From Gymnopus androsaceus JB14 (lineage: Eukaryota > Basidiomycota > Agaricomycetes > Agaricales > Omphalotaceae), in assembly GCA_009733575.1 (NCBI GenBank), contig ML769468.1:1-64000 (forward strand): a DNA stretch of 64,000 bases, given 5' to 3'. Positions 1 through 64,000 of this stretch are shown in pieces. The position numbers and the translations under genes were made by a program. Every line of letters starts with the position of its first letter. The stretch's first letter is position 1. The notes beneath the pieces are model-generated. The model saw nothing but the letters and a program-made list of their open reading frames with translations. It made no database searches and was not told where the DNA came from.

Positions 1-230
1 AAGACGGCAATGATGATGGTGGCCGAAAGAAACTCAAGGTTGAGGACTGTTGTTGGCTCTGGAGAATGTATGCTTGTCGTTCCGCTCCATTACATTTACT
101 TTACCATACGTACCTGTATTCTCATTGTACTTATCCCACATTCAATATGTGATTGGGCTTGGAATTGTCGTTCATGCTGGTATGCATAATTTGCAAGGAA
201 GACTCATTTGGAATCATGTTTCTCTTATTT
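1..230. other. left-edge stretch, possible fragment of an upstream gene
   Basis: The first ~60 bases are open on + and charged (GGRKKLKVED). They are followed by a GTATGC that could be a splice donor, so this may be the tail of an exon of a gene to the left. No family is recognised and no stop or poly-A context settles it. Confidence 0.2.
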
Positions 231-428
231 AACTGCAATAGACTGTTTTAATGGGCCCATGTCCTGAGTCTGTGGAGATGACAAGTTTTTCAAGTATTTT
301 CAAGTTATTGCTATTTTCGAATATAATGGGTTTTTGGAAATAAAAATTTTTGAAAAAGTTTCGCATATGCGATGACATCAGCCAGGCGCTTGTTCCCTTT
401 GCTCCGTCAATCGTCGAATTCGGGATTG

Positions 429-809
429 ACAAGATGGATAACACACACTCTATTTCAAATAACCTCAGATGCAACACACCTTCGAAATGCAACACATTAG
501 GATACCAGGTGTGCTGCATCTGAGGGCACATGTTTATCTAAGATTTTGGTCTTAAGAGTCCCTGAGGCATTAATTTGCGGCCGTTAGGGCTAGCTCTGCT
601 AGCCCTAACAATGCAGATTGCCTGAGTGAAATTCTAGCTGGTTAGGGTTCGGGGTTGGGGCGCCGAAGGTGCTAGGTTAGGGGTTAGGGTTGCCCAAAGG
701 GCTTGAGGACATTTTTCCTGCGCACGTCCAACCTGAATTGGAAATCTAAAAAGCAGCACAGTGCTGCATCTCAAATAATTTGAAATACAGTGTGTGTTAT
801 CCATCTTGT
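429..809. mobile_element. 381-bp inverted-repeat (MITE-like) element
   Basis: The ends carry a perfect 21-bp inverted repeat (ACAAGATGGATAACACACACT at 429-449; its complement at 789-809). A weaker complementarity extends to about 48 bp, ending in a GATGCARCAC motif. There is no coding capacity. The interior has a G-rich TTAGGG-like patch (about 640-690) and a perfect 11-bp palindrome. No clean target duplication is visible, so the family is unknown. It lies just upstream of the transposase relic at 875. Confidence 0.6.
584..608. repeat. perfect 11-bp palindrome, 3-nt loop
   Basis: TTAGGGCTAGC, a TCT loop and GCTAGCCCTAA form a perfect stem inside the 381-bp element. It may be a cruciform or a remnant of nested element ends. 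Confidence 0.75.
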
Positions 810-874
810 ATATCCTCCGTTGAATTCCCGATGCCTAGAAACGTATCGCCATCAAACTCTGGGATAGAGACTCT

Positions 875-1630
875 TTGAAACCACTAGGAAGGGATGAAAT
901 ATTAGAGATTTGTGATATGTCCAAGAAGACTTTATATTGTGCTCGGCGCAGACATTGTCTTACTGGAAATGTAGCGAAAGCAGCAGCAATTGGTCACGGG
1001 CGGCCTAGTCTAGCAAATGAAGTAGATTCCAGCTATCTTCTGAGTCTAGCACAACATACACTGACCCAATTCCTTCATGAATATCAAAAACAACTCACAC
1101 AACACAGATATGTCCTTCTTTCACTTCCAACAATCCATTGCACTTTCAAAAGAGCTGGACTCAGTGTAAAACGAGTTCAGAAATTAGCTTCTGAGCGCAG
1201 CCCTCAGAAACACACTGATTTCATCCGTTGAATCTCTTTCTATCCTCCAAACTATCTTGTCTCTGTTGATGAAGTTTCAAAGGATAACAGGACGTATGCC
1301 AGACTCTGGGGAAGGGCTGAAAAAGGAAAGCGTGTTGAGGTGCAGGCACCCTTTGTTCGAGGTCGGAGATTGTCAATGCTGGCTGGATTGGCATTGGAGA
1401 AGGGAATCATAGCCTCTATGGTTGTTGAAGGATCATTCAATCATGATCTCTTTGTCCAGTTTCTTCGGGAAGACTTGGTATGTTTCCTCTATCATTATTT
1501 CGCTATGTAATGCTGATTTTTCTGTGAAGCTTCTAACGATGAACCCATATCCTGCACCTTGCAGTGTGATTATCATTGATAATGCTTGTATACACCATTC
1601 CCAAGAGGTTCTCGACCTTGTAGAGGATAG
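875..1630 (+). pseudogene. Tc1/mariner (DDE_3) transposase, 5' part, broken
   Basis: This is the N-terminal two thirds of a fungal Tc1/mariner-type transposase. An HTH start (MSKKTLYCARRR) is followed by a linker ending in VQKLASERSP. After an in-frame TGA at 1229-1231 comes the first catalytic block (LVSVDEVSKDNRTYARLWGR), then SMLAGLALEKGIIA and GSFNHDLFVQFLRED. An intron of about 50 nt starts at the GTATGT near 1480 and ends at GTGAAG. The second catalytic Asp follows in VIIIDNACIHHSQEVLDLVEDR. At about 1627 the frame runs into a GGGATAG minisatellite, and the third catalytic residue is missing here. The TGA fits CGA to TGA decay. The missing 3' part lies on the - strand at 5069-5272. Confidence 0.88.
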
Positions 1631-2003
1631 GGATAGTGCGGGGATAGGGGTAGAATGGGATAGGGGATAGTGTGATAGGGTGAGTGCAGGGATAGGGGTA
1701 GAACAGGATAGGGGATAGTGTGATAGGGTGAGTGCAGGGATAGGGGATAGTGTGATGGGTGAGTGCAGGGATAGGGATAGAACAGGATAGGGGATAGTGT
1801 GATAGGGTGAGTGCAGGGATAGGGGATAGTGTGGTAGGGTGAGTGCAGGGATAGGGGTAGAATGGGATAAGGGATAGTACAGGATAGAGGTAGAATGGGT
1901 TAGGGGATAGTGTGATAGGGTGAGTGCAGGGATAGGGGTAGAACAGGATAGGAGATAGTATGGTAGGGTGAGTGCGGGGATAGGGGTAGAACAGGATAGG
2001 GGA
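1627..2003. repeat. GGGATAG-type minisatellite (+ orientation)
   Basis: About 380 bp of imperfect repeats are built from blocks GTGAGTGCAGGGATAGGGG, TAGAACAGGATAGGGGATAG and TGTGATAGG. The block order changes between units, with higher-order units of about 48 bp. The array begins inside the transposase reading frame. A short piece of the same array occurs in reverse orientation at 5335-5385. The TYPYPCTHPITLSP-like open frame across it is a by-product of the repeat. Confidence 0.9.
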
Positions 2004-2108
2004 TTCCAAGGTCACCTCAATGTCACCCCAATGTACCCCCAGCAGCACCCAGTGTATTTTCAACATTTATTTACTCTAATATGGCATTGCCATATTTAGC
2101 ATAACCTT

Positions 2109-2879
2109 CATCAGCAAAACCTGTATGTTGCCAGAGCAGTCAGAGCATTGAATTGCTGCTCTGGAGTGCTCTGGAGTGCTCTGGAGTGCTCTGGCTGCTC
2201 TGGCTGCTCTGAAGTGGTATAAGCTGATGGAATTGATCGTCAGCTGTCAGAGAATGTCGGTTTAGTGACATAAACGGAAGGGGCTCGCAACCGTTCCTTT
2301 TACGCCACACAACTAACAAAACCGTCAATATAAATGCGGGAAACTGTCAGAAATGCATATAAGTAAGAGGCTTCTCTGTTGAACTTGAACTTGGACTTCT
2401 GCTTTTTATTCCTCCCAGTGTCTCGACTCAGTGCAATACTCCCACTGTAAGTTCTTAAATTTGCTCAACGAGATTGATTACCAGAAATACAGAAACGTTG
2501 AAGAGTTTTAGAGGTGGCGAATGTCATTAGGGAGGGAGAATCGTTGGGAAATTTTGGGAGACTCAGACTTAGAAGGTAGGTGATAGCGGCGCTCTTGTTG
2601 TATGTAGTAAATGACCAGGAAATAATACATAAAATTTTTATTATTATTGTTACAATGTGAAATGGTTACGATGTGAAAATTCTTGATTTCTAAATGGGGC
2701 TCTGTAGCCGAAATCTGTCAAATGATGAGTGATCTCCAGAGTGCGCCAGAGAGCTCCAGAGGAATCAATAGCCCTCCAGAGCACTCTGGAGCTACTACCC
2801 TTGCTCTGGCTGCTCCAGAAGCTCTGGGAGCTCTGAAGAGCTCTGGAGCACTCTGGAGCACATACAGGTTTTGCTGATG
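2109..2879. mobile_element. 771-bp non-autonomous DNA transposon with 20-bp TIRs
   Basis: A perfect 20-bp terminal inverted repeat is present: CATCAGCAAAACCTGTATGT at 2109-2128 and its complement at 2860-2879. Next to each TIR are subterminal arrays of short motifs, GCTCTGGAGT on the left (about 2155-2217) and CTCCAGAG/GCTCTGGAG on the right (about 2735-2860). Subterminal arrays of this kind are typical of hAT and CACTA-like elements. No transposase is encoded and no convincing target duplication is seen. A related end (CATCAGCAAAAACTG) occurs at about 6567. Confidence 0.8.
2155..2217. repeat. GCTCTGGAGT subterminal repeat
   Basis: Short tandem copies of GCTCTGGAGT/GCTCTGGCT lie just inside the left TIR of the 771-bp element. 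They are mirrored by inverted copies near its right TIR. Confidence 0.75.
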
Positions 2880-3280
2880 TTGTGTAACTATAAATATCAA
2901 ATAAATTATAATGTTGAACAGCTAAGCACTTATGACTTCCATTTTCCTGTAAGTGTGTGATCTATAAGATTCAAGTGATTAACCCTGGACCTTCCATCAA
3001 GCACTTGGTTAGTAGCTGATCAGGAATTGGAGGCAGCTACAGCTTTTCCCTGATTACTACAACCTCTTAATGTTCAGTTATACTGAAGTAGGTACTTCAA
3101 GGTTTGTGTCAATTCAAATTGCTGAAGGACTTTTCTTAAGTCAGTGAAGCTATAAGCATTTCAATCAACTAAACTGATATATTGTGATTTCAGGCTTAAA
3201 TCTGCATTGGATCCAGCATAACAAAGATCTGTAGTAGTCTTTTAGCACTAGACTTGTGTCCAAACAAAACAAAAACCAAA

Positions 3281-3570
3281 TAAGCTCCATGGTCACAGCA
3301 AGTTCAAGTTGAAGTGAAAAAGTTCAATTTCAATTTTTATATGCAGTATGAACCTCTTGGACCTCACAACACTCATGATTTACATAATCTATACATGGCA
3401 GCATCCTATGATACTCAAATAAGTTCCACATCCATGGTGAGTTCAAGTTGGCTTGAGAAAGTTTGATTCCAATTTTCATATGCAGTATGAACCTTTTGGA
3501 CCTTGCCTGGACCTCATAATAATTAATCTATACATGATTCATGCATGGTAACATACTCTGATACCCAAAC
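3281..3570. repeat. two-copy diverged tandem repeat (~145 bp unit)
   Basis: Two adjacent units, starting near 3281 and 3421, share GTTCAAGTTG, ATATGCAGTATGAACC, TTGGACCT and AATCTATACATG in the same order. They are clearly diverged copies. No gene is seen in them. Confidence 0.65.
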
Positions 3571-3594
3571 AAGCTCCATGTCTATGTTCACCAA

Positions 3595-3845
3595 ATTCAC
3601 AGTCACCCGAGAGTAACTTTCACTAAATCCAAAGTAACCTTGGTCCTTCACTGAATTCAAAGTCACCCAAAAGTAGATTCACTAAATCAAAAGTAACCTT
3701 CACTAAATTCAAAGTTACCCTGGACCCATAAGTAGATTTTACTAAATCAAAAGCAACCTTTACTAAATTCAAAGTTGCCTGAAAGTAATCTTCACTACAT
3801 CAAAGGTAACCTTTACTAAATTCAAAGTCACCCAAATGTAACTTA
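3595..3845. repeat. ACTAAATTCAAAGT minisatellite
   Basis: Imperfect tandem repeats are built on ACTAAATCAAAAGTAACCTT and ACTAAATTCAAAGTCACCC, with a period near 60 bp in about four copies. The stretch from 2880 to about 4200 otherwise shows no coding sequence. Confidence 0.65.
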
Positions 3846-4210
3846 GTTGATTCAGCACAATTTTCATTCAAATCACTATCACCCAAGAGAGACCTTTTTG
3901 AGATTTAACATCACAAGTGTAACTTTTGTGAAGTCCAGCATCACCTCAAGTGCTCATACTATGGAGAGTGCTGGGATTTGGAATTAGGTTAGGCTGGGTA
4001 AACCTGGGCATGAAGTCTCAAGCCTGGCTTTGTAGATCATTGGCTCATATTATGATAACTCATTTTAAAGCACATTAAGGATGAGTTGGAGTCTAGCATC
4101 ATAATATATCATATTAGACTCTAAACCATACCATGTAAAGTAAGGACTTGGACCCGCCAGTATGGCAATATCACTAGTTTCATTGTTGTTTTCCCTAATT
4201 GACATTCCAG

Positions 4211-4877
4211 AAGCATGAATCATTGGAAGAGGAAGACAAAATCTTGGAGTTCATCAACAAACTAATCACTCATCACACATGTAACAACAAGTCCTGCCGC
4301 TCATCCAGGTGTCTCATCAATCCCACAGGAAAACATGTCCCTCTCATGATGTACCGGATCCGTCTTTGGGCTGCAGCCATGGTAAATTTATCCCCCCCTC
4401 CTATGCAATCAATACTAATTGTGATGTTGGCAGGTAGCTCATACTAACATCACAATTAGTATTGATTGTATAGGAGGGGGGGATATGCCGCCTGGCGTTG
4501 AAGTTGAAAACAATAATGATGATGATGATATTGGCATGCTTGCTAAATGGCGCATTAGTCTTCTCCAACAAGCTCACCAGCCAAACATTACTGTAAACCT
4601 AGCTAGACTCCATGATATTATTCCCCGACCACCTCTCCATGCTATCGAGACCAACAATCCACTTCCATTGCCTGCTCGACTACCTCTCCGTGACTTTTGC
4701 ACCAAATACAACTTATCGGACGAAATTTTTTCAAAGCTGGATGCAGTAAAGATTACCGGCCCTCATACCTTGCACTTCTACAAAGAAGCTGATCTTATGG
4801 ATACAGTGATGCTGACACTGGGTGAGCTTGGAAGTGTTCTAGATGCTGCTGAACAATGGACTTGGGGCTTGGACTGA
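4211..4877 (+). CDS. unrecognised Agaricomycete-type protein, two visible exons, 5' end missing
   Basis: The exon after an acceptor (ATTCCAG ending at 4210) runs to 4381. A 52-nt intron (4382-4433, GTAAAT..GGCAG) follows, then an exon to the TGA at 4875-4877, all in frame. The product is acidic near the middle (NNNDDDDIG). It ends in a block (FCTKYNLSDEIFSKLD, GPHTLHFY, LTLGELGSVLDAAEQW) that resembles the C-terminus of repeat-associated hypothetical proteins common in mushroom genomes; I recognise the pattern but no named domain. An upstream exon must exist but I could not place it. The gene lies inside the proposed inverted segment and is probably element-borne. Its intron pairs with exon 2 as a long hairpin. 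Confidence 0.55.
4390..4484. repeat. 39-bp inverted repeat across an intron/exon boundary
   Basis: Arms 4390-4428 and 4446-4484 are complementary over 39 bp with one mismatch, around a 17-nt loop. The left arm is in the predicted intron, the loop holds the 3' splice site (CAG ending at 4433), and the right arm is coding exon sequence. Confidence 0.9.
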
Positions 4878-5068
4878 CTTCTTTTGCATTCTCATGGTTT
4901 TCTTTGCTACTTGCATGCCTTTCTGTCTTCTCACTCCTGCTATCAATCACTGTGTATTCAATTCTGTTTTTGATAGTATCACCGGTTTTGTTGTTGTATG
5001 CATAGCTCCATTTATCAAATGTTTAAACATTATAATATTTATCTGCACCATAGTATGAAACTGGTGAA

Positions 5069-5272
5069 CTATAAGTAACCACAGTGACGCCAAAAACCCC
5101 AGGTCATTTCTGGTGTGATGACACAACATGCATCATAAAGCTCATAGAAAATATTCTCAACACTGAAGAAGCCAAGACCAATATGTCGGAGGTGAGCCTT
5201 GATTGTGGAGAATGCAAGCTCAATGGGTTGGAAATCCAGTGAATATGGGGAGAGATATTCAATCCGACAGCC
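5069..5272 (-). pseudogene. Tc1/mariner (DDE_3) transposase, detached 3' part
   Basis: On - this encodes GCRIEYLSPYSLDFQPIELA, then FSTIKAHLRHIG, VENIFYELYDACCVITPE and a stop at 5069-5071. This is the Y-L-x-P-Y-S-x-D-x-x-P-I-E block carrying the third catalytic Glu, that is, exactly the part missing after VEDR of the + strand relic at 875-1630. In family members this block follows the second-Asp block closely. Here it is about 3.5 kb away, inverted, and abuts reverse-oriented minisatellite. Confidence 0.85.
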
Positions 5273-5334
5273 TAATAAGCAGCATCAACAATTGCACACA
5301 TGCACTAAAAAAGGGTAAAGGACTTGCCAAACTC

Positions 5335-5385
5335 CCGTTCTATCCCTATCCCCGCACTCACCCTATCACACTATCCCCTAACTAT
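5335..5385. repeat. GGGATAG minisatellite fragment, reverse orientation
   Basis: The sequence TTCTATCCCTATCCCCGCAC through CCTATCACACTATCCCCTAA is the reverse complement of the array at 1627-2003. It lies directly upstream, in gene sense, of the detached transposase 3' part. Confidence 0.9.
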
Positions 5386-5457
5386 GACTCAATTTAACTT
5401 GTAAACTGTACTCGGAGTCACAACACTACCTACAATGGTCACGCATATCATGATTAC

Positions 5458-6147
5458 CTATATCGCCCTGATTTTGATCACATGTCCTGCATTATTCAGC
5501 TGCTCATACAAAAATACAAGTTGCTGAATAATCTCCACAGATGAGAATGGGAATGGCATCATAATTGATGTCATCCCTGGGACGTTCAAAATGTAGTCCT
5601 TCCAGGTAACCGGCATGGAGGCGATGACAATCATCCTGAACTGGTAGTTGTTGCAGGTTCCACCGAGGTTATGGAGGGTTTTGAGCAGGTTCTTCATCCG
5701 TTTTTTGTGCTCCTCCATTGTCGTGGTGTCGGGGTTGAATTTATGTTCACGGAGGTCCGTGTCCGCGATGTGGATACGTTGCTCGTCTCGGGATTCGTAT
5801 TTCTTGGTAAGGTACTGCCACGTCTTGTGTGCAGTATCTCCTCATTCAATTCCAATGCCGATAGGATCAGTGCAGTTCAGGTAGATGATTGATGCTACCA
5901 TGCATTCACGTTGATTCCATTTGCCAGGGGAAGGGGATAGACTATCGACCGGTGATGCGGTTTGGGCCGTATAGATGTACGTAGCCGATGTTGGTTTGGG
6001 GATGGATCCATCGAGGTATCCATTCAAGCCCCTAACTTGTATGTTGAGCTTGACTTGGTCCTTGAAGGCCCATCAAGTATCCTGTCCTGATAGCTGCAAT
6101 GCTTCGGGGAATGAAGGTACATTCAGGAGTGAGTTTCCTGAAGACAT
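5458..6147 (-). pseudogene. Ty1/copia retrotransposon Gag (UBN2 type), decayed
   Basis: On - from ATG at 6147 the frame reads MSSGNSLLNVPSFPEALQLS, a TGA at 6073-6075, then VKLNIQVRGLNGYLDG, KWNQRECMVASIIYLNCTDP, a second TGA at 5842-5844, then LHNLGGTCNNYQFRMIVIAS and FLYEQLNNAG. These are the conserved Gag blocks of fungal Ty1/copia elements. Apart from the two TGA codons the frame stays open, so decay is modest. No protease, integrase or RT follows, because the sequence to the left is the rearranged transposase region, so the element is 3'-truncated. Confidence 0.85.
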
Positions 6148-6167
6148 GGAGTCCTGGATTGGGTAGT

Positions 6168-6560
6168 CGGTTCGATTTGTCTGTGAGTTATCCTTTCAAG
6201 CTCGTAGAACAGCCAGTCTCATAATCTGTAGGTAAATATAAATCTCAGTTGGATGTAATAGTAATGGTACAACTATACCTGTAGGTAAATATAAATCTAG
6301 CAACGGTGTAAGTATCTGAATAATAAGTAAGTAGTAAATCTCACCTCAGTTGGATGTAATAGTAACGGTACAACTGAGGGAGGGAAAAAGTCTGTCCGCT
6401 GGATATATAGGTTGATCGTATGACCGATGTAGGTAAGCGGAAACCACGAAGCCGGGAAAACATATCAGTAGGTGAAAAAGGAAAGACAAGCGTATAGTAT
6501 TGAGGACCGTATGGAGTACTGCTCCAACATGTTCAGCTATAGATTAGGCTCTTCTTCAGT
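6168..6560. other. leader/LTR-like remnant upstream of the copia Gag
   Basis: Non-coding. A duplicated segment (CTGTAGGTAAATATAAATCT at 6227 and 6281; CAGTTGGATGTAATAGTAA on both sides) suggests LTR or leader sequence of the copia relic. A second LTR was not identified. Confidence 0.35.
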
Positions 6561-6566
6561 ATAACT

Positions 6567-6780
6567 TTGATTATACATCAGCAAAAACTGTTTTGAGCCC
6601 AGGAGGATCTAAGGTCACCCAGTCCTCTTAGGCAACCTGAGGTATCCTAGTTGGCCCAGGAAAAAGGGTAAAACTTTGGACACCTCAGGTATCCTAGTCA
6701 TCCTAGGTGTCCTGGGAGATCCTGGGATGTCTTGGGGCATCCTGGGGCATCCTGAGGCATCCTGAGGCATCCTGGGATAG
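6567..6780. mobile_element. element end replacing the 3' end of NLR copy 1
   Basis: CATCAGCAAAAACTG near 6567 matches the first bases of the TIR of the 771-bp element (CATCAGCAAAACCTG). It is followed by subterminal short repeats (CCTGGGGCATCCTG, ATCCTAG). The TPR array of NLR copy 1 breaks into these repeats at about 6780. No matching right end was found, so this is a partial element or a recombinant. Confidence 0.45.
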
Positions 6781-9734
6781 ATTGGCCATGGCATTCAAGG
6801 TATCTGGATGGTGGTCTCCAAGTGCTTGCTTGCGCAGTGGCAGCACCTCCTCTTCCAATTTCTCAGCTGCCTCCAACTTTCCAAGTTTCCAATATGTGGA
6901 TGCAAGATTGGCCATGGCATTCAAGGTATCTGGATGGTGGTCTCCAAGTGCTTGCTTGCGCAGTGGCAGCACCTCCTCTTCCAATTTCTCAGCTGCCTCT
7001 AACTTTCCAAGTGCATGATATGTGGCTGCAAGATTGGCCATGGCACTTAAGGTATGTGGATGGTTGTCTCCAAGTGCTTGCTTGCACAGTGGCAGCACCT
7101 CCTCTTCCAATTTCTCAGCTGCCTCTAACTTTCCAAGTGCATGATATGTGGCTGCAAGATTGGCCATGGCACTTAAGGTATGTGGATGGTTGTCTCCAAG
7201 TGCTTGCTTGCACAGTGGTAGCACCTCTGAGTCCAATTTCTCAGCTGCCTCCAACTTTCCAAGTGCCCAATATGTGGCTGCAAGATTGGCCATGGAAATC
7301 AAGGTATCTGGATGGTGGTCTCCAAGTACTTGCTTGCGCAGTGGCAGCACCTCCTCTTCCAATTTCTCAGCTGCCTCCAACTTTCCAAGTTTGCGATATG
7401 TGGCTGCAAGGTTGGCCATGGCATTCAAGGTATCTGGATGGTGGTCTCCAAGTGCTTGCTTGCACAGTGGTAGCACCTCCTCTTCCAATTTCTCAGCTGC
7501 CTCCAACTTTCCAAGTGCCCAATACGTGGCTGCAAGACTGGCCATGGCATTCAATGTATCTGGATGGTGGTCTCCAAGTGCTTGCTTGCGCAGTGGCAGC
7601 ACCTCTGAGTCCAATTTCTCAGCTGCCTCCAACTTTCCAAGTGCCCAATATGTGGATGCAAGATTGCCCATGGCACTCAAGGTATCTGGATGGTGGGCTC
7701 CAAGTACTTGCTTGCGCAGTAGCAGCACCTCCTCTTCCAATTTCTCAGCTGCCTCCAACTTTCCAAGTTTCCAATATGTGGATGCAAGATTGGCCATGGC
7801 CATCAAGGTATCTGGATGGTGGTCTCCAAGTACTTGCTTGCGCAGTGGCAGCACCTCCTCTTCCAATTTCTCAGCTGCCTCCAACTTTCCAAGTTTGCGA
7901 TATGTGGCTGCAAGGTTGGCCATGGCTCTCAAGGTATCTGGATGGTGGTCTCCAAGTGCTTGCTTGCACAGTGGTAGCACCTCCTCTTCCAATTTCTCAG
8001 TATTAATCCAGAGACCACTATCCTGAAATACTTTTGCCAGACAAATCTTTGTATAGACCATGAGTAAACTATTTGCCTGCCAAACATGACTGGCATGTAT
8101 CAATAACTGCCGACGAAACTGGTATTCCTTATTTGTATTTCCCAATGGAGTAGCCCGTGCAAGTAGTAATACAGCTGTCTGGCTCACATGCTCTTGACAT
8201 TCAACAGTTTCCTGGGCACATGCCTGTATTACTGCATGAAAATCAAGACATTTTTTAACAGCATTGTATGATGCCAGGGAAAGTTGGCACATTTCAACTA
8301 CACTGTCTTCCCACAGGTCTTCATCTTCAAACAGAGACAAAAACTCCTTCGTAAAATTTATGGCCTTGATAGGTGGATCCAAATCAGAAGCACTAGTATC
8401 ATTACCAGTGAAAGTAGCTGCCTGAGTGAAAATCTCCAAAGGAATGGCAGTTGAATTTAAATATGCACATATTTGCATAAGAAGCTGGGTGCGATGACTG
8501 AGTTTCTCAAAACTCAGATGAAAAGCACTATACACAGTCCTCTCATAACTATCCAGTGATCTCATTCTGTAATTAAGAATTTTCTTCTTTTTCTTATTAA
8601 AATGTGTCAAATAATTTTCCAGTGTACAGGTTGCAGTTGCCCCAATATATGCCCCAGCTGTTGAGACTGCTAATGCATGACAGCCAAGAGCCTCAACTAT
8701 CTTGAAAGCTAAATTCTGGTTTTCATTAGAGTTCTGTTTGTGTGCTTGTCTTAGAAGTAGCTCCACAGCACTTTCCTTTGTAAGATCCATCAAGTCAATG
8801 TGACAATCTGGAGATGCCATTTGTAATGTCTCAGAGAGGCGGCTGGTAACAATCACACTACCATGGTTGCAAATGGGGACATAGTCCTTGAGAAAGACAT
8901 TTTTATCATCTGCATTGTCAAAAATGCAAAGCCAATTCTCAGTCATCCTTGCTAGGAAATCTCTGACATCTTTGACATTTTCACCAATGCTTGCAACTTG
9001 TCCAAGTTCCTTAAAATTGGCAGTCAGGGTGTCATTGGATGATGCATCAAAAAACCAAATGTTTGAAAATCTGTTTAAATATTTAGTATCACCTGTTGTT
9101 TGGAAAATCTCTTTTTTCCTTACCTGGACAAATTCTCAGAAACAAACTTGAGAACTGCTTGTGTTTTTCCAGTCCCTCCATTTGCCACAAGTGTGACTAC
9201 ATGCTTTCTAGCATCAAGGACCCTTTCAACAGAATGCAACAGCTTGTGCACTACTTGTTGATTGGCTTCATTGGGCAGGTGAAAAACCAGAGAAGCAGAA
9301 GATGTCAAAGATGGTTGTGTGGTCATCACAAGTACAGGAGCATAAGGAAGTGTATGAAGGTATTTTGAGTCCACTGGTGCATCTGCACTTTGCAGAACCA
9401 ATAGGACATCAGGCTGAGCCAAGGCACTTTTGTTGATCATGTTTGCAATTGATTTGGCTAAAGCTTGACCAGAGCTTGCATCCAGAAAAATGGGGGAGCT
9501 GCTATACTGAGTACTTGAACATCCTCCTCCATTGAATACAACTTACTATTTGAGGTTCTGTCTTACAAAATCCTTGAGTGCATCCATGTTTGTACCCCAG
9601 AGAGTCACTGCTGGTGCAGAAAATATTTTTGAAAGTTTTCTCAGTATATCTTCCCGCCCAACAAAGTATGGGCTAGGTGCAGGACATTGGAGCACATTTG
9701 AAATTGAAATAACCTGACCTGTTCGTGCATCCAT
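6703..9734 (-). CDS. NLR-type STAND protein: pseudo-NTPase + NB-ARC + TPR array (copy 1)
   Basis: Exons 9734-9547, 9501-9124 and 9070-6703 join in frame to give 977 aa. In order: YFVGREDILRKL; a P-loop-less NTPase-like segment (VTLWGTNMDALKDFV, IFLDASSGQALA, DVLLVLQSADAP, APVLVMTTQ); a complete NB-ARC with Walker A NGGTGKTQ (about residues 169-176), FFDASS, Walker B NWLCIFDNADD, GSVIVTSR and GCHALAVSTAG; an all-helical linker; then nine full and one partial 42-aa TPRs (EKLEEEVLPLRKQALGDHHP..). Fungal NLRs of this type act in non-self or heterokaryon recognition; that role is inferred. The usual first exons (9938-9800) are decayed, so the start used is an ATG inside the old intron 2. The C-terminus is truncated by repeat sequence (SQDASGCLRMPQ..) ending at 6703. 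Confidence 0.85.
6781..8003 (-). repeat. 126-bp TPR-coding tandem array, copy 1
   Basis: Nine complete and one partial 126-bp units are nearly identical at DNA level. Differences concentrate in a few codons: the residue before AMANLA, and the pair after TY (RK, WA, WK or HA). Long + strand open frames across the array are shadows of this periodicity. Such high internal conservation is characteristic of fungal NLR repeat domains that exchange units. Confidence 0.92.
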
Positions 9735-9799
9735 TCAACATTGAAATTAATAGGATAGTACTATTGGTTTACCATGATTTGAAGGCTGAGGAGCTCCAT

Positions 9800-9938
9800 G
9801 ATGTATGACATTACCAGTAGTGAAAATTGAGTTTCTGATTTCAAAGTTTGATGCATCCAGCAAACATTTGTGGTCTAAATGATGAATCTTCCAATTAAAT
9901 GCTGCTTCTAGCAATAAAGAGACCTACGAGGATGCCAT
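9800..9938 (-). pseudogene. decayed first exons of NLR copy 1
   Basis: Compared with copy 2, exon 1 (ATGGCATCCTC, 9938-9928) and its donor are preserved. Exon 2 has an extra base (GCTGGATGCATC versus GCTCAAGCATC), which gives a TGA after about 12 codons. The acceptor before exon 3 has changed from GCAG to GCAC. The N-terminal NFQITGQPIFTT-type segment is therefore lost from copy 1. Confidence 0.7.
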
Positions 9939-10001
9939 TTCACAACCAGACAGTAAGGGTGGTTTGGGCGGAATGAATTATGAAACTGGCACGGTGGCAC
10001 C

Positions 10002-10009
10002 CTTATATA
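10002..10009 (-). promoter_or_regulatory. TATA box of NLR copy 1
   Basis: TATATAAG on -, about 65 nt upstream of the old ATG at 9938. It is matched by TATATAAA at the same position in copy 2 within conserved flanking sequence. Confidence 0.55.
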
Positions 10010-10139
10010 CATGAGCTAAGGAACCATCAGGCCCGAGATCTACATATTTACATTGACCTTGTGTCTTCAATGTACATTCCACGTGCACCAACCAAAAATA
10101 AAGTTCGGTAGCTGAGCTTACATCATTGTACTAGCCCTA

Positions 10140-10795
10140 TCAGCAAACAGCACCCCAAGTCACAACCTCGTTATTCCATGTCTTGATGTGGCTGATGAGC
10201 TGAGCAATGGCGCCTTTACTACACTTGGAATTCATTTCGTGATAACTCCAGAAAGTATCATAAACTTGATGAAGATCAAAAAGAGAGATTCGAGAGCGAC
10301 CGGCCGGCTGCTGGCGGCGCTTGAGGGCTAATAATTCGAGTCCTTTAATTTGAACCACCACCTTTCACATTTTCAGCACATATTTATACTACCACTCTCA
10401 ATGCCTCTTCCCTTCCAAGACCGAGCCCCGAGTCGACTCTGAGTCGCAAACTACGCCCGTACAAATATCCGTTAACAAGAACTCGGAGACCATACTCAAT
10501 AAATTCGCTGGTCTTATAATAGCATTTTCACTACTTCTTTTCACGAAAATGCTGTTGCTCGATGGCTTATTCGGAAGCTGGGCTAGAGTCGTTGTCAAGT
10601 CGTTGTTGTTGTTCAAATCATCACAGTGTATGTGTTTGGAAGCGCTTTTTGTAACTCGGAAACGCCGCGCCTACTTCAACCCATAGCTTTCATATCCTTT
10701 GGCTTATTTTCAATCGGTGGAATTTGTATGTGCATCCAATATTATCACTACCTAAATATGTAGCCATGGTCATGGGTTTACAGTGAATTTGCATG
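10140..10795. repeat. 5' flank of NLR copy 1, duplicated at 17400-19090
   Basis: This stretch is collinear with 17400-17843 plus 18881-19090. Shared blocks include GCTCAGCTCATCA, TTTAATTTGAACC, AATTCGCTGGTCTT and GGAAACGCCGCGCCTAC. Similarity stops at about 10795, which marks the edge of the duplicated unit. The short open frame at 10361-10140 (-) is not preserved in the other copy, so I do not call it a gene. Confidence 0.8.
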
Positions 10796-10839
10796 ATTTC
10801 GAGATCTGCAAGATGAAGGAAGGCGTTTGACGAGACGAG

Positions 10840-11110
10840 ATGGAGTTGGACCAAAACTTACCGGAAACCGCCAGAATGAGTCAAATCTCTTGTAAAAGGA
10901 ATTCCACCCGCCTTGTTCGAAGGAGAGCTCTCGTAGTGAGTGTAAAGCCCATCGAGAAGGACATGGGAAAGACTGTTCATTGGTGGTCTGGTGGAGTATT
11001 CGGCAAGTCTTTAAATACCTACCAGGACCTACCTAAAACGTGTCAAAAGCAAAGGTTCCCTTCTTTGTGCGATTGGATTCAAACCTTACCAAACCGTACT
11101 GTTACCCCAA
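10840..11110 (+). pseudogene. possible MYND zinc-finger remnant
   Basis: One + frame near 10910-11025 reads CSKESSRSECKAHREGHGKDC. This resembles the second half of a MYND finger (CS..YCS.ECQ..HW..GHK.DC). The upstream half is not readable in frame and no clear splice structure joins it to 11212. It could be coincidence. Confidence 0.22.
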
Positions 11111-11211
11111 ACCAAGTAAGAGCTTTGAAGAAAAATTCAACCTTCAGATGATCAAAATGACAAAAGGTAGGAGGAGAGCTTGGTGGGGAGAATATTCTCC
11201 GTATCAAAAGT

Positions 11212-11826
11212 ATGCCGTTTGTTACTGCAAGGAGCAAGACTGAGCAAGACCGTATTTATGAACCAAATGCTGACTCATTGACACATGAATTTCAGCAGCA
11301 GATTGGACCAGAGTCGAAGGCACCATGGACAGCTTTCCTCCGAAGCTACACATATGCGAGGAAGCTTAGAAATATAGAGTATGATATGCAAGAGTGCGTG
11401 GATCGACATTTTGGGATCATGGAAGCACTGTACAGGTTGAACAACATTAGCCTAAACGTGTATCGTGCCTGCCAACACTTTCTGCCAGAGCCATGTGACA
11501 CATTTTATTACTCCCTTCCGCCTGAGTCTGAACAACTAGAAGTAGGCATGATCAAACACCATGAATCCTCTACTTCTCTCATCGGATCTCGCAACGGCGG
11601 TGCTGCATTCGTCCCTCTCCGAGCCTGCGCTTTAGGCGAATTGTACGATACGGGCACCCAAGTACACGCATGGCTGGTGAGACTGAAAAACTCGGGGCAG
11701 TCGCTTGATGAGGATTGTGCAGTACTGTTGAACCTTAGTCAATTACTTAGATTTCGAGAGACAGCGATAGAAACAGGACATACAATAGAAGGTCGATTAA
11801 GGACTGAACGAATGAAGGTCCAATGA
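11212..11826 (+). CDS. unrecognised protein (exon of 204 codons)
   Basis: A continuous + frame ends in TGA at 11824-11826. It is helical in character (YARKLRNIEYDMQECVDRHF, MEALYRLNNISLNVYRACQH), followed by GGAAFVPLRACALGELYDTG and a charged C-terminus. No domain or motif is recognised. The start is uncertain, and an upstream exon in 10840-11200 is possible. It converges on the - strand gene ending at 11837, with about 10 bp between the stops. It lies between the two NLR copies. Confidence 0.45.
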   Translation: MPFVTARSKTEQDRIYEPNADSLTHEFQQQIGPESKAPWTAFLRSYTYARKLRNIEYDMQECVDRHFGIMEALYRLNNISLNVYRACQHFLPEPCDTFYYSLPPESEQLEVGMIKHHESSTSLIGSRNGGAAFVPLRACALGELYDTGTQVHAWLVRLKNSGQSLDEDCAVLLNLSQLLRFRETAIETGHTIEGRLRTERMKVQ

Positions 11827-11836
11827 AACCGGTCCA

Positions 11837-12808
11837 TCACAAATGAATGACGTTCCCGATGCGGGTGGAAGAAGGAGGCTCGTAGACTGCGACGAATGGA
11901 TCAATCCGGTCGTTAGCTTTGAGCCTAACAGTCTTCAAAATCAGTATTTTGTAACCCAAGAACAGTAAACTATCCTGCCTTGTTGCAACCAATCCCGCCA
12001 TGCCAACCGACTCAAACAGTCCTTCGATCGTCTCATACCAGCCTTCTTCTTGCTTTGTTGACACACCCTGATGCTTGGGCCGTGCAGTCAACTGTACGAC
12101 GGGGACGTGAATGTTCGAAATGCTTTTTTGACAGCGCGCTTGAACTGTTTCGAAAGGATTCGTAGCTCGATCTTCTATAAGATTTTTGAAAGCTTTTTCG
12201 AGACCTGATGGAGATAGTTGAGAGACGCGCGAATGGATAAAATGGCATTACATACCTTCGCCATCCTCTGAAAAGACAAGAACATTCCATAACGGCGGAC
12301 CCACTTCCCGAGCCCTTCGTTCCTCCCATCTCTTCAACACAAGCATCTATGTGCTCGAACTTTGCTCGATTCAGCGTCCTTGGCGTACAACGAGTTGGAT
12401 ATTACTGTACTGAACGGGCTGTTGATCAGTAATCCTATCTCCACGAACAGAGGTCACCACTGAGAAAAAGGAAAGAAAAACACACCATGTCTATCACTTT
12501 ATTTTACCTTCCCCTTGCCAAAAGCTACGCATTTTCCCACTAAACCCAGCGCGTTGTAGGTGTCTTTGCAGACTCAAAAGTGTCAAGACACCTCGATGGT
12601 CAATGCACCAGATATCCTCTTCTTGAGTAGAGAATGTCGAACCAGAACCAGCACTCAAGTCCACTAAAAACAGGGTTAGAGAATACGAGACGAGATTATC
12701 ATTGAAAATACCTTTGTGTAGCAAAGCTTACGCTAGACACGGCTGCGATTTCGGAAAGAGAGACTTGTCCTTTCAGGTATCGCGGAGCCTTCAAGGACAT
12801 TTCTAGAA
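11837..12808 (-). CDS. unrecognised multi-exon gene
   Basis: On - the best-supported part is the last two exons: from ATG at about 12350 (MLVLKRWEERRAREVGPPLW, NVLVFSEDGE), a GTATGT..TATAG intron, then EDRATNPFETVQARCQKSIS through ESVGMAGLVATRQDSLLFLG to the stop at 11837. Likely 5' exons are MSLKAPRYLKGQVSLSEIAA (about 12808-12735), a segment containing DIWCIDHRGVLTLLSLQRHL (about 12660-12510), and RGDRITDQQPVQYSNIQL (near 12420). The junctions between the 5' exons are not certain. No family is recognised. Confidence 0.4.
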
Positions 12809-14017
12809 CACTCTCGAAAGATTCGATTGGATGGAAAGATCAAGTCAAGCTATTTGAGTGAGAAAAAAAGGTCGGATGTTGGAAGAAAGGTTTTCACGTT
12901 CTTGCTGTGTAAAAGGATGAGAGCGAGCTTGATTCTTGAGTTTGTGGAAGCGCCGGCTGGCGCACTCGCGGTTCCTGCGGTTCGTTCGTTCGAGTCTGAC
13001 CGTGTTTGTGTCATGGACGAACGTTGAACCATGGTTATCCTTCCAATTTTTTTACGGTACACACTCATTATAACCTCCTAAATATATCTCTCCATTCATA
13101 ACCGCTCCATCTACGATATTTATTGAGAAAACGGCTGAAGCTTCTTGCACTCTCAACTGTGGGCAACTTTTAACTTGCATGCGAATAATCGAAAGCGTTT
13201 GGGCCTTAGGTACATTCGGAACATCCCCAATATCTTTGTACAATGCTTAGTATGGTTTCCAACAAGTTTTTTTGGTCTAGATATTTGTGCGTTCGTGCTC
13301 GGTCGACGCGACTTTCAGCAGAACCCACGCACTTCACCACTACGAATCTCAGTACTTCATTCCAACATCCCAAAACACCTCCGAGTGACTGAACTCCAGG
13401 CACTCCAAGGCGACGAAAGCATCCACTGACACCCTCTAAACATTGTCAGGGTATCAAAACCGACCTTCAAGTCCTCGTCGTGTTTCCGACCCAGCTCATA
13501 TCAGTATTTTGAAAGACTCGGCGGCAGATACAAATTCCATTACTTACTTTCTATATACATTGTTCCAAACAATCATCATATATAGCTTCTGCCTATGGGA
13601 GACTACCTTTATTTTGGTGGGTACAAGATTATATTCATTAAGTCACAATACAACATTCTGTATAAGTACACTTTGGTATGAAATGAAGACAGTGTAATAG
13701 AAAATCAGTACATGAACAACAAAAACAGGATCCAGTCTGATGGCAGAAATAACAATGTCAATAAGTAATGGCAACTCCGACCAAGCAACAAACACAAAAA
13801 AAGGAAACAATCAATGAATGCAGTAGTAATATCAGCCTTTTGCAGTTTTCATAGCTAGTAACCATGGCAGACAAAGGGGTCACCTGCACCACTTACCACT
13901 TACCAGCTTTATGTGTTTTTCTGCACAGTTGTATCTTCAGCAATATTTCACTTGACTCTAAGCTTTCCCAGAAACTTTGATACAACAGTCTTGATTGCCA
14001 TTCTACTCCCCTGCTTA
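12809..14017. other. intergenic, no gene supported
   Basis: Only short open frames occur on both strands, with no recognisable domains, no repeat and no RNA gene seen. The right part, from about 13700, is A/T-rich and is the downstream flank of NLR copy 2. Confidence 0.4.
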
Positions 14018-17000
14018 CTAGTCCTCTGCTTTGAACTTCGAAGGGGAAGACACCATAGGGTGACCTGCAGTAGAGCCTGAACCCTCTGAAATGTCAGTAG
14101 CCACTACTTGCTTATGCAGAAGCAACTCTTCTTCCAATTTCTCAGCTGCCTCCAACTTTCCAAGTTTGCGATATGTGGCTGCAAGGTTGGCCATGGCTCT
14201 CAAGGTATCTGGATGGTGGTCTCCAAGTGCTTGCTTGCGCAGTGGCAGCACCTCCTCTTCCAATTTCTCAGCTGCCTCCAACTTTCCAAGTGCATGATAT
14301 GTGGACTGCAAGATTGGCCATGGCTCTCAAGGTATCTGGATGGTGGTCTCCAAGTGCTTGCTTGCGCAGTGGCAGCACCTCCTCTTCCAATTTCTCAGCT
14401 GCCTCCAACTTTCCAAGTGCACGATATGTGGCTGCAAGATTGGCCATGGCCCTCAAGGTATCTGGATGGATGGTCTCCAAGTGCTTGCTTGCGCAGTGGC
14501 TAGCACCTCCTCTTCCAATTTCTCAGCTGCCTCCAACTTTCCAAGTGCATGATATGTGACTGCAAGATTGGCCATGGCATTCAAGGTATCTGGATGGTGG
14601 TCTCCAAGTGCTTGCTTGCGCAGTGGCAGCACCTCCTCTTGCAATTTCTCAGCTGCCTCCAACTTTCCAAGTGCCAAATATGTGGATGCAAGATTGGCCA
14701 TGGCCCCAAGGTATCTGGATGGTGGGCTCCAAGTACTTGCTTGTGCAGTGGCAGCACCTCCTCTTCCAATTTCTCAGCTGCCTCCAACTTTCCAAGTGCC
14801 CAATATGTGGATGCAAGATTGGCCATGGCCCAAGGTATCTGGATGGTGGCTCCAAGTACTTGCTTGTGCAGTGCAGTACCTCCTCTTCCAATTTCTCAGC
14901 TACCTCCAACTTTCCAAGTTTCCTATATGTGGCTGCAAGATTGGCCATGGCTGTCAAGGTATCTGGATGGTGGTCTCCAAGTGCTTGCTTGCACAGTGGC
15001 AGCACCTCCTCTCCAAATTTCTCAGCTGCCTCCAACTTTCCAAGTGCCCAATATGTGGCTGCAAGATTGGCCATGGCATTCAAGGTATCTGGATGGTGGT
15101 CTCCAAGTGCTTGCTTGCGCAGTGGCAGCACCTCCTCTTCCAATTTCTCAGCTGCCTCCAACTTTCCAAGTTCCCGATATGTGGCTGCAAGATTGCCCAT
15201 GGAAATCAAGGTATCTGGGTGGTGGTCTCCAAGTGCTTGCTTGCACAGTGGCAGCATCTCCTCTTCGCAATTTCTCAGTATTAATCCAGAGACCACTATC
15301 CCAAAATATTTCTGCCAGACAAATCTTTGTATAGACTGTGAGTGAACTATTTGCATGCCAAACATAACTGGCATGTATCAACAGCTGACGACGAAACTGA
15401 TATTCCTTGTTTGTATGTCCCAGTGGAGTAGCACGTGCAAGTAGTAATATAGCTGTCTGGCTCACATACTCTTGACATTCAACAGTTTCCTGGGCACATG
15501 TCTGTATTACTGCATGAAAGTCAAGACATTTCTTAATAGCATTGTATCGATGCCAGGGAAAGTTGGCACATCTCAACTACACTGTCTTCCCATGAGTCTT
15601 CATCTTCAAAAAAAGACAAAACATCCTTCATAAAATTTATGGCCTTGATAGGAGGATCACATCAGAAGCACTAGTATCATTACCAGTGAAGGTAGCTGCT
15701 TGAGTGAAGATCTCCAAAGGAATGGCAGTTGGATTCAGATATGCACATATTTGCATAAGAAGCTGGGTGCGATGACTGAGTTTCTCAAAACTCAGATGAA
15801 AAGCACTATACACAGTCCTCTCATAACTATCCAGTGATCTCATTCTGTAATTCAGAATTTTATTCTTTTTCTTATTAAAATGTGTCAAATAATTTTCCAG
15901 TGTACAGGTTGGAGTTGCCCCAATATATGCCCCAGCTGTTGACACAGCTAATGCATGACAGCCAAGAGCCTCAACTATCTTGAAAGCTAAATTCTGGTTT
16001 TCATTAGAGTTCTGTTTGTGTGCTTGTCTTAGAAGTAGCTCCACAGCACTTTCCTTTGTAAGATCCATCAAGTCAATGTGACAATCTGGAGATGCCATTT
16101 GTGATGTCTCTGAGAGGCGGCTGGTAACAATCACATTACCATGGTTGCAAATGGGGATGTAGTCCTTGAGATAGACATTTTTATCATCTGCATTGTCAAA
16201 AATGCAAAGCCAATTCTCATTGTTCCTTGCCAGGAACTCTCTGACATCTTTGACATCTTCACCAACCCCTGCAGCTTTACCAAGTTCTTTGAAATTGGCA
16301 GTCAGGTTGTCATTGGATGATGCATCAAAAAACCAAGCATTTGAGAATCTGTTTAAATATTCAGTATCACCTATTGTTTTGAAAGTCTTTTTTCCTCACC
16401 TGGAAGAATTCTCAGAAATAAACTTGAGAATAGTTTGTGTTTTTCCAGTTCCTCCATTTGCCACAAGTGTGACTACATGTTGTCCAGGGTTGAGAGCCTT
16501 TTCAATAGAATACAACAGCTTGTTCATTTCTTGTTGATCTGCACAATCAGGAAGCTGCAAGGTAGTAGAAGATTCAACAAATGACTGTGTAGTCATTACA
16601 ACCACTGGAGCATATGGAAGTCTGTCAAGATATTCTTCTACTGGTGCATTTGCATTTAGCAGGACTAGGAGGTTATTTCCACAGATATCGTGGGTGATGT
16701 TCTCTGCCACTGATTTGGCTAATGCTTGATGAGTGCTTGCATCCAAAAAAATAAATGAACTGCTGAACTCAGTAAAGCAATATCATCCTTCATTAAATAC
16801 AGCTTACCATTTAAGGTTCTGTCTTACAAATTCTTTGAGTGCATCCATGTTTGTACCCCAGAGAGTCACTGCTGGTGCTGAAAATGTTTTTGAAAGTTTT
16901 CTCAATATAACTTCCCGCCCCACAAAGTATTGGATAGGTGAAGAGCATTTGAGAACATTTGAAATTGTAATGACTTGACCTGTTTCTGCATACATCAGCA

Positions 17001-17226
17001 TTGAAAATAACAGAATAAGAATTCAGATCATGTTTAATCACCAGTGTTTGCAGTTTGAGGCATGGTTCCATGATATGTGAAATTGTTATTAACAGTACCA
17101 GCAGTGGTAAATATAGGTTGACCAGTAATCTGAAAGTTTGATGCTTGAGCAAACATCTGTGGGCTAAATGATGAATTTGTCAATCAAAGTTACTTCCAGC
17201 ATTAAGGGGACCTACCTGGACGCCAT
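14018..17226 (-). pseudogene. NLR-type STAND gene copy 2: complete ends, frameshifted body
   Basis: Exons are 17226-17216 (MASS), 17163-17042 (MFAQASNFQITGQPIFTTAG), 16985-16808 (YFVGREVILRKL, VTLWGTNMDALKEFV), 16761-16400 (IFLDASTHQALAKS, LLVLLNANAPVEEYL, Walker A NGGTGKTQ) and 16348-14018. The NFQITG-type start is usual for mushroom NLRs. The P-loop-less domain and the NB-ARC (NENWLCIFDNADD, GCHALAVSTAG) match copy 1. Frame breaks start at about 15656 (GGATCACATC versus GGATCCAAATC), recur near 15265, and about ten more lie in the TPR array. The true C-terminus survives (EGSGSTAGHPMVSSPSKFKA). It is either a pseudogene or a locus where consensus quality fails over near-identical repeats. 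Confidence 0.82.
14110..15270 (-). repeat. 126-bp TPR-coding tandem array, copy 2
   Basis: About nine units are of the same type as copy 1, but with many 1-2 nt gains and losses, for example GTGGACTGCAAG near 14303, GGATGGATGG near 14466, GTGGCTAGCACC near 14499 and GGCCCAAGG near 14826. Each shifts the frame. Confidence 0.9.
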
Positions 17227-17278
17227 TTCAAAACCAGATAGTGGGCGTGGTTCGGATGAAATGAACCATGCTTCAAGC

Positions 17279-17286
17279 TTTATATA
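17279..17286 (-). promoter_or_regulatory. TATA box of NLR copy 2
   Basis: TATATAAA on -, about 53-60 nt upstream of the ATG at 17226, in a position equivalent to that in copy 1. Confidence 0.6.
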
Positions 17287-17843
17287 CATGAAGCTCAGGA
17301 ACTATCACGCACTGACATGAGATCTATCTTACCAAGCGACATCGTTCAATGTGTATTCAACATCAACCGATGGCAGCGGAGCTTACAATCGATTACACTC
17401 GACAGCGTATCAGCAAACAGCCCCCAGTCCCAACCTTGCTACTCCATATGTTGATGTGATTGATGAGCTGAGCAATGGTGCCGTTTTTCGAAATAGCAAC
17501 AACTTCATCATGGACTTGAGGAGGACCGTGACCCGAGACCAGTCGGCAGCTGGCGCCGCAGGCACTTGAGAGGGTTTAGAGGCCAGTAATCCGAGTCCTT
17601 TAATTTGAACCGCCACCTTTCAAATTTTCAGCACGTTTTCATTTTTCATACTACGAGTCTCGATACCTCTTCTCTCTGACTCCAAAACCGAGCCCCAAGT
17701 CGACTTTGAGTCGCAAACACCCGTACAAATATCCGCTAACAAGGACATACTCAATAAATTCGCTGGTCTTGTAATAGCATTTTCACCGCTCCTTTTCACG
17801 AAAATGCTGTTGCTCGATAGCTCATTTGAAAGCTAAGCTAGAG

Positions 17844-18871
17844 GGATAATTCTACTGAACAACCCCGTTGGCACCAGACAACCCCAAACAACCCTGTCTG
17901 ATCTCCGTCACGCTGGCTGTCCTCCGGGTGTTCATCGGCATCATTTCTTCCATGTCGCCTTTGCAATGATTTATTATTCCTTATTTTCACATTCTTCAAG
18001 CTGCACATGCCTCCTCCCATCGCTCCGAAGCTCTTCCAGTACTATAGCCTGCTCAATTCATTCCATCTTCCAGCACTGTTCAAGTCTGGTTTCTCTCAGG
18101 TTGGATGGTTCTACGCGTCGTTGATGTGTCAGGTACCTAGCAATTGGACGCGACATGTTGCATCCAACCATTTCCGTCCGTGTGTGACTCTTCTTAGATA
18201 GACTTGGATACATGATCATGAGTATTCCATGTGGTGCGTGCTAAGCATGCCCATGTATCATACTGTCTTGTTATTTGTCATTCTTGAATGTACTTACAAT
18301 CTTTTATACGTTGACTCCGAGGTGCCAGAGCGTGATATGCTTATTGTCCTTACAGCAAATTGCAAAACCGGAGGCCACTTCGGAATTCCGCTGGTGTGAT
18401 TGCCGCCCGGCACCACCCTGCTGGCGCCTGTTGAGACCATTGACATTCTCGATTCATGTGCTTACTTGCAGTGTAGGAAGAGGAGGAATAGGGGAACATA
18501 GCCATCCATATAGTATACCAATGTCTGTTCAAGCTGGGGCTGCAGGCTATTGTACATTAAATATAGTTCAAGCGACCAATTGTCAATAAGTGACGAGCTT
18601 GGACAACAGACATAGTACCGCAGACATAGTTGAACATTATTTACCTAAATACATGAAATTCTATTCTGCGTCATGCAGCTAAACAACAGTGAAGCGACGA
18701 TTATAAACTCGTCCAACGTCGTTACGGTTGAGCTGCGCATTGGCGCCTACTGAGCGCTAGTGGGACTTTGCCGAGCGGCCATCACACCAGGGGAATTCCG
18801 AAGTGGCCTCCGGACCGAGGGTTGTTAGCTGCGGACAACCCCTCCAACAGGGTTTTTCAGTAGAATTATCC
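17844..18871. mobile_element. 1028-bp MULE-like non-autonomous element
   Basis: Terminal inverted repeats GGATAATTCTACTGAA.AACC (17844 onward, and its complement ending at 18871) match over about 28 bp with two mismatches. The element is flanked by a perfect 9-bp direct repeat AAGCTAGAG (17835-17843 and 18872-18880). Nine-base target duplications are usual for Mutator-like elements. The paralogous flank of copy 1 (about 10575) has the site without the element. No transposase is encoded. An internal 45-bp inverted repeat (18368-18412 / 18769-18813) suggests a nested or composite origin. Confidence 0.88.
18368..18813. repeat. 45-bp internal inverted repeat inside the MULE-like element
   Basis: Arms CCGGAGGCCACTTCGGAATT.. 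(18368-18412) and its complement (18769-18813) match with about four mismatches, spaced by about 356 bp. Confidence 0.8.
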
Positions 18872-19090
18872 AAGCTAGAGTCGTTGTACAAATCATCACA
18901 GTGTATGTGTTTGGAAGCGCTAGCGCTTTTCGAAACTCGGAAACGCCGCGCCTACCTCAGCCTATAGCTTTCATATCCTTTGGCTTATATGTAATCGGTG
19001 GAATTTGTATGTGCATCCAATATTATCACTCGATACTCAAATCTCACTCTACCGAAATATGTAGCCATGGTCATGGGCTTACAGTGAATT

Positions 19091-19894
19091 TAAAAGAAGG
19101 GAAAAAAAGGAAGAGAGAAAGAGTTTACTTACATTCAAAAGATCCTAGAACTGAGTTTTTATGCCTCAAATTAATGTATCGAAGTATCCACGCGCAGTTG
19201 ACTTGAATCCGCTTTCGGAATTCAAGATGATTTCAAGTCTCCGAGTCCTGAGTCCCAAAATGGCGCTATCTCCGAATGGACTCAGGACTTGATGACGCGT
19301 TCTGGGCGCTCGAGCATTCGACGCCCGGCCGTGCTTATGCTTTTTCTCAAAATTCTGCCTCGCAATACACCCAGACCTCCACACCTGCTTTGTTCATTTA
19401 AAAGCATTTACGCTTGTCATTCAACTTGTGTTCTTCTCCTAATATAATAGCTTAAAGGCCTGTATTAGAAGAGTATCTCGCTGTTCTAACTACGTAGTAC
19501 AGGCTCGCAGTCTCTCCGAAATCCTTCTGCCAGCGAGGACTATTCCTCCCGCTCTAAGGGTCCTCAAAGAACTCTGTCTAAGGTTTCCTTTTCCAGTTAA
19601 AGATAGGCAATTGTGTTCGTCCTTAGAGGTGAGTACGCATTCTATTCCTCTATTAGTATACATACGAAAAACCAGAGAGTTCTATTTACTGCTTCACTGG
19701 TACCGACCTATATGTACATCTCTCAAAACTCCATATTTTAAACCGCTGTCCACTCCCTTTATATGAAGCTAATCGGTTCTCAGACTGCATCCCAGTACTT
19801 CAGCTTAACTCTTGACGCGTTTTCATTCGGATTTATACTTACATTGGCGTTTCGATAGCTTCTCAGTAAGTATCCTAGTATATAATTTCTAATT
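19091..19894. other. intergenic, nothing recognised
   Basis: No coding sequence, repeat or RNA gene is supported. It is bounded on the left by the end of the NLR duplication and on the right by the 3' end of the membrane-protein gene. Confidence 0.4.
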
Positions 19895-20654
19895 TCATGT
19901 ATTACTATTGTCTCTCCATTCTGATTTTATTTCTTGGCCATCTTTATCCTTCCCAGATAGATCCCGCACCAACCAAGTCGCGTACGCAAATAGTATACCC
20001 ATGATTAATGCTCCGGCAGTAGTCCCCATCTTTGCTAGTATCGTAGGAACTTTCCCATCGCTGAAAGACCACGCAAAGATGGTAATGGATATGTATAATG
20101 CCACCATTGACCCCATCGCAAACATGTTGGGAATAGACAAAAGAAAGACCATATGTAGCGGACGAGCAGCCAGGGCCTATCCTCAAGGTTAGCTCAGCAC
20201 TTATCATCAAAGGATCAGCTTTGCAAACCTTGAAATCCTTCGCTGGAGCATCTGCGAAAATAAACGCCAGCGCAGTTCCAAATGTAATCGATACAATGGT
20301 CGCACACAGTGAAGCAAAAGCCGCAACGAGCGCTGCTCCTTCGACCCTATCAGAGAACAACATAGTCGTTGCAGCAGATAGGACTAATCCACTAGTGATC
20401 CCTAACGTCCCCCATCGTCTAATTAACCCTTCTCTGAAATTCTCCCATGTTTTAGGATCATCCGAATCTAATTGCTGCTGCAATCGTTTGGGACGAAGAC
20501 CAAGGAGAACGAGCAGGCATAGAGTGAGGAAGAAGTTGGGCCCTTGTGTGTCCGAGTAGAATGAGATGTTTCGACTCGGTCGAAGTTGAGGAGGGTAAGT
20601 AGGCGAGCTCAATGTAGCTTGGGACTGAACCATTAATCGTTCGTCGGAAGACAT
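19895..20654 (-). CDS. four-TM membrane protein, family not identified
   Basis: Two exons (20654-20229 and 20176-19895) are separated by a 52-nt intron (GTTTGC..ATAG, branch GCTAAC) and join in phase at APAKDFK/ALAARPLH, giving about 235 aa. A polar N-terminus is followed by hydrophobic segments around residues 40-52 (FFLTLCLLVLLGL), 85-100, 107-130 (AALVAAFASLCATIVSITFG), 150-180 (MVFLLSIPNMFAMGSMVALY) and 190-215, and a charged tail (SGKDKDGQEIKSEW). It looks like a small integral membrane protein of a fungal-specific type. I cannot assign a function. Confidence 0.75.
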
Positions 20655-21033
20655 GTTACCTGTTCCAGCAGGAAGTGGGAAGAAGGAAAGATTCGACTAA
20701 ATCAGAATACAAAAAGAATATTTAATAGCTTGGGCGCTGTTGCCTCTATTCATTACATTTGAACAGAGCTTGGGCTGGCGCCGTTGGCTCATGTTGGCTG
20801 TCGCTATACAGTATGTATCGATAGACCCAATTTAAGTATAAAGGTTATGACACCGTCTCTGGAGTCTGTAGCGTCCTTGGCGACGCGATGTATACCAGCT
20901 GGCCGGGTTGATGAATCATGAGAAAGGTTAGGGATAATTATATCCACTAAGCTACGATCCACTAGGTATGGAAAGATTTTCTCAGTAAGTACTTATGACA
21001 AGTGATAGCATTGCATCAGTGACTCACCAGTAT

Positions 21034-21704
21034 TTAACGAGCTGTTTTTCGAGCTATCCTTTCAATTTCCTCGATAACAAGGTCAAGACCATTTTCGGAC
21101 CAGTATTCGCGCTCGTGGGGTGTCAGCCTGCCCATGACAAAGCTCGCCGCATCGGTAGCACCTCGTTCGCCAATGCCTAGACGGAAGCGATAGAAGCCTT
21201 GTTCGCCACCTAGGGCAGATATTATGCTCTTGATGCCGTTGTGTCCGATTTGCGGAACCACCTAATTTGACACTGACTTGCCCAACTCGATGGGACATGG
21301 AATCTTGTAAGAACAATCATCGCGCTTGGAGTCTTGACCGAACTGCGATATACCTCGGCAATGGATGGTCCGGACACATTCATGAATGATTCTGTATCGA
21401 AAAGCTTGAGAATTGTTAGGTCCGAAACCGTAAAAAAAGACTCACTGGACTTGTACAAAATCAGCGAGACGGGTGTTTCTCCGAGGGTGACAATTCCTTG
21501 TCCGATGATTCCTTTTCTATCTGAAGACATTCTGATGCCTAGACGTTGAGCAAGTGCATCGATAAGATGCTGTCCCAAGCTGTACCGTAATGGTTAGCAT
21601 TGAAGAGCACAACGTGCGAGTCGAATAACGCACCTGTGTCTTGTGGAAGGCATTGGAAGATTTCCAAGTCCTGCGACTAGGATTTGGGGGATTGAAACAG
21701 CCAT
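21034..21704 (-). pseudogene. peptidyl-tRNA hydrolase (Pth), two frame breaks
   Basis: Pth frees tRNA from peptidyl-tRNA released by stalled ribosomes. On - from ATG at 21704: GLGNLPMPSTRHS with the conserved Asn and the catalytic His; an intron; LGQHLIDALAQRLGI; LILYKS, an intron, KSFMNVSGPSIAEVYRSS; SAMIVL; DSMSHRVGQVSVKLGGSA; GHNGIKSIISALGG; FRLGIGERG and a stop at 21034. Every signature is present, but two single-base gains interrupt the core: one just before DSMSHR (about 21303-21312) and one between GGSAN and GHNG (about 21247). A 35-nt intron could bypass them only by deleting the conserved DSMSHR..GGSA block. Either the gene is dead or the consensus carries two errors. Confidence 0.8.
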
Positions 21705-22010
21705 TTCGAGGGAGATTTGTAAGTATGAAGGACAGGCTACGAGCTGCTTTGGAAGCTTTTATACCATGCCAGAAACGCAAGTCATTCTTTGTCACAGAGT
21801 TAAACTGGGCGCTAGTTACGGATGCAGGGACCGAAGATAGATAAGATAAGATCGCACGTGCGCCTGCTTTATGGGGATGACGCCCCTTGGCGCATTTACT
21901 TCATCTCAAAACTCCACTCTGTTGTTCGGTTTCTTTGTTTCGTTCATACTGCCAACTGGCGGTTCGTTCTTTCGTTATTCTTTCCGACTTATTATTTCCT
22001 TAATATCTCG

Positions 22011-23956
22011 ATGTCCACCACTACTTCAGTCGAATGGTCTCAAACCGAGGAGGTAAACACCATTCGTCTCCGTCGCAATGCGCGACGGAGGCTCTCCACG
22101 CCGGCACCAAGACAGACGCATCGCATTCAGTTCTGTCACCCATTCCCTCCGTCTCTTGAAGCTTTGGATCTATCGACCGCCTCTTCACCCGCTCAAATAC
22201 TTGCTTCCCTTCGGTTCTTGGTCCTTTCGTATTTGGCCGAACTTGAACAACGGATTTCACTCATAGAGTCCCCGGATTTAGAGCAATGGCAAACAAAGGG
22301 ACAGTTGACTATTGAAGAGGCTAGACAGTGGTCTCGAGAGACCCTGGACATGCTCGAGTCACTTCGCAACGATGTTTGCTCTCACCTTCCAGATATCCAC
22401 CTCTCCGACATCAGCATCGAAAACCTCAAGTCAGCATGGCTCCCTGATTTCCCCGATGTACCGAGCATTAGCGAAATGCGCTCTCACTTGCCTGACCTTC
22501 CGGATTGCATATCCTCTAAATTGGACACTGTACGCACGAAATTCCATGATATAGACTTTCACGCACCACTAGACTATATTCCGACCCTTTCCGAGCAACT
22601 AGAGTCCCTCCAATCTCGTCTGTCCGCTATGGAGCTGCCTATAGGACTCCCTGGCTCGCATTCCATGCTCTCGGATCTTGTCGACTCTCTCCTCTCATCG
22701 GAGCTAGTCACTGATTTCCTCCAGTCGGCAGCTTTGGAGGAGGAAGTGTTTGAGAATGCCGCGAAAGAGGTCGCCCTAGCTGCCAAACGTTCCTTCCACG
22801 GAGTCCGCCTCATAAGCTACGCTGACCTTCCTGAGCCATGGCAGAACAATTCATTCGTTACTCAAGGTTATAGGTGAATATTCTTTTTGCACTCTAGGAC
22901 TCTATCTGATCTTTCTCCCTTAGATTTATACCTATAGAGAAATGGCATCTAATTATTCTCTCCCTATTCGCATTCCACAACGAATTTCGTAAGGTCTTTT
23001 AATGGGCTCCTTTTTCAGCGTGTCTAACCGTTCTGTCAGTGAACATACACACTCACCTTGTACCTGGCCTTTTATGGGCTATCAACTCCATACCCTTTGT
23101 TAATCCTGCTGGAGTCGAGGATATTCCCGAGGCCCTGTTTATGGTCTTCGCTGTCATCTGTTTGTTCAGCAGTGCTGTATGGCACACTATGGCAGGTTGT
23201 GCTCACTGTCCAAGCATGGAGTTCTGCGCGCGCGTAGATTATGTTGGTATAGGATGGTATGTTCTCTTGCATGCATCCTTATCATCGTTTATAACGCGTG
23301 TTTCATCTAGGTTAATTAGCGCCAGCGTTGGAACCGTAGTTCATTATGGATTCCAGTGCCACCCAGATTTAGGAAAGATGTTCTTAGCGGGCTGTCTCTT
23401 GACCGGTCTGCTGGGAAACACCTGTCCATTCATGCAGTGGTTTAATGAAGTTCGATACCGGGTTAGTTCCTTCATGTGTTTCAAGTTTCCATCTCTTGAT
23501 CACGGCGCGGTATAGGGCTGGCGTATCGTCTTTTTCCTCTCATTAGCCTTCTTTTCGTTAGCACCTTTGGCTGCGTTAGCGATCATTCACTCTCCGAGCG
23601 CAATGGCTACGTTCATGTGTAGGTCAATGATTTGGTACTCTGGCTGTGTTAACTAACGTGTTGTAACAGCGCCTGTTGTGCCCTCGCTCGTCTCATATAT
23701 TGTCGGATTGATATTCTATGCAACACACATCCCGGAGCGTTTTATGTCGGAGAAATGGTCCCGCTACTTGGACAAAATTGGTGGAGGTCTGTCTAACAGC
23801 TTACTTTTCTTCCGGTGCATGGTTAACGTGTGCTCTCTGAAACCAGGATCTCATGCTATTTGGCACTGCTTTATCGTGCTTGCTGTTGCACAACACAAGG
23901 CTGCTATAAGAGTGATGAAGGATGGAATTATGTGCCAGATGCCCGACCAACCATAA
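22011..23956 (+). CDS. PAQR / hemolysin III family receptor (Izh-like) with long N-terminal extension
   Basis: This is a seven-TM protein of the adiponectin receptor/hemolysin III family; fungal members (Izh) are linked to zinc and sterol homeostasis. Residues 1-288 form a soluble extension rich in Asp/Leu/Pro repeats (SHLPDIHLSDISIENLKSAW, LPDFPDVPSISEMRSHLPDL), probably coiled or amphipathic. The family signatures follow: FHNEFLNIHTHLVPGLLW, SSAVWHTMAGC, a Cys-His block before the next TM, IFYATHIPERF and GGSHAIWHCFIV. Exons start at 22011-22873, 22924-22988 and 23040, with further exons to the TAA at 23954-23956, and all junctions keep frame. The His/Asp zinc-site residues typical of the family appear to be kept. 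Confidence 0.88.
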
Positions 23957-24288
23957 TAAGGACTCAGGATTCTATAGCATTTCAAGTTAATTATTGGGGT
24001 ATTAGTTCGTATGAAATGCGGTCTTTATTTGCACTTTGTAAAGTAGAAACGACTGGGTCATAACGTTTCGAGTAGCCTGGCCTAATTGAGCCGCTCATGA
24101 GCCTACAGACTAAATCTTATCTTATCTTAACCGTATTACAGCCACCTCTTAGTTCTGATCCAGTCTTCGTCTTCGTCACCTTCATTCATTGTGAGCTGGC
24201 CAGTGTGCTAGGTCTAGCATACGTCTGATTCCTACTTTAATTCGGTGGTTTATCGCTCAACGGCTCGCTTTCCTGACTCTCGGCATTC

Positions 24289-26910
24289 ATGTTCAACTCA
24301 CCTCGGCCTGCTCAAAGATATGGTGGAAATACCACCACTGGTTTCGGAGGAAGCTTTGTAGATGATAATCCTTTAGCTGGTTCGGCTTATGATGGTCTCG
24401 ATCCATGGTCTGCCGCCCCTTCTCCTTCTCAGACGCCTGCTCCAGGGTCTGCGACCTCCATTTTCAGCTCTGTAATTGGTATACACTACTTCTTTCGCAA
24501 ATTAAAGGCAACTACATAACATTATTTGCATTTCTAGCTGATGCAACTGTACCATCGGTCTATAATCGTGCTTTTGCAGCTGTTGATCCTGGAAACACTG
24601 GAGAGACCTCGGTTAACGCGCTTTCTAAAGTTTTGGCAACCTCATCTCTTCCTGCGTCTACCATTGACAAGGTAACACTTTAGATATCCTTCCAGTAACC
24701 AAGACTTATTGTTCCAGATTGTAAATCTTGTCAGTTCCAAACCAAGAGTATCCAAACTTGAATTTTTCGTTGCTTTAGCTTTGGTTTCCCTCGCGCAGTC
24801 CGGTAAAGGTGAGTCACACGATATTCATTGCAAGTAACGGTTCTGATTCAATGCAGATGTTAGCATTGAACAAGTGGCAGCCTTGTCCTCGCAGAACGAA
24901 CTACCCGAACCCACTCTTAATCTCGACTCCCTGCAACCGACTCTTTCTACGTTTGCTGCACCAATACCGAACTATAGACAGGATAGCACAGCAACAATTC
25001 GTTCACCTGCGCCGCAGTATGCTGCTGATGATCCATGGGACACCAGCAATCGGCATGTGGCAGCACCGCCAAACATGAGTGGATTTGATTCTTCTGGAAG
25101 CCGTGGAGTGGGCACTACTCTTACCGGCACTGGGCTACCGAAGGATTGGTGGACGAAGCAAAGAAGCGTCAATGTAACTATACAAGGCCAGCAGGGATTC
25201 ATCTTGAATCGTTATACGGTCTATCAGATTTCGACTGAGGTAACATCCTATCTTTAACCTTTTGCAAACCTTCCCTGACCTTCTTGTAACAGGGTGGACC
25301 GTCTGTCGTCAGAAGATACTCTGAATTTGTGTTCCTTTGGGATTGCCTCTATCGACGGTACCCATTCAGGCTTTTCCCTGCTTTACCTCCGAAACGCATA
25401 GGACGTGCGTTATGCAAAATCTCTACCTCAAAATTCGAGTCTGATGTTGTTAACTTTAATCAGCGGATGAATACTTCCTAGAGCAACGAAGGTAAGCTCC
25501 ATAATCCGTTATCACACTTTTGTACCAATGGATCGCTGTAGGAGGGGCTTGGCAAGATCTCTGAACTATGTGCTGTAGGTTATATCCACCGATGCGTGTT
25601 ATGCTACTTAACATTCCACAGCAACCATCCAATCATTAAAGACGACGGTGTGCTCTCCGTGTTTTTGACTGAAATCTCGTTTGAGGAGTGGCGTAAACAT
25701 ACTTCAGTATCTCTTGATGAGGAGTCTGCCAGCAAGCGAATCGAACGAGCGGAGGAGATGGGCATTCCAAGTGATCTAGAGGACAAAATCACGTATGTTT
25801 CCCTTTTATCATCATATCTGATTCTAAATTGTCTTCAGAATAATCCGTCGTCGGGTGAATCCTTTAATCGAGCAGTGGCAGCGGATATGCATACTATCGG
25901 AAAAGATCATCAAGAGGCGTGAAGCTGCAGCGGTAAGGATGTCTCCTTCCCCATTTCGACGTCCTTTCATTCCAGCTCATCTGCTGCCTATGTTTGCTTC
26001 TTCCAATCACCGTTCGCTTTCTGACTCGGCTTCCGTTGCCTCCTCTACCGCCTTCTCCGCTTCTGGAATGTCTGCCTCCTCAAACCTTTCCGATTCGGCA
26101 ACGCTCGACAATTCCATGATCGGTTCATTTTTGGGATGAATATTCTGGATTACCAGGGTGATCTGTCCAGATTAACGAATACCGTGAGGGCAGTCATTGA
26201 GGTCAATGACCCATGTTGGAGAGGAGACGAATGCGAGCTTTCGAGCGGTGTGCGAACGGGGTTGGAACAGATTGCTATCCATTGCCAAAGGCATTCCGAA
26301 ATCTCGGAGAATCGGGTAAGTTTCCCATCTCTACTGGTAAACAAGGACTCATGGTTATCATTAGACACGCACTTTGCTTGACACGACGCTGGAGGCTCTC
26401 AAGGTGAATGAGATGGACGTCAACTCGTGGATTGCGCTGATCCTTTCTTATATAGACTCAAAGGGACCTTTACATCGCTGTCCGCGATTTGTTCATTCGT
26501 CATGACCGTCTTTCGCTCGATCAAGTCGAGCGTTTGAAAAAGCGCGTCGAAACGAACTCGCTCAAACTGGAAGGCATAAAGGCTGCTCAGAAAGACGGAT
26601 GGCAAGATGAAGCCTGATAAATTCGTAGCATCCATAGAAAAGGATCAAGCTGCAATTGCCGCTCAGCTTAGTCGGAGGGTGTTTATTCGTGCCTGGTATG
26701 TCTTTGTTCATACTCATCGTCCCAGAAACACTAAACTAGATTATGTGCAGCGTGTGGCACGAGCTCCGTATTGTGCTTCACAACAGGGAAAACACTCTCC
26801 TCAGTGTAACGGCACAATCTTTTAGTCGCGAGGAGCAGGAATATGCAGAAGCTGTCTTGAATAACTGGTCATCTCTTTCTGAGGCTGTGGAGGGAATGCC
26901 GTTTGAATGA
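24289..26910 (+). CDS. MVP1: sorting nexin Mvp1 (SNX8-type): EH-like, PX, BAR
   Basis: A peripheral endosomal coat protein for retrograde membrane traffic. The start is MFNSPRPAQRYGG. An EH/EF-hand-like region follows (VYNRAFAAVDPGNTGETSVN, IVNLVSSKPRVSKLEFFVAL), then a low-complexity linker, a PX domain (VRRYSEFVFLWDCLYRRYPF, RLFPALPPKRIG, EYFLEQRRRGLARSLNYV) and a C-terminal BAR-like helical region (AVRDLFIRHDRLSLDQVERL, KRVETNSLKLEGIKAAQKDG), ending VEGMPFE at 26910. At least ten short introns are needed; the junctions I checked, including the PX ones, restore frame. Length and domain order match Mvp1. Confidence 0.88.
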
Positions 26911-29514
26911 GTACATAGGTCGTGGAATGGATTTATGGACAGTTCAATATTTTGATACCCTACAACTAATAGTATCTAACGGGTTCAATATCACGAACTT
27001 TTATGACTATTTATGGCCGGGCAAAGCAAGATATCACAACAATTAGGCGCTCAACCAGGATGTTCCGTTCGCTTCTTATATGTGTGTGTCCTTCAGCAAT
27101 GTGTTGAGGGCATGCCTGGAACAGCTGTTTCGCTTTAAACTGAAATTGAGACTGAATTTTTCTCTTTCTTGGCCGTCTCCACTGTTTTGCATACTCAATA
27201 CAGCTTGTGTTCCTGAGAGTGAAGAAAACTTGACTCTCGGGAATTCTAGCTGGCGAACTTACTTTTCGGGCAAAGAAGTAGCACCTCTAGCTTTTTCTAT
27301 CTCTCTCTTCAACGAAGAAAGATACTTGCCACAGGAGGTACAGCTTTTGATTTCGAGAGCTTTTCCGAGTCGCCAGTATGCCAGTCTTATCGACTTCTGC
27401 TAACATGACCCTTTGCTTGGCCACTACAGGGGAACCACTTAGTGATCATATACTAGCGAATCGCACGAGTCTGTCTTTATGAATCACCGGAGCTCAGCCA
27501 TAGACCAAACGACTTTGAGGAGGCTATTCAATTACAACTACGAAGGATTCGTCGGCGGAATTCGAAGCGATTCAGGGTTAGACTGCAGTAGTGTTGCATT
27601 GGGTAAATGAAATAATTATTCTTAGTTAGTAAGTGGTAAATGACTTGTAAGGATCGGAGTGATAACGACCTTTCTAAAGCCCCTCGACGAAGAGTCCAAT
27701 CCCAAAAAGAATATAGTAGATAGAGAGATACTGTCAGTGTATGTGCTATGAAAAGCGCCTACAGTTATCGGTTTGTATTCCCCGAGTCCTACTTTATAGT
27801 TTTATTCTCTTGCACGACTGGAACCGTATACGTATTAGAAGAGCTAGCGATTGGTACTCGACTCATCAACGCCGAGGGTGGCTCCCTTCTATAGCCGCTT
27901 AAACCTCCTCAGACGAAGACGTCGTACGCGGCCTTGAAAAAGTATAGATGAAATCGTATGTACCGAACACGAAACGAAAACGTTGAATAACACAGGGGTG
28001 GAGGAGTTGAACTAATGCCGTTCAGGAGAGAATCTAGAGGCTCGGAAAAGCTCAAGGCTTGAGCAGCCCTGAGGTCTGAGGTACGAAAGGTTTCATTCGC
28101 AACGCCAACGTAGCCTTGGCCCAGGGGTCCGAGTCGATTTCGGAGTTGTTCCCGGTACAGTACCAGTGACAAACGTCCTACTTAACCTACTTACTAACCT
28201 GGCTGCTGTCAGCCCAGGGATTTTACTACATAGTGGGAAGCGATTCGGGAAAACTTGATAGCGTTAGAGGCTGATGAGGCGGTAAAACGCGTATCGATGT
28301 TGTCAAGTATCGTAGAGAAGGCTCATAGACGCGGGACCAGCGTCACTCAGTGTCACTGAGTACAACAGTGCTGAACATATACATTATCGGATACCTTTTG
28401 ATGGCACCGGTATCGGGGATCATGATCATGATTGCGATAGCTAGAACGACGCGCCGATAGCAATGAACGAACGGAAATACATACATTCACTTTCAGTTCG
28501 TTGAGGAACTCTGCACTGAAGTGACACGATGATATATTCAAATGTCTGGGAAATGTCTGGATTTGGAGATCGCGATTCTGTATGTAGGTGTAGGTCATTG
28601 GATACGTACTGAATTCCGTGATGTGAGGAGTAGAAATGGAAAACAACAGCAACGGATCGGCTGTGTTGGTGTTGTTGCATTCACTGTGACTCGAGGGAAC
28701 AGGTAAGAGGCAGGAGACGGCAGAGTTGCCAGATGTCCATTGTGGACGTCGATGGAAGTAAGAGATCGCAAGATCGACAGACTGAGGTGTGTTGTTATGT
28801 ATGTGTACGCCAGTGGAGTTTAGTTAGCTCAATGTCAAAGCCTACTGTCACGGTCATCAAGACGATCTCATGTCGTCTATTGCCTGTGAAATCGCAACCG
28901 TCTGACCATCATGAGGGCTGTACAGTGTAGTGTCCTGAGAAACAGAAAGTGGGAGAACTAACAGGGTAAGACGATGGCCGATGCTATCGACATGCGCCGC
29001 AGTCCCAAGGGCATTCGAAAGGAGCTCGGATGGATTTCGTCCCGGAAGCAGATTGCAGCTTCTTCAAGCTTCTTTATCGTTTATTTGAGAAAAAGTTGTC
29101 TCTATAGAGTTGCATCTCTGATATGCAGTAATAGATAATATCGCTTGAAACAAACATATGACTCTCCCCAGTAAGTAATGGAATTGATGACCGGCAAGTG
29201 CCAGAAAGAGCCGCGGAAAAAAGAGCTCCAAGGGTACGAAAAGGAAACGAAGGAAGGACGAAAAGACTGCGGTTTTGGATACGAAAGAAAGTCTTCAGAA
29301 CAGACGGAGCGGGCGAGCTGCTCGACAGAGTTGAAGCATTGAATTTGATCGAGCCAATTGAATCCAGAGCGAATAAATGCATTCCCGACGGCCGGCAAGG
29401 CGGTAATTCAGGGACAAATAGTTTGTAGAGTGGCGAAAATAAAATATACACTTTTTGGCGACGCACTTGAAGGAGCTGAGGACAGCGCACTTGGAGAACT
29501 GGACTGCGCAACCC
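26911..29514. other. 2.6-kb intergenic region
   Basis: No gene can be supported. A 107-codon + frame at 27080-27403 and a short one at 28974-29110 (MADAIDMRRSPKGIRKELGW) have no recognisable features. There is a small palindrome near 28340 (CACTCAGTGTCACTGAGTAC). The right part probably contains the 5' leader or promoter of the RING-PH-vWA gene. Confidence 0.4.
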
Positions 29515-32500
29515 ATGCGAGGTACTGCAGCTGCTAATTCCGGAGGGAATTGGTATTCTCGAAAGGCTGATCCAATCATTCAAGACTCCAGCTCTTACCT
29601 TCAGCCACGGTCACCTCCTCCCTTACCGCCAAATTCCACAAACAAGACTCCTTCTTTCCGATCCTTAGTCTTTCGCCAGCCAAAGACAAAGAAGCCACCT
29701 TCGGTCTTTTCTGTGGATTCCTCTCTTTCTGCTCCCGACTCTGTTGCTTCCCATCCATACGCTACCATGCACGTAGCTCCCATGCCTGTAGTTTCCAACG
29801 CAGACAGTCTCGACGATGAAGAAGACTGCCCAGTCTGCCTTGAACCACTCAGTTTCAGCTTCAGATTGCCTGGAGAAAAGCCTCATATCGTTCCAGAATG
29901 TGGGCATGCTCTTCATGAAGTCCGTACAAGTTTATTTTTCATTTTATTCCTCAGCTAACCCTTACTTCTATTAGGCCTGTTTTACTGCTGTTTATGGCCC
30001 TCCTCCCAGCCAAAGCAAATCTACAGTACCCAGAAAATCAAATCTTGGAGTATGTGGTGTGTGCAGACGACCTATGAAAGTAGGGGACGGAGATGGAGGC
30101 AAATCGAATAGCAAGTCTGCATCTACTTTTATCGTGCCGTTTTCCTTATTTGTTTTCAGAATTGGCTGCATTGACCGGTGTCGGCGACCATACTTCTTCG
30201 GCTCTCTACCCTGGTAGGGATACGCCCACAAATCGACGACGGCCCGTTCCTCAAAAGGCCTTTGACCCCAACGAAGACGATCCTCTTGACCATACTGGCT
30301 CTGTTAAATCAGACCCCAATAGGGAACATTCCCAATATATCGTCGCTCCTTCCATCCAAGTCCGCCCAGAATTCTCTTCCCTTACCCGTACGCACGATGT
30401 TAATCAGCCCCTAACTTGCATCGTCGTTATCGAGCTTCCTGGGAAGCGAGCTCATGCGCCAGTCCCTGGACCTGTGCCGCATGAATATAGCTCGAATGGT
30501 CATTTGAGGAAGGAGCCCACTCACAATGGGGGTCATGTCTCACCCCAACCTCGAAGGCAACAACAACTCTCCGAGTCCTATTCCCCTCAGGAAGTCCACT
30601 ACAACAACTCATCTGGCCATGGGCACGAGTCGTACTCATCAGGATCTAACCAACCAATAAACATTATCCAGGAAGAAGACTCGCCGTTCAACGCCATCAC
30701 AGAAGACTTGCGCAACCGTATCATAGACTGGAAGGGTCATCCCCTATCTGATCTCGGTCCTCTCCAGATGTATGACCTCCTTTCCGTTAGACGAGATTCT
30801 CTTGTCCGCGAGTTTTACGTTTATCTCTTCAAAGAGGCACTTATTTGTGTCGTCGAAGAAAAGAAACGCTCACTCGGCCGATTGCTGTCGAATGCATCAG
30901 GGCTTGCCGAGACCGCATCCACAATGTCGACGCAATCCAAAGGTGTTCTTCGCCTGAAGGGCAGAATCTATGTTCGCCACATTAAGCAAGTTACGGCATC
31001 AAGTGCAGCAGGAGAAATGTCTCTTACCATCGACATGGAAGATGAACTCGCCTCGTTCATCTTAATCTACAAAGACCGATCGTCTCTCGAAGCTTGGCGA
31101 AACACTATCCAAGCCCTGGTTAACATGTTCCAGTCCCAGAACCCATCTTACCAACAACCGGAAGAGGTGCGTGCTTTGGAAATGGAGGAATTTGGCGGAA
31201 ATTCGAAAGCAATGAGGATGCTGAGTGGCAGTACATCTACTACGGTCAGTAGTGGTGTCGATAGTCTACTCCAGAATGGCTCATCCAGATCAACCATGAC
31301 TTCTTCCACCTCTCACGGATCTATGCTTCAGCAGTCACAGCGGCAACCATTACAACATAAACTAAGCACACTGGGAGAGGATGATGAGTTGAGCCAATAC
31401 AACTCTCCAACAGGTTTGGTGACACCGTACACCTCGTCTGGACCATCCAACTCGCTCACGCCTCTCCCTCATCCGTCTATGGATCTCATACTCGTCATCT
31501 CCCTCCCTCCTCCCAGCTCATCCCCCAGCACCGCTCAGCTGAAACTTCGCGTCATCAAAGCAACTCTAGACTTTGTCATAGCATCACTCGGCACCAAAGA
31601 CCGTCTCAGTCTAGTCACCTTTGAGGTTGGTCAAGGAGGTAGAGTACGCAAGACGCCGTTCTTGAGCGTGAGCAAAGGACAAAGCAAAGCTCGACTGGAG
31701 AGGTTTATCGAAGATATTTCGACGAGGCCAACCGACCCAGAAGAAATGGGAATGGGCCGCAGTGGTCAAGACGAATTTTTGGTGCGCGTTAGCAAGGATG
31801 AAAAAACGGATGTTGTGACGGCTGTAAACCACGGTGAGTGTGCTTTTTCGCTTCTCATCCTCCCTAACCAACACCATGTTTTCTATTAGGTTTGGATGTC
31901 GTTCTGCAACGTAAAGCGCGCAACTCGATCTCCGGAATGATTCTAGTCTCCGATGCTTCTGATAGTACGCGCCGAGCGCAAATGGACCTCGTACTTGCAC
32001 GAGCTGAGGCTGCCAACGTGCCGATACACTCCTTTGGCTATGGTCGCTCGCACGATCCAGCCTCCCTGTGGCTCATGTCGAACCATACGTCCGGGACGTA
32101 CACATTTGTCAAAGACTGGTACGATCTCCGTGATAGTATCGCTGGATGCGTCGGCGGAATGATGTCCATTGGCCTTCTGAACATGAAGCTACATATGAAA
32201 ATTGTAGATGGCAATCGGTTCAGGATAAGGAAAGTGTCTGGGGGTCCATCGAGCATTCTTGCCAGCGACGGACAGAATGTGGATGTTGAAGTAGGCGAGC
32301 TTCGGTATGGCGAGAGGAAGGAAATGCTTATCGAGTTGGAGCTCGACAATACAGACCTTCAGCAGCGCCTTGCACGAAACAACGGGCACGGCAATCGTGT
32401 GGACATGCGTAACATGAATGCTACGGATCGTTTCGTCCAGAGCATGGGCTTGGATTCTCTTACTATTGACGATGGACCTGATTTCGCAGACGGTATGATG

Positions 32501-33171
32501 GATAGGATGATTGACGAGGTACCTGTAGTAGAAGTCGACGGTTCATTCTTCGACCCAGCTGCATCCAAGAATGTCACTCGTCTCGCTCACCCTGTGCTGC
32601 TCACCGTCACTCTCCTCCCCCCAACACCCAATGCACCCAAGCCTCCTTCCTCGGTCTCCGACCCGGTTATTGTCCGAAGAAGGATGGAGCTTCTCGCTTC
32701 CGACATGATTACTCGCGCCCTTGTTCTGGTATCGAGACGGAACTTCCCCCAGGCGCAAAAGATCATCAGCGAGACGAAGCGGATCCTGCACACCGTCCTT
32801 CAGACCATTTCACGTTCCCTCCCGGCTCCGAATCAGGGAGCGACGCGGAACAGAAAGGAGATTCTGACGTTGGGTGCAGTTAGAGCGATGCAGGCGATTT
32901 TACAGGATCTGCAAATTTTGAGTGAAGCTTTGGACGATAACGTGGATCTGTTTGCGCATGACCAAAGGAACTTTGGTGCACAGCAGGTATGTTGCGGTTT
33001 TTTCTCTTCTTCCTCTTCACTGGATTTACTTTTTTTTTCTCCCTGTAGGCGATGATTCTGAGAGACCAGAAGAGTTGGACTGGCCGAAGCGCAACTGAGA
33101 GGTTGTTCTGGACCACTGACAACTCGATTGAACTGGTGTCGAGAAGTACGGATTGGATTGCTCGGGATTAA
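29515..33171 (+). CDS. RING-H2 / PH / vWA protein resembling Ste5-Far1 scaffolds
   Basis: From ATG 29515 (MRGTAAANSGGNWYSRK): a basic Ser/Pro-rich N-terminus; a RING-H2 finger (CPVCLEPL, ECGHALHEACF, CGVCRRPM); a disordered region; a PH-like domain (REFYVYLFKEALICVVEEKK, LRLKGRIYVRHIKQV, SFILIYKDRSSLEAWRNTIQ); then a vWA domain (LILVISLPPPSSSPS, KATLDFVIASLGTKDRLSLV, GMILVSDASDSTRR, PIHSFGYGRSHDPASLW) with a degenerate metal site (no DxSxS). It ends RSTDWIARD at 33171. RING-PH-vWA in this order is the architecture of yeast Ste5 and related fungal Far1/Ste5 pheromone-MAPK scaffolds; the role here is inferred. Introns are 29920-29974, 30111-30159 (GC-AG) and two more. The start could lie in an earlier exon. 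Confidence 0.8.
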
Positions 33172-33730
33172 TCGATCCCTTGTTTGGCTTGTTTCTGTTC
33201 ATTGTTGTGCTTGCTTGCTTCTCAATGATTCCAGAGTCTATTCTTGCTCCCTGATCAAAGCCAACATTACACTGTATATATTCCACATGTTGGCCCAACG
33301 CTCCCTCCCTCTCGCTTCCCCTCTGTATAACCGTCTCTCTTGTCATTTTTGGTGTACCTGTGTCTCTAGCTGATCTGTGATCTCTCTTACTCTTACTTAT
33401 TACCAGTTTCTTCCTCGGTTTCTTTTTTTCTTTTTTTTCCCTGACGAACTTTCTCAACTCTCCCTCCCTCCTTTTTGCCAATATGTCGTGCCATGTCGTT
33501 CCTTTTATCAGTAATTCCTTTCTGCTGTCTATAGTTACTTATATTCTGGATTAGTGAATATATTATACTTAAGCAAACGCACGATAGAGTTTGTCCCGAG
33601 TCCTTCCAGCAATTGTCCAGCGAGCACCCGAAATTTAGACGCGCATTCATCAACGTACGTAAAGTTGCGCGTGGCAAGGTTTTGCGGTTCAATTTGACTT
33701 TCCTTTCTCTTTTGACAACTCATCTCCGTT
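33172..33730. other. intergenic; 3' region and promoter
   Basis: A pyrimidine-rich tract (TTTCTTTTTTTCTTTTTTTT around 33420-33440) lies between two co-oriented genes. No coding sequence is seen. Confidence 0.4.
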
Positions 33731-36587
33731 ATGGCGAGTCCTGGAAAACTACGCCAGCGAATCCCAGTTGCAGGGAGATCTAACTTTGAATATGACCGGA
33801 TTCAAGAGGAGGAGCATACAGACGACGTATTCCAAAACCCTGTACGCAACCTCCTACTGCTCCTGCCACAAAACTGATCCATTTGCAGAACACCCGCCAT
33901 CCCATTGAAAGAATTCTTGAAACACAAAAGGCTAGTGTTGCTGTCGTCGCTGTCCTGACAGCGCTGGCTTTCGCGCTACGCTTTTACAAGATCAACCATC
34001 CCGACCAAGTTGTGTGAGTTCGGTTGTCATATATATCCCGCATAACACCCTCTCTAACTTGCAGCTTTCAGATTCGACGAGGTCCACTTTGGAAAATTTG
34101 CGTCTTATTATATTCTCGGAGAATATTACTTTGACGTCCACCCTCCTTTTGCTAAACTTCTGTTCGGACTGGCTGGCTGGTTCTCCGGATTCGACGGGCA
34201 CTTTCAGTTTGAAAACATCGGCGACAGCTATACAGAGCATCACGTTCCTTATGTTGGAATGCGCGCACTCCCTGCCATATTCGGTAGTCTTACAGTTCCA
34301 GTCGTCTATGCAATCATGAAGCAGAGCGGGTATTCAACCGTAATTGCAGCATTTTCTGCCGCACTAATCCTTTTTGGTGTGTAATATACCGTTTTCGTTC
34401 AGTTCTCAGTCTCTGACGCGTTGGTTTCCAGACAACGCACATATCGCCCAGTCGCGTCTTATTCTGTTAGATGCCTGTTTGATATTCTTCATGTCCCTCA
34501 CCATCTACTCTTATGTTCGATTCCAAAAGCTGCGCTACAGGTACGCTTCGTAAAGTCCAGTCAAGATTTTTTTTGAAAAACTTAGCTTCCTTCCAGAGAG
34601 TTCACAACTGAATGGTTTGGCTGGCTCGTAGCAACGGGCGTCTTCATGGCTTGTACATGGGGCTCGAAAGTTAACGGTGTGCTCACAGTCGCGACAGTCG
34701 GGGTTGCCGTGCTCATTGATCTTTGGGGTATTCTGGACCACAAGAGGTCTCCGACTATGGTTCGTGATTCATTATCAGTCTCTACAGCCCACTCATATAC
34801 CCGCAGGATTACTTTTGGAAACACTTTGCTGCGAGGGCTGTGGGGCTTATTGTCATCCCCTTTATCATCTATCTTTCATTCTTCTGGGTTCATTTTGCTC
34901 TCCTGCCTACTTCCGGTACTGGTGATAGTTTCATGAGCCCGGCGTTCCAGGAAACCCTCGCTGGTAATGAAATGTTATTGAACAGTCAAGGTAAGTACTT
35001 CGTAATTTGTGACGTCCTACAAGTTTTTTGACGTTGCTTGCAGAGATCAGATACTACGATACTATTTCCATGAGACACAAAGATACCAAGGTCTTCTTAC
35101 ACTCACACGTTGAACGCTACCCTCTCAAATATGACGACGGTCGTATCAGTAGCCAAGGTATGTGTGATCTTCCATCCTGTGCTTTATCTCAACTAACGAA
35201 ATGCTTCAGGTCAACAGGTGACTGGTTATGGCCACGAAGACATAAACAACCACTGGCAAGTTATCCCCACGAAAGCTCTTCCTGAAACTGGTCGGGGTAG
35301 GATTGTTCGCCACAATGACATGATCCAACTGCTTCACGTCGCCACCAACACCTTACTTCTTACCCATGATGTCGCGTCGCCCCTGATGCCTACCAACCAG
35401 GAGTTTACCACTTGGCCGAGGGATGATACCTCGCGTCACAATGAGACGCTTTTCCAACTGACGCTCATTGATGCACATGGCGGGGAGGCTTGGAAGAGCA
35501 AATCGGGATACTTTAGACTAATTCACGGACAAACGAGAGTGTCGATGTGGACGCATAGCAAGCAGCTTCCTGACTGGGCCTTCAGACAGCAGGAAATCAA
35601 CGGTAACAAAAACCCTAGTGAAAAGACGGCGACGTGGTTCGTAGATGATATCATCACCGACGAAAGTGAGATGTCTCCGTCCCGACCAATCATAAGCCAT
35701 ACTGACGCTTTTGTTCAGATGGCCAAGACCCAAAACACCGCACCGGCCCTCAGCCTCCCAAGGTTCCCAAGAGCATGAACTTTTTCAGGAAGTATGGGGA
35801 GCTACAGCTGCTCATGCTGCAGCACAATGCTGGTCTGACGGCCTCGCATCCTTATGCCAGTGGACCTCTCAACTGGCCCTTCCTTATTAGTGGAATCAGT
35901 TTCTGGACGGAGAACGACTCGCAGAAGCAGATCTATTTAACCGGAAATCTTGTTGGATGGTGGACTTGTGTTGTTGGATTATCAATATATGTTGGGATTC
36001 TCGGTGCAGACCTTTTAGCACGTAGACGAAATCAAGATCCTATTCCTGACCGTGAGTCACGATTGTGTTTCTTTTTTTCGTTCTTATACTGACGTTGATC
36101 TCACAGCCGTTCGTAACCGTCTCTGGAACTCGGCTGGTTTCTTCTTTGTGGTTTGGGGCGTACACTATGCTCCGTTCTTTTTGATGAGCAGGCAATTGTT
36201 TGTTCACCACTACCTGGCATCGCACTTGGCGTCTGCCCTTATCGCTGGAGCCGTGCTTCAGTTCATTCTATCAGAGACGATCAACTACCCCGTTTCTGTT
36301 GAATCCCCGACAATGAGGCGTAGGAAGCGTCAGGTTGCTGATATTGGACTCAAAGGTCCTATTATCTTTGTCCTCTTTTGTATAGCGATGTTCGCAATGT
36401 TTGTTTTCCTTGCGCCGCTGACATACGGAACACCTGGGTGAGCCTCGTCTCGTCGCTTTGATTTACTGAAGCTCATGCGCATTTTTCGTTGTACAGGCTG
36501 ACGGGCGAGGAGGTCAATAGCAAAAGATTGCTCTCTTCCTGGACGTTGCATTTCGCAGCTAAAAAGACTTCTGAGGTTGTAACATAA
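33731..36587 (+). CDS. PMT4: protein O-mannosyltransferase, PMT4 type
   Basis: A multi-spanning ER enzyme that transfers mannose from dolichyl-phosphate mannose to Ser/Thr of secretory proteins. The start is MASPGKLRQRIPVAGRSNFE. TM1 is followed by the catalytic luminal loop VFDEVHFGKFASYYI (Asp-Glu motif) and YYFDVHPPFAKLLFGLAGW; then HHVPYVGMRALPAIFGS, DNAHIAQSRLILLDACLIFF and GSKVNGVLTVATVGVAVLID. A luminal MIR region covers about 35090-35740 (HSHVERYPLKYDDGRISSQG, TGYGHEDINNHWQV). The C-terminal TM block holds GNLVGWWTCVVGLSIYVGIL and HYLASHLASALIAGAVLQF. The stop is at 36585-36587. About nine short introns are needed; I checked the one after FVDDIITDE and it joins in frame. The DEVHFGKFAS wording and domain lengths favour the PMT4 group over PMT1/2. 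Confidence 0.9.
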
Positions 36588-36941
36588 TAATTGGGTGCTG
36601 TGTTTTCTTGAGGAATGGCTATATATGAGTAGAGTATTTTCCGTTTAAACTACTTTTTGATTCATTATTGAACGACCGGAACGGACTGAAATCCCAGATT
36701 ATATTTATTGGCTTTTTTGCTGGAAGTGACTGGACGTTCAGATAGTTGCAATTATTTTACGAGGTGAGCTTATCTTGAAAGAAGGGATGTTTAGAGTTGT
36801 CGCTACCCTGTGGCCTTCCCTCGTGAACAAAGTCGAGCGCTTTGTTCACGAACGACAGATATTGGATCGAGTCGGTTTTCAAATCATGTTATCAATACAA
36901 ACTTTGTTTTTGGCAGCGAGTCGGTACTTATATCTACCAAA

Positions 36942-39900
36942 TTATACATCCATAGCACTCAGTGCATCCAACACCTCGATCTGCCTCTGCACGACTTTGT
37001 CCATATCTTCTTTCGTCACAACGTCCGGATCGTAAGGACAAATAAACATAACCATTTCCTTCCTGATGTGGATCTCCACGCATAGAGGAAGATAAACACC
37101 CACAATAGTCTGCGACAGAAAACTGCCAGCAAATATAGATTTTACACCGTCCTTGTCCTCGACAATCTACAAATCTTATCAGAAACCACATCCTGAGCAG
37201 CGACAAAGAAGGAGAACTGACCTCAGTCTCTGTTTCAGATGAATTATTGCTCAACTCCCCGCCACTCATGTCCAATATGTTCAAGACAGAAGTTTGGAAT
37301 TTTCCTCCCTTCACTACCTTTGGTTCCAAAACCTCCGCTGCCACTTCAATCCCTTGGGCCATTGCAGGCAATGTATTCGCAAAGTTCCTATTGGCGTCTT
37401 TCACAACCTCCAACAGCTTGCTCAAATACAGGCCCTTTTCTGTAGTCTCCGATTTTGTAGAAACGAGAGCAGGGACGGGCACTCGCAGAACATCCATATG
37501 TGTGCAGAAGCCCCACACTTCATTAACCCCAGCCGCCCCTCGGCCCTCGACCGTCTCATAAACAAGAACATCACTGTTTCTGTCCGCGATATCCATCACA
37601 CACTCGTCCTGCCGCTCCGCTATGGCGATAGCATAAGCGGCTCTCAGTACTGCCCCTTTCGTCACTCCAGCCTTCCTCGCTACACTGGCAAGATCGCCTA
37701 CCCATGGTGCAACGCTAAACTGGAATTTCGCAAGATCCTAAACTAACTTTTGAGTATCCCACCCTAATGTCCTTTGGAGATGAAACTAACCTTTGAGTAT
37801 CCCACCCTAACATCCTTTGGAGATGGCCAAACAGGAGGCTGTACATTAGCCAGGTAGTCCTCCCAAAAGGCTTTGTTGGTGGTACTGGAAAGAACATTGA
37901 TATACATGCCAAATGAACTGCGAAGGTTACGCTTGGTGGAAAGACTGTGGATGGCCTCAGGACCTTGATGGTAAAGAAGAGAGAGTTCTTTCTCTTGATA
38001 ATCGAGGGTTTTTGCCGTCATAAAGAGAATGATGCCTGGATGAAGCAAAAGTCCACTTTTTACTCTCTTCATCTAGGATTAGCCAATTCTTTAGTGGAAC
38101 AACTCCAAGGACCAGCCTGTGTTCTCCAAATACTTCTTGGACCTTTTTTTCTACCTCCTTTCCATCCGCAAGCTTCATCACTTCCAATGTTGCATTTCGC
38201 CCTTCTAGGACCTCCCTCGTAGGACGCAAGACAGCGGGTGTGACAAGACCCGAACCAGGTATTTTAATGAGTACAGTCCGAAGAGACGGTTCAATAAGAC
38301 AAAGTTGTTCCCATGCTTGGGCAAAACGAGAGGAATCAATATCAGTGCCGAGATTGTGCTGAAATTGACAGATGAGAGAACGTCCTTCATTCTGGAGTGC
38401 TAATTCAGCCCACCCGCGCGCGGTAGTACTGAAAGGATAAACATCCTCGACATCTTCTACTTTTAGGCCCACCGCCTTGATACCTTCCTCCCATCCCACA
38501 GGAGAAAGGAGGAAGGGAGAATATTCTGGCTGGTTACCAAACTCTCCGGTCATTGTAGAGGATGTGGGCCGGCGAGCTTGGATACGAGGTAGTTGAGCAA
38601 ACATAGCCAGAGTTTTGCGGTCATCTAGACAATCGGCGACTGTGGCTCCAATTCCGCATGCTTGGAGAGCAGTGGTAACACGCATAGCTTGAAGAGAGGT
38701 GCCACCAAGCTGGATGAAGCTAGCATCAAGGCTGATTGTTTCTGGACCTTGACCTAACACTTGGGACAGAATTGAGACAATAGTGTGCTCGGTTTCTGTG
38801 GTTGCCTTGCGAATGGGAAGATCTTGGAGAGAGATGAGTTTGGGTGAAACCTGAGAGGACAAAAGACTGTACCGTCAGGCATTTGAGACTCTCTTATCGG
38901 GGTGATACCATGCAGCTTAACTCTACGCAAACAAAATCAGCGGAAACATTTAATCAAGTGTAGAAGGCTTACTCCTGCACAACACTCTTGAGAGCGCGGC
39001 GGTTCAGCTTGCCATTGGGATCCTTTGGAAACGAGTTCAAGCACAGCCATATCGTCGGCCTCATATACTTGGGTAAGAACTTCTCGCACGCCTCCTCTGC
39101 ACTCTGTACAACACTCTTCACCTTTTCCTCTGACAAAGGAATGACCCACATATCACTATGACCTGCAATTGTCTGTCTCTCTGTCGCCGGAACCGCTTCA
39201 GGACGCAATGTGAACACGGCGACCAAAACCTGTTCACCATCGCTTTTATGTACATCCGCGTAAACCGCCAGAACGTCCTTATGCGACTGCGACACCACCG
39301 TCTCAATCTCACCAGTCTCTAGCCGCATGCCTCTTATCTTTACTTGCCCATCCATCCTTCCCATAAAGTCGATCATCCCGTTTCTATTCCACTTGCCCAA
39401 ATCGCCACTGCGGAACATCCGAGCACCGTAAATTTTGGTGAAAGGATCTCGAACGAATTTGGCAGCGGTGAGAGTAGGGTCGGACATGTAACCTCTAGCA
39501 ACCTGAGGCCCACCAATGCATATTTCTCCTACTTCACCAATGGCTGAGAGGTCGTTGGTGGATGGTCGGAGGATATAAATGTTGTTATGTCCGATGGGAA
39601 GACCGATTGTGACCCGTTCTCCGAAAGAACTGACAGTCGAGGGAGAGGGAATCAACCACTCCGTCGAAGAAACAGCACATTCGGTAATACCAGACGTACT
39701 CCAAACTTCTCTGTTCTGGCTTAAACGGGCGGCGAGATCCACGGGAAGGGTCTCCCCTACAAAGTTGATATGTTTAAGAGAAGGAAGGCCGTCCGAAGGA
39801 ATTTGATGAGCTACAGAAGGCGTAATGCACAGATGGGTAGTGCGAGTCTCCGCGAGCCAGAATGGCAGGTTTGACAGGATCTCGTTGCGACGAACGAGGA

Positions 39901-42182
39901 CGAGGGTGTTGCCACTGGTCAAAGTGGAGAAGATGTCACCGACTGAAACGTCAAACATGTAAGGTGACAAAAGGAGTTTTCGCATCCCAGGACGAGTGTT
40001 GAAGTCTGCCTGGCCAGAGTGAGCAAAGGCAGAGATATGGCGATGCTCAACGCCGACACCCTACGTGAAGTATTCATCAAACGGTCATTCCTAAAGTTCA
40101 AGTGGAGAACACAAACGCACCTTTGGAACTCCAGTACTGCCACTCGTAAAGATAACATACGCGAGGTTTTCACCGGCTACTACGGGTAGAGATTTTGAAG
40201 AAGAAAAGGAGGAAATGGCGGTACGCTCCACATCATCGACTGAGACGCGGGTAGATTTCAGCGGAGGAAATCTCTCCTTCAGCTCCGCTAGGCGAGGCGA
40301 TGGAGTTCCCGGCCCATATAACAACGTCTTTCCACCAGCCACTTCCAAAATCCGTGCCATCCGTTCAAAGGGAAGATCAACTGCAAGAGGAACTAGAATG
40401 TACCGTGCATCAGAATCTAATAACTTATACGCGATAAAGTGAACTCACCATATGCCCCTCCAGCTTTCAGTACAGCCAGAATAGCAATAATCATTTCAAA
40501 AGAAACATCGAACAAGATGCAGACCATATCATCCGGCCGAACACCCATCTCATCTCTCAATTTAAATGCAAGGATGGTAGATCTAATGTCCAACTCCTTG
40601 TAAGACATGGTGCTCTTTCCTTCGAAGTCCAATGCGTGTGCATCAGGATTCGAGCGCGCAATCTTCTGGAACATTTCGTGAATGAGAGGGTAAGAAGGGG
40701 CGACGGTGTCGAGCGCCAAGTTATTAAGAGGACCAACACCGAAACGGAGGGTTCGGGGAGCATCGATTTGACCTAAACGACGAAGGACATCTTGGACTGT
40801 GGTATACCGTTGGGGAGCTGGAATGGCCACTCTGGAATCCAGGGAAGAAAGGATACCAAGAGTAGAAACAAAGTGGTCAAGGAAAGAACCAACATTGACA
40901 TATGAAGAGATAGAGGGATCGTAGCGGATGCGAATCTGACAAGCACCATTACGAGGGGGGAATACATCGATGCTCAGAGGAGTACCATGGTGGGTCCAGT
41001 GATCCTAGAAACAAGTACCAAAGGTCAGAAAACATCAGACGATATACGCAAATCACATACAACGAACTGCCATCCAGGAATGTCATCATTTTTAAGCCAG
41101 AGAGGTGCACCATGTACAGTTAGAAAAACGCGAACTTTCTTGGCGGCCTTACCCCCAATAGACTCTAAAATTTGACCCAGTGACATCGGACACTCATTTA
41201 CAACCTTTTCCATCTCCTTACTTTCGGCATTACCTAGGAGCTGCTCAAGTGTCGTAGATGAGCTAAAAGCCAACCTTACAAGTTCGGATGACAAGCAGGG
41301 GCCAAGGATATGCTGAAGGTGGGAAGGCAGAAAAGATCGCGAAGACAGTGTTTCGCAGAAGAGGTGATCGTCGAGGCCCGAATGTATAGACATAGTCAAT
41401 GCCAGCGCTGCACGTAATGTCCGAGAACGAAGAGCTGGGAGATCGGCAGGAATGGAGCAGTATTGGGAAAGAATTTCCGAAGAAGCAGATGCTCGGGACT
41501 GCACGGAAGAAGAAATAGGCCACAGTGCATCGGGTAAATCCTTAACAACTCGACGCCAATAATCGCGCGCAGCGATTGTAATTTCCTGAGCATTGATAGC
41601 AGCGGCTACAGATGCGAAGGAGGTATGAGGAGGTATGAGGCTGGTACGAGACAAGCCTTGGTGGTAGAGCGCGTTTAGTGACTTCATTGAGATGATCACG
41701 CTCAGTTCATCGAAGATGGATAGATGGAAAGCGAATCTGGCATGGTAGCCCGCCCTGGGGTTTCCAACAACATGTACCGCGACCGGAACGCGGCCGGAGA
41801 ATGGCTCAAAGGCCAGATTGTGAATGAAGTTGAGCCCTGTGGCCTGCATCCCGGTTTCTTCGAGTTGGTCCTGGATATCCTGGATCCACGCATGGCGCGG
41901 AGCATCAGTTTTGTACACCACAGCAAGGATACCTTGGGCAGATAGGACAAAACCAGTGCGAAGGGTTGACGCTGCACCGACCACAGCGTCCCAAGAAGCA
42001 TGGAGGCCATCAAGATTTGTATGAGGAGGCAAGTAGATGTGATAAATGGATATGAAAAAGCGGCCAGAAGTTGTGGCGCCATGAAGAACACCTTGTTGGA
42101 ACTGAGTAGCAAGATAAATGTCCTCAACATGGCGAAGATCAATTCCGGCCTCTGCGACCAGGTCGGAATACGCGGAGGACAT
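36942..42182 (-). CDS. nonribosomal peptide synthetase, C-A-T-C
   Basis: About 1,600 aa on - from ATG 42182 (an ATG at 42242 is also possible). The first condensation domain (EDIYLATQFQQGVLHGA) has a degenerate active site (FHLSIFDEL instead of HHxxxDG). The adenylation domain shows LAVLKAGGAY, YVIFTSGSTGVPK, MFDVSVGDIFSTLTSG, SGITECAVSS, FRSGDLGKWNRNG, MDGQVKIRGMRLETGEIE and PNGKLNRRAL. The carrier domain has LGGTSLQAMRV. The second condensation domain (EDVYPFSTTARGW) has a canonical HHSLYDG and ends VVQRQIEVLDALSAMDV at 36942. No thioesterase or reductase is present. A single-base gain in an A5 run (+ strand T5 at 38009-38013), right after HHSLYDG, breaks the frame. The intron 37738-37790 is built from a tandem copy of the exon edge. 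Substrate and product are unknown. Confidence 0.85.
37738..37825 (-). repeat. 43-bp tandem duplication forming an NRPS intron
   Basis: Copy A (37740-37782) and copy B (37783-37825) are adjacent direct repeats with three mismatches in 43 bp. On -, the donor lies in copy B (CTCAAAG/GTTAGTTT) and the predicted 53-nt intron (37790-37738) is the last 8 nt of copy B, all of copy A, and AG. Splicing joins VRVGYSK to DLAKFQFSVAPWVGD in frame. Confidence 0.85.
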
Positions 42183-43274
42183 GGTTCTAGATGACTGTGA
42201 GTTAGAAGATGGAACGGTTAAGAGCAAATGTACCGTATACATAGTAATTCTTCTCGAATCCTCAAACTGATTCCAGGCTCTGCTCTAACCAGGACTGAGC
42301 GGACGAGCCAGCTCGTGATATCCAAAGGCAATGCAATGCCATATTATCACCATTATATTGGATCCTAACATCGTCGGGATGGATTGGAAGGAGAAGCGAA
42401 AGATGCATCAACGCCATCTATCAATGGTATCATCATCCATCATCTTGCTTTTCTGTAATGAACTTTAATGTTTTTGGGCGCTCTCCATATGATTCTTCGC
42501 GATGAAATACAGGAAAACGCAGAACGCCGAGAATATTAGTCGAAGATTCAGTTGAGACCAAAACTGAACGGAAGACCTTTCTGTCCTCAAACACATCTCC
42601 CGCCTTGCTTGTCAGTGGTCACCCAGCTACCGGAGATATATTATGCAGTTTTTATGTCGATAATATTGTAGTCCACAGGCTTCATCCCGAGGACTGAACT
42701 CTCCAACAACTCACCGATCATCCCGAGGCAAGGAGGGAGGGAAGGAGCCGAAAATTTGAATACTCTGAGGTTCAAGATCTCATGCATATGCGTTTTACCA
42801 TTGCCATGTCGTTTTCAAGATTTCTTGTTTCAATTTACGCCTCGCTATAGGAGCCCACCCGCGTAGAAACCGGGCTTTAGTGAACGCTTTTTTTGGACGA
42901 ACTTTCACAGCCTGAGTGGACGGAGGATTTCCGCAAATTTCCTCTCTGCGTAGGCCTAATCTGGTATGTTCAAACTTCAAACTTTAATTTTAACTGTTCC
43001 AGTTGTTTCAAAAAACCTACCGGTAGGTTTGTCAAAAATCGGTGGCAATATTGCTACCATCGTCGCAGTAAATTTAATTATGTTGTCCCTGAATTCACCA
43101 ATTCCACCGCACGCCCGACGGTCTGCAGTTTTTCCAATCTTTCGACCGTGTGCTACATTGCGGGTAGGATCATCAAATGCGATGGAAAGGAGAAGGAGTG
43201 GAACAAACATCTTTCATTGAGTAGGTGTATGTACACTATCCAACGACTTCTACTGTATCAGACATCTATCGTCG
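42183..43274. other. intergenic, NRPS upstream region
   Basis: About 1.1 kb between the NRPS start and the amidase stop. Several short open frames occur, none with recognisable features. It presumably contains the NRPS promoter; no motif is distinctive enough to call. Confidence 0.4.
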
Positions 43275-45479
43275 TTAACTGCTAACTTTCAGAGCAGCAT
43301 CTACAATTTCCCCCATGGCAATCACAGCCTCCTCCTCCAATGTCCGTCCTACTACCTGAATACAAACTGGAGCGTTTACAAAGTTCGCAGGGTTGTCTAA
43401 GATGCGTTCAATACCATACTGCGAACCAATAGTTCTGAAGTGACAAAACTCACAGAGTTCGTAGTTAGCCTTGTCCATTTCATTGTAGAACTCGTGTGGT
43501 GCTTTGACGACGTCGATTTCTGGATCAACCTTGGAAACTGGTATGACAAGGGCACTGTAGTCGAGCAAGTTGAAAACCATTGTGTAGTTCGCCGTCCTGA
43601 AAAGAGCAAGTTCATTAACGTTAATACAATAATCAAAATAGAGTCGTCACTTGTTTTTTCCGTGGCCGATAGCAGCATAGTTTGCGACTGGCGAAATGAT
43701 AGCATCGACAGCTCGTCCGGTACTAGTCAATTTGCGTGAATCTTCCCAATGACGCAAGTACTCTTCACGAAGCGCTGTCTTTTTCTTTTGCACTTGCCAA
43801 AGTTGATATGCAGAAATACCACCGGACGCATGGCGAACTTCGGTTTCAATTATCTCGTCCTCTAGGGTCATACTTGCAATCACTGGCTCGCCAGACGGTG
43901 TAGTGACAACTTTGTAGTCTTCTTCTGCCCCAGCATCCCATATGTCCCGCTACGTGGATTAATTTACTCTGGTCGACTAAGCCAACGAACGAAAGAACCA
44001 TACCACGCAGAGACAGATTTCCATGTGCTTTAGCGGATTCCAGTCAATCACTAGCCAAGGACAATTTAATGCCAACCTAAGCAAGACCGATGAATGACCT
44101 CACCTTCATGTCCAGCATCTAACAAAGCCTTCTTCACGATCTGGAGACCTCTTATAATGGGTGGGTGGGGAACAATGAGACCATCATCCCACATAATTGC
44201 AAAGCATAGTTTTCTTCCCAAACCATGTTCGACCAAGTTGTATTCATCGTCGTTCCAGGGTTTACGCACCACGAGAGGATCTTTCAACCATGGACGAGCA
44301 CCAGCGACGGCTTTCATGAAGGTCTTGATTCCCGATATGCTGTTCGAGAGCGGTCCTAGCGATGACAGGATGGAATCCTGGCCTTCGAGAGTATTGACGC
44401 AACCTGAATACGGCACTCGCGAATATGAAGGTTTCAGTGCATATATCCCACAGAATGCTGCCGGGATGCGAATAGATCTAAGGAAAAATAGTTAAAACGA
44501 TACAAGCTGGCTTTGCTCAGGCGTACCCTCCAACATCGGATCCAATACCTACAGTAACAAACCATGTCAATAATATGATACTGAATATCGACCAAGATGA
44601 CATACCAAGCGGACTTCCCCGCATTGCTATTAAAAAAATCAATGGATGAGTTTTCTATGAATCGGAGTAGAACTGCATATACATACCTATCAAGGCCCCT
44701 TCACCCCCAGATGAACCCCCAGGTGTCAGAGAACAATTATGAGGATTTAACGTTCGTCCAAAGACATGATTGAAGGTTTCGGGCCACATCAGAGTTTGAG
44801 GCACGTTAGTTTTGACCTGAAATCGTCAGTGTGTATTTCAACCTACTTGAGAGACTAGCTTTTACAAATGGTACTGCTCCGACGCTCTCGAGAATGTCGG
44901 TGATGACTGCGTTCTGCTCCGCAGGTTGGCCTATCCAAGATACATACCCTTTAGGGTAAATTAAGCGACAATCTGAGAGAAAATGGGGCAGAACCATACC
45001 GATGCAAGCTTCCAGTCCCTTTATATTGATTTGATCTTTCAACGATACAGGAAGACCGTGAAGAGGTCCTACGACTGTGCCTGTTCTATTCAAATGGTCA
45101 TCCAACTCCGCTGCCCGAGCGAGAGCTTTCTCGATAAATATTTCAGTCAAACAATTGGTCTGAATGTTATTATCAGTCGCAGATATCCCCCTCGAGTGAC
45201 TGACTGACTCACCAACTGGTGCGCGATAATAGCTCTCTTGTAGAATGCAGTTGTGACAGAGACAGAGGTCCATTGGCCTTTCGCCAACTTCTCCAACAGA
45301 ATATCTACATCCGAATTTGTGATCTCGAGCTCAGTAGCCTCAAGCAAGCCACAAGTTTCCGGAATGTTCAACACATCGATCTCACTGGGAGGTGGTGCGC
45401 GATCCAGAATCCACTCCTTGGGTATCAGAGCTTGTTGCTTTGATTTCTTCGCTGCAGCGATTGCTTTCCAATCTGACAT
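43275..45479 (-). CDS. amidase-signature family amidase
   Basis: Hydrolyses an amide bond with a Ser-cisSer-Lys triad. On - from ATG 45479 (MSDWKAIAAAKKSKQQALIP): the N-terminal helical segment LEKLAKGQWTSVSVTTAFYK; catalytic Lys in GLPVSLKDQINIKG; the glycine/serine loop LTPGGSSGGEGALIAM; the nucleophile segment GIGSDVGGSIRIPAAFCGIY; then PLSNSISGIKTFMKAV, and a C-terminus with PVCIQVVGRTLEEEAVIAMG, stop at 43275. About six introns are needed; the junctions I checked restore frame (for example YEL/Y at about 43440). All triad residues are present, so the enzyme should be active. It may act on an NRPS-derived amide or in nitrogen use; neither is shown. Confidence 0.88.
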
Positions 45480-46072
45480 AGCTGAGGAAGGGGAAAGATA
45501 GCACGAAATTTAGACAATGACATTGTCCATAAGTCAACTGCATCCCGATCTGATAATCTGATTCGAGGAAGGACGTCGGAGTTATTAGGCTGAGCAAACG
45601 AGCCAGTTCGAGATACATTGGGATAAGGATCATTATGATACGCAAAATGCGGACTTACCGCAAATACACTATCAGTCGGAGCCCCGAAACAATCTGCCAG
45701 CTACAGCCAGATATCACAGATTATTTCGTTCCACTAGTACATTCTCGGGAAGTACATTCTCGGGAGATGTTGATTGGAGATGTTGATAGGATGACTGATC
45801 AACGGGGGACGAAACTGAATCACTGAAAGATGTATCCTCCCCAAACGGGCAAATTTCTTCTGCCACCGTATTGAAACAGTGCTGGGTCAACCGTAACAGC
45901 CTCAGACGTTATACAGAACTTTCCAAAGTTCGAAATCAACTTCTCCCGCCAATCTCCCGCGCGCGCGCTGAGGAGCAAATTCACTAGAATAGTCATGCGT
46001 CGATATCGTGAGCTTCTATATCCAAGTGGATTCACTACAATGTAATTGCAGACACCAATGCCTGAAATTATT
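45480..46072. other. intergenic with small repeats and an unexplained - frame
   Basis: This holds a 15-bp tandem pair (AGTACATTCTCGGGA, about 45738-45767) and a - strand frame at 46035-45820 ending VDPALFQYGGRRNLPVWGGY. That frame looks protein-like but is too short and is not joined to a gene. It might be a relic exon. Confidence 0.3.
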
Positions 46073-47832
46073 CTAAGAAGAAACCGAGCGCGAAGTTATT
46101 GTCAGAAGACACTTTCCATCTACAGGATGCAATGAAAGCCACTCTGTAGTCTCATGCATCCTGTTCTCCTTTGCTGGCTTGATAAAATAGTCAAGAAAAA
46201 GCCATGCAATGTTATACCTCATCTGCATCCAAGCTAAATGCTGCCCTATGCAAACTCTTGGACCTGCGGCAAAGGAGAGCATGGACGCCTTCATATCCGG
46301 CGTCTCGTTCTCCTTTGACCATCGTTCAGGTATGAAAGAGTCCGGATCAGCAAAGACTTCACTGTCGCGATTAGATGTTCCGGGAGGGATGAGTACTGAC
46401 GTGTATGGAGGGATGATAAATCCTTCGATGTGAATATGACTGCCATCAGATTCAGATGAAACGGTAGTGCGTGGTATAGGTCCTGGGATCGCGGGATAGA
46501 GACGCAGACCTTCTTTGATAACCCAAGTGAGGTAATCGCAATTTTCGAGTGCGCGAATATCTAGCTGTCTATGCCGCTCGTCTTCATCATGAAAAACTGA
46601 AGCTAACTCGGCGTGGAGCTTTTCTTGTGCAGTAGGGTTTATTGAGAGTAGCCATGCAATGAAACAAGTGGAGAGTACAACAGTATCGCCTCCTGCGACG
46701 ATGAAAGTGAGCCCAAGTACAAGGAAATCAAAAGGTTCGTCGGACCTGCGACTATGAAAGTGATCACTTCACTCTTCACGGTACCAATGTCCAGTCCACT
46801 TTCAAGCGCAGTGCGAAGGAGAGAGGGAGGTCCAGAAGCAAGTTCCTCCACTAGTTTATTGTTGGAGAGAGATCTTGCTCGATCTGCCGTGACTCGTCCA
46901 AATTGTTCAGGGACCACAAAAGCCTGTGCGAGCTTGTCATCAATAATCTGAGAAATAGTTAAGCATATGAATGCTGCTACTAGGAGATGTGTGTTTCATT
47001 GACTTACTGCACGAAGCCTTCTCGCAGATCCAAGACCCAAGATTCGGTTTCTGAAGAACGACGACTTTGAGATTAGGTGATGGACTGGACCAAACACCAT
47101 CTCAAGTAGGCCATCCCCAAAGAAAAAATCCACTGCATCAGGGATGGTTACGTCGAGATCATCGCTCTGGAAGTACTTTTCGACGAACGCAGGGTTGAAA
47201 ACAATGCTGGCAATGGAGTACAGAGCACTGGAACGAAGGGGTTGCATGATATCGGTATCAAAGGTAGTGGACTCCGATACGGCAACGGAGGCAGAAATAC
47301 TTTTTTTGTGTATTACCAAGCGAAAGTGCTCCATAAAGCTTCCAATACGTTGGAAGCGATGAATATGAAGATTGGTCGAAGAAAAGAGGGGTCCATAAGA
47401 TCGTCGACGCGCCATGGCAGTTTTAGAGTCATTGATACTGGGAAGATTACGTCCAGAGTTTCCACCCAGTAAGCAAAAGACATCTGCAATCTCGGGATCT
47501 TTGTGAAGAACGTTGTGAGGTAAGGTACCGTAGACTACACGGGAAGCGTTGGGGCCATAGATTGAAATGAGATTTGGGCCAACAACAATGGCGCGACTGT
47601 TGTAGTGGACGTGAAGTTTGTGAACCCATGCACCATTATCTCCCTTGAACATATGAAGAAGAAAGGCCGCACGAGAAAACCGACAGTAGACAGGGCCAGG
47701 AAGGTGGCATAACTTGAAGGGATTCCCAATCAAACCTGCGACAATGAGGAAATAGAGAATCGGCACCACTCCACATAGTGCTACAGTATAAGCGGTCATC
47801 TTGAATCGTGACTGCGAATAGTCTAGTGCCAA
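46073..47832 (-). CDS. cytochrome P450 monooxygenase
   Basis: A membrane-anchored haem monooxygenase of about 545 aa. An N-terminal TM anchor (TVALCGVVPILYFLIVAGLI) is followed by CHLPGP, a C-helix-like segment (MARRRSYGPLFSSTNLHIHR), the I-helix FIVAGGDTVVLST interrupted by an intron between AG and GDT, the ExxR motif in VIKEGLRLYPAIPG, the PERF-like DSFIPERW, and the haem loop FAAGPRVCIGQHLAWMQM with the ligand Cys. The start at 47832 (MALDYSQSRFKMTAYTV) was chosen over the internal Met at 47799. The stop is at 46073. It is divergently arranged with the terpene synthase, sharing a 536-bp gap that probably holds both promoters, which suggests oxidation of the terpene product. Confidence 0.88.
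46692..46763 (-). repeat. 19-bp direct repeat bounding the P450 I-helix intron
   Basis: CCTGCGACGATGAAAGTGA (46692-46710) and CCTGCGACTATGAAAGTGA (46745-46763) are direct repeats with one mismatch, offset by exactly the intron length (53 nt; intron 46745-46693). The intron's 3' end is thus a second copy of the codons for TFIVAG. Confidence 0.85.
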
Positions 47833-48368
47833 GAGATATTAAAGGTGAAGGTACTCCCGATGGCAGTAATGTGAAGAAGGTCGTATGACCAATTTTCCTA
47901 CCAACAAAACCGACCTCGTAAATAGGCTGTAGGCTCTGTTCGGGACTCAAATCAATGATCACTTTGCTGTTTTTGTGCAGGGTAGATAGGGTGGCATGCG
48001 GGCATTGCCGTGGACCACCGGGGATTCCTGTCATTCAGCCAAATTCCACTGGAAGGAGATACTGTTACGATTTATTATGATTGTCTCTGCAAGATGATTG
48101 CTGTGGTTCCCCAATCCACTGCCACTGAGATCTGTGATCCAAATACGAGGACATCGGCAACATTAACTAGTCGTATCCTCTGCAATACCGTTACTAGTAG
48201 TGAAAGAGGAGAAGAAAAGAATTATAATACATACTAGCCGAAGGCCCAAAGCCATTTAGCCAGATATCCGTCGCGCCCGTGATGTCGGCCCATTGGAGTA
48301 GAATCAATCGAGCTCATGCCGAGTCACACTATAAAAATGTTGTTGGTCAAGTGGTATTTCCGCGAACG
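47833..48368. promoter_or_regulatory. shared P450 / terpene synthase divergent promoter region
   Basis: A 536-bp gap between the two head-to-head start codons. It contains scattered short open frames but no supported gene. Specific elements cannot be assigned by eye. Confidence 0.45.
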
Positions 48369-49657
48369 ATGAAAGTAATGACCACAGACAGTAGATCTGA
48401 TTCGGCTTCTCCCACTCTCAAGAAAAATATGTCGAAAGACTATGTCCGTCGTCTTGAACTCCTCCTTCGCGAAATTGATCATCGATACATTGCTCCTCAA
48501 CCACCTTCAGTGAACTTCCTTCATTCCCATCACGGCTGGATTCATAACACGCTCGGGCCCGTGATATCATGGACTACAGCCAAGCTCGAGATCCTTGAAG
48601 ACTCGTCCTCGGCTGTCATCGAACGGGCTTACCCTTTCGCAGACACCGAAATGAGGATTCTCTTGGGGAAACTTACCGCCCTGGTGATCGTCATAGACGA
48701 TTCAATGGACAACGAAACCATGTACGAAGAGATCGCGAACTTCGCACATCGTCTTTACATTGGCGAGTCTCAGCAATCTGGCATACTCATTCTCTACCAC
48801 GAATGCATAAAAGAGCTCTCGCGTGTCCACGAAGGAGATGCAGTGCAAAGGGGGTTGGCAGTTATACCCTGGATCAATTTTGTAGACGCATGTCTCTTGG
48901 AGAAACGTCTCCTGACCGTAGATACCGAGCTGCGTGCCAGTCCCTATGATATGGGCTACCAACATCTTGCGAAACAGCGGCATCACGGCAAAAGTCATGC
49001 AGCCCGAGAAACCTCGTCCGGAGCTACAATTCAATTGTAAGCTGAAGATACGGCCCTTGACATTTCATTCTAACTGGCAAGGTATTGGTTTACAGCCCGC
49101 ATTATATTCGCTACAAAACCGGCCTTGGCGAAGCATATGCTGCTTCCATATTTAAAGCGACTAAAGAACAACACTTACCATTGTCAAGGTATATCATGGC
49201 ATTGCCTGACATGTCATTCTACATCGTGAGTTACTACTTTGCGACTCTGGGCTCGAATGCTCACTTTTTTTGTGTATAGGAAGTCATGAACGATCTCCTT
49301 TCCTTTCACAAGGAGGAGCTTTCCGGCGAAACCGTCAACTTGATTCACCTACGGACACAATCGCTCAAGGAGTACAGAGGAACGGGTGCATGCGGAGAAT
49401 GGACGATATCAGATACATTTAGCCTATTGTGCGACGAAGTGAGGGGTGCCACGTACAGGATAGATGAGGTTCTGAGGCTGCAAGACTGCGAGAGAATAGT
49501 GAGCGAAGGATTGGATGGTAAGGATATGGGACTTTCAGAGGTTGATATGGCAATTGCATTCCAATGGCGAGGGTTCAGAGATGGATATATTTCGTGGCAT
49601 CTAGAGTCACAGAGGTATAAGCTGGACTTTATCCGGCCTAAAAAGTTTGATGTTTGA
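48369..49657 (+). CDS. sesquiterpene (trichodiene-synthase-like) cyclase
   Basis: A class I terpene cyclase, probably acting on farnesyl diphosphate. Exons 48369-49036, 49096-49225 and 49280-49657 join in frame to give 391 aa. The first metal-binding motif is VIVIDDSMDNE. The second intron-flanked block (FPHYIRYKTGLGEAYAASIF) matches the trichodiene synthase family, and the NSE-type motif is NDLLSFHKEE. The C-terminal part (RDGYISWHLESQRYKL) lacks a conserved RY pair in its usual form. The length is typical of TRI5-like enzymes, which are abundant in mushrooms. The product is unknown; similarity to TRI5 does not mean a trichothecene pathway, and none of the other TRI genes are here. Confidence 0.87.
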
Positions 49658-50481
49658 ATGATAGTCGATTGTGAATCTTTCTTGAGTCTTTTTTCGCCGC
49701 GGTATAAATGAATATCTTGAGAAGGACTCGCAAGCCAGTGTTTTAATGGGAGTGCAATATCGGAGCCGCAAGGACGGATGGTACGAAGTAGTACCGAGGG
49801 AAGAGAGGTGCGATAAGCGCCCAACTTGATCGAACAAGTTGAGCGCTAAGTATTGCTCAAGCCTCATGGATCCGACTCTCAAGTTCTCGTTCAAATAAAT
49901 CCGACGACTCTCAAACAGACCCGACTCTCAAAATTCAAACGGGTTTACCGCATCCGGTTGCTCGGATCTTATTCAAACAGATTCAAACCCGGTCGCTGCG
50001 GTCTACCGTGACCTAAAACATAGCTTTGTTTTACTTCAGCTGAAGAGATAGCAGGTGGCCACCTGAGTGCTTGCATTGTTTTTCTTTGGGTGCTAGGCTG
50101 TCTTAGGCGGCGGTCTTAGGGCGGTGGTGACAGGTCTAGCAGTACAATACGCTCTTCTGTTTTTGGATCCAGGTTGCAATTGCAAGGCCAAGCTGTGAAT
50201 CACCCTCAAATCAACTCAAAGCGTTGCATAAAGTCATGGAGCTCCCATAATGCCACGACAACGATTTTCCACCAATCTATCTTAGATCATAAACTTTAAC
50301 ACTGGACAGTGATCTGATTTCTGAACCAGTTCAATATTGTAGTATGTGTCTCAGGCGGTTCAGCTGGGTTCCAGCGTGACTATGGTTATTCTAACGAAGT
50401 TCTATAAGAGCCGGCAAGCCAGAATTTGGTAAGGCCCCCTTCTGGCAGTAGCTCCCTCAACAACGCTCGGAATTTACACTC
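49658..50481. other. intergenic with short CCGACTCTCAAA repeats
   Basis: Between 49868 and 49990 the motif CCGACTCTCAA recurs three times with variants, and ATTCAAACxGG recurs. It has no coding potential. The rest is plain intergenic sequence. Confidence 0.45.
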
Positions 50482-52280
50482 ATGTCTACGGCACCTATTG
50501 AGCTCCCGAATTTTGCCAGGACCATGTACGTTTGACTTTCCACATCTTCGGACGGCAAGCTTAGAGGAAAAAAAAGATCTGGTCCTACTCTTCTCGGAAC
50601 ATTCTTCAATCTCGTTCTATATGGTGTTCTCATCACTCAGTGCTCTGTGTATTTCAAAGCGCAGAAAAAGTAGGAAACACTTGATTATTGACTCTAAGGA
50701 CCGTACTGACCGTTCTTACTAGGGATAGACCTTGGATCAGGATGTTGGCATGTTGAACCGTTAGTTCCATATGAAGCCCTTCTTAATTTTATGGCAGGTC
50801 GTCTTACTTATTGTACTCGAGACCGTACAATCAGCCCTGGCTATAGCGTATATCTATGATCGGCTGGTCAATAACTTCGGTGCGGATAGTATACTTATTG
50901 CTCGTGTGCTATCTTGATTAAATTTTGGTTTCCTCAGGAGACTTGATTGCGCAGGCCACACCTACTCCATGTGAGCTTCCTACCTCCTATCTCATAATGC
51001 ACATGTGAGCTGAGCGTCGTTTCTAGTAATTCAAGTAGGTGAGCAAATACTTATTCCCAATTATTTTTCAGTTGACAAAATGGAACAATCAAGAAACGCT
51101 CATGGTCGTAAGTTATTTCTTTGTTAGCTAGTCATTAGAGCGAAGACGCATCCCATCTTTAGGGACTCATTTCAATGATTGTTCAATCGTTCTTTGCATG
51201 GCGTGTAAGGGTAAGGTCGTCTTTACCTGAACTGTGTATATGCTCTCAACATAAAATCGCCTCTAGGTCTTGACCGGAAAGAAATGGCTAGGTTGGCTGG
51301 TTACAGCTTTGGCTGTCATTTCTGGCTGTGCGAGCATAGTGCTTTCTGTCCTGAGGTTAGGAAGTTTTGTCACGGTCTGTCCGAAAAAAAAAGCTAACAT
51401 CAATTCTCAGTTGGACGCTCAGCAAGGGTTTCTTGGATCAAGGTCTTATACTCCAAAACATGGCCATTTTATGGCTGGTGGGCGCAACTGTAACGGACAC
51501 AGTCATCACTGTGGTCCTCGTAACTCATCTGGTACGTTGGCGTCTTCTTTTTAGCCTTTCCATCGCTCAGCTGTGACATTAGCATCGTAGGCGAACGGGT
51601 TTCTCCAACACGGACAGAATAATTGATAGAATTATCGGGGGTGGGTTGCCGTCTCTTACCTACAGATCTAGCACTTATTCTGCGCGCCAGTTACACTTCA
51701 AACTGGACTATTGACGGCAATCTCTGCTGCTATCAATCTCGTGCTGTATCTCACTACTTCGACCACTGCAGAGTATGTTGAGCTCTCAATAACAGTCCCT
51801 TTAATAACATCACATTTTACAGCCAGCTTATGGTCAATATCGCCCTTGCCAAGGTCTATCACAAGCACTATCCGTTCAAGATCCAATATTGACTTGATAT
51901 TTACAGCTATACAGTAACTCACTGGTATCCAGCCTTAACGTGCGCGCTGCCTGGAGCTACGACGCCAATACAGTGAACACCTCAAGCGGTGTAGAGTCCC
52001 AAGGATCAAATGCCCGGGTAAGCAGACCGCATGAGCCCAATTCGTCTTGCTTCTGAATTCTAACGAGCTTGAGTAGCGCAACGTATTCGGGAATATCAGT
52101 CATCCAACGCGTCATCCAGAGGTAAGTACATGAATTCCATTTGAACTCTCTCTAATAGTGGTTAATCAGGTTTTCATCGAGATCGACTCACATGAGCTCA
52201 GAGACGTAGCGGCGAAGTCGGCTACCTCCAGCCATGGAGTGCCAGACGAAACAGTGAAACAGTACCACCAAGATTTCTAA
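50482..52280 (+). CDS. DUF6534-like multi-TM membrane protein
   Basis: An intron-rich gene: ATG 50482 (MSTAPIELPNFART), intron from 50526, then GPTLLGTFFNLVLYGVLITQ, VLETVQSALAIAYIYDRLVN, MIVQSFFAWRVRVLTGKKWL, GWLVTALAVISGCASIVLSV, ILWLVGATVTDTVITVVLVT, LLTAISAAINLVLYLTT, then LAK/LYSNSLVSSLNVRAAW and a polar cytosolic tail ending KQYHQDF at 52280. A seven-TM layout ending in a LYSNSLLSSLNxRA motif before the tail is usual for this expanded Agaricomycete family, whose function is unknown. At least seven introns are needed and the middle ones were not all resolved. Confidence 0.75.
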
Positions 52281-52549
52281 GGTTTCGCGGTGAGGATGGA
52301 ATCATGGTTAAGGCCCCAGTCATCGATGTGCTTATTCTGTCTTGCATATACCTTATTTCGACTCTGCACTTAAGATTTCGGTAGTTGACCATGTACGGAT
52401 TGTCGTCGTTATTGAATAAGTTATTGTTCCGCCGTCAAAGTTTGAGTGTAACCCTGGGGCCTGATAATAAGTCAATAGGCGCTCGGGTGTTTTTAGGGCG
52501 TTTAGACACGTTCTCCTTTATCTTTGACCACTATCTATCCTCTTCCGAA

Positions 52550-54053
52550 ATGCCTCAAATCCTTAATAACGCTCTCGACGCAGTCGGAAACACCCCGCTA
52601 ATACGTCTCGACAAAGTAGCGAAGCTCTATGGGCTCAAATGCAACCTTTGTAAGCTCCGGAGGCAAACTGTCTTCGAATCGAAGGACTGACGAGATGCTG
52701 TTTGTCATAGTGGGGAAAGTTGAATTCATGTCCGCTGGAGGCTCAGTGAAGGATCGTATAGCGAAAGCAATGGTCGAAGCAGCTGAGAAGGATGGCAAAC
52801 TAATTCCAGGGAAGAGCGTCGTCATCGAGCCTACCTCGGGAAATACAGGTATACCATGGTTCATTTGATGCGGGAATCGATTGTCTAACATTCGAATTTG
52901 AACATAGGAATTGGTCTCGCAATGGCTTGTGCAATCAAGGTAAGGTCTCGCACCTTAATGGCTCACGAACATATGCTGAATACTACAGATAAGGGTTATT
53001 CGGTGATCATCACTCTACCGAATAAAATGTCACTTGTGAGTCCCTCAAGCTTCAAGATCCGTACGGTGTGAATCCTGGTCTTAACAATCGCTCCCTCGGC
53101 AGGAGAAAGAAGCCGCGCTACGAGCGTTGGGAGCAGAAGTCGTCCGTACGCCCACAGAAGCCGCATGGGACTCTCCCGAAAGCCACATAGGTAGCGTCTG
53201 CTTCATCTTTTTAGAAATCTCGTGGCTGAATTCCTTAACGATCTCAGGAGTTGCTCGGAAACTGGAGCGGGAGATTCCACATGGAATCATCTTGGACCAA
53301 TATGGGAATGTGAACAACCCACTGGCGCATGAGCTGACGACTGGGCCTGAGATTATTGATGCTGTCAAGTCTACACCATCGACTTCAGCTCGCGTATCGT
53401 CGCTGAAGGTGGATGCTATTGTTTGCGGAGCTGGGACTGGAGGTACTGTTACAGGTATCTCCAGGGCGATCAAGAAGACACATAACAAAGATTGTATCGT
53501 TGTTGGTGTTGACCCTGTGCGTATCCGTACTAATCAAGCTCTATACTGTTCGAGCTGACATGTTGTACAGGAGGGAAGTATCCTCGCTTTACCCGACTCG
53601 TTGAACACCAAGACCGACGGTATCGCATACGTTGTAGAGGGAATAGGGTATGATTTTATACCCGAGGTATTATCTCGCGACCCCGCCTGCGTCGACGAGT
53701 GGGTCAAGACCAGCGACAAGGAAGCTTTCGATGCTGTTCAAGTGATAATGCGAAACGAAGGCCTGTTGGTGGGTGGGTCAAGTGGAAGTGCACTATCTGG
53801 GACCCTGAAATGGCTGAAAGCGAGGAAGGATATTGCTGAGACCGAGGGCTTGAATGTCGTGGTGCTTCTTCCCGATGGGTGAGTTGTTTGGTTTATGTCT
53901 CTCTGCGCTGATGTTCATGAATGCGTATTTAGTATCAGGAATTATATGAGCAAAGAGTGGTTCTTGAACCAAGCTCTTCATGGAGAACTCTCGCCGCTGG
54001 CCAGCACCATCGCCAAGGTCTTACAGAAACCAGTCACCAATGGAACCAGTTAA
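52550..54053 (+). CDS. CYS4: cystathionine beta-synthase (PLP domain only)
   Basis: Condenses serine and homocysteine to cystathionine (transsulfuration). From ATG 52550: [20 protein letters not shown]; the PLP-lysine segment [80 protein letters not shown]; the phosphate loop [53 protein letters not shown]; ending VTNGTS at 54053. [18 protein letters not shown] separates CBS from cysteine synthases. There is no haem-binding N-terminus and no C-terminal Bateman (CBS) pair, so it is shorter than the yeast protein. Introns are short and frame-keeping. Confidence 0.9.
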
Positions 54054-54716
54054 ACGTGCATTGCATAGATAGACATATATTTCTTTGAGCTCATACGTGT
54101 TGGACAGTTTATTATTCCAGGTAAGATAACATGTTATATTATTTCAAGTTGATACAGTATTATATACACGAAGACAAGGATATTTAGGACAACCACAGAA
54201 GGATGAATTCTCCACCTAAACAGAAGAGTTCGAATCTAGAGGTAGACCATCCAGTCGTTGATTAGACGACTAGAATACGTTGCTTTTGGCACATCACCAG
54301 AACCAAGTAGTTGTGGAAGTATAATGCACTACTCGGGCAGAAAGTGGCCTTGTTTGTCGAGAAGAGATGCGGGGACAACCTGGACTTCAGGTGAAGCAGG
54401 GCGGAATGTAAGAATAATATCACACGAATGGAGGCGATGAGGAAAATGAATGAATGGGGAGAAAAGAAAAGACTGCTAAACTTGACACGAAGTCGAAACT
54501 ACACCATTAAATGGCATTCTTTCAATAATGGAGGACGAAAGATTTTTTACAAGATGAGGGCAGTAAAGAATGAAAATTTTCTTACAGCGAGCGCTATTTA
54601 TACGAAACCGGCACCGGGAAACAAACACGACCACACTTGGCCGACGCGTGTGGTGCAATTGGGCGCCTGTCCCAAGTCATTGATCTTTATGTTCCACTCT
54701 CTCGCGTTCACGCTTC
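54054..54716. other. intergenic between CBS and TEL1
   Basis: About 660 bp of A/T-rich sequence. The largest open frame (54428-54745, +) overlaps the TEL1 start and has no recognisable feature. Confidence 0.4.
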
Positions 54717-57700
54717 ATGGCCGACAACTTACAGAAAGCTCTTGAAGCTCTCCAAAGTACGAAAATCAAAGAGCGTCAGGATGGGCTCAGCTCAATCCGA
54801 ACCTTCTTTACCCGAGAATCGGTTTTAAAGAAATACAGTGAAAAACCTCCAGACAAAGCTTGGCTCCCGATACTCAATGCACTAGCTACCTGCATTCGTT
54901 CCGAAAAGGCCGCGTGTCTTACCGCGAAAAAAAGCTCTGATGCTGCAGAGAAAAGGCTAGCTGCTGCTGCTGGAACTTATAGGTGGTTCATCGGACGAAT
55001 TATCACCTACTTGAACAAGAAGGTCCTCTTTCCCGTATGCGACTTTTTGGTTAAAGGAATGAAGCATCGGGGTGCGTTGTTGCCATCAGTAGCGCTAGAC
55101 TTTATCAAAGCGCTCGAGTGTGTGGCGTCGCATACCCCCCATCTAAACCGTTTGGAAGAGCAGCTAAAGGAGGGAACGTGTATATGGGAAGAAATTGTCG
55201 AGCTGGCGTTTAATGTGGTGCTTGGGAGGCCCATAAATACTTCGTTTACAGATGGCGACACTTCCATGGACGCTCCGAGTCCACCTACAGATAATGAAGA
55301 AATGTTTGTGGAGGATTCGCTTACTTACGACGACGACGAAGATAAGGTTCCAGTAGGAACCAAACGGAGAAGGCCGACACCTCGGGCTACTCAAGCAGGA
55401 CCATCTCAACCACGTCCTGCTGCACCGAGAGATACCCGGTTCAGAAAAACTATCTCTTCCGAACAGGTGGGGTGCATGTCACTTCTATCTGTCATCTTCA
55501 AATCGAAACTCTCTCCCCATCCTGAAGAGTACCTACGCAAAGGCCGCTCTTCGTTGTTTGGAAACCTTTTTGGATATCTATCCCACCGACACCTCCCTTC
55601 ATCACGACTTTCTTGAAGTAACCTTGTCGACGTTGAGGCATGTGTCTCTGAACAAGAAGAAGGACGTGATCCTGTTTGCTAGAAGTACTTGGGATCGGTT
55701 TCTTGATCTGTGGGGAACGAAAAACAAAGCTTTGAAGGAAGGACTAGTCTCCATCCTACGAATGCTCTTCCCTTTCCTTATCGCTGACCCTGATGCAGCC
55801 GACTCGAGTACGGACGCTTGGTCTGCAAAGTCTTTCCAAGCTGTGGCAGCAGCTCATGAACATGGAAACGGAGAAGAAGTGGGGTGTTGAACCGCTTTCG
55901 TTGGAAGCAATCCGACTGGAGATTTCCAACGATGGTGACTTTGGAGATACCCAGGATGCCTTTTAGAGCAAAGACTTTTCGTGCCGGTTCCAAGTTTGAC
56001 GCAGCACAAGCGTTCACATGGGCCGTTTTAGAATTGCAAGCAGATTGTGCGGAAAAGGTGCGTAATGCTGTTCGACTATTATGATTTTTCCTTTGACCCT
56101 CCTTTTCAGCTTTTTCAACACTTCGAGTCTGTGCCTACGCAATCTTCTCCTACTCAGTTTACTCAAACTTACAAACGCGCTCGTTTAAACGAAAATCCTT
56201 TACCGTCTCTCCTACGATCCATTCGGTTGAACAATTCTCACAACTCGCGCGTTTATGATCTGCAGATCCTTTTATTCTTTATCGATCGACACTGGAATAT
56301 CATTCACGACTCCGTACAGTCGGAGATTATTCGAACTCTTCTGGAGTATGTGACCTCCGATGATGGTGGTGTGCAGAGTTGGGCTTTCCTTTGTCTTGCT
56401 GCAGTTGTGTATGCAGATTGCAATGACAATGCTGGTACCTCTCCTCCGTCCCAGACGACAGCTACGTCTAGCGCTCTGCCTCGAGGTGCTTCAACATGGG
56501 ACTCTGTATGGACGCATGCGATTCGTCGTACCAGCTCATCACAAGTTTGCCGTGCTGCTTGTCATGCAGCTAGTGTTTTAGCTTGTCTACGCGAGCACCA
56601 ATTCCACTCGACGGTCTTTCGTCCGATCTCCTCTGGCTTCCCATCGCGTCCTGTCCGAAGTCGAGACCCTCGCTAAGGATTTGGACGTCCAGGGTCCCAC
56701 CGGCCCTTTGATTCCGTTTGCACTTTTCTCTCTCTGTGCTTGAGAGTGGCAAATCAGGATGTGCGGCTATACCGCATGCAGCTCGAAGAAAAGGTACTGA
56801 CATGGCTGATAGACTCTTGGAAACCGGGGAACGTAGACGCCTCCGAAGCTCCTCTCCTCTATCTTGTTAGCGACGTGTTGTTGCTACTCGAGACCATCTG
56901 CGCATCCTCTCAACACAGTTCGCTGATTTGCCGCATTGCGCCACCGCTCTGCTTGACCACAGAGACTCTTGTAACTGAAAAGCAGACTAGGGTGATTCGG
57001 GAGTTTCTGTTAAATGCCAAGCTGCCTACTTTCCAGAAAGATCAAGATCGTCATTCCAAATCAACCAGGGAATCCTTGGACTCGGGGATTACCACATTTG
57101 TTCCAGCGGTACCAGCAGAGACGGACCTCATCGAACCTCGCGGGAGAGAGCGCAAAGTGTCGGCGTTCTTCTTGAAGTGTCTGGAATCTCTGTTACCGAC
57201 GTGGCAGGAACTTCCTTTTCACAACACGTTACCCAGAGCTGATACCGCGAAGAGGACGTTGGATGTTGCAGTCATCAGTCTCTCTTTCGAGTCCGTGCTC
57301 GTTTTGGACGGCATTCAATCGAATAGGCGCGTCATACAGGCAGCCTGTAAGTTGATTGGTTCGATTATACCACTACTCGATCGAACTCAGTGGACTATGG
57401 AGGAGAAAGCTTTGATTCTTTCAGCACTGGAACCTCTAGTTTCCATTGATACGAAGACTTACGAAGATGCTCCCTGGAGTGTATTGTTGCCTCCGACTAG
57501 GGGAACTGGTATTCGTACTCGAACACTAAAATCTCTACTGTCGGATGACAAGCGACGGCAACAATCCTTGAGGATAGAGCGGATGAAACACCTGAAGGTG
57601 TTATGGCACAATGTCGATGTGAGTCCTTAATTATGACCTCTAGTGATTGATTCTCATTCACTTCCATCTCCAGGTGCAATCTACCTTTGGTGAAGCATTC

Positions 57701-60700
57701 GATGTTATGCGAGATGTGCTTCGAAGTATCATGGGCCAGGACAGGTCGTCTGCTGATATGAGTATCGATGACCATTTTGGTGGTTCTGGTCACGGTAGAT
57801 CGCAGTCTCAAGGAGGCATGGGCCTGAATCCCGTCCAGACTTTGGCGATGCGCAGCGTTGCAGGCATCTGCATTTCGTTCCTGTCCGTTGGTCCTCTCTT
57901 ACAGCAGGCTTCAGGTGAGCCAACGCGCGACAAGGACTTGACAGAGTTGATGCTCGATTGCGCCGAAAACGAGTCAACTATCAGCCGATTCTTGCTTGTT
58001 TGTCCAGTGTATTTCGATAACCTCCGCAACCAGAATCTCAATCTCAGCCACAATCACTTGGACCGGTTCCTCACTGTTCTCGGGAGTCTGATACAGGGAT
58101 ACGAGTACGCGAAGAATGAAAATTTCCTTCTCCAGTTAATATCGTTCCTTGACGCAACCTTGTTTCTGTGGATCTCCCTCGCAGTTGCAGACCCAGACAT
58201 CTGCGACAACTTCAGACAGGTCGCCATTTGGTTCTCTAAATACCTCGTTAATGGACGATTCGATTCTTGGAGGGTTCGTGACGCCATAACGCGTCTTTGC
58301 GACAGGTACCTCGCCCAAGATCCGACCCAACAGGTTTGGCTGGACCCGGAGGAGAAGAAGAAGGACATCTACTCTCCCTTGCATGTGCTTCCCACTGTCC
58401 TCGCCGATGCTGACATACGTGTTCGATTCCGGGTCGCTGTAATTAGTGCCCATTTATTCGATATCACGAAAGAAAAACCTATGGACTTCTATGATACGGT
58501 TAGAGGATACTATGCTGTGGATCTCGACAAGTAAGTTCTGATTTCCCGAGTGCAGGTAGCAGCGCTAATTTTCTGTTTTGTTAGCTTCGAACATATGGTC
58601 ACTAGGATCCTCTCCCTTGGCAACATCATGGTCGTGAGCTCGTCCGTTCGACGTGGTCCTTACTGGCACTTGGTGGAAACATGCTTCCATTCAGAGACAT
58701 ATAATCGACATATCGAAACAATCCTGACCGGGGTGGCACAGCGCATGGGGTTGGAGAAATTCCAAGATCTTTTCGAGGCGTATGCGTACCAATTGGCGTA
58801 TTCAATACGTCAGGGAAGTTACAATGTACTTCAGCTCCCTGTCAATATTCTTGGATTCAAGGACCTCAAAGAGCGCGCCTTGAAAACAATTCGTAACTTC
58901 ACTCCTGCAAATCTGTTAGCGACGGGTCCCACCGTATCTAGGAAACACGGCCGGAGTTTGTTCGAAGGGCATTGTGCAGCGATACAGAAGTCGACCAAGG
59001 AAGTCGTTCGTGAATGTTTTGGCGACATTGTGGGATACCAAGCAGTTGCCTTCCTCGATAGTGTGGATGGTGACGCGGAGCAATTGCAGGCAAGCGTGCT
59101 TCGAACCCTTGGCTCGGACGATTTACCTCTTTTCCGAGAGACCTTGAAAGATGCTGTGGACAGTGTCGCCGTGTCGATTTTGCGAACCTTGGATGAACAG
59201 GATTTCACCGATAATGGGACGATCATACAAGCTCTCGCCGTCAACGACAAAGAATCTGCTCGAGTATTTTCTGAGCTGACCAAACACCGACGGATGGACG
59301 ATATCGATACGCACGTAACCAATCTTCCTAATTTCGGCCCATACACCGTTCTTGCAGCTTTATCGTGGCTCATGGAAGAAGTTCCGGGAGGAGATAATGA
59401 TGCCCTCACGTATCATGTAATGCAAGAGCTTTTTGCCGAGGTGCAGCGATCGTTTCTTGTGAATGAGCAGATTAGCCTCGTCAATGCAATCACTTTGTGG
59501 GTTGCGTACAGACACAGGACGACGAGCTTCAGCGATCCAACCTTGTTGCACACTCTAATTCGTGGCGCTTGCGCGATGCTTGGACAGTGGGATCTAGTGC
59601 CAGCAGCCCAATCCATATTGGAATGGTGCTTATCACTGTACACATCAGGCAATGATCCTCGCTTTCCAGATATCTTCATTCGTGTGGCATGTTTGTGCCA
59701 TGATCACAGTGGAGATATCGAGGATGACCCGGTTGCGAAAAAGAAGTCTAGTATACTCCTCGAATGGCTCGATGATCAGGCCTATACTCTTTCTCGCCGG
59801 TCTAATGTCACTGAGCAGGTCAAATTGGCTCTGCCCGCCTGGCCCCATGAACCATCCGAAAAGCTATACCCGATTTTCGACGCGATTGATCCCACCGGTC
59901 TCTCCCAAGTTCTCTCCGATAAATATCGTCTCCTCCAATAAATTTCGGCTCGTTCGTCGACTCCGCGACCAAGCTCAGATCCAGATTTATGATCCCTCCC
60001 AGTTTGCTCAGACTGACTTTTGGAAGTTGAAGGAATGCATGCCATCAGTCGACCAGCTTCGCGAGGAAGACGTTCATGCATTTGCGAGTCTTTTGGTTCT
60101 AAACCAAGGCGCTATCAACAGTTTTGGTAGTGAACCGGAGCAGAAAATCTTTCTGAATCCGGCATCAAATCTCGTCAGCAGAAGGAGCAATCAAAGAGCA
60201 AATTTCAGACGTCGGAAAGCTCTCTTATACGTGTTCTGCTAGACATGCTGGAAGACGATGGTTCCCGGCACGCTGCGTATCGGACTTTGCGTTCTTTGAT
60301 GTTGACGATCTCACCCGACTCGTTCGAAGGGCTGTCTCAACTCTGGCCCATTGAATATCGAATTGAAGTCAGCTATCTTAGAGAATTCCGTCCAACTGCT
60401 ACCAAGCGAACAGTTCCCGAGTTGTCCTCTTCTTTATCTTTGGAGGAATTCATCGACGCAGCCAAGGATTTCTCGACCTGGATCAGTTTGGTCGCAACGC
60501 TTCTTGCAGATATTCTATCCGCGTCCAATCCTTTCTATGCCCAGCTCTGCAGCATACTCACTTCTCATATCTCCTTTGCGGACAAGGTTCTTCCGTTGCT
60601 CGTGCAAACTCTGCTGCAGTCTCCTGGTGGACCGTCGCATTCTTCGTCCCTATCGCGCTACTTTGAGCAACTGTTGTCGTCAGTAGATACAGCTGTCTCG

Positions 60701-63700
60701 TGTCGTCGATCTATCATCAATGTTGTCCTTCACCTTCGAAATATTGAGCCTGAAAGTGGCGATGCTCTCGGGTACAACAAATGGCTCGATATCAGCTTCC
60801 TTTCCCTTGCTCGTAACGCGATAATTTGTGGTGCATATACGACGGCATTATTGTTTCTCGAATTGGATGCAGAGTACAGAGATCCTTCCAGTAAGGATGT
60901 CTCTACTGAGCAAATCATGTATGAGATTTACAGCAATATCGACGAGCCAGATGGGTTTTATGCCATTCGAACTCAGGATCACCATCAGTTTTTGATGAGA
61001 CGTTTTCACCACGAGAAGGAATGGGAGAAAGCTTTTCGATTTCATGGTGCTGCATTAGAAACAGACACTGGTAATGCGAAAGAAATCGAAGGTCTCCTTC
61101 AATCATTCCATTCTTATGGTTTCAACCACATCGCTACGCGAACGCTCCTCGATTCTGATCAAGACACCAACTCGACTATGGCCTATCAGCTAGGCTGGCG
61201 CGCAGAAACATGGGATCTTCCTGAATCTAAAGACGGTCGCTATCCAGGTGCTTCTTTATACCTTGCTCTTCGTGCCGTACACCGTGAGCGAGACCAGGGA
61301 GTCACCGATGCGGTTATACGCCATGTTTTATTCAAAGAGATGGATCATCTCCGTACACTTGGGTCTGAAAACATTGCGCAAATACGCGAGGCTATCCAGA
61401 CGTTGATGTCTCTCAGTCAAGCGACGCAATGGAGGTCTCCTGCCATTCAAGACCTTATTAACGGTAAAGTTACAGATCTCCAAAGATGGGCGACGTTCAC
61501 TACAGTCGAAAGTGATTTTCAGTGCGTTGTTTTCCCTGGGGCTCGATATAAACACACACTCACATATTTCCCAGGTTTGATGATGTAGAAAGCATCATGG
61601 CAACTCGTATATCTCTTATTAAATCGGCCAGGCGAAAGGATCAGCGTCAGCAGATTGGCACCATGCTTTCTCCTTTCAGTCAGACCTTACTGGAAGTTGA
61701 GAAACAATGTCTTCTTCGCTTATCTAAAGTGGCTCGAGATTCTCACCAAAATCAAGTAGCATTAAACTCGGTCATCCAAGCGAAGAATATCGAACGCTCT
61801 CCTTCTTTAGCAGTCACGGATGAATTTTCTTCCGTCCTATGGGCTCACAAAGAGGAGAAACACGCCGTCGAATATCTTAAAGATTTACAACGAGATGCAA
61901 AGAATTGCGATCCTGTATGGCTAGCTCAAGTAACGGCCCGACTGGTACGCATCCCAACGAATATTATGTTCTCACTTTCTTATCTGATCATATTTTTCAG
62001 GGTACATGGACTGCAGAGGCGTGTCTTGAACAGCCTTCCTTCATACAACACGAATTCTTCGACAATGCCATATCTCTAATTTCCGGCAAAGTTCAGGAAA
62101 ACGAAGGGCGAGCTAATGTTTATCACCAGTACGCTAAATTTGCCGAAGCGCAATACAAGCCGCACTTGACTCGCCAGATCTCATTCGCTTGAACTTATAC
62201 CGGGAGCGCAAAGAGAAGGAACTAGAGCATTATGAACAGAAGGTTGCACCGGGTCGCACTACGGACAAACGAATAATCAACCAGATCGCTGCGGTCAAAA
62301 AAGTCCTAGGGCATGATAATAAAGCGATGTCAGACTTCATTGCCAACCGTGACGCTTCTCTCAAGCAAGCTATCCAGATGTATTCTTTGTGCCTGCAGGC
62401 TTCAGATACTTTCGATGAAGATGTCCCAATCCGATTGTGCTCCCTCTGGTTGTCCAACTTTGACAATAACGCCGTTCAGAAGCAATTAGTCGAAGCGCTG
62501 GACCGCGTTCCGTCTCGTAAGCTTGTATTCTTGGCTGTAGGTCGCATATTTAATAGGTCATTCGTACCATGCTCATATTATTATATAGCACCAGATATTC
62601 TCAAGGATCGACGATAAGGATTCTGAAGCACAGAAAACGCTACAACCTACCATCATCCGAATGTGCACTGAGCACCCTTTCCACAGTCTGCTATCAACTC
62701 TTCTGTCTGCAGCCTCATGGTCAAGCAAAAACGACGGATCGGCGTAGCTCAGGTCGTGGAACTCAATCAGAATCGCCTACCAGCAGGGCGGTAGCAGCAC
62801 GCGACGTCTTCCAAAAGCTTTTGAATAACAAGCTTACCCGTGAGCGGACAGCCGCCGTCGAGGAAATTTGTAACGCGTCCTTGGCATGGGCAATGTTTCC
62901 AGTCGTCCAGGAGAAGGATAATCGACCTCAGAAGGTTCCCGATAATCAACCTATCAGGCATTTACGCCTGAGTCGCTTCCAAGTTCCTGTGATGACAGCC
63001 TACACTCCTATAGACATCACTACTCGCTATGATCCTAGTGCATGCGTTTGCGTGGACTCGTATGCTAATCAGTTTGAAACTGCTGGTGGTATTAATCTCC
63101 CAAAAATCATCAACTGCACCGGTTCAGACGGACGAAAGTACAAACAGCTCGTGAGTTTTGTCAAATTACACTCTGTTTTCTTCGTCATTGATCGTTCTGT
63201 TTAGTTCAAAGGAAAGGACGATTTGAGACAAGACGCTGTTATGGAGCAGGTCTTTGATCTTGTCAATACCATTCTCAGACGGGATGTAGAGACGAAGAGA
63301 CGCAATCTATACATTCGAGGATATAAAGTGGTACCTCTGTCGAGTCAAGCTGGTGTCCTCGAGTTCGTCGGCAACACGACACCTCTGAGATATTGGCTCG
63401 AGAAGGCTCATGCCAAGTTTGTTATCCTTTCCTTTCTTCTCTTCCCTACACGCTTTCTAAACAAGTGCTCAGGTACAGGCCTAACGACATGAAAGGTGTA
63501 TACAAGAAACTGGCGGAACAATACAAACTCACTCCTAAAGGAAGCGCGGAGAGGGTCAAGTGCTACTTGGCGTGCATGGAAAACTTCAAGCCTGTGATGC
63601 GCCATTACTTCACAGAAACTAACAAGACGCCTATTGCTTGGTTCCGCAACAGGTTGAACTACACCCGGAGCGTCGCTACGACTTCTATCGTAGGGTATAT

Positions 63701-64000
63701 TCTAGGACTCGGCGACCGTCACACCAACAACATCTTAATGGATAACATCAAGGGTGAAATTATCCACATTGACCTGGGTGTGGCTTTCGATCAAGTGAGT
63801 ATAATGCACGTACATGGTGCAGATATTTACTTACTTTAATTGTAGGGGAAGCTTCTTCCTGTCCCCGAAACTGTTCCATTTCGAATGACACCCGACATGG
63901 TGGATGGAATGGGGATCTCGGGAACGGATGGCGTCTTCCAACGTTGTGCTGAGGAAACCCTCCGAGTTCTCAGAGACGAGTCTGACGTTATCATGACCGT
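54717..64000 (+). CDS. TEL1: TEL1/ATM checkpoint kinase (3' end beyond window), several frame breaks
   Basis: A PIKK-family kinase for DNA double-strand-break signalling and telomere maintenance. ATG 54717 opens a TAN-type N-terminus ([39 protein letters not shown]), followed by long HEAT-like helices, a FAT region ([39 protein letters not shown]) and the kinase domain ([20 protein letters not shown], catalytic [14 protein letters not shown], metal-binding [11 protein letters not shown]). The FATC end is outside the window. Most introns splice cleanly. Four single-base breaks are well located: T4 at 55961-55964, about 56706, about 62159 and 62691. Four more are probable near 55800-55830, 56605-56640, 59940 and 60160. 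The frame is otherwise conserved with no isolated nonsense codons. Confidence 0.9.

Follow-up and report, generated by a model that had tools for sequence, protein, structure and literature searches.

A gene of Gymnopus androsaceus JB14 (83-Mb assembly) encodes a receptor in which a block homologous to a nucleotide-binding domain (NBD), and stripped of its nucleotide motifs, stands ahead of a complete NB-ARC domain and a TPR array. This anatomy, the homology of the two copies, the loss of motifs from the first, and purifying selection are seen in many gene copies, and the layout occurs in six genera. The best explanation, to which we assign a probability of about 70%, is a STAND switch with a built-in, nucleotide-independent NBD partner that arose by partial tandem duplication.

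Gene Structure and Receptor Class

The gene lies on the minus strand of the window, by which we mean the whole 64,000-nucleotide stretch of DNA analyzed. With splice sites read from the sequence, three coding pieces join into a single frame of 977 amino acids; the introns between them, at 45 and 53 nt, are short and of phase 2. A preliminary description had placed the coding pieces at 6703–9734, in the order VGRE, P-loop-less block, NB-ARC, TPR; the placement is right, the frame is open after splicing, and all these motifs were found in it in that order. Exon 1 as first read (9547–9734) encodes the N-terminal linker, the VGRE arm (FVGRE, aa 24–28, 9651–9665, located by translation and family alignment) and the first strand and helix of the dead NBD, where the alignment puts AVTLWGT (aa 42–48, 9591–9611) at the first strand and the lost P-loop place. 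Intron 1 (45 nt, 9502–9546) falls directly ahead of the second strand of the dead NBD. Exon 2 (9124–9501) holds the remainder of this domain, in which translation gives FLDASS (aa 68–73), LLVLQSAD (aa 96–103) and VLVMTTQ (aa 119–125) over 9315–9488, with degenerate Walker B and sensor 1, and then a linker helix and the first strand, P-loop (GGTGKT, aa 171–176, 9162–9179) and helix of the live NBD. Intron 2 (53 nt, 9071–9123) lies directly ahead of the second strand of the live NBD, which continues in exon 3 (6703–9070) from FFDASS (aa 195–200) to Walker B (CIFDNADD, aa 237–244) and sensor 1 (VIVTSR, aa 261–266), the last two spanning 8839–8928. An ARC/winged-helix-like region (DUF7779-like) follows, then the TPR array (6779–8000), which starts at about aa 547 and consists of 9.7 copies of a 126-nt unit (42 aa, 92% matches); the final codons come from an adjoining short repeat (6691–6777, 10-nt unit).

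The live NBD thus contains P-loop, Walker B Asp, and sensor-1 Arg, and it matches the Pfam NB-ARC family with 29.2 bits (cut-off 23.5). The repeats translate as TPR-type, and TPR families were recognized in seven of eight relatives scanned, the exception (P0073) being a truncated model. Judged by the motifs of the live NBD, the ARC region, and the repeats, the gene encodes a STAND-class receptor of the fungal NB-ARC/TPR type. Its N-terminus, like that of other Gymnopus copies, is short, and matches to MLKL_N or SesA in the relatives P0073, P0033, and P0036 were below cut-off only. Amyloid-like motifs are reported, in the part of the source covered, from Agaricomycete NLR N-termini including Gymnopus luxurians (PMC9815663).

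The 5′ end is probably more complex than first read. VGRE stands at residue 50–79 in near paralogs with a full N-terminus, against 24 here; comparison with these paralogs suggests that the ATG at 9734 lies within an intron, that the stretch ahead of GQVISIS is intronic, and that a further 5′ exon exists. In the paralogs, this extra exon encodes a MFAGASNFEIRNSIFTTGNV-like sequence. In this copy (window 9735–9960, minus strand), MFAG and ASNFEIRNS are in different frames, so its 5′ end looks broken, unless another start is used.

Elsewhere in the window, an ORF at 5458–5841 on the minus strand adjoins the gene and resembles a copia-type retrotransposon gag. ORFs side by side at 36934–49040, which look like a nonribosomal peptide synthetase, an amidase, a P450, and a terpene synthase, form a possible secondary-metabolite cluster. 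A long ORF run at 54684–63839 (plus strand) ends in what we assume to be a PIKK-like kinase motif, perhaps of a DNA-damage kinase.

Public gene models need care in this family. P0009 starts, at 16596, with exon 2 of the neighboring gene, to which it is identical by eye, and then runs down into exon 3 of the present gene (9075–6841, 99.9% identical); it is a chimera of two neighboring genes, joined over about 7 kb (window 16596–6841). In P0020 the P-loop follows VGRE at once and the block is skipped, although it is complete in the DNA of the underlying locus, L015. Neither model can serve as evidence for single-NBD forms. The Tetrapyrgos protein model P0045 likewise reads without the block.

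Predicted Fold of the First Block

A template-free prediction of the block alone yielded a five-stranded fold of the P-loop NTPase type, with modest Z scores, and in the full-length model the block and the live NBD share their strand–helix order, except for one helix missing in the block. All VIA Z scores for the block are below 8, a range in which a match may mean only a common arrangement, and a Foldseek search with the block alone gave a best E-value of 7.8e-3 and none at or below 0.001. By title, 40 of the 50 Foldseek matches are AAA+/STAND proteins, the other ten being helicase-type proteins, nucleotide kinases, and one of unclassified kind. Dynein motor entries occur among the structural matches of the block, and the part matched is presumably the nonbinding AAA6 module. 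The block is thus predicted to retain an NBD-type fold, and the objection, raised in the preliminary description, that its fold might be unrelated to P-loop NTPases did not hold.

The models also suggest that the VGRE arm lies at the live NBD. This placement is indirect because VIA reports ranges only, many full-length rows have an rmsd above 5 or start in the low-confidence N-terminus, and pLDDT near VGRE is middling (66 for residues 51–60 of the full-length model; 55–59 for residues 101–120, the VGRE stretch, of the block-only model).

A Pfam scan of 16 members revealed no other known domain in the block and hence no other effector domain in residues 1–165, for which the same description had proposed a check. 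The best match, Barstar, was found in two of the 16 members with 19.8 bits at most (cut-off 23.4) over part of the profile, and the next family reached an E-value of 0.012 in one member. We rejected Barstar or another effector fold, as the Pfam matches are only partial and below threshold. Searching PDB sequences with the block profile gave seven matches at E ≤ 10, the top one being a designed Rossmann-type protein (E = 0.084).

Nucleotide Motifs Lost and Kept

The family alignment comprised 46 rows, of which 38 were kept (37 database proteins and this gene). The eight others (P0008, P0009, P0012, P0020, P0038, P0045, P0046, and P0047) have fewer than 80 aligned block residues, their models being truncated in the block or without it, and were excluded from alignment counts, column entropies, and motif counts. 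The motif comparison of 48 family proteins left out P0029, P0030, and P0041, whose models have no P-loop, as well as P0053–P0063.

GGTGKT is present at the live P-loop in all 38 rows, and GKT/S at the corresponding place of the block in none, as had been proposed from the present copy. The sensor-1 Arg, also said to be gone, is absent from the block in every row, its position being occupied by T (36 rows), K (1), or S (1). At the Walker B acid position the block has E in 28 rows, Q in 9, and K in 1, and Asp in none of the 38; the claim that this acid had been lost stands for the present copy, which has Q, but not for the family, in which the acid is more often weakened than gone. Judged by these motifs, the first block would have no working nucleotide site. 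In five Collybiopsis proteins (P0037, P0039, P0040, P0042, and P0043), the end of the FLDASS strand of the dead block reads INGKS/T-like against LDASS; the GKS letters are at the DASS place in the second strand, away from the P-loop place.

VGRE is retained ahead of the block, with G in all 35 rows that have a letter there and R in 32 of them, and it has the lowest mean column entropy (0.66 bits vs. 1.05 for the live NBD core and 1.84 for the block core). In none of the 38 rows does the linker that leads to the live P-loop contain an FxGR-like motif, and the corresponding stretch often reads FxLPD; VGRE indeed precedes only the dead domain, as first noted. Eight NB-ARC loci were fetched out of 21 genome matches. 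Five of them (L002, L003, L006, L007, and L008) have FTGR 28–35 aa before the P-loop with no block inserted, and the other three (L001, L004, and L005) belong to the VGRE-block family.

Evidence for a Partial Tandem Duplication

The preliminary description had aligned the first segment to the second block by block, and profile comparison places this similarity far above chance. The block profile (39 sequences) and the live-NBD profile (46 sequences) match in hhalign with a probability of 97.6, an E-value of 4.2e-12, and a score of 71.9, whereas 200 column shuffles reached at most a probability of 4.2 and a score of 20.6. The block profile also matches a set of NB-ARCs from other families (probability 97.8).

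Intron positions agree with this homology. Both copies have a phase-2 intron directly ahead of the F(L/F)DASS strand, the distance from the split codon to the Asp differing by one residue between the two copies of this gene. In the best 30 of 46 genomic matches, a pattern search found the phase-2 GT donor of intron 1 at the same place in 26 loci and the phase-2 donor of intron 2 in 20; the remaining loci show no donor by pattern or, once, another phase, and in two (L032 and L034) no break in the frame occurs where intron 2 would lie. Elsewhere in this genome, the single-NBD NLR loci L003 and L006 have a frame break at the same place as the two copies, with AG/GTAT in phase 2 as read from three-frame translations, a site that the donor pattern did not list. 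The intron therefore looks older than the duplication and seems to have been copied with the domain. The best explanation of these sequence features is that the NBD was partly duplicated in tandem, from about VGRE or the first strand to sensor 1, without the ARC.

A tree was built from 106 columns of 19 block, 19 live, and 12 outgroup sequences. All its blocks fall into one clade (support 1.000), whose place beside the outgroups has a support of 0.33, so that the tree gives neither a date nor a root for the duplication and does not tell whether the block derives from the NBD of its own family. Mean identity of blocks to their own partner and to other partners is 0.233 and 0.224, respectively (19 of the 46 rows), which gives no hint that the two copies of a gene have exchanged sequence.

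Copies, Constraint, and Spread

Searching the genome with exon 2 returned 46 matches, 43 of which cover at least 110 of 127 residues, and no stop codon occurs in any of the 46. One contig (C110) holds three matches; C17, C24, C86, and others hold two each. VGRE, block, and live NBD, with the block open between live parts, are present in 29 of the best 30 loci. Over these 30 loci, pN/pS for all pairs is 0.42 for the VGRE piece, 0.62 for the block, 0.46 for the linker and P-loop, and 0.27 for the live NBD; for 14 disjoint nearest pairs, the corresponding values are 0.63 (exon-1 piece with VGRE), 0.46, 0.50, and 0.31. The two measures disagree for the VGRE piece, which exceeds the block in nearest pairs. 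These values indicate that the block is constrained, moderately and less than the live NBD.

A second family member, with VGRE (upstream of 16761), dead NBD, and live NBD, lies at 14159–16761 on the minus strand of the window (61% identity over exon 2). Its reading frame is broken downstream of the live NBD, and it is therefore possibly a pseudogene.

Relatives carrying the block were found in Rhodocollybia, Armillaria, Stygiomarasmius, Lentinula, and Collybiopsis, with 38–56% identity to the query. Because the layout is present in these five further genera and the blocks form one clade, it probably predates the six genera. The domain was missed by two public gene models and by the Pfam scan of 16 members; its spread may thus be underestimated.

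Possible Function and Alternative Explanations

The two copies show complementary losses: the upstream one no longer has a P-loop, a Walker B aspartate, or a sensor-1 arginine but retains VGRE and, by prediction, its fold, and the downstream one retains every nucleotide motif but has no VGRE. In the mechanism that we propose, the TPRs would read the ligand, and the live NB-ARC would perform ADP/ATP exchange and oligomerization, as an ordinary STAND switch does. The dead NBD would sit as a wedge between the live NBD and the VGRE arm; packed on the live NBD as a partner that needs no nucleotide, it would set the threshold or geometry of oligomerization, tuning release or ring geometry, and the VGRE arm would still complete the nucleotide site of the live NBD. 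The dead NBD may have a regulatory role; the preliminary description had suggested a built-in regulator or a dimer partner. Against this explanation we counted the faster evolution of the block relative to the live NBD, the high pN/pS of the exon-1 piece with VGRE in the nearest pairs, the indirect placement of VGRE, the reading of P0020 and P0045 without the block (contradicted by DNA for P0020), the weak Foldseek and VIA matches of the block, and its poorly supported place in the tree. A wider version can be put forward only tentatively: the duplication would have split one nucleotide site over two domains, with the VGRE arm reaching back to the live NBD and the dead NBD serving as a lever between arm and site, and grasses and marasmioid fungi would each have acquired dead-before-live receptors independently. 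If true, such independent origins point to a recurrent means by which NLR switches are tuned.

Other readings of the block have to be weighed. It could be a true tandem module, with VGRE as its own structural arm, that offers a recognition or decoy surface mimicking a parasite-attacked NBD and stays outside the live switch. Faster evolution than the live NBD, in a multicopy and partly clustered family, is what such a surface would show; however, pN/pS stays below 1 and VGRE is the most conserved part. The poor order of VGRE in the block-only model also argues against an arm of the block's own, although weakly, since pLDDT is only 66 in the full-length model, and we regard this reading as unlikely. 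That the block is a nonfunctional relic, carried along by recent gene amplification, would agree with its lost nucleotide motifs and its weaker constraint, but is very improbable given the absence of stops in the 46 matches, the open block in 29 of 30 inspected loci, a pN/pS of about 0.5–0.6, and its presence in the further genera at the identities given above.

Equally improbable is that the mature mRNA skips the block and encodes an ordinary single-NBD NLR. Such a transcript is what P0020 and P0045 describe, and L015 has both splice dinucleotides needed; yet the block is complete in the L015 DNA and under coding constraint, five of the 29 loci read lack the GT (L019, L033, L035, L036, and L037), and the acceptor AG is replaced by CAA in 8 and by AGA in 1 of 30 loci. 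We rejected a block-skipping isoform because the splice-out signals vary over the 30 loci. Finally, residues 1–165 could adopt another effector fold, Barstar-like or Rossmann-like, that merely resembles an NBD. The Barstar matches and the designed Rossmann-type protein mentioned above point that way, but the former stay below threshold on part of the profile, and the profile match to two NB-ARC sets, the shared phase and place of the intron, the common strand order, and the structural matches make this reading extremely improbable; the intron and profile evidence already disfavors it.

Comparison with Known Systems

Catalytically dead modules that keep their fold and have lost their site are found beside live modules in dynein and other multimodule AAA+ machines. 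The fungal block resembles them in its kept fold, lost site, and live neighbor; we found no evidence in it of AAA+ ring helices or of a common descent of the loss.

Canonical fungal NB-ARC–TPR NLRs (Dyrka et al. 2014, PMC4986451, in the part covered) likewise have a live NB-ARC with P-loop, Walker B, and sensor-1 Arg followed by TPRs, but they have one NBD; in the five loci above, FTGR lies ahead of its P-loop. Noncanonical P-loop variants are mentioned in fungal NLRs, and the portion of that paper covered contains no mention that we could find of a duplicated NBD (PMC4986451). Nor did we find a fungal report of a dead NBD before a live one, within narrow search terms, the open-licence literature, and parts of fungal NLR papers. 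The suggestion that this layout is undescribed thus stands for fungi, as far as seen, but not for NLRs in general, as it is known from rice.

According to the excerpts covered, the rice proteins BPH18, BPH26, and Pib (CC-NBS-NBS-LRR) have a first NBS made of the NB subdomain only, with part of ARC1 and all of ARC2 missing and a P-loop that departs strongly from the consensus; a complete NBS comes after it (PMC5041133). In wheat, a Pm40 candidate contains two NBS domains (PMC8508864). The fungal gene shares with BPH18, BPH26, and Pib a partial first NB with an aberrant P-loop before a full NB-ARC, a likeness drawn from their descriptions rather than from their sequences. It differs in having a short N-terminus and TPRs where the rice proteins have a coiled coil and LRRs, and without an LRR sensor of the Pib/BPH18 type it is alike in layout and outside their class. 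In Pib both NB-ARC domains are interrupted by introns at corresponding places, 3′ of kinase 3a as far as the source was covered, while each intron of the fungal gene follows the P-loop helix and precedes the second strand; the same source calls the kinase motifs of both Pib domains highly conserved among alleles (PMC4917536). The two layouts are perhaps convergent. The usual view of NLRs is that each has one nucleotide switch, and a lineage with dozens of dead-NBD receptors makes the contribution of an NBD beyond nucleotide binding testable, as a fungal counterpart to the unexplained NB–NB layout of rice BPH18, BPH26, and Pib.
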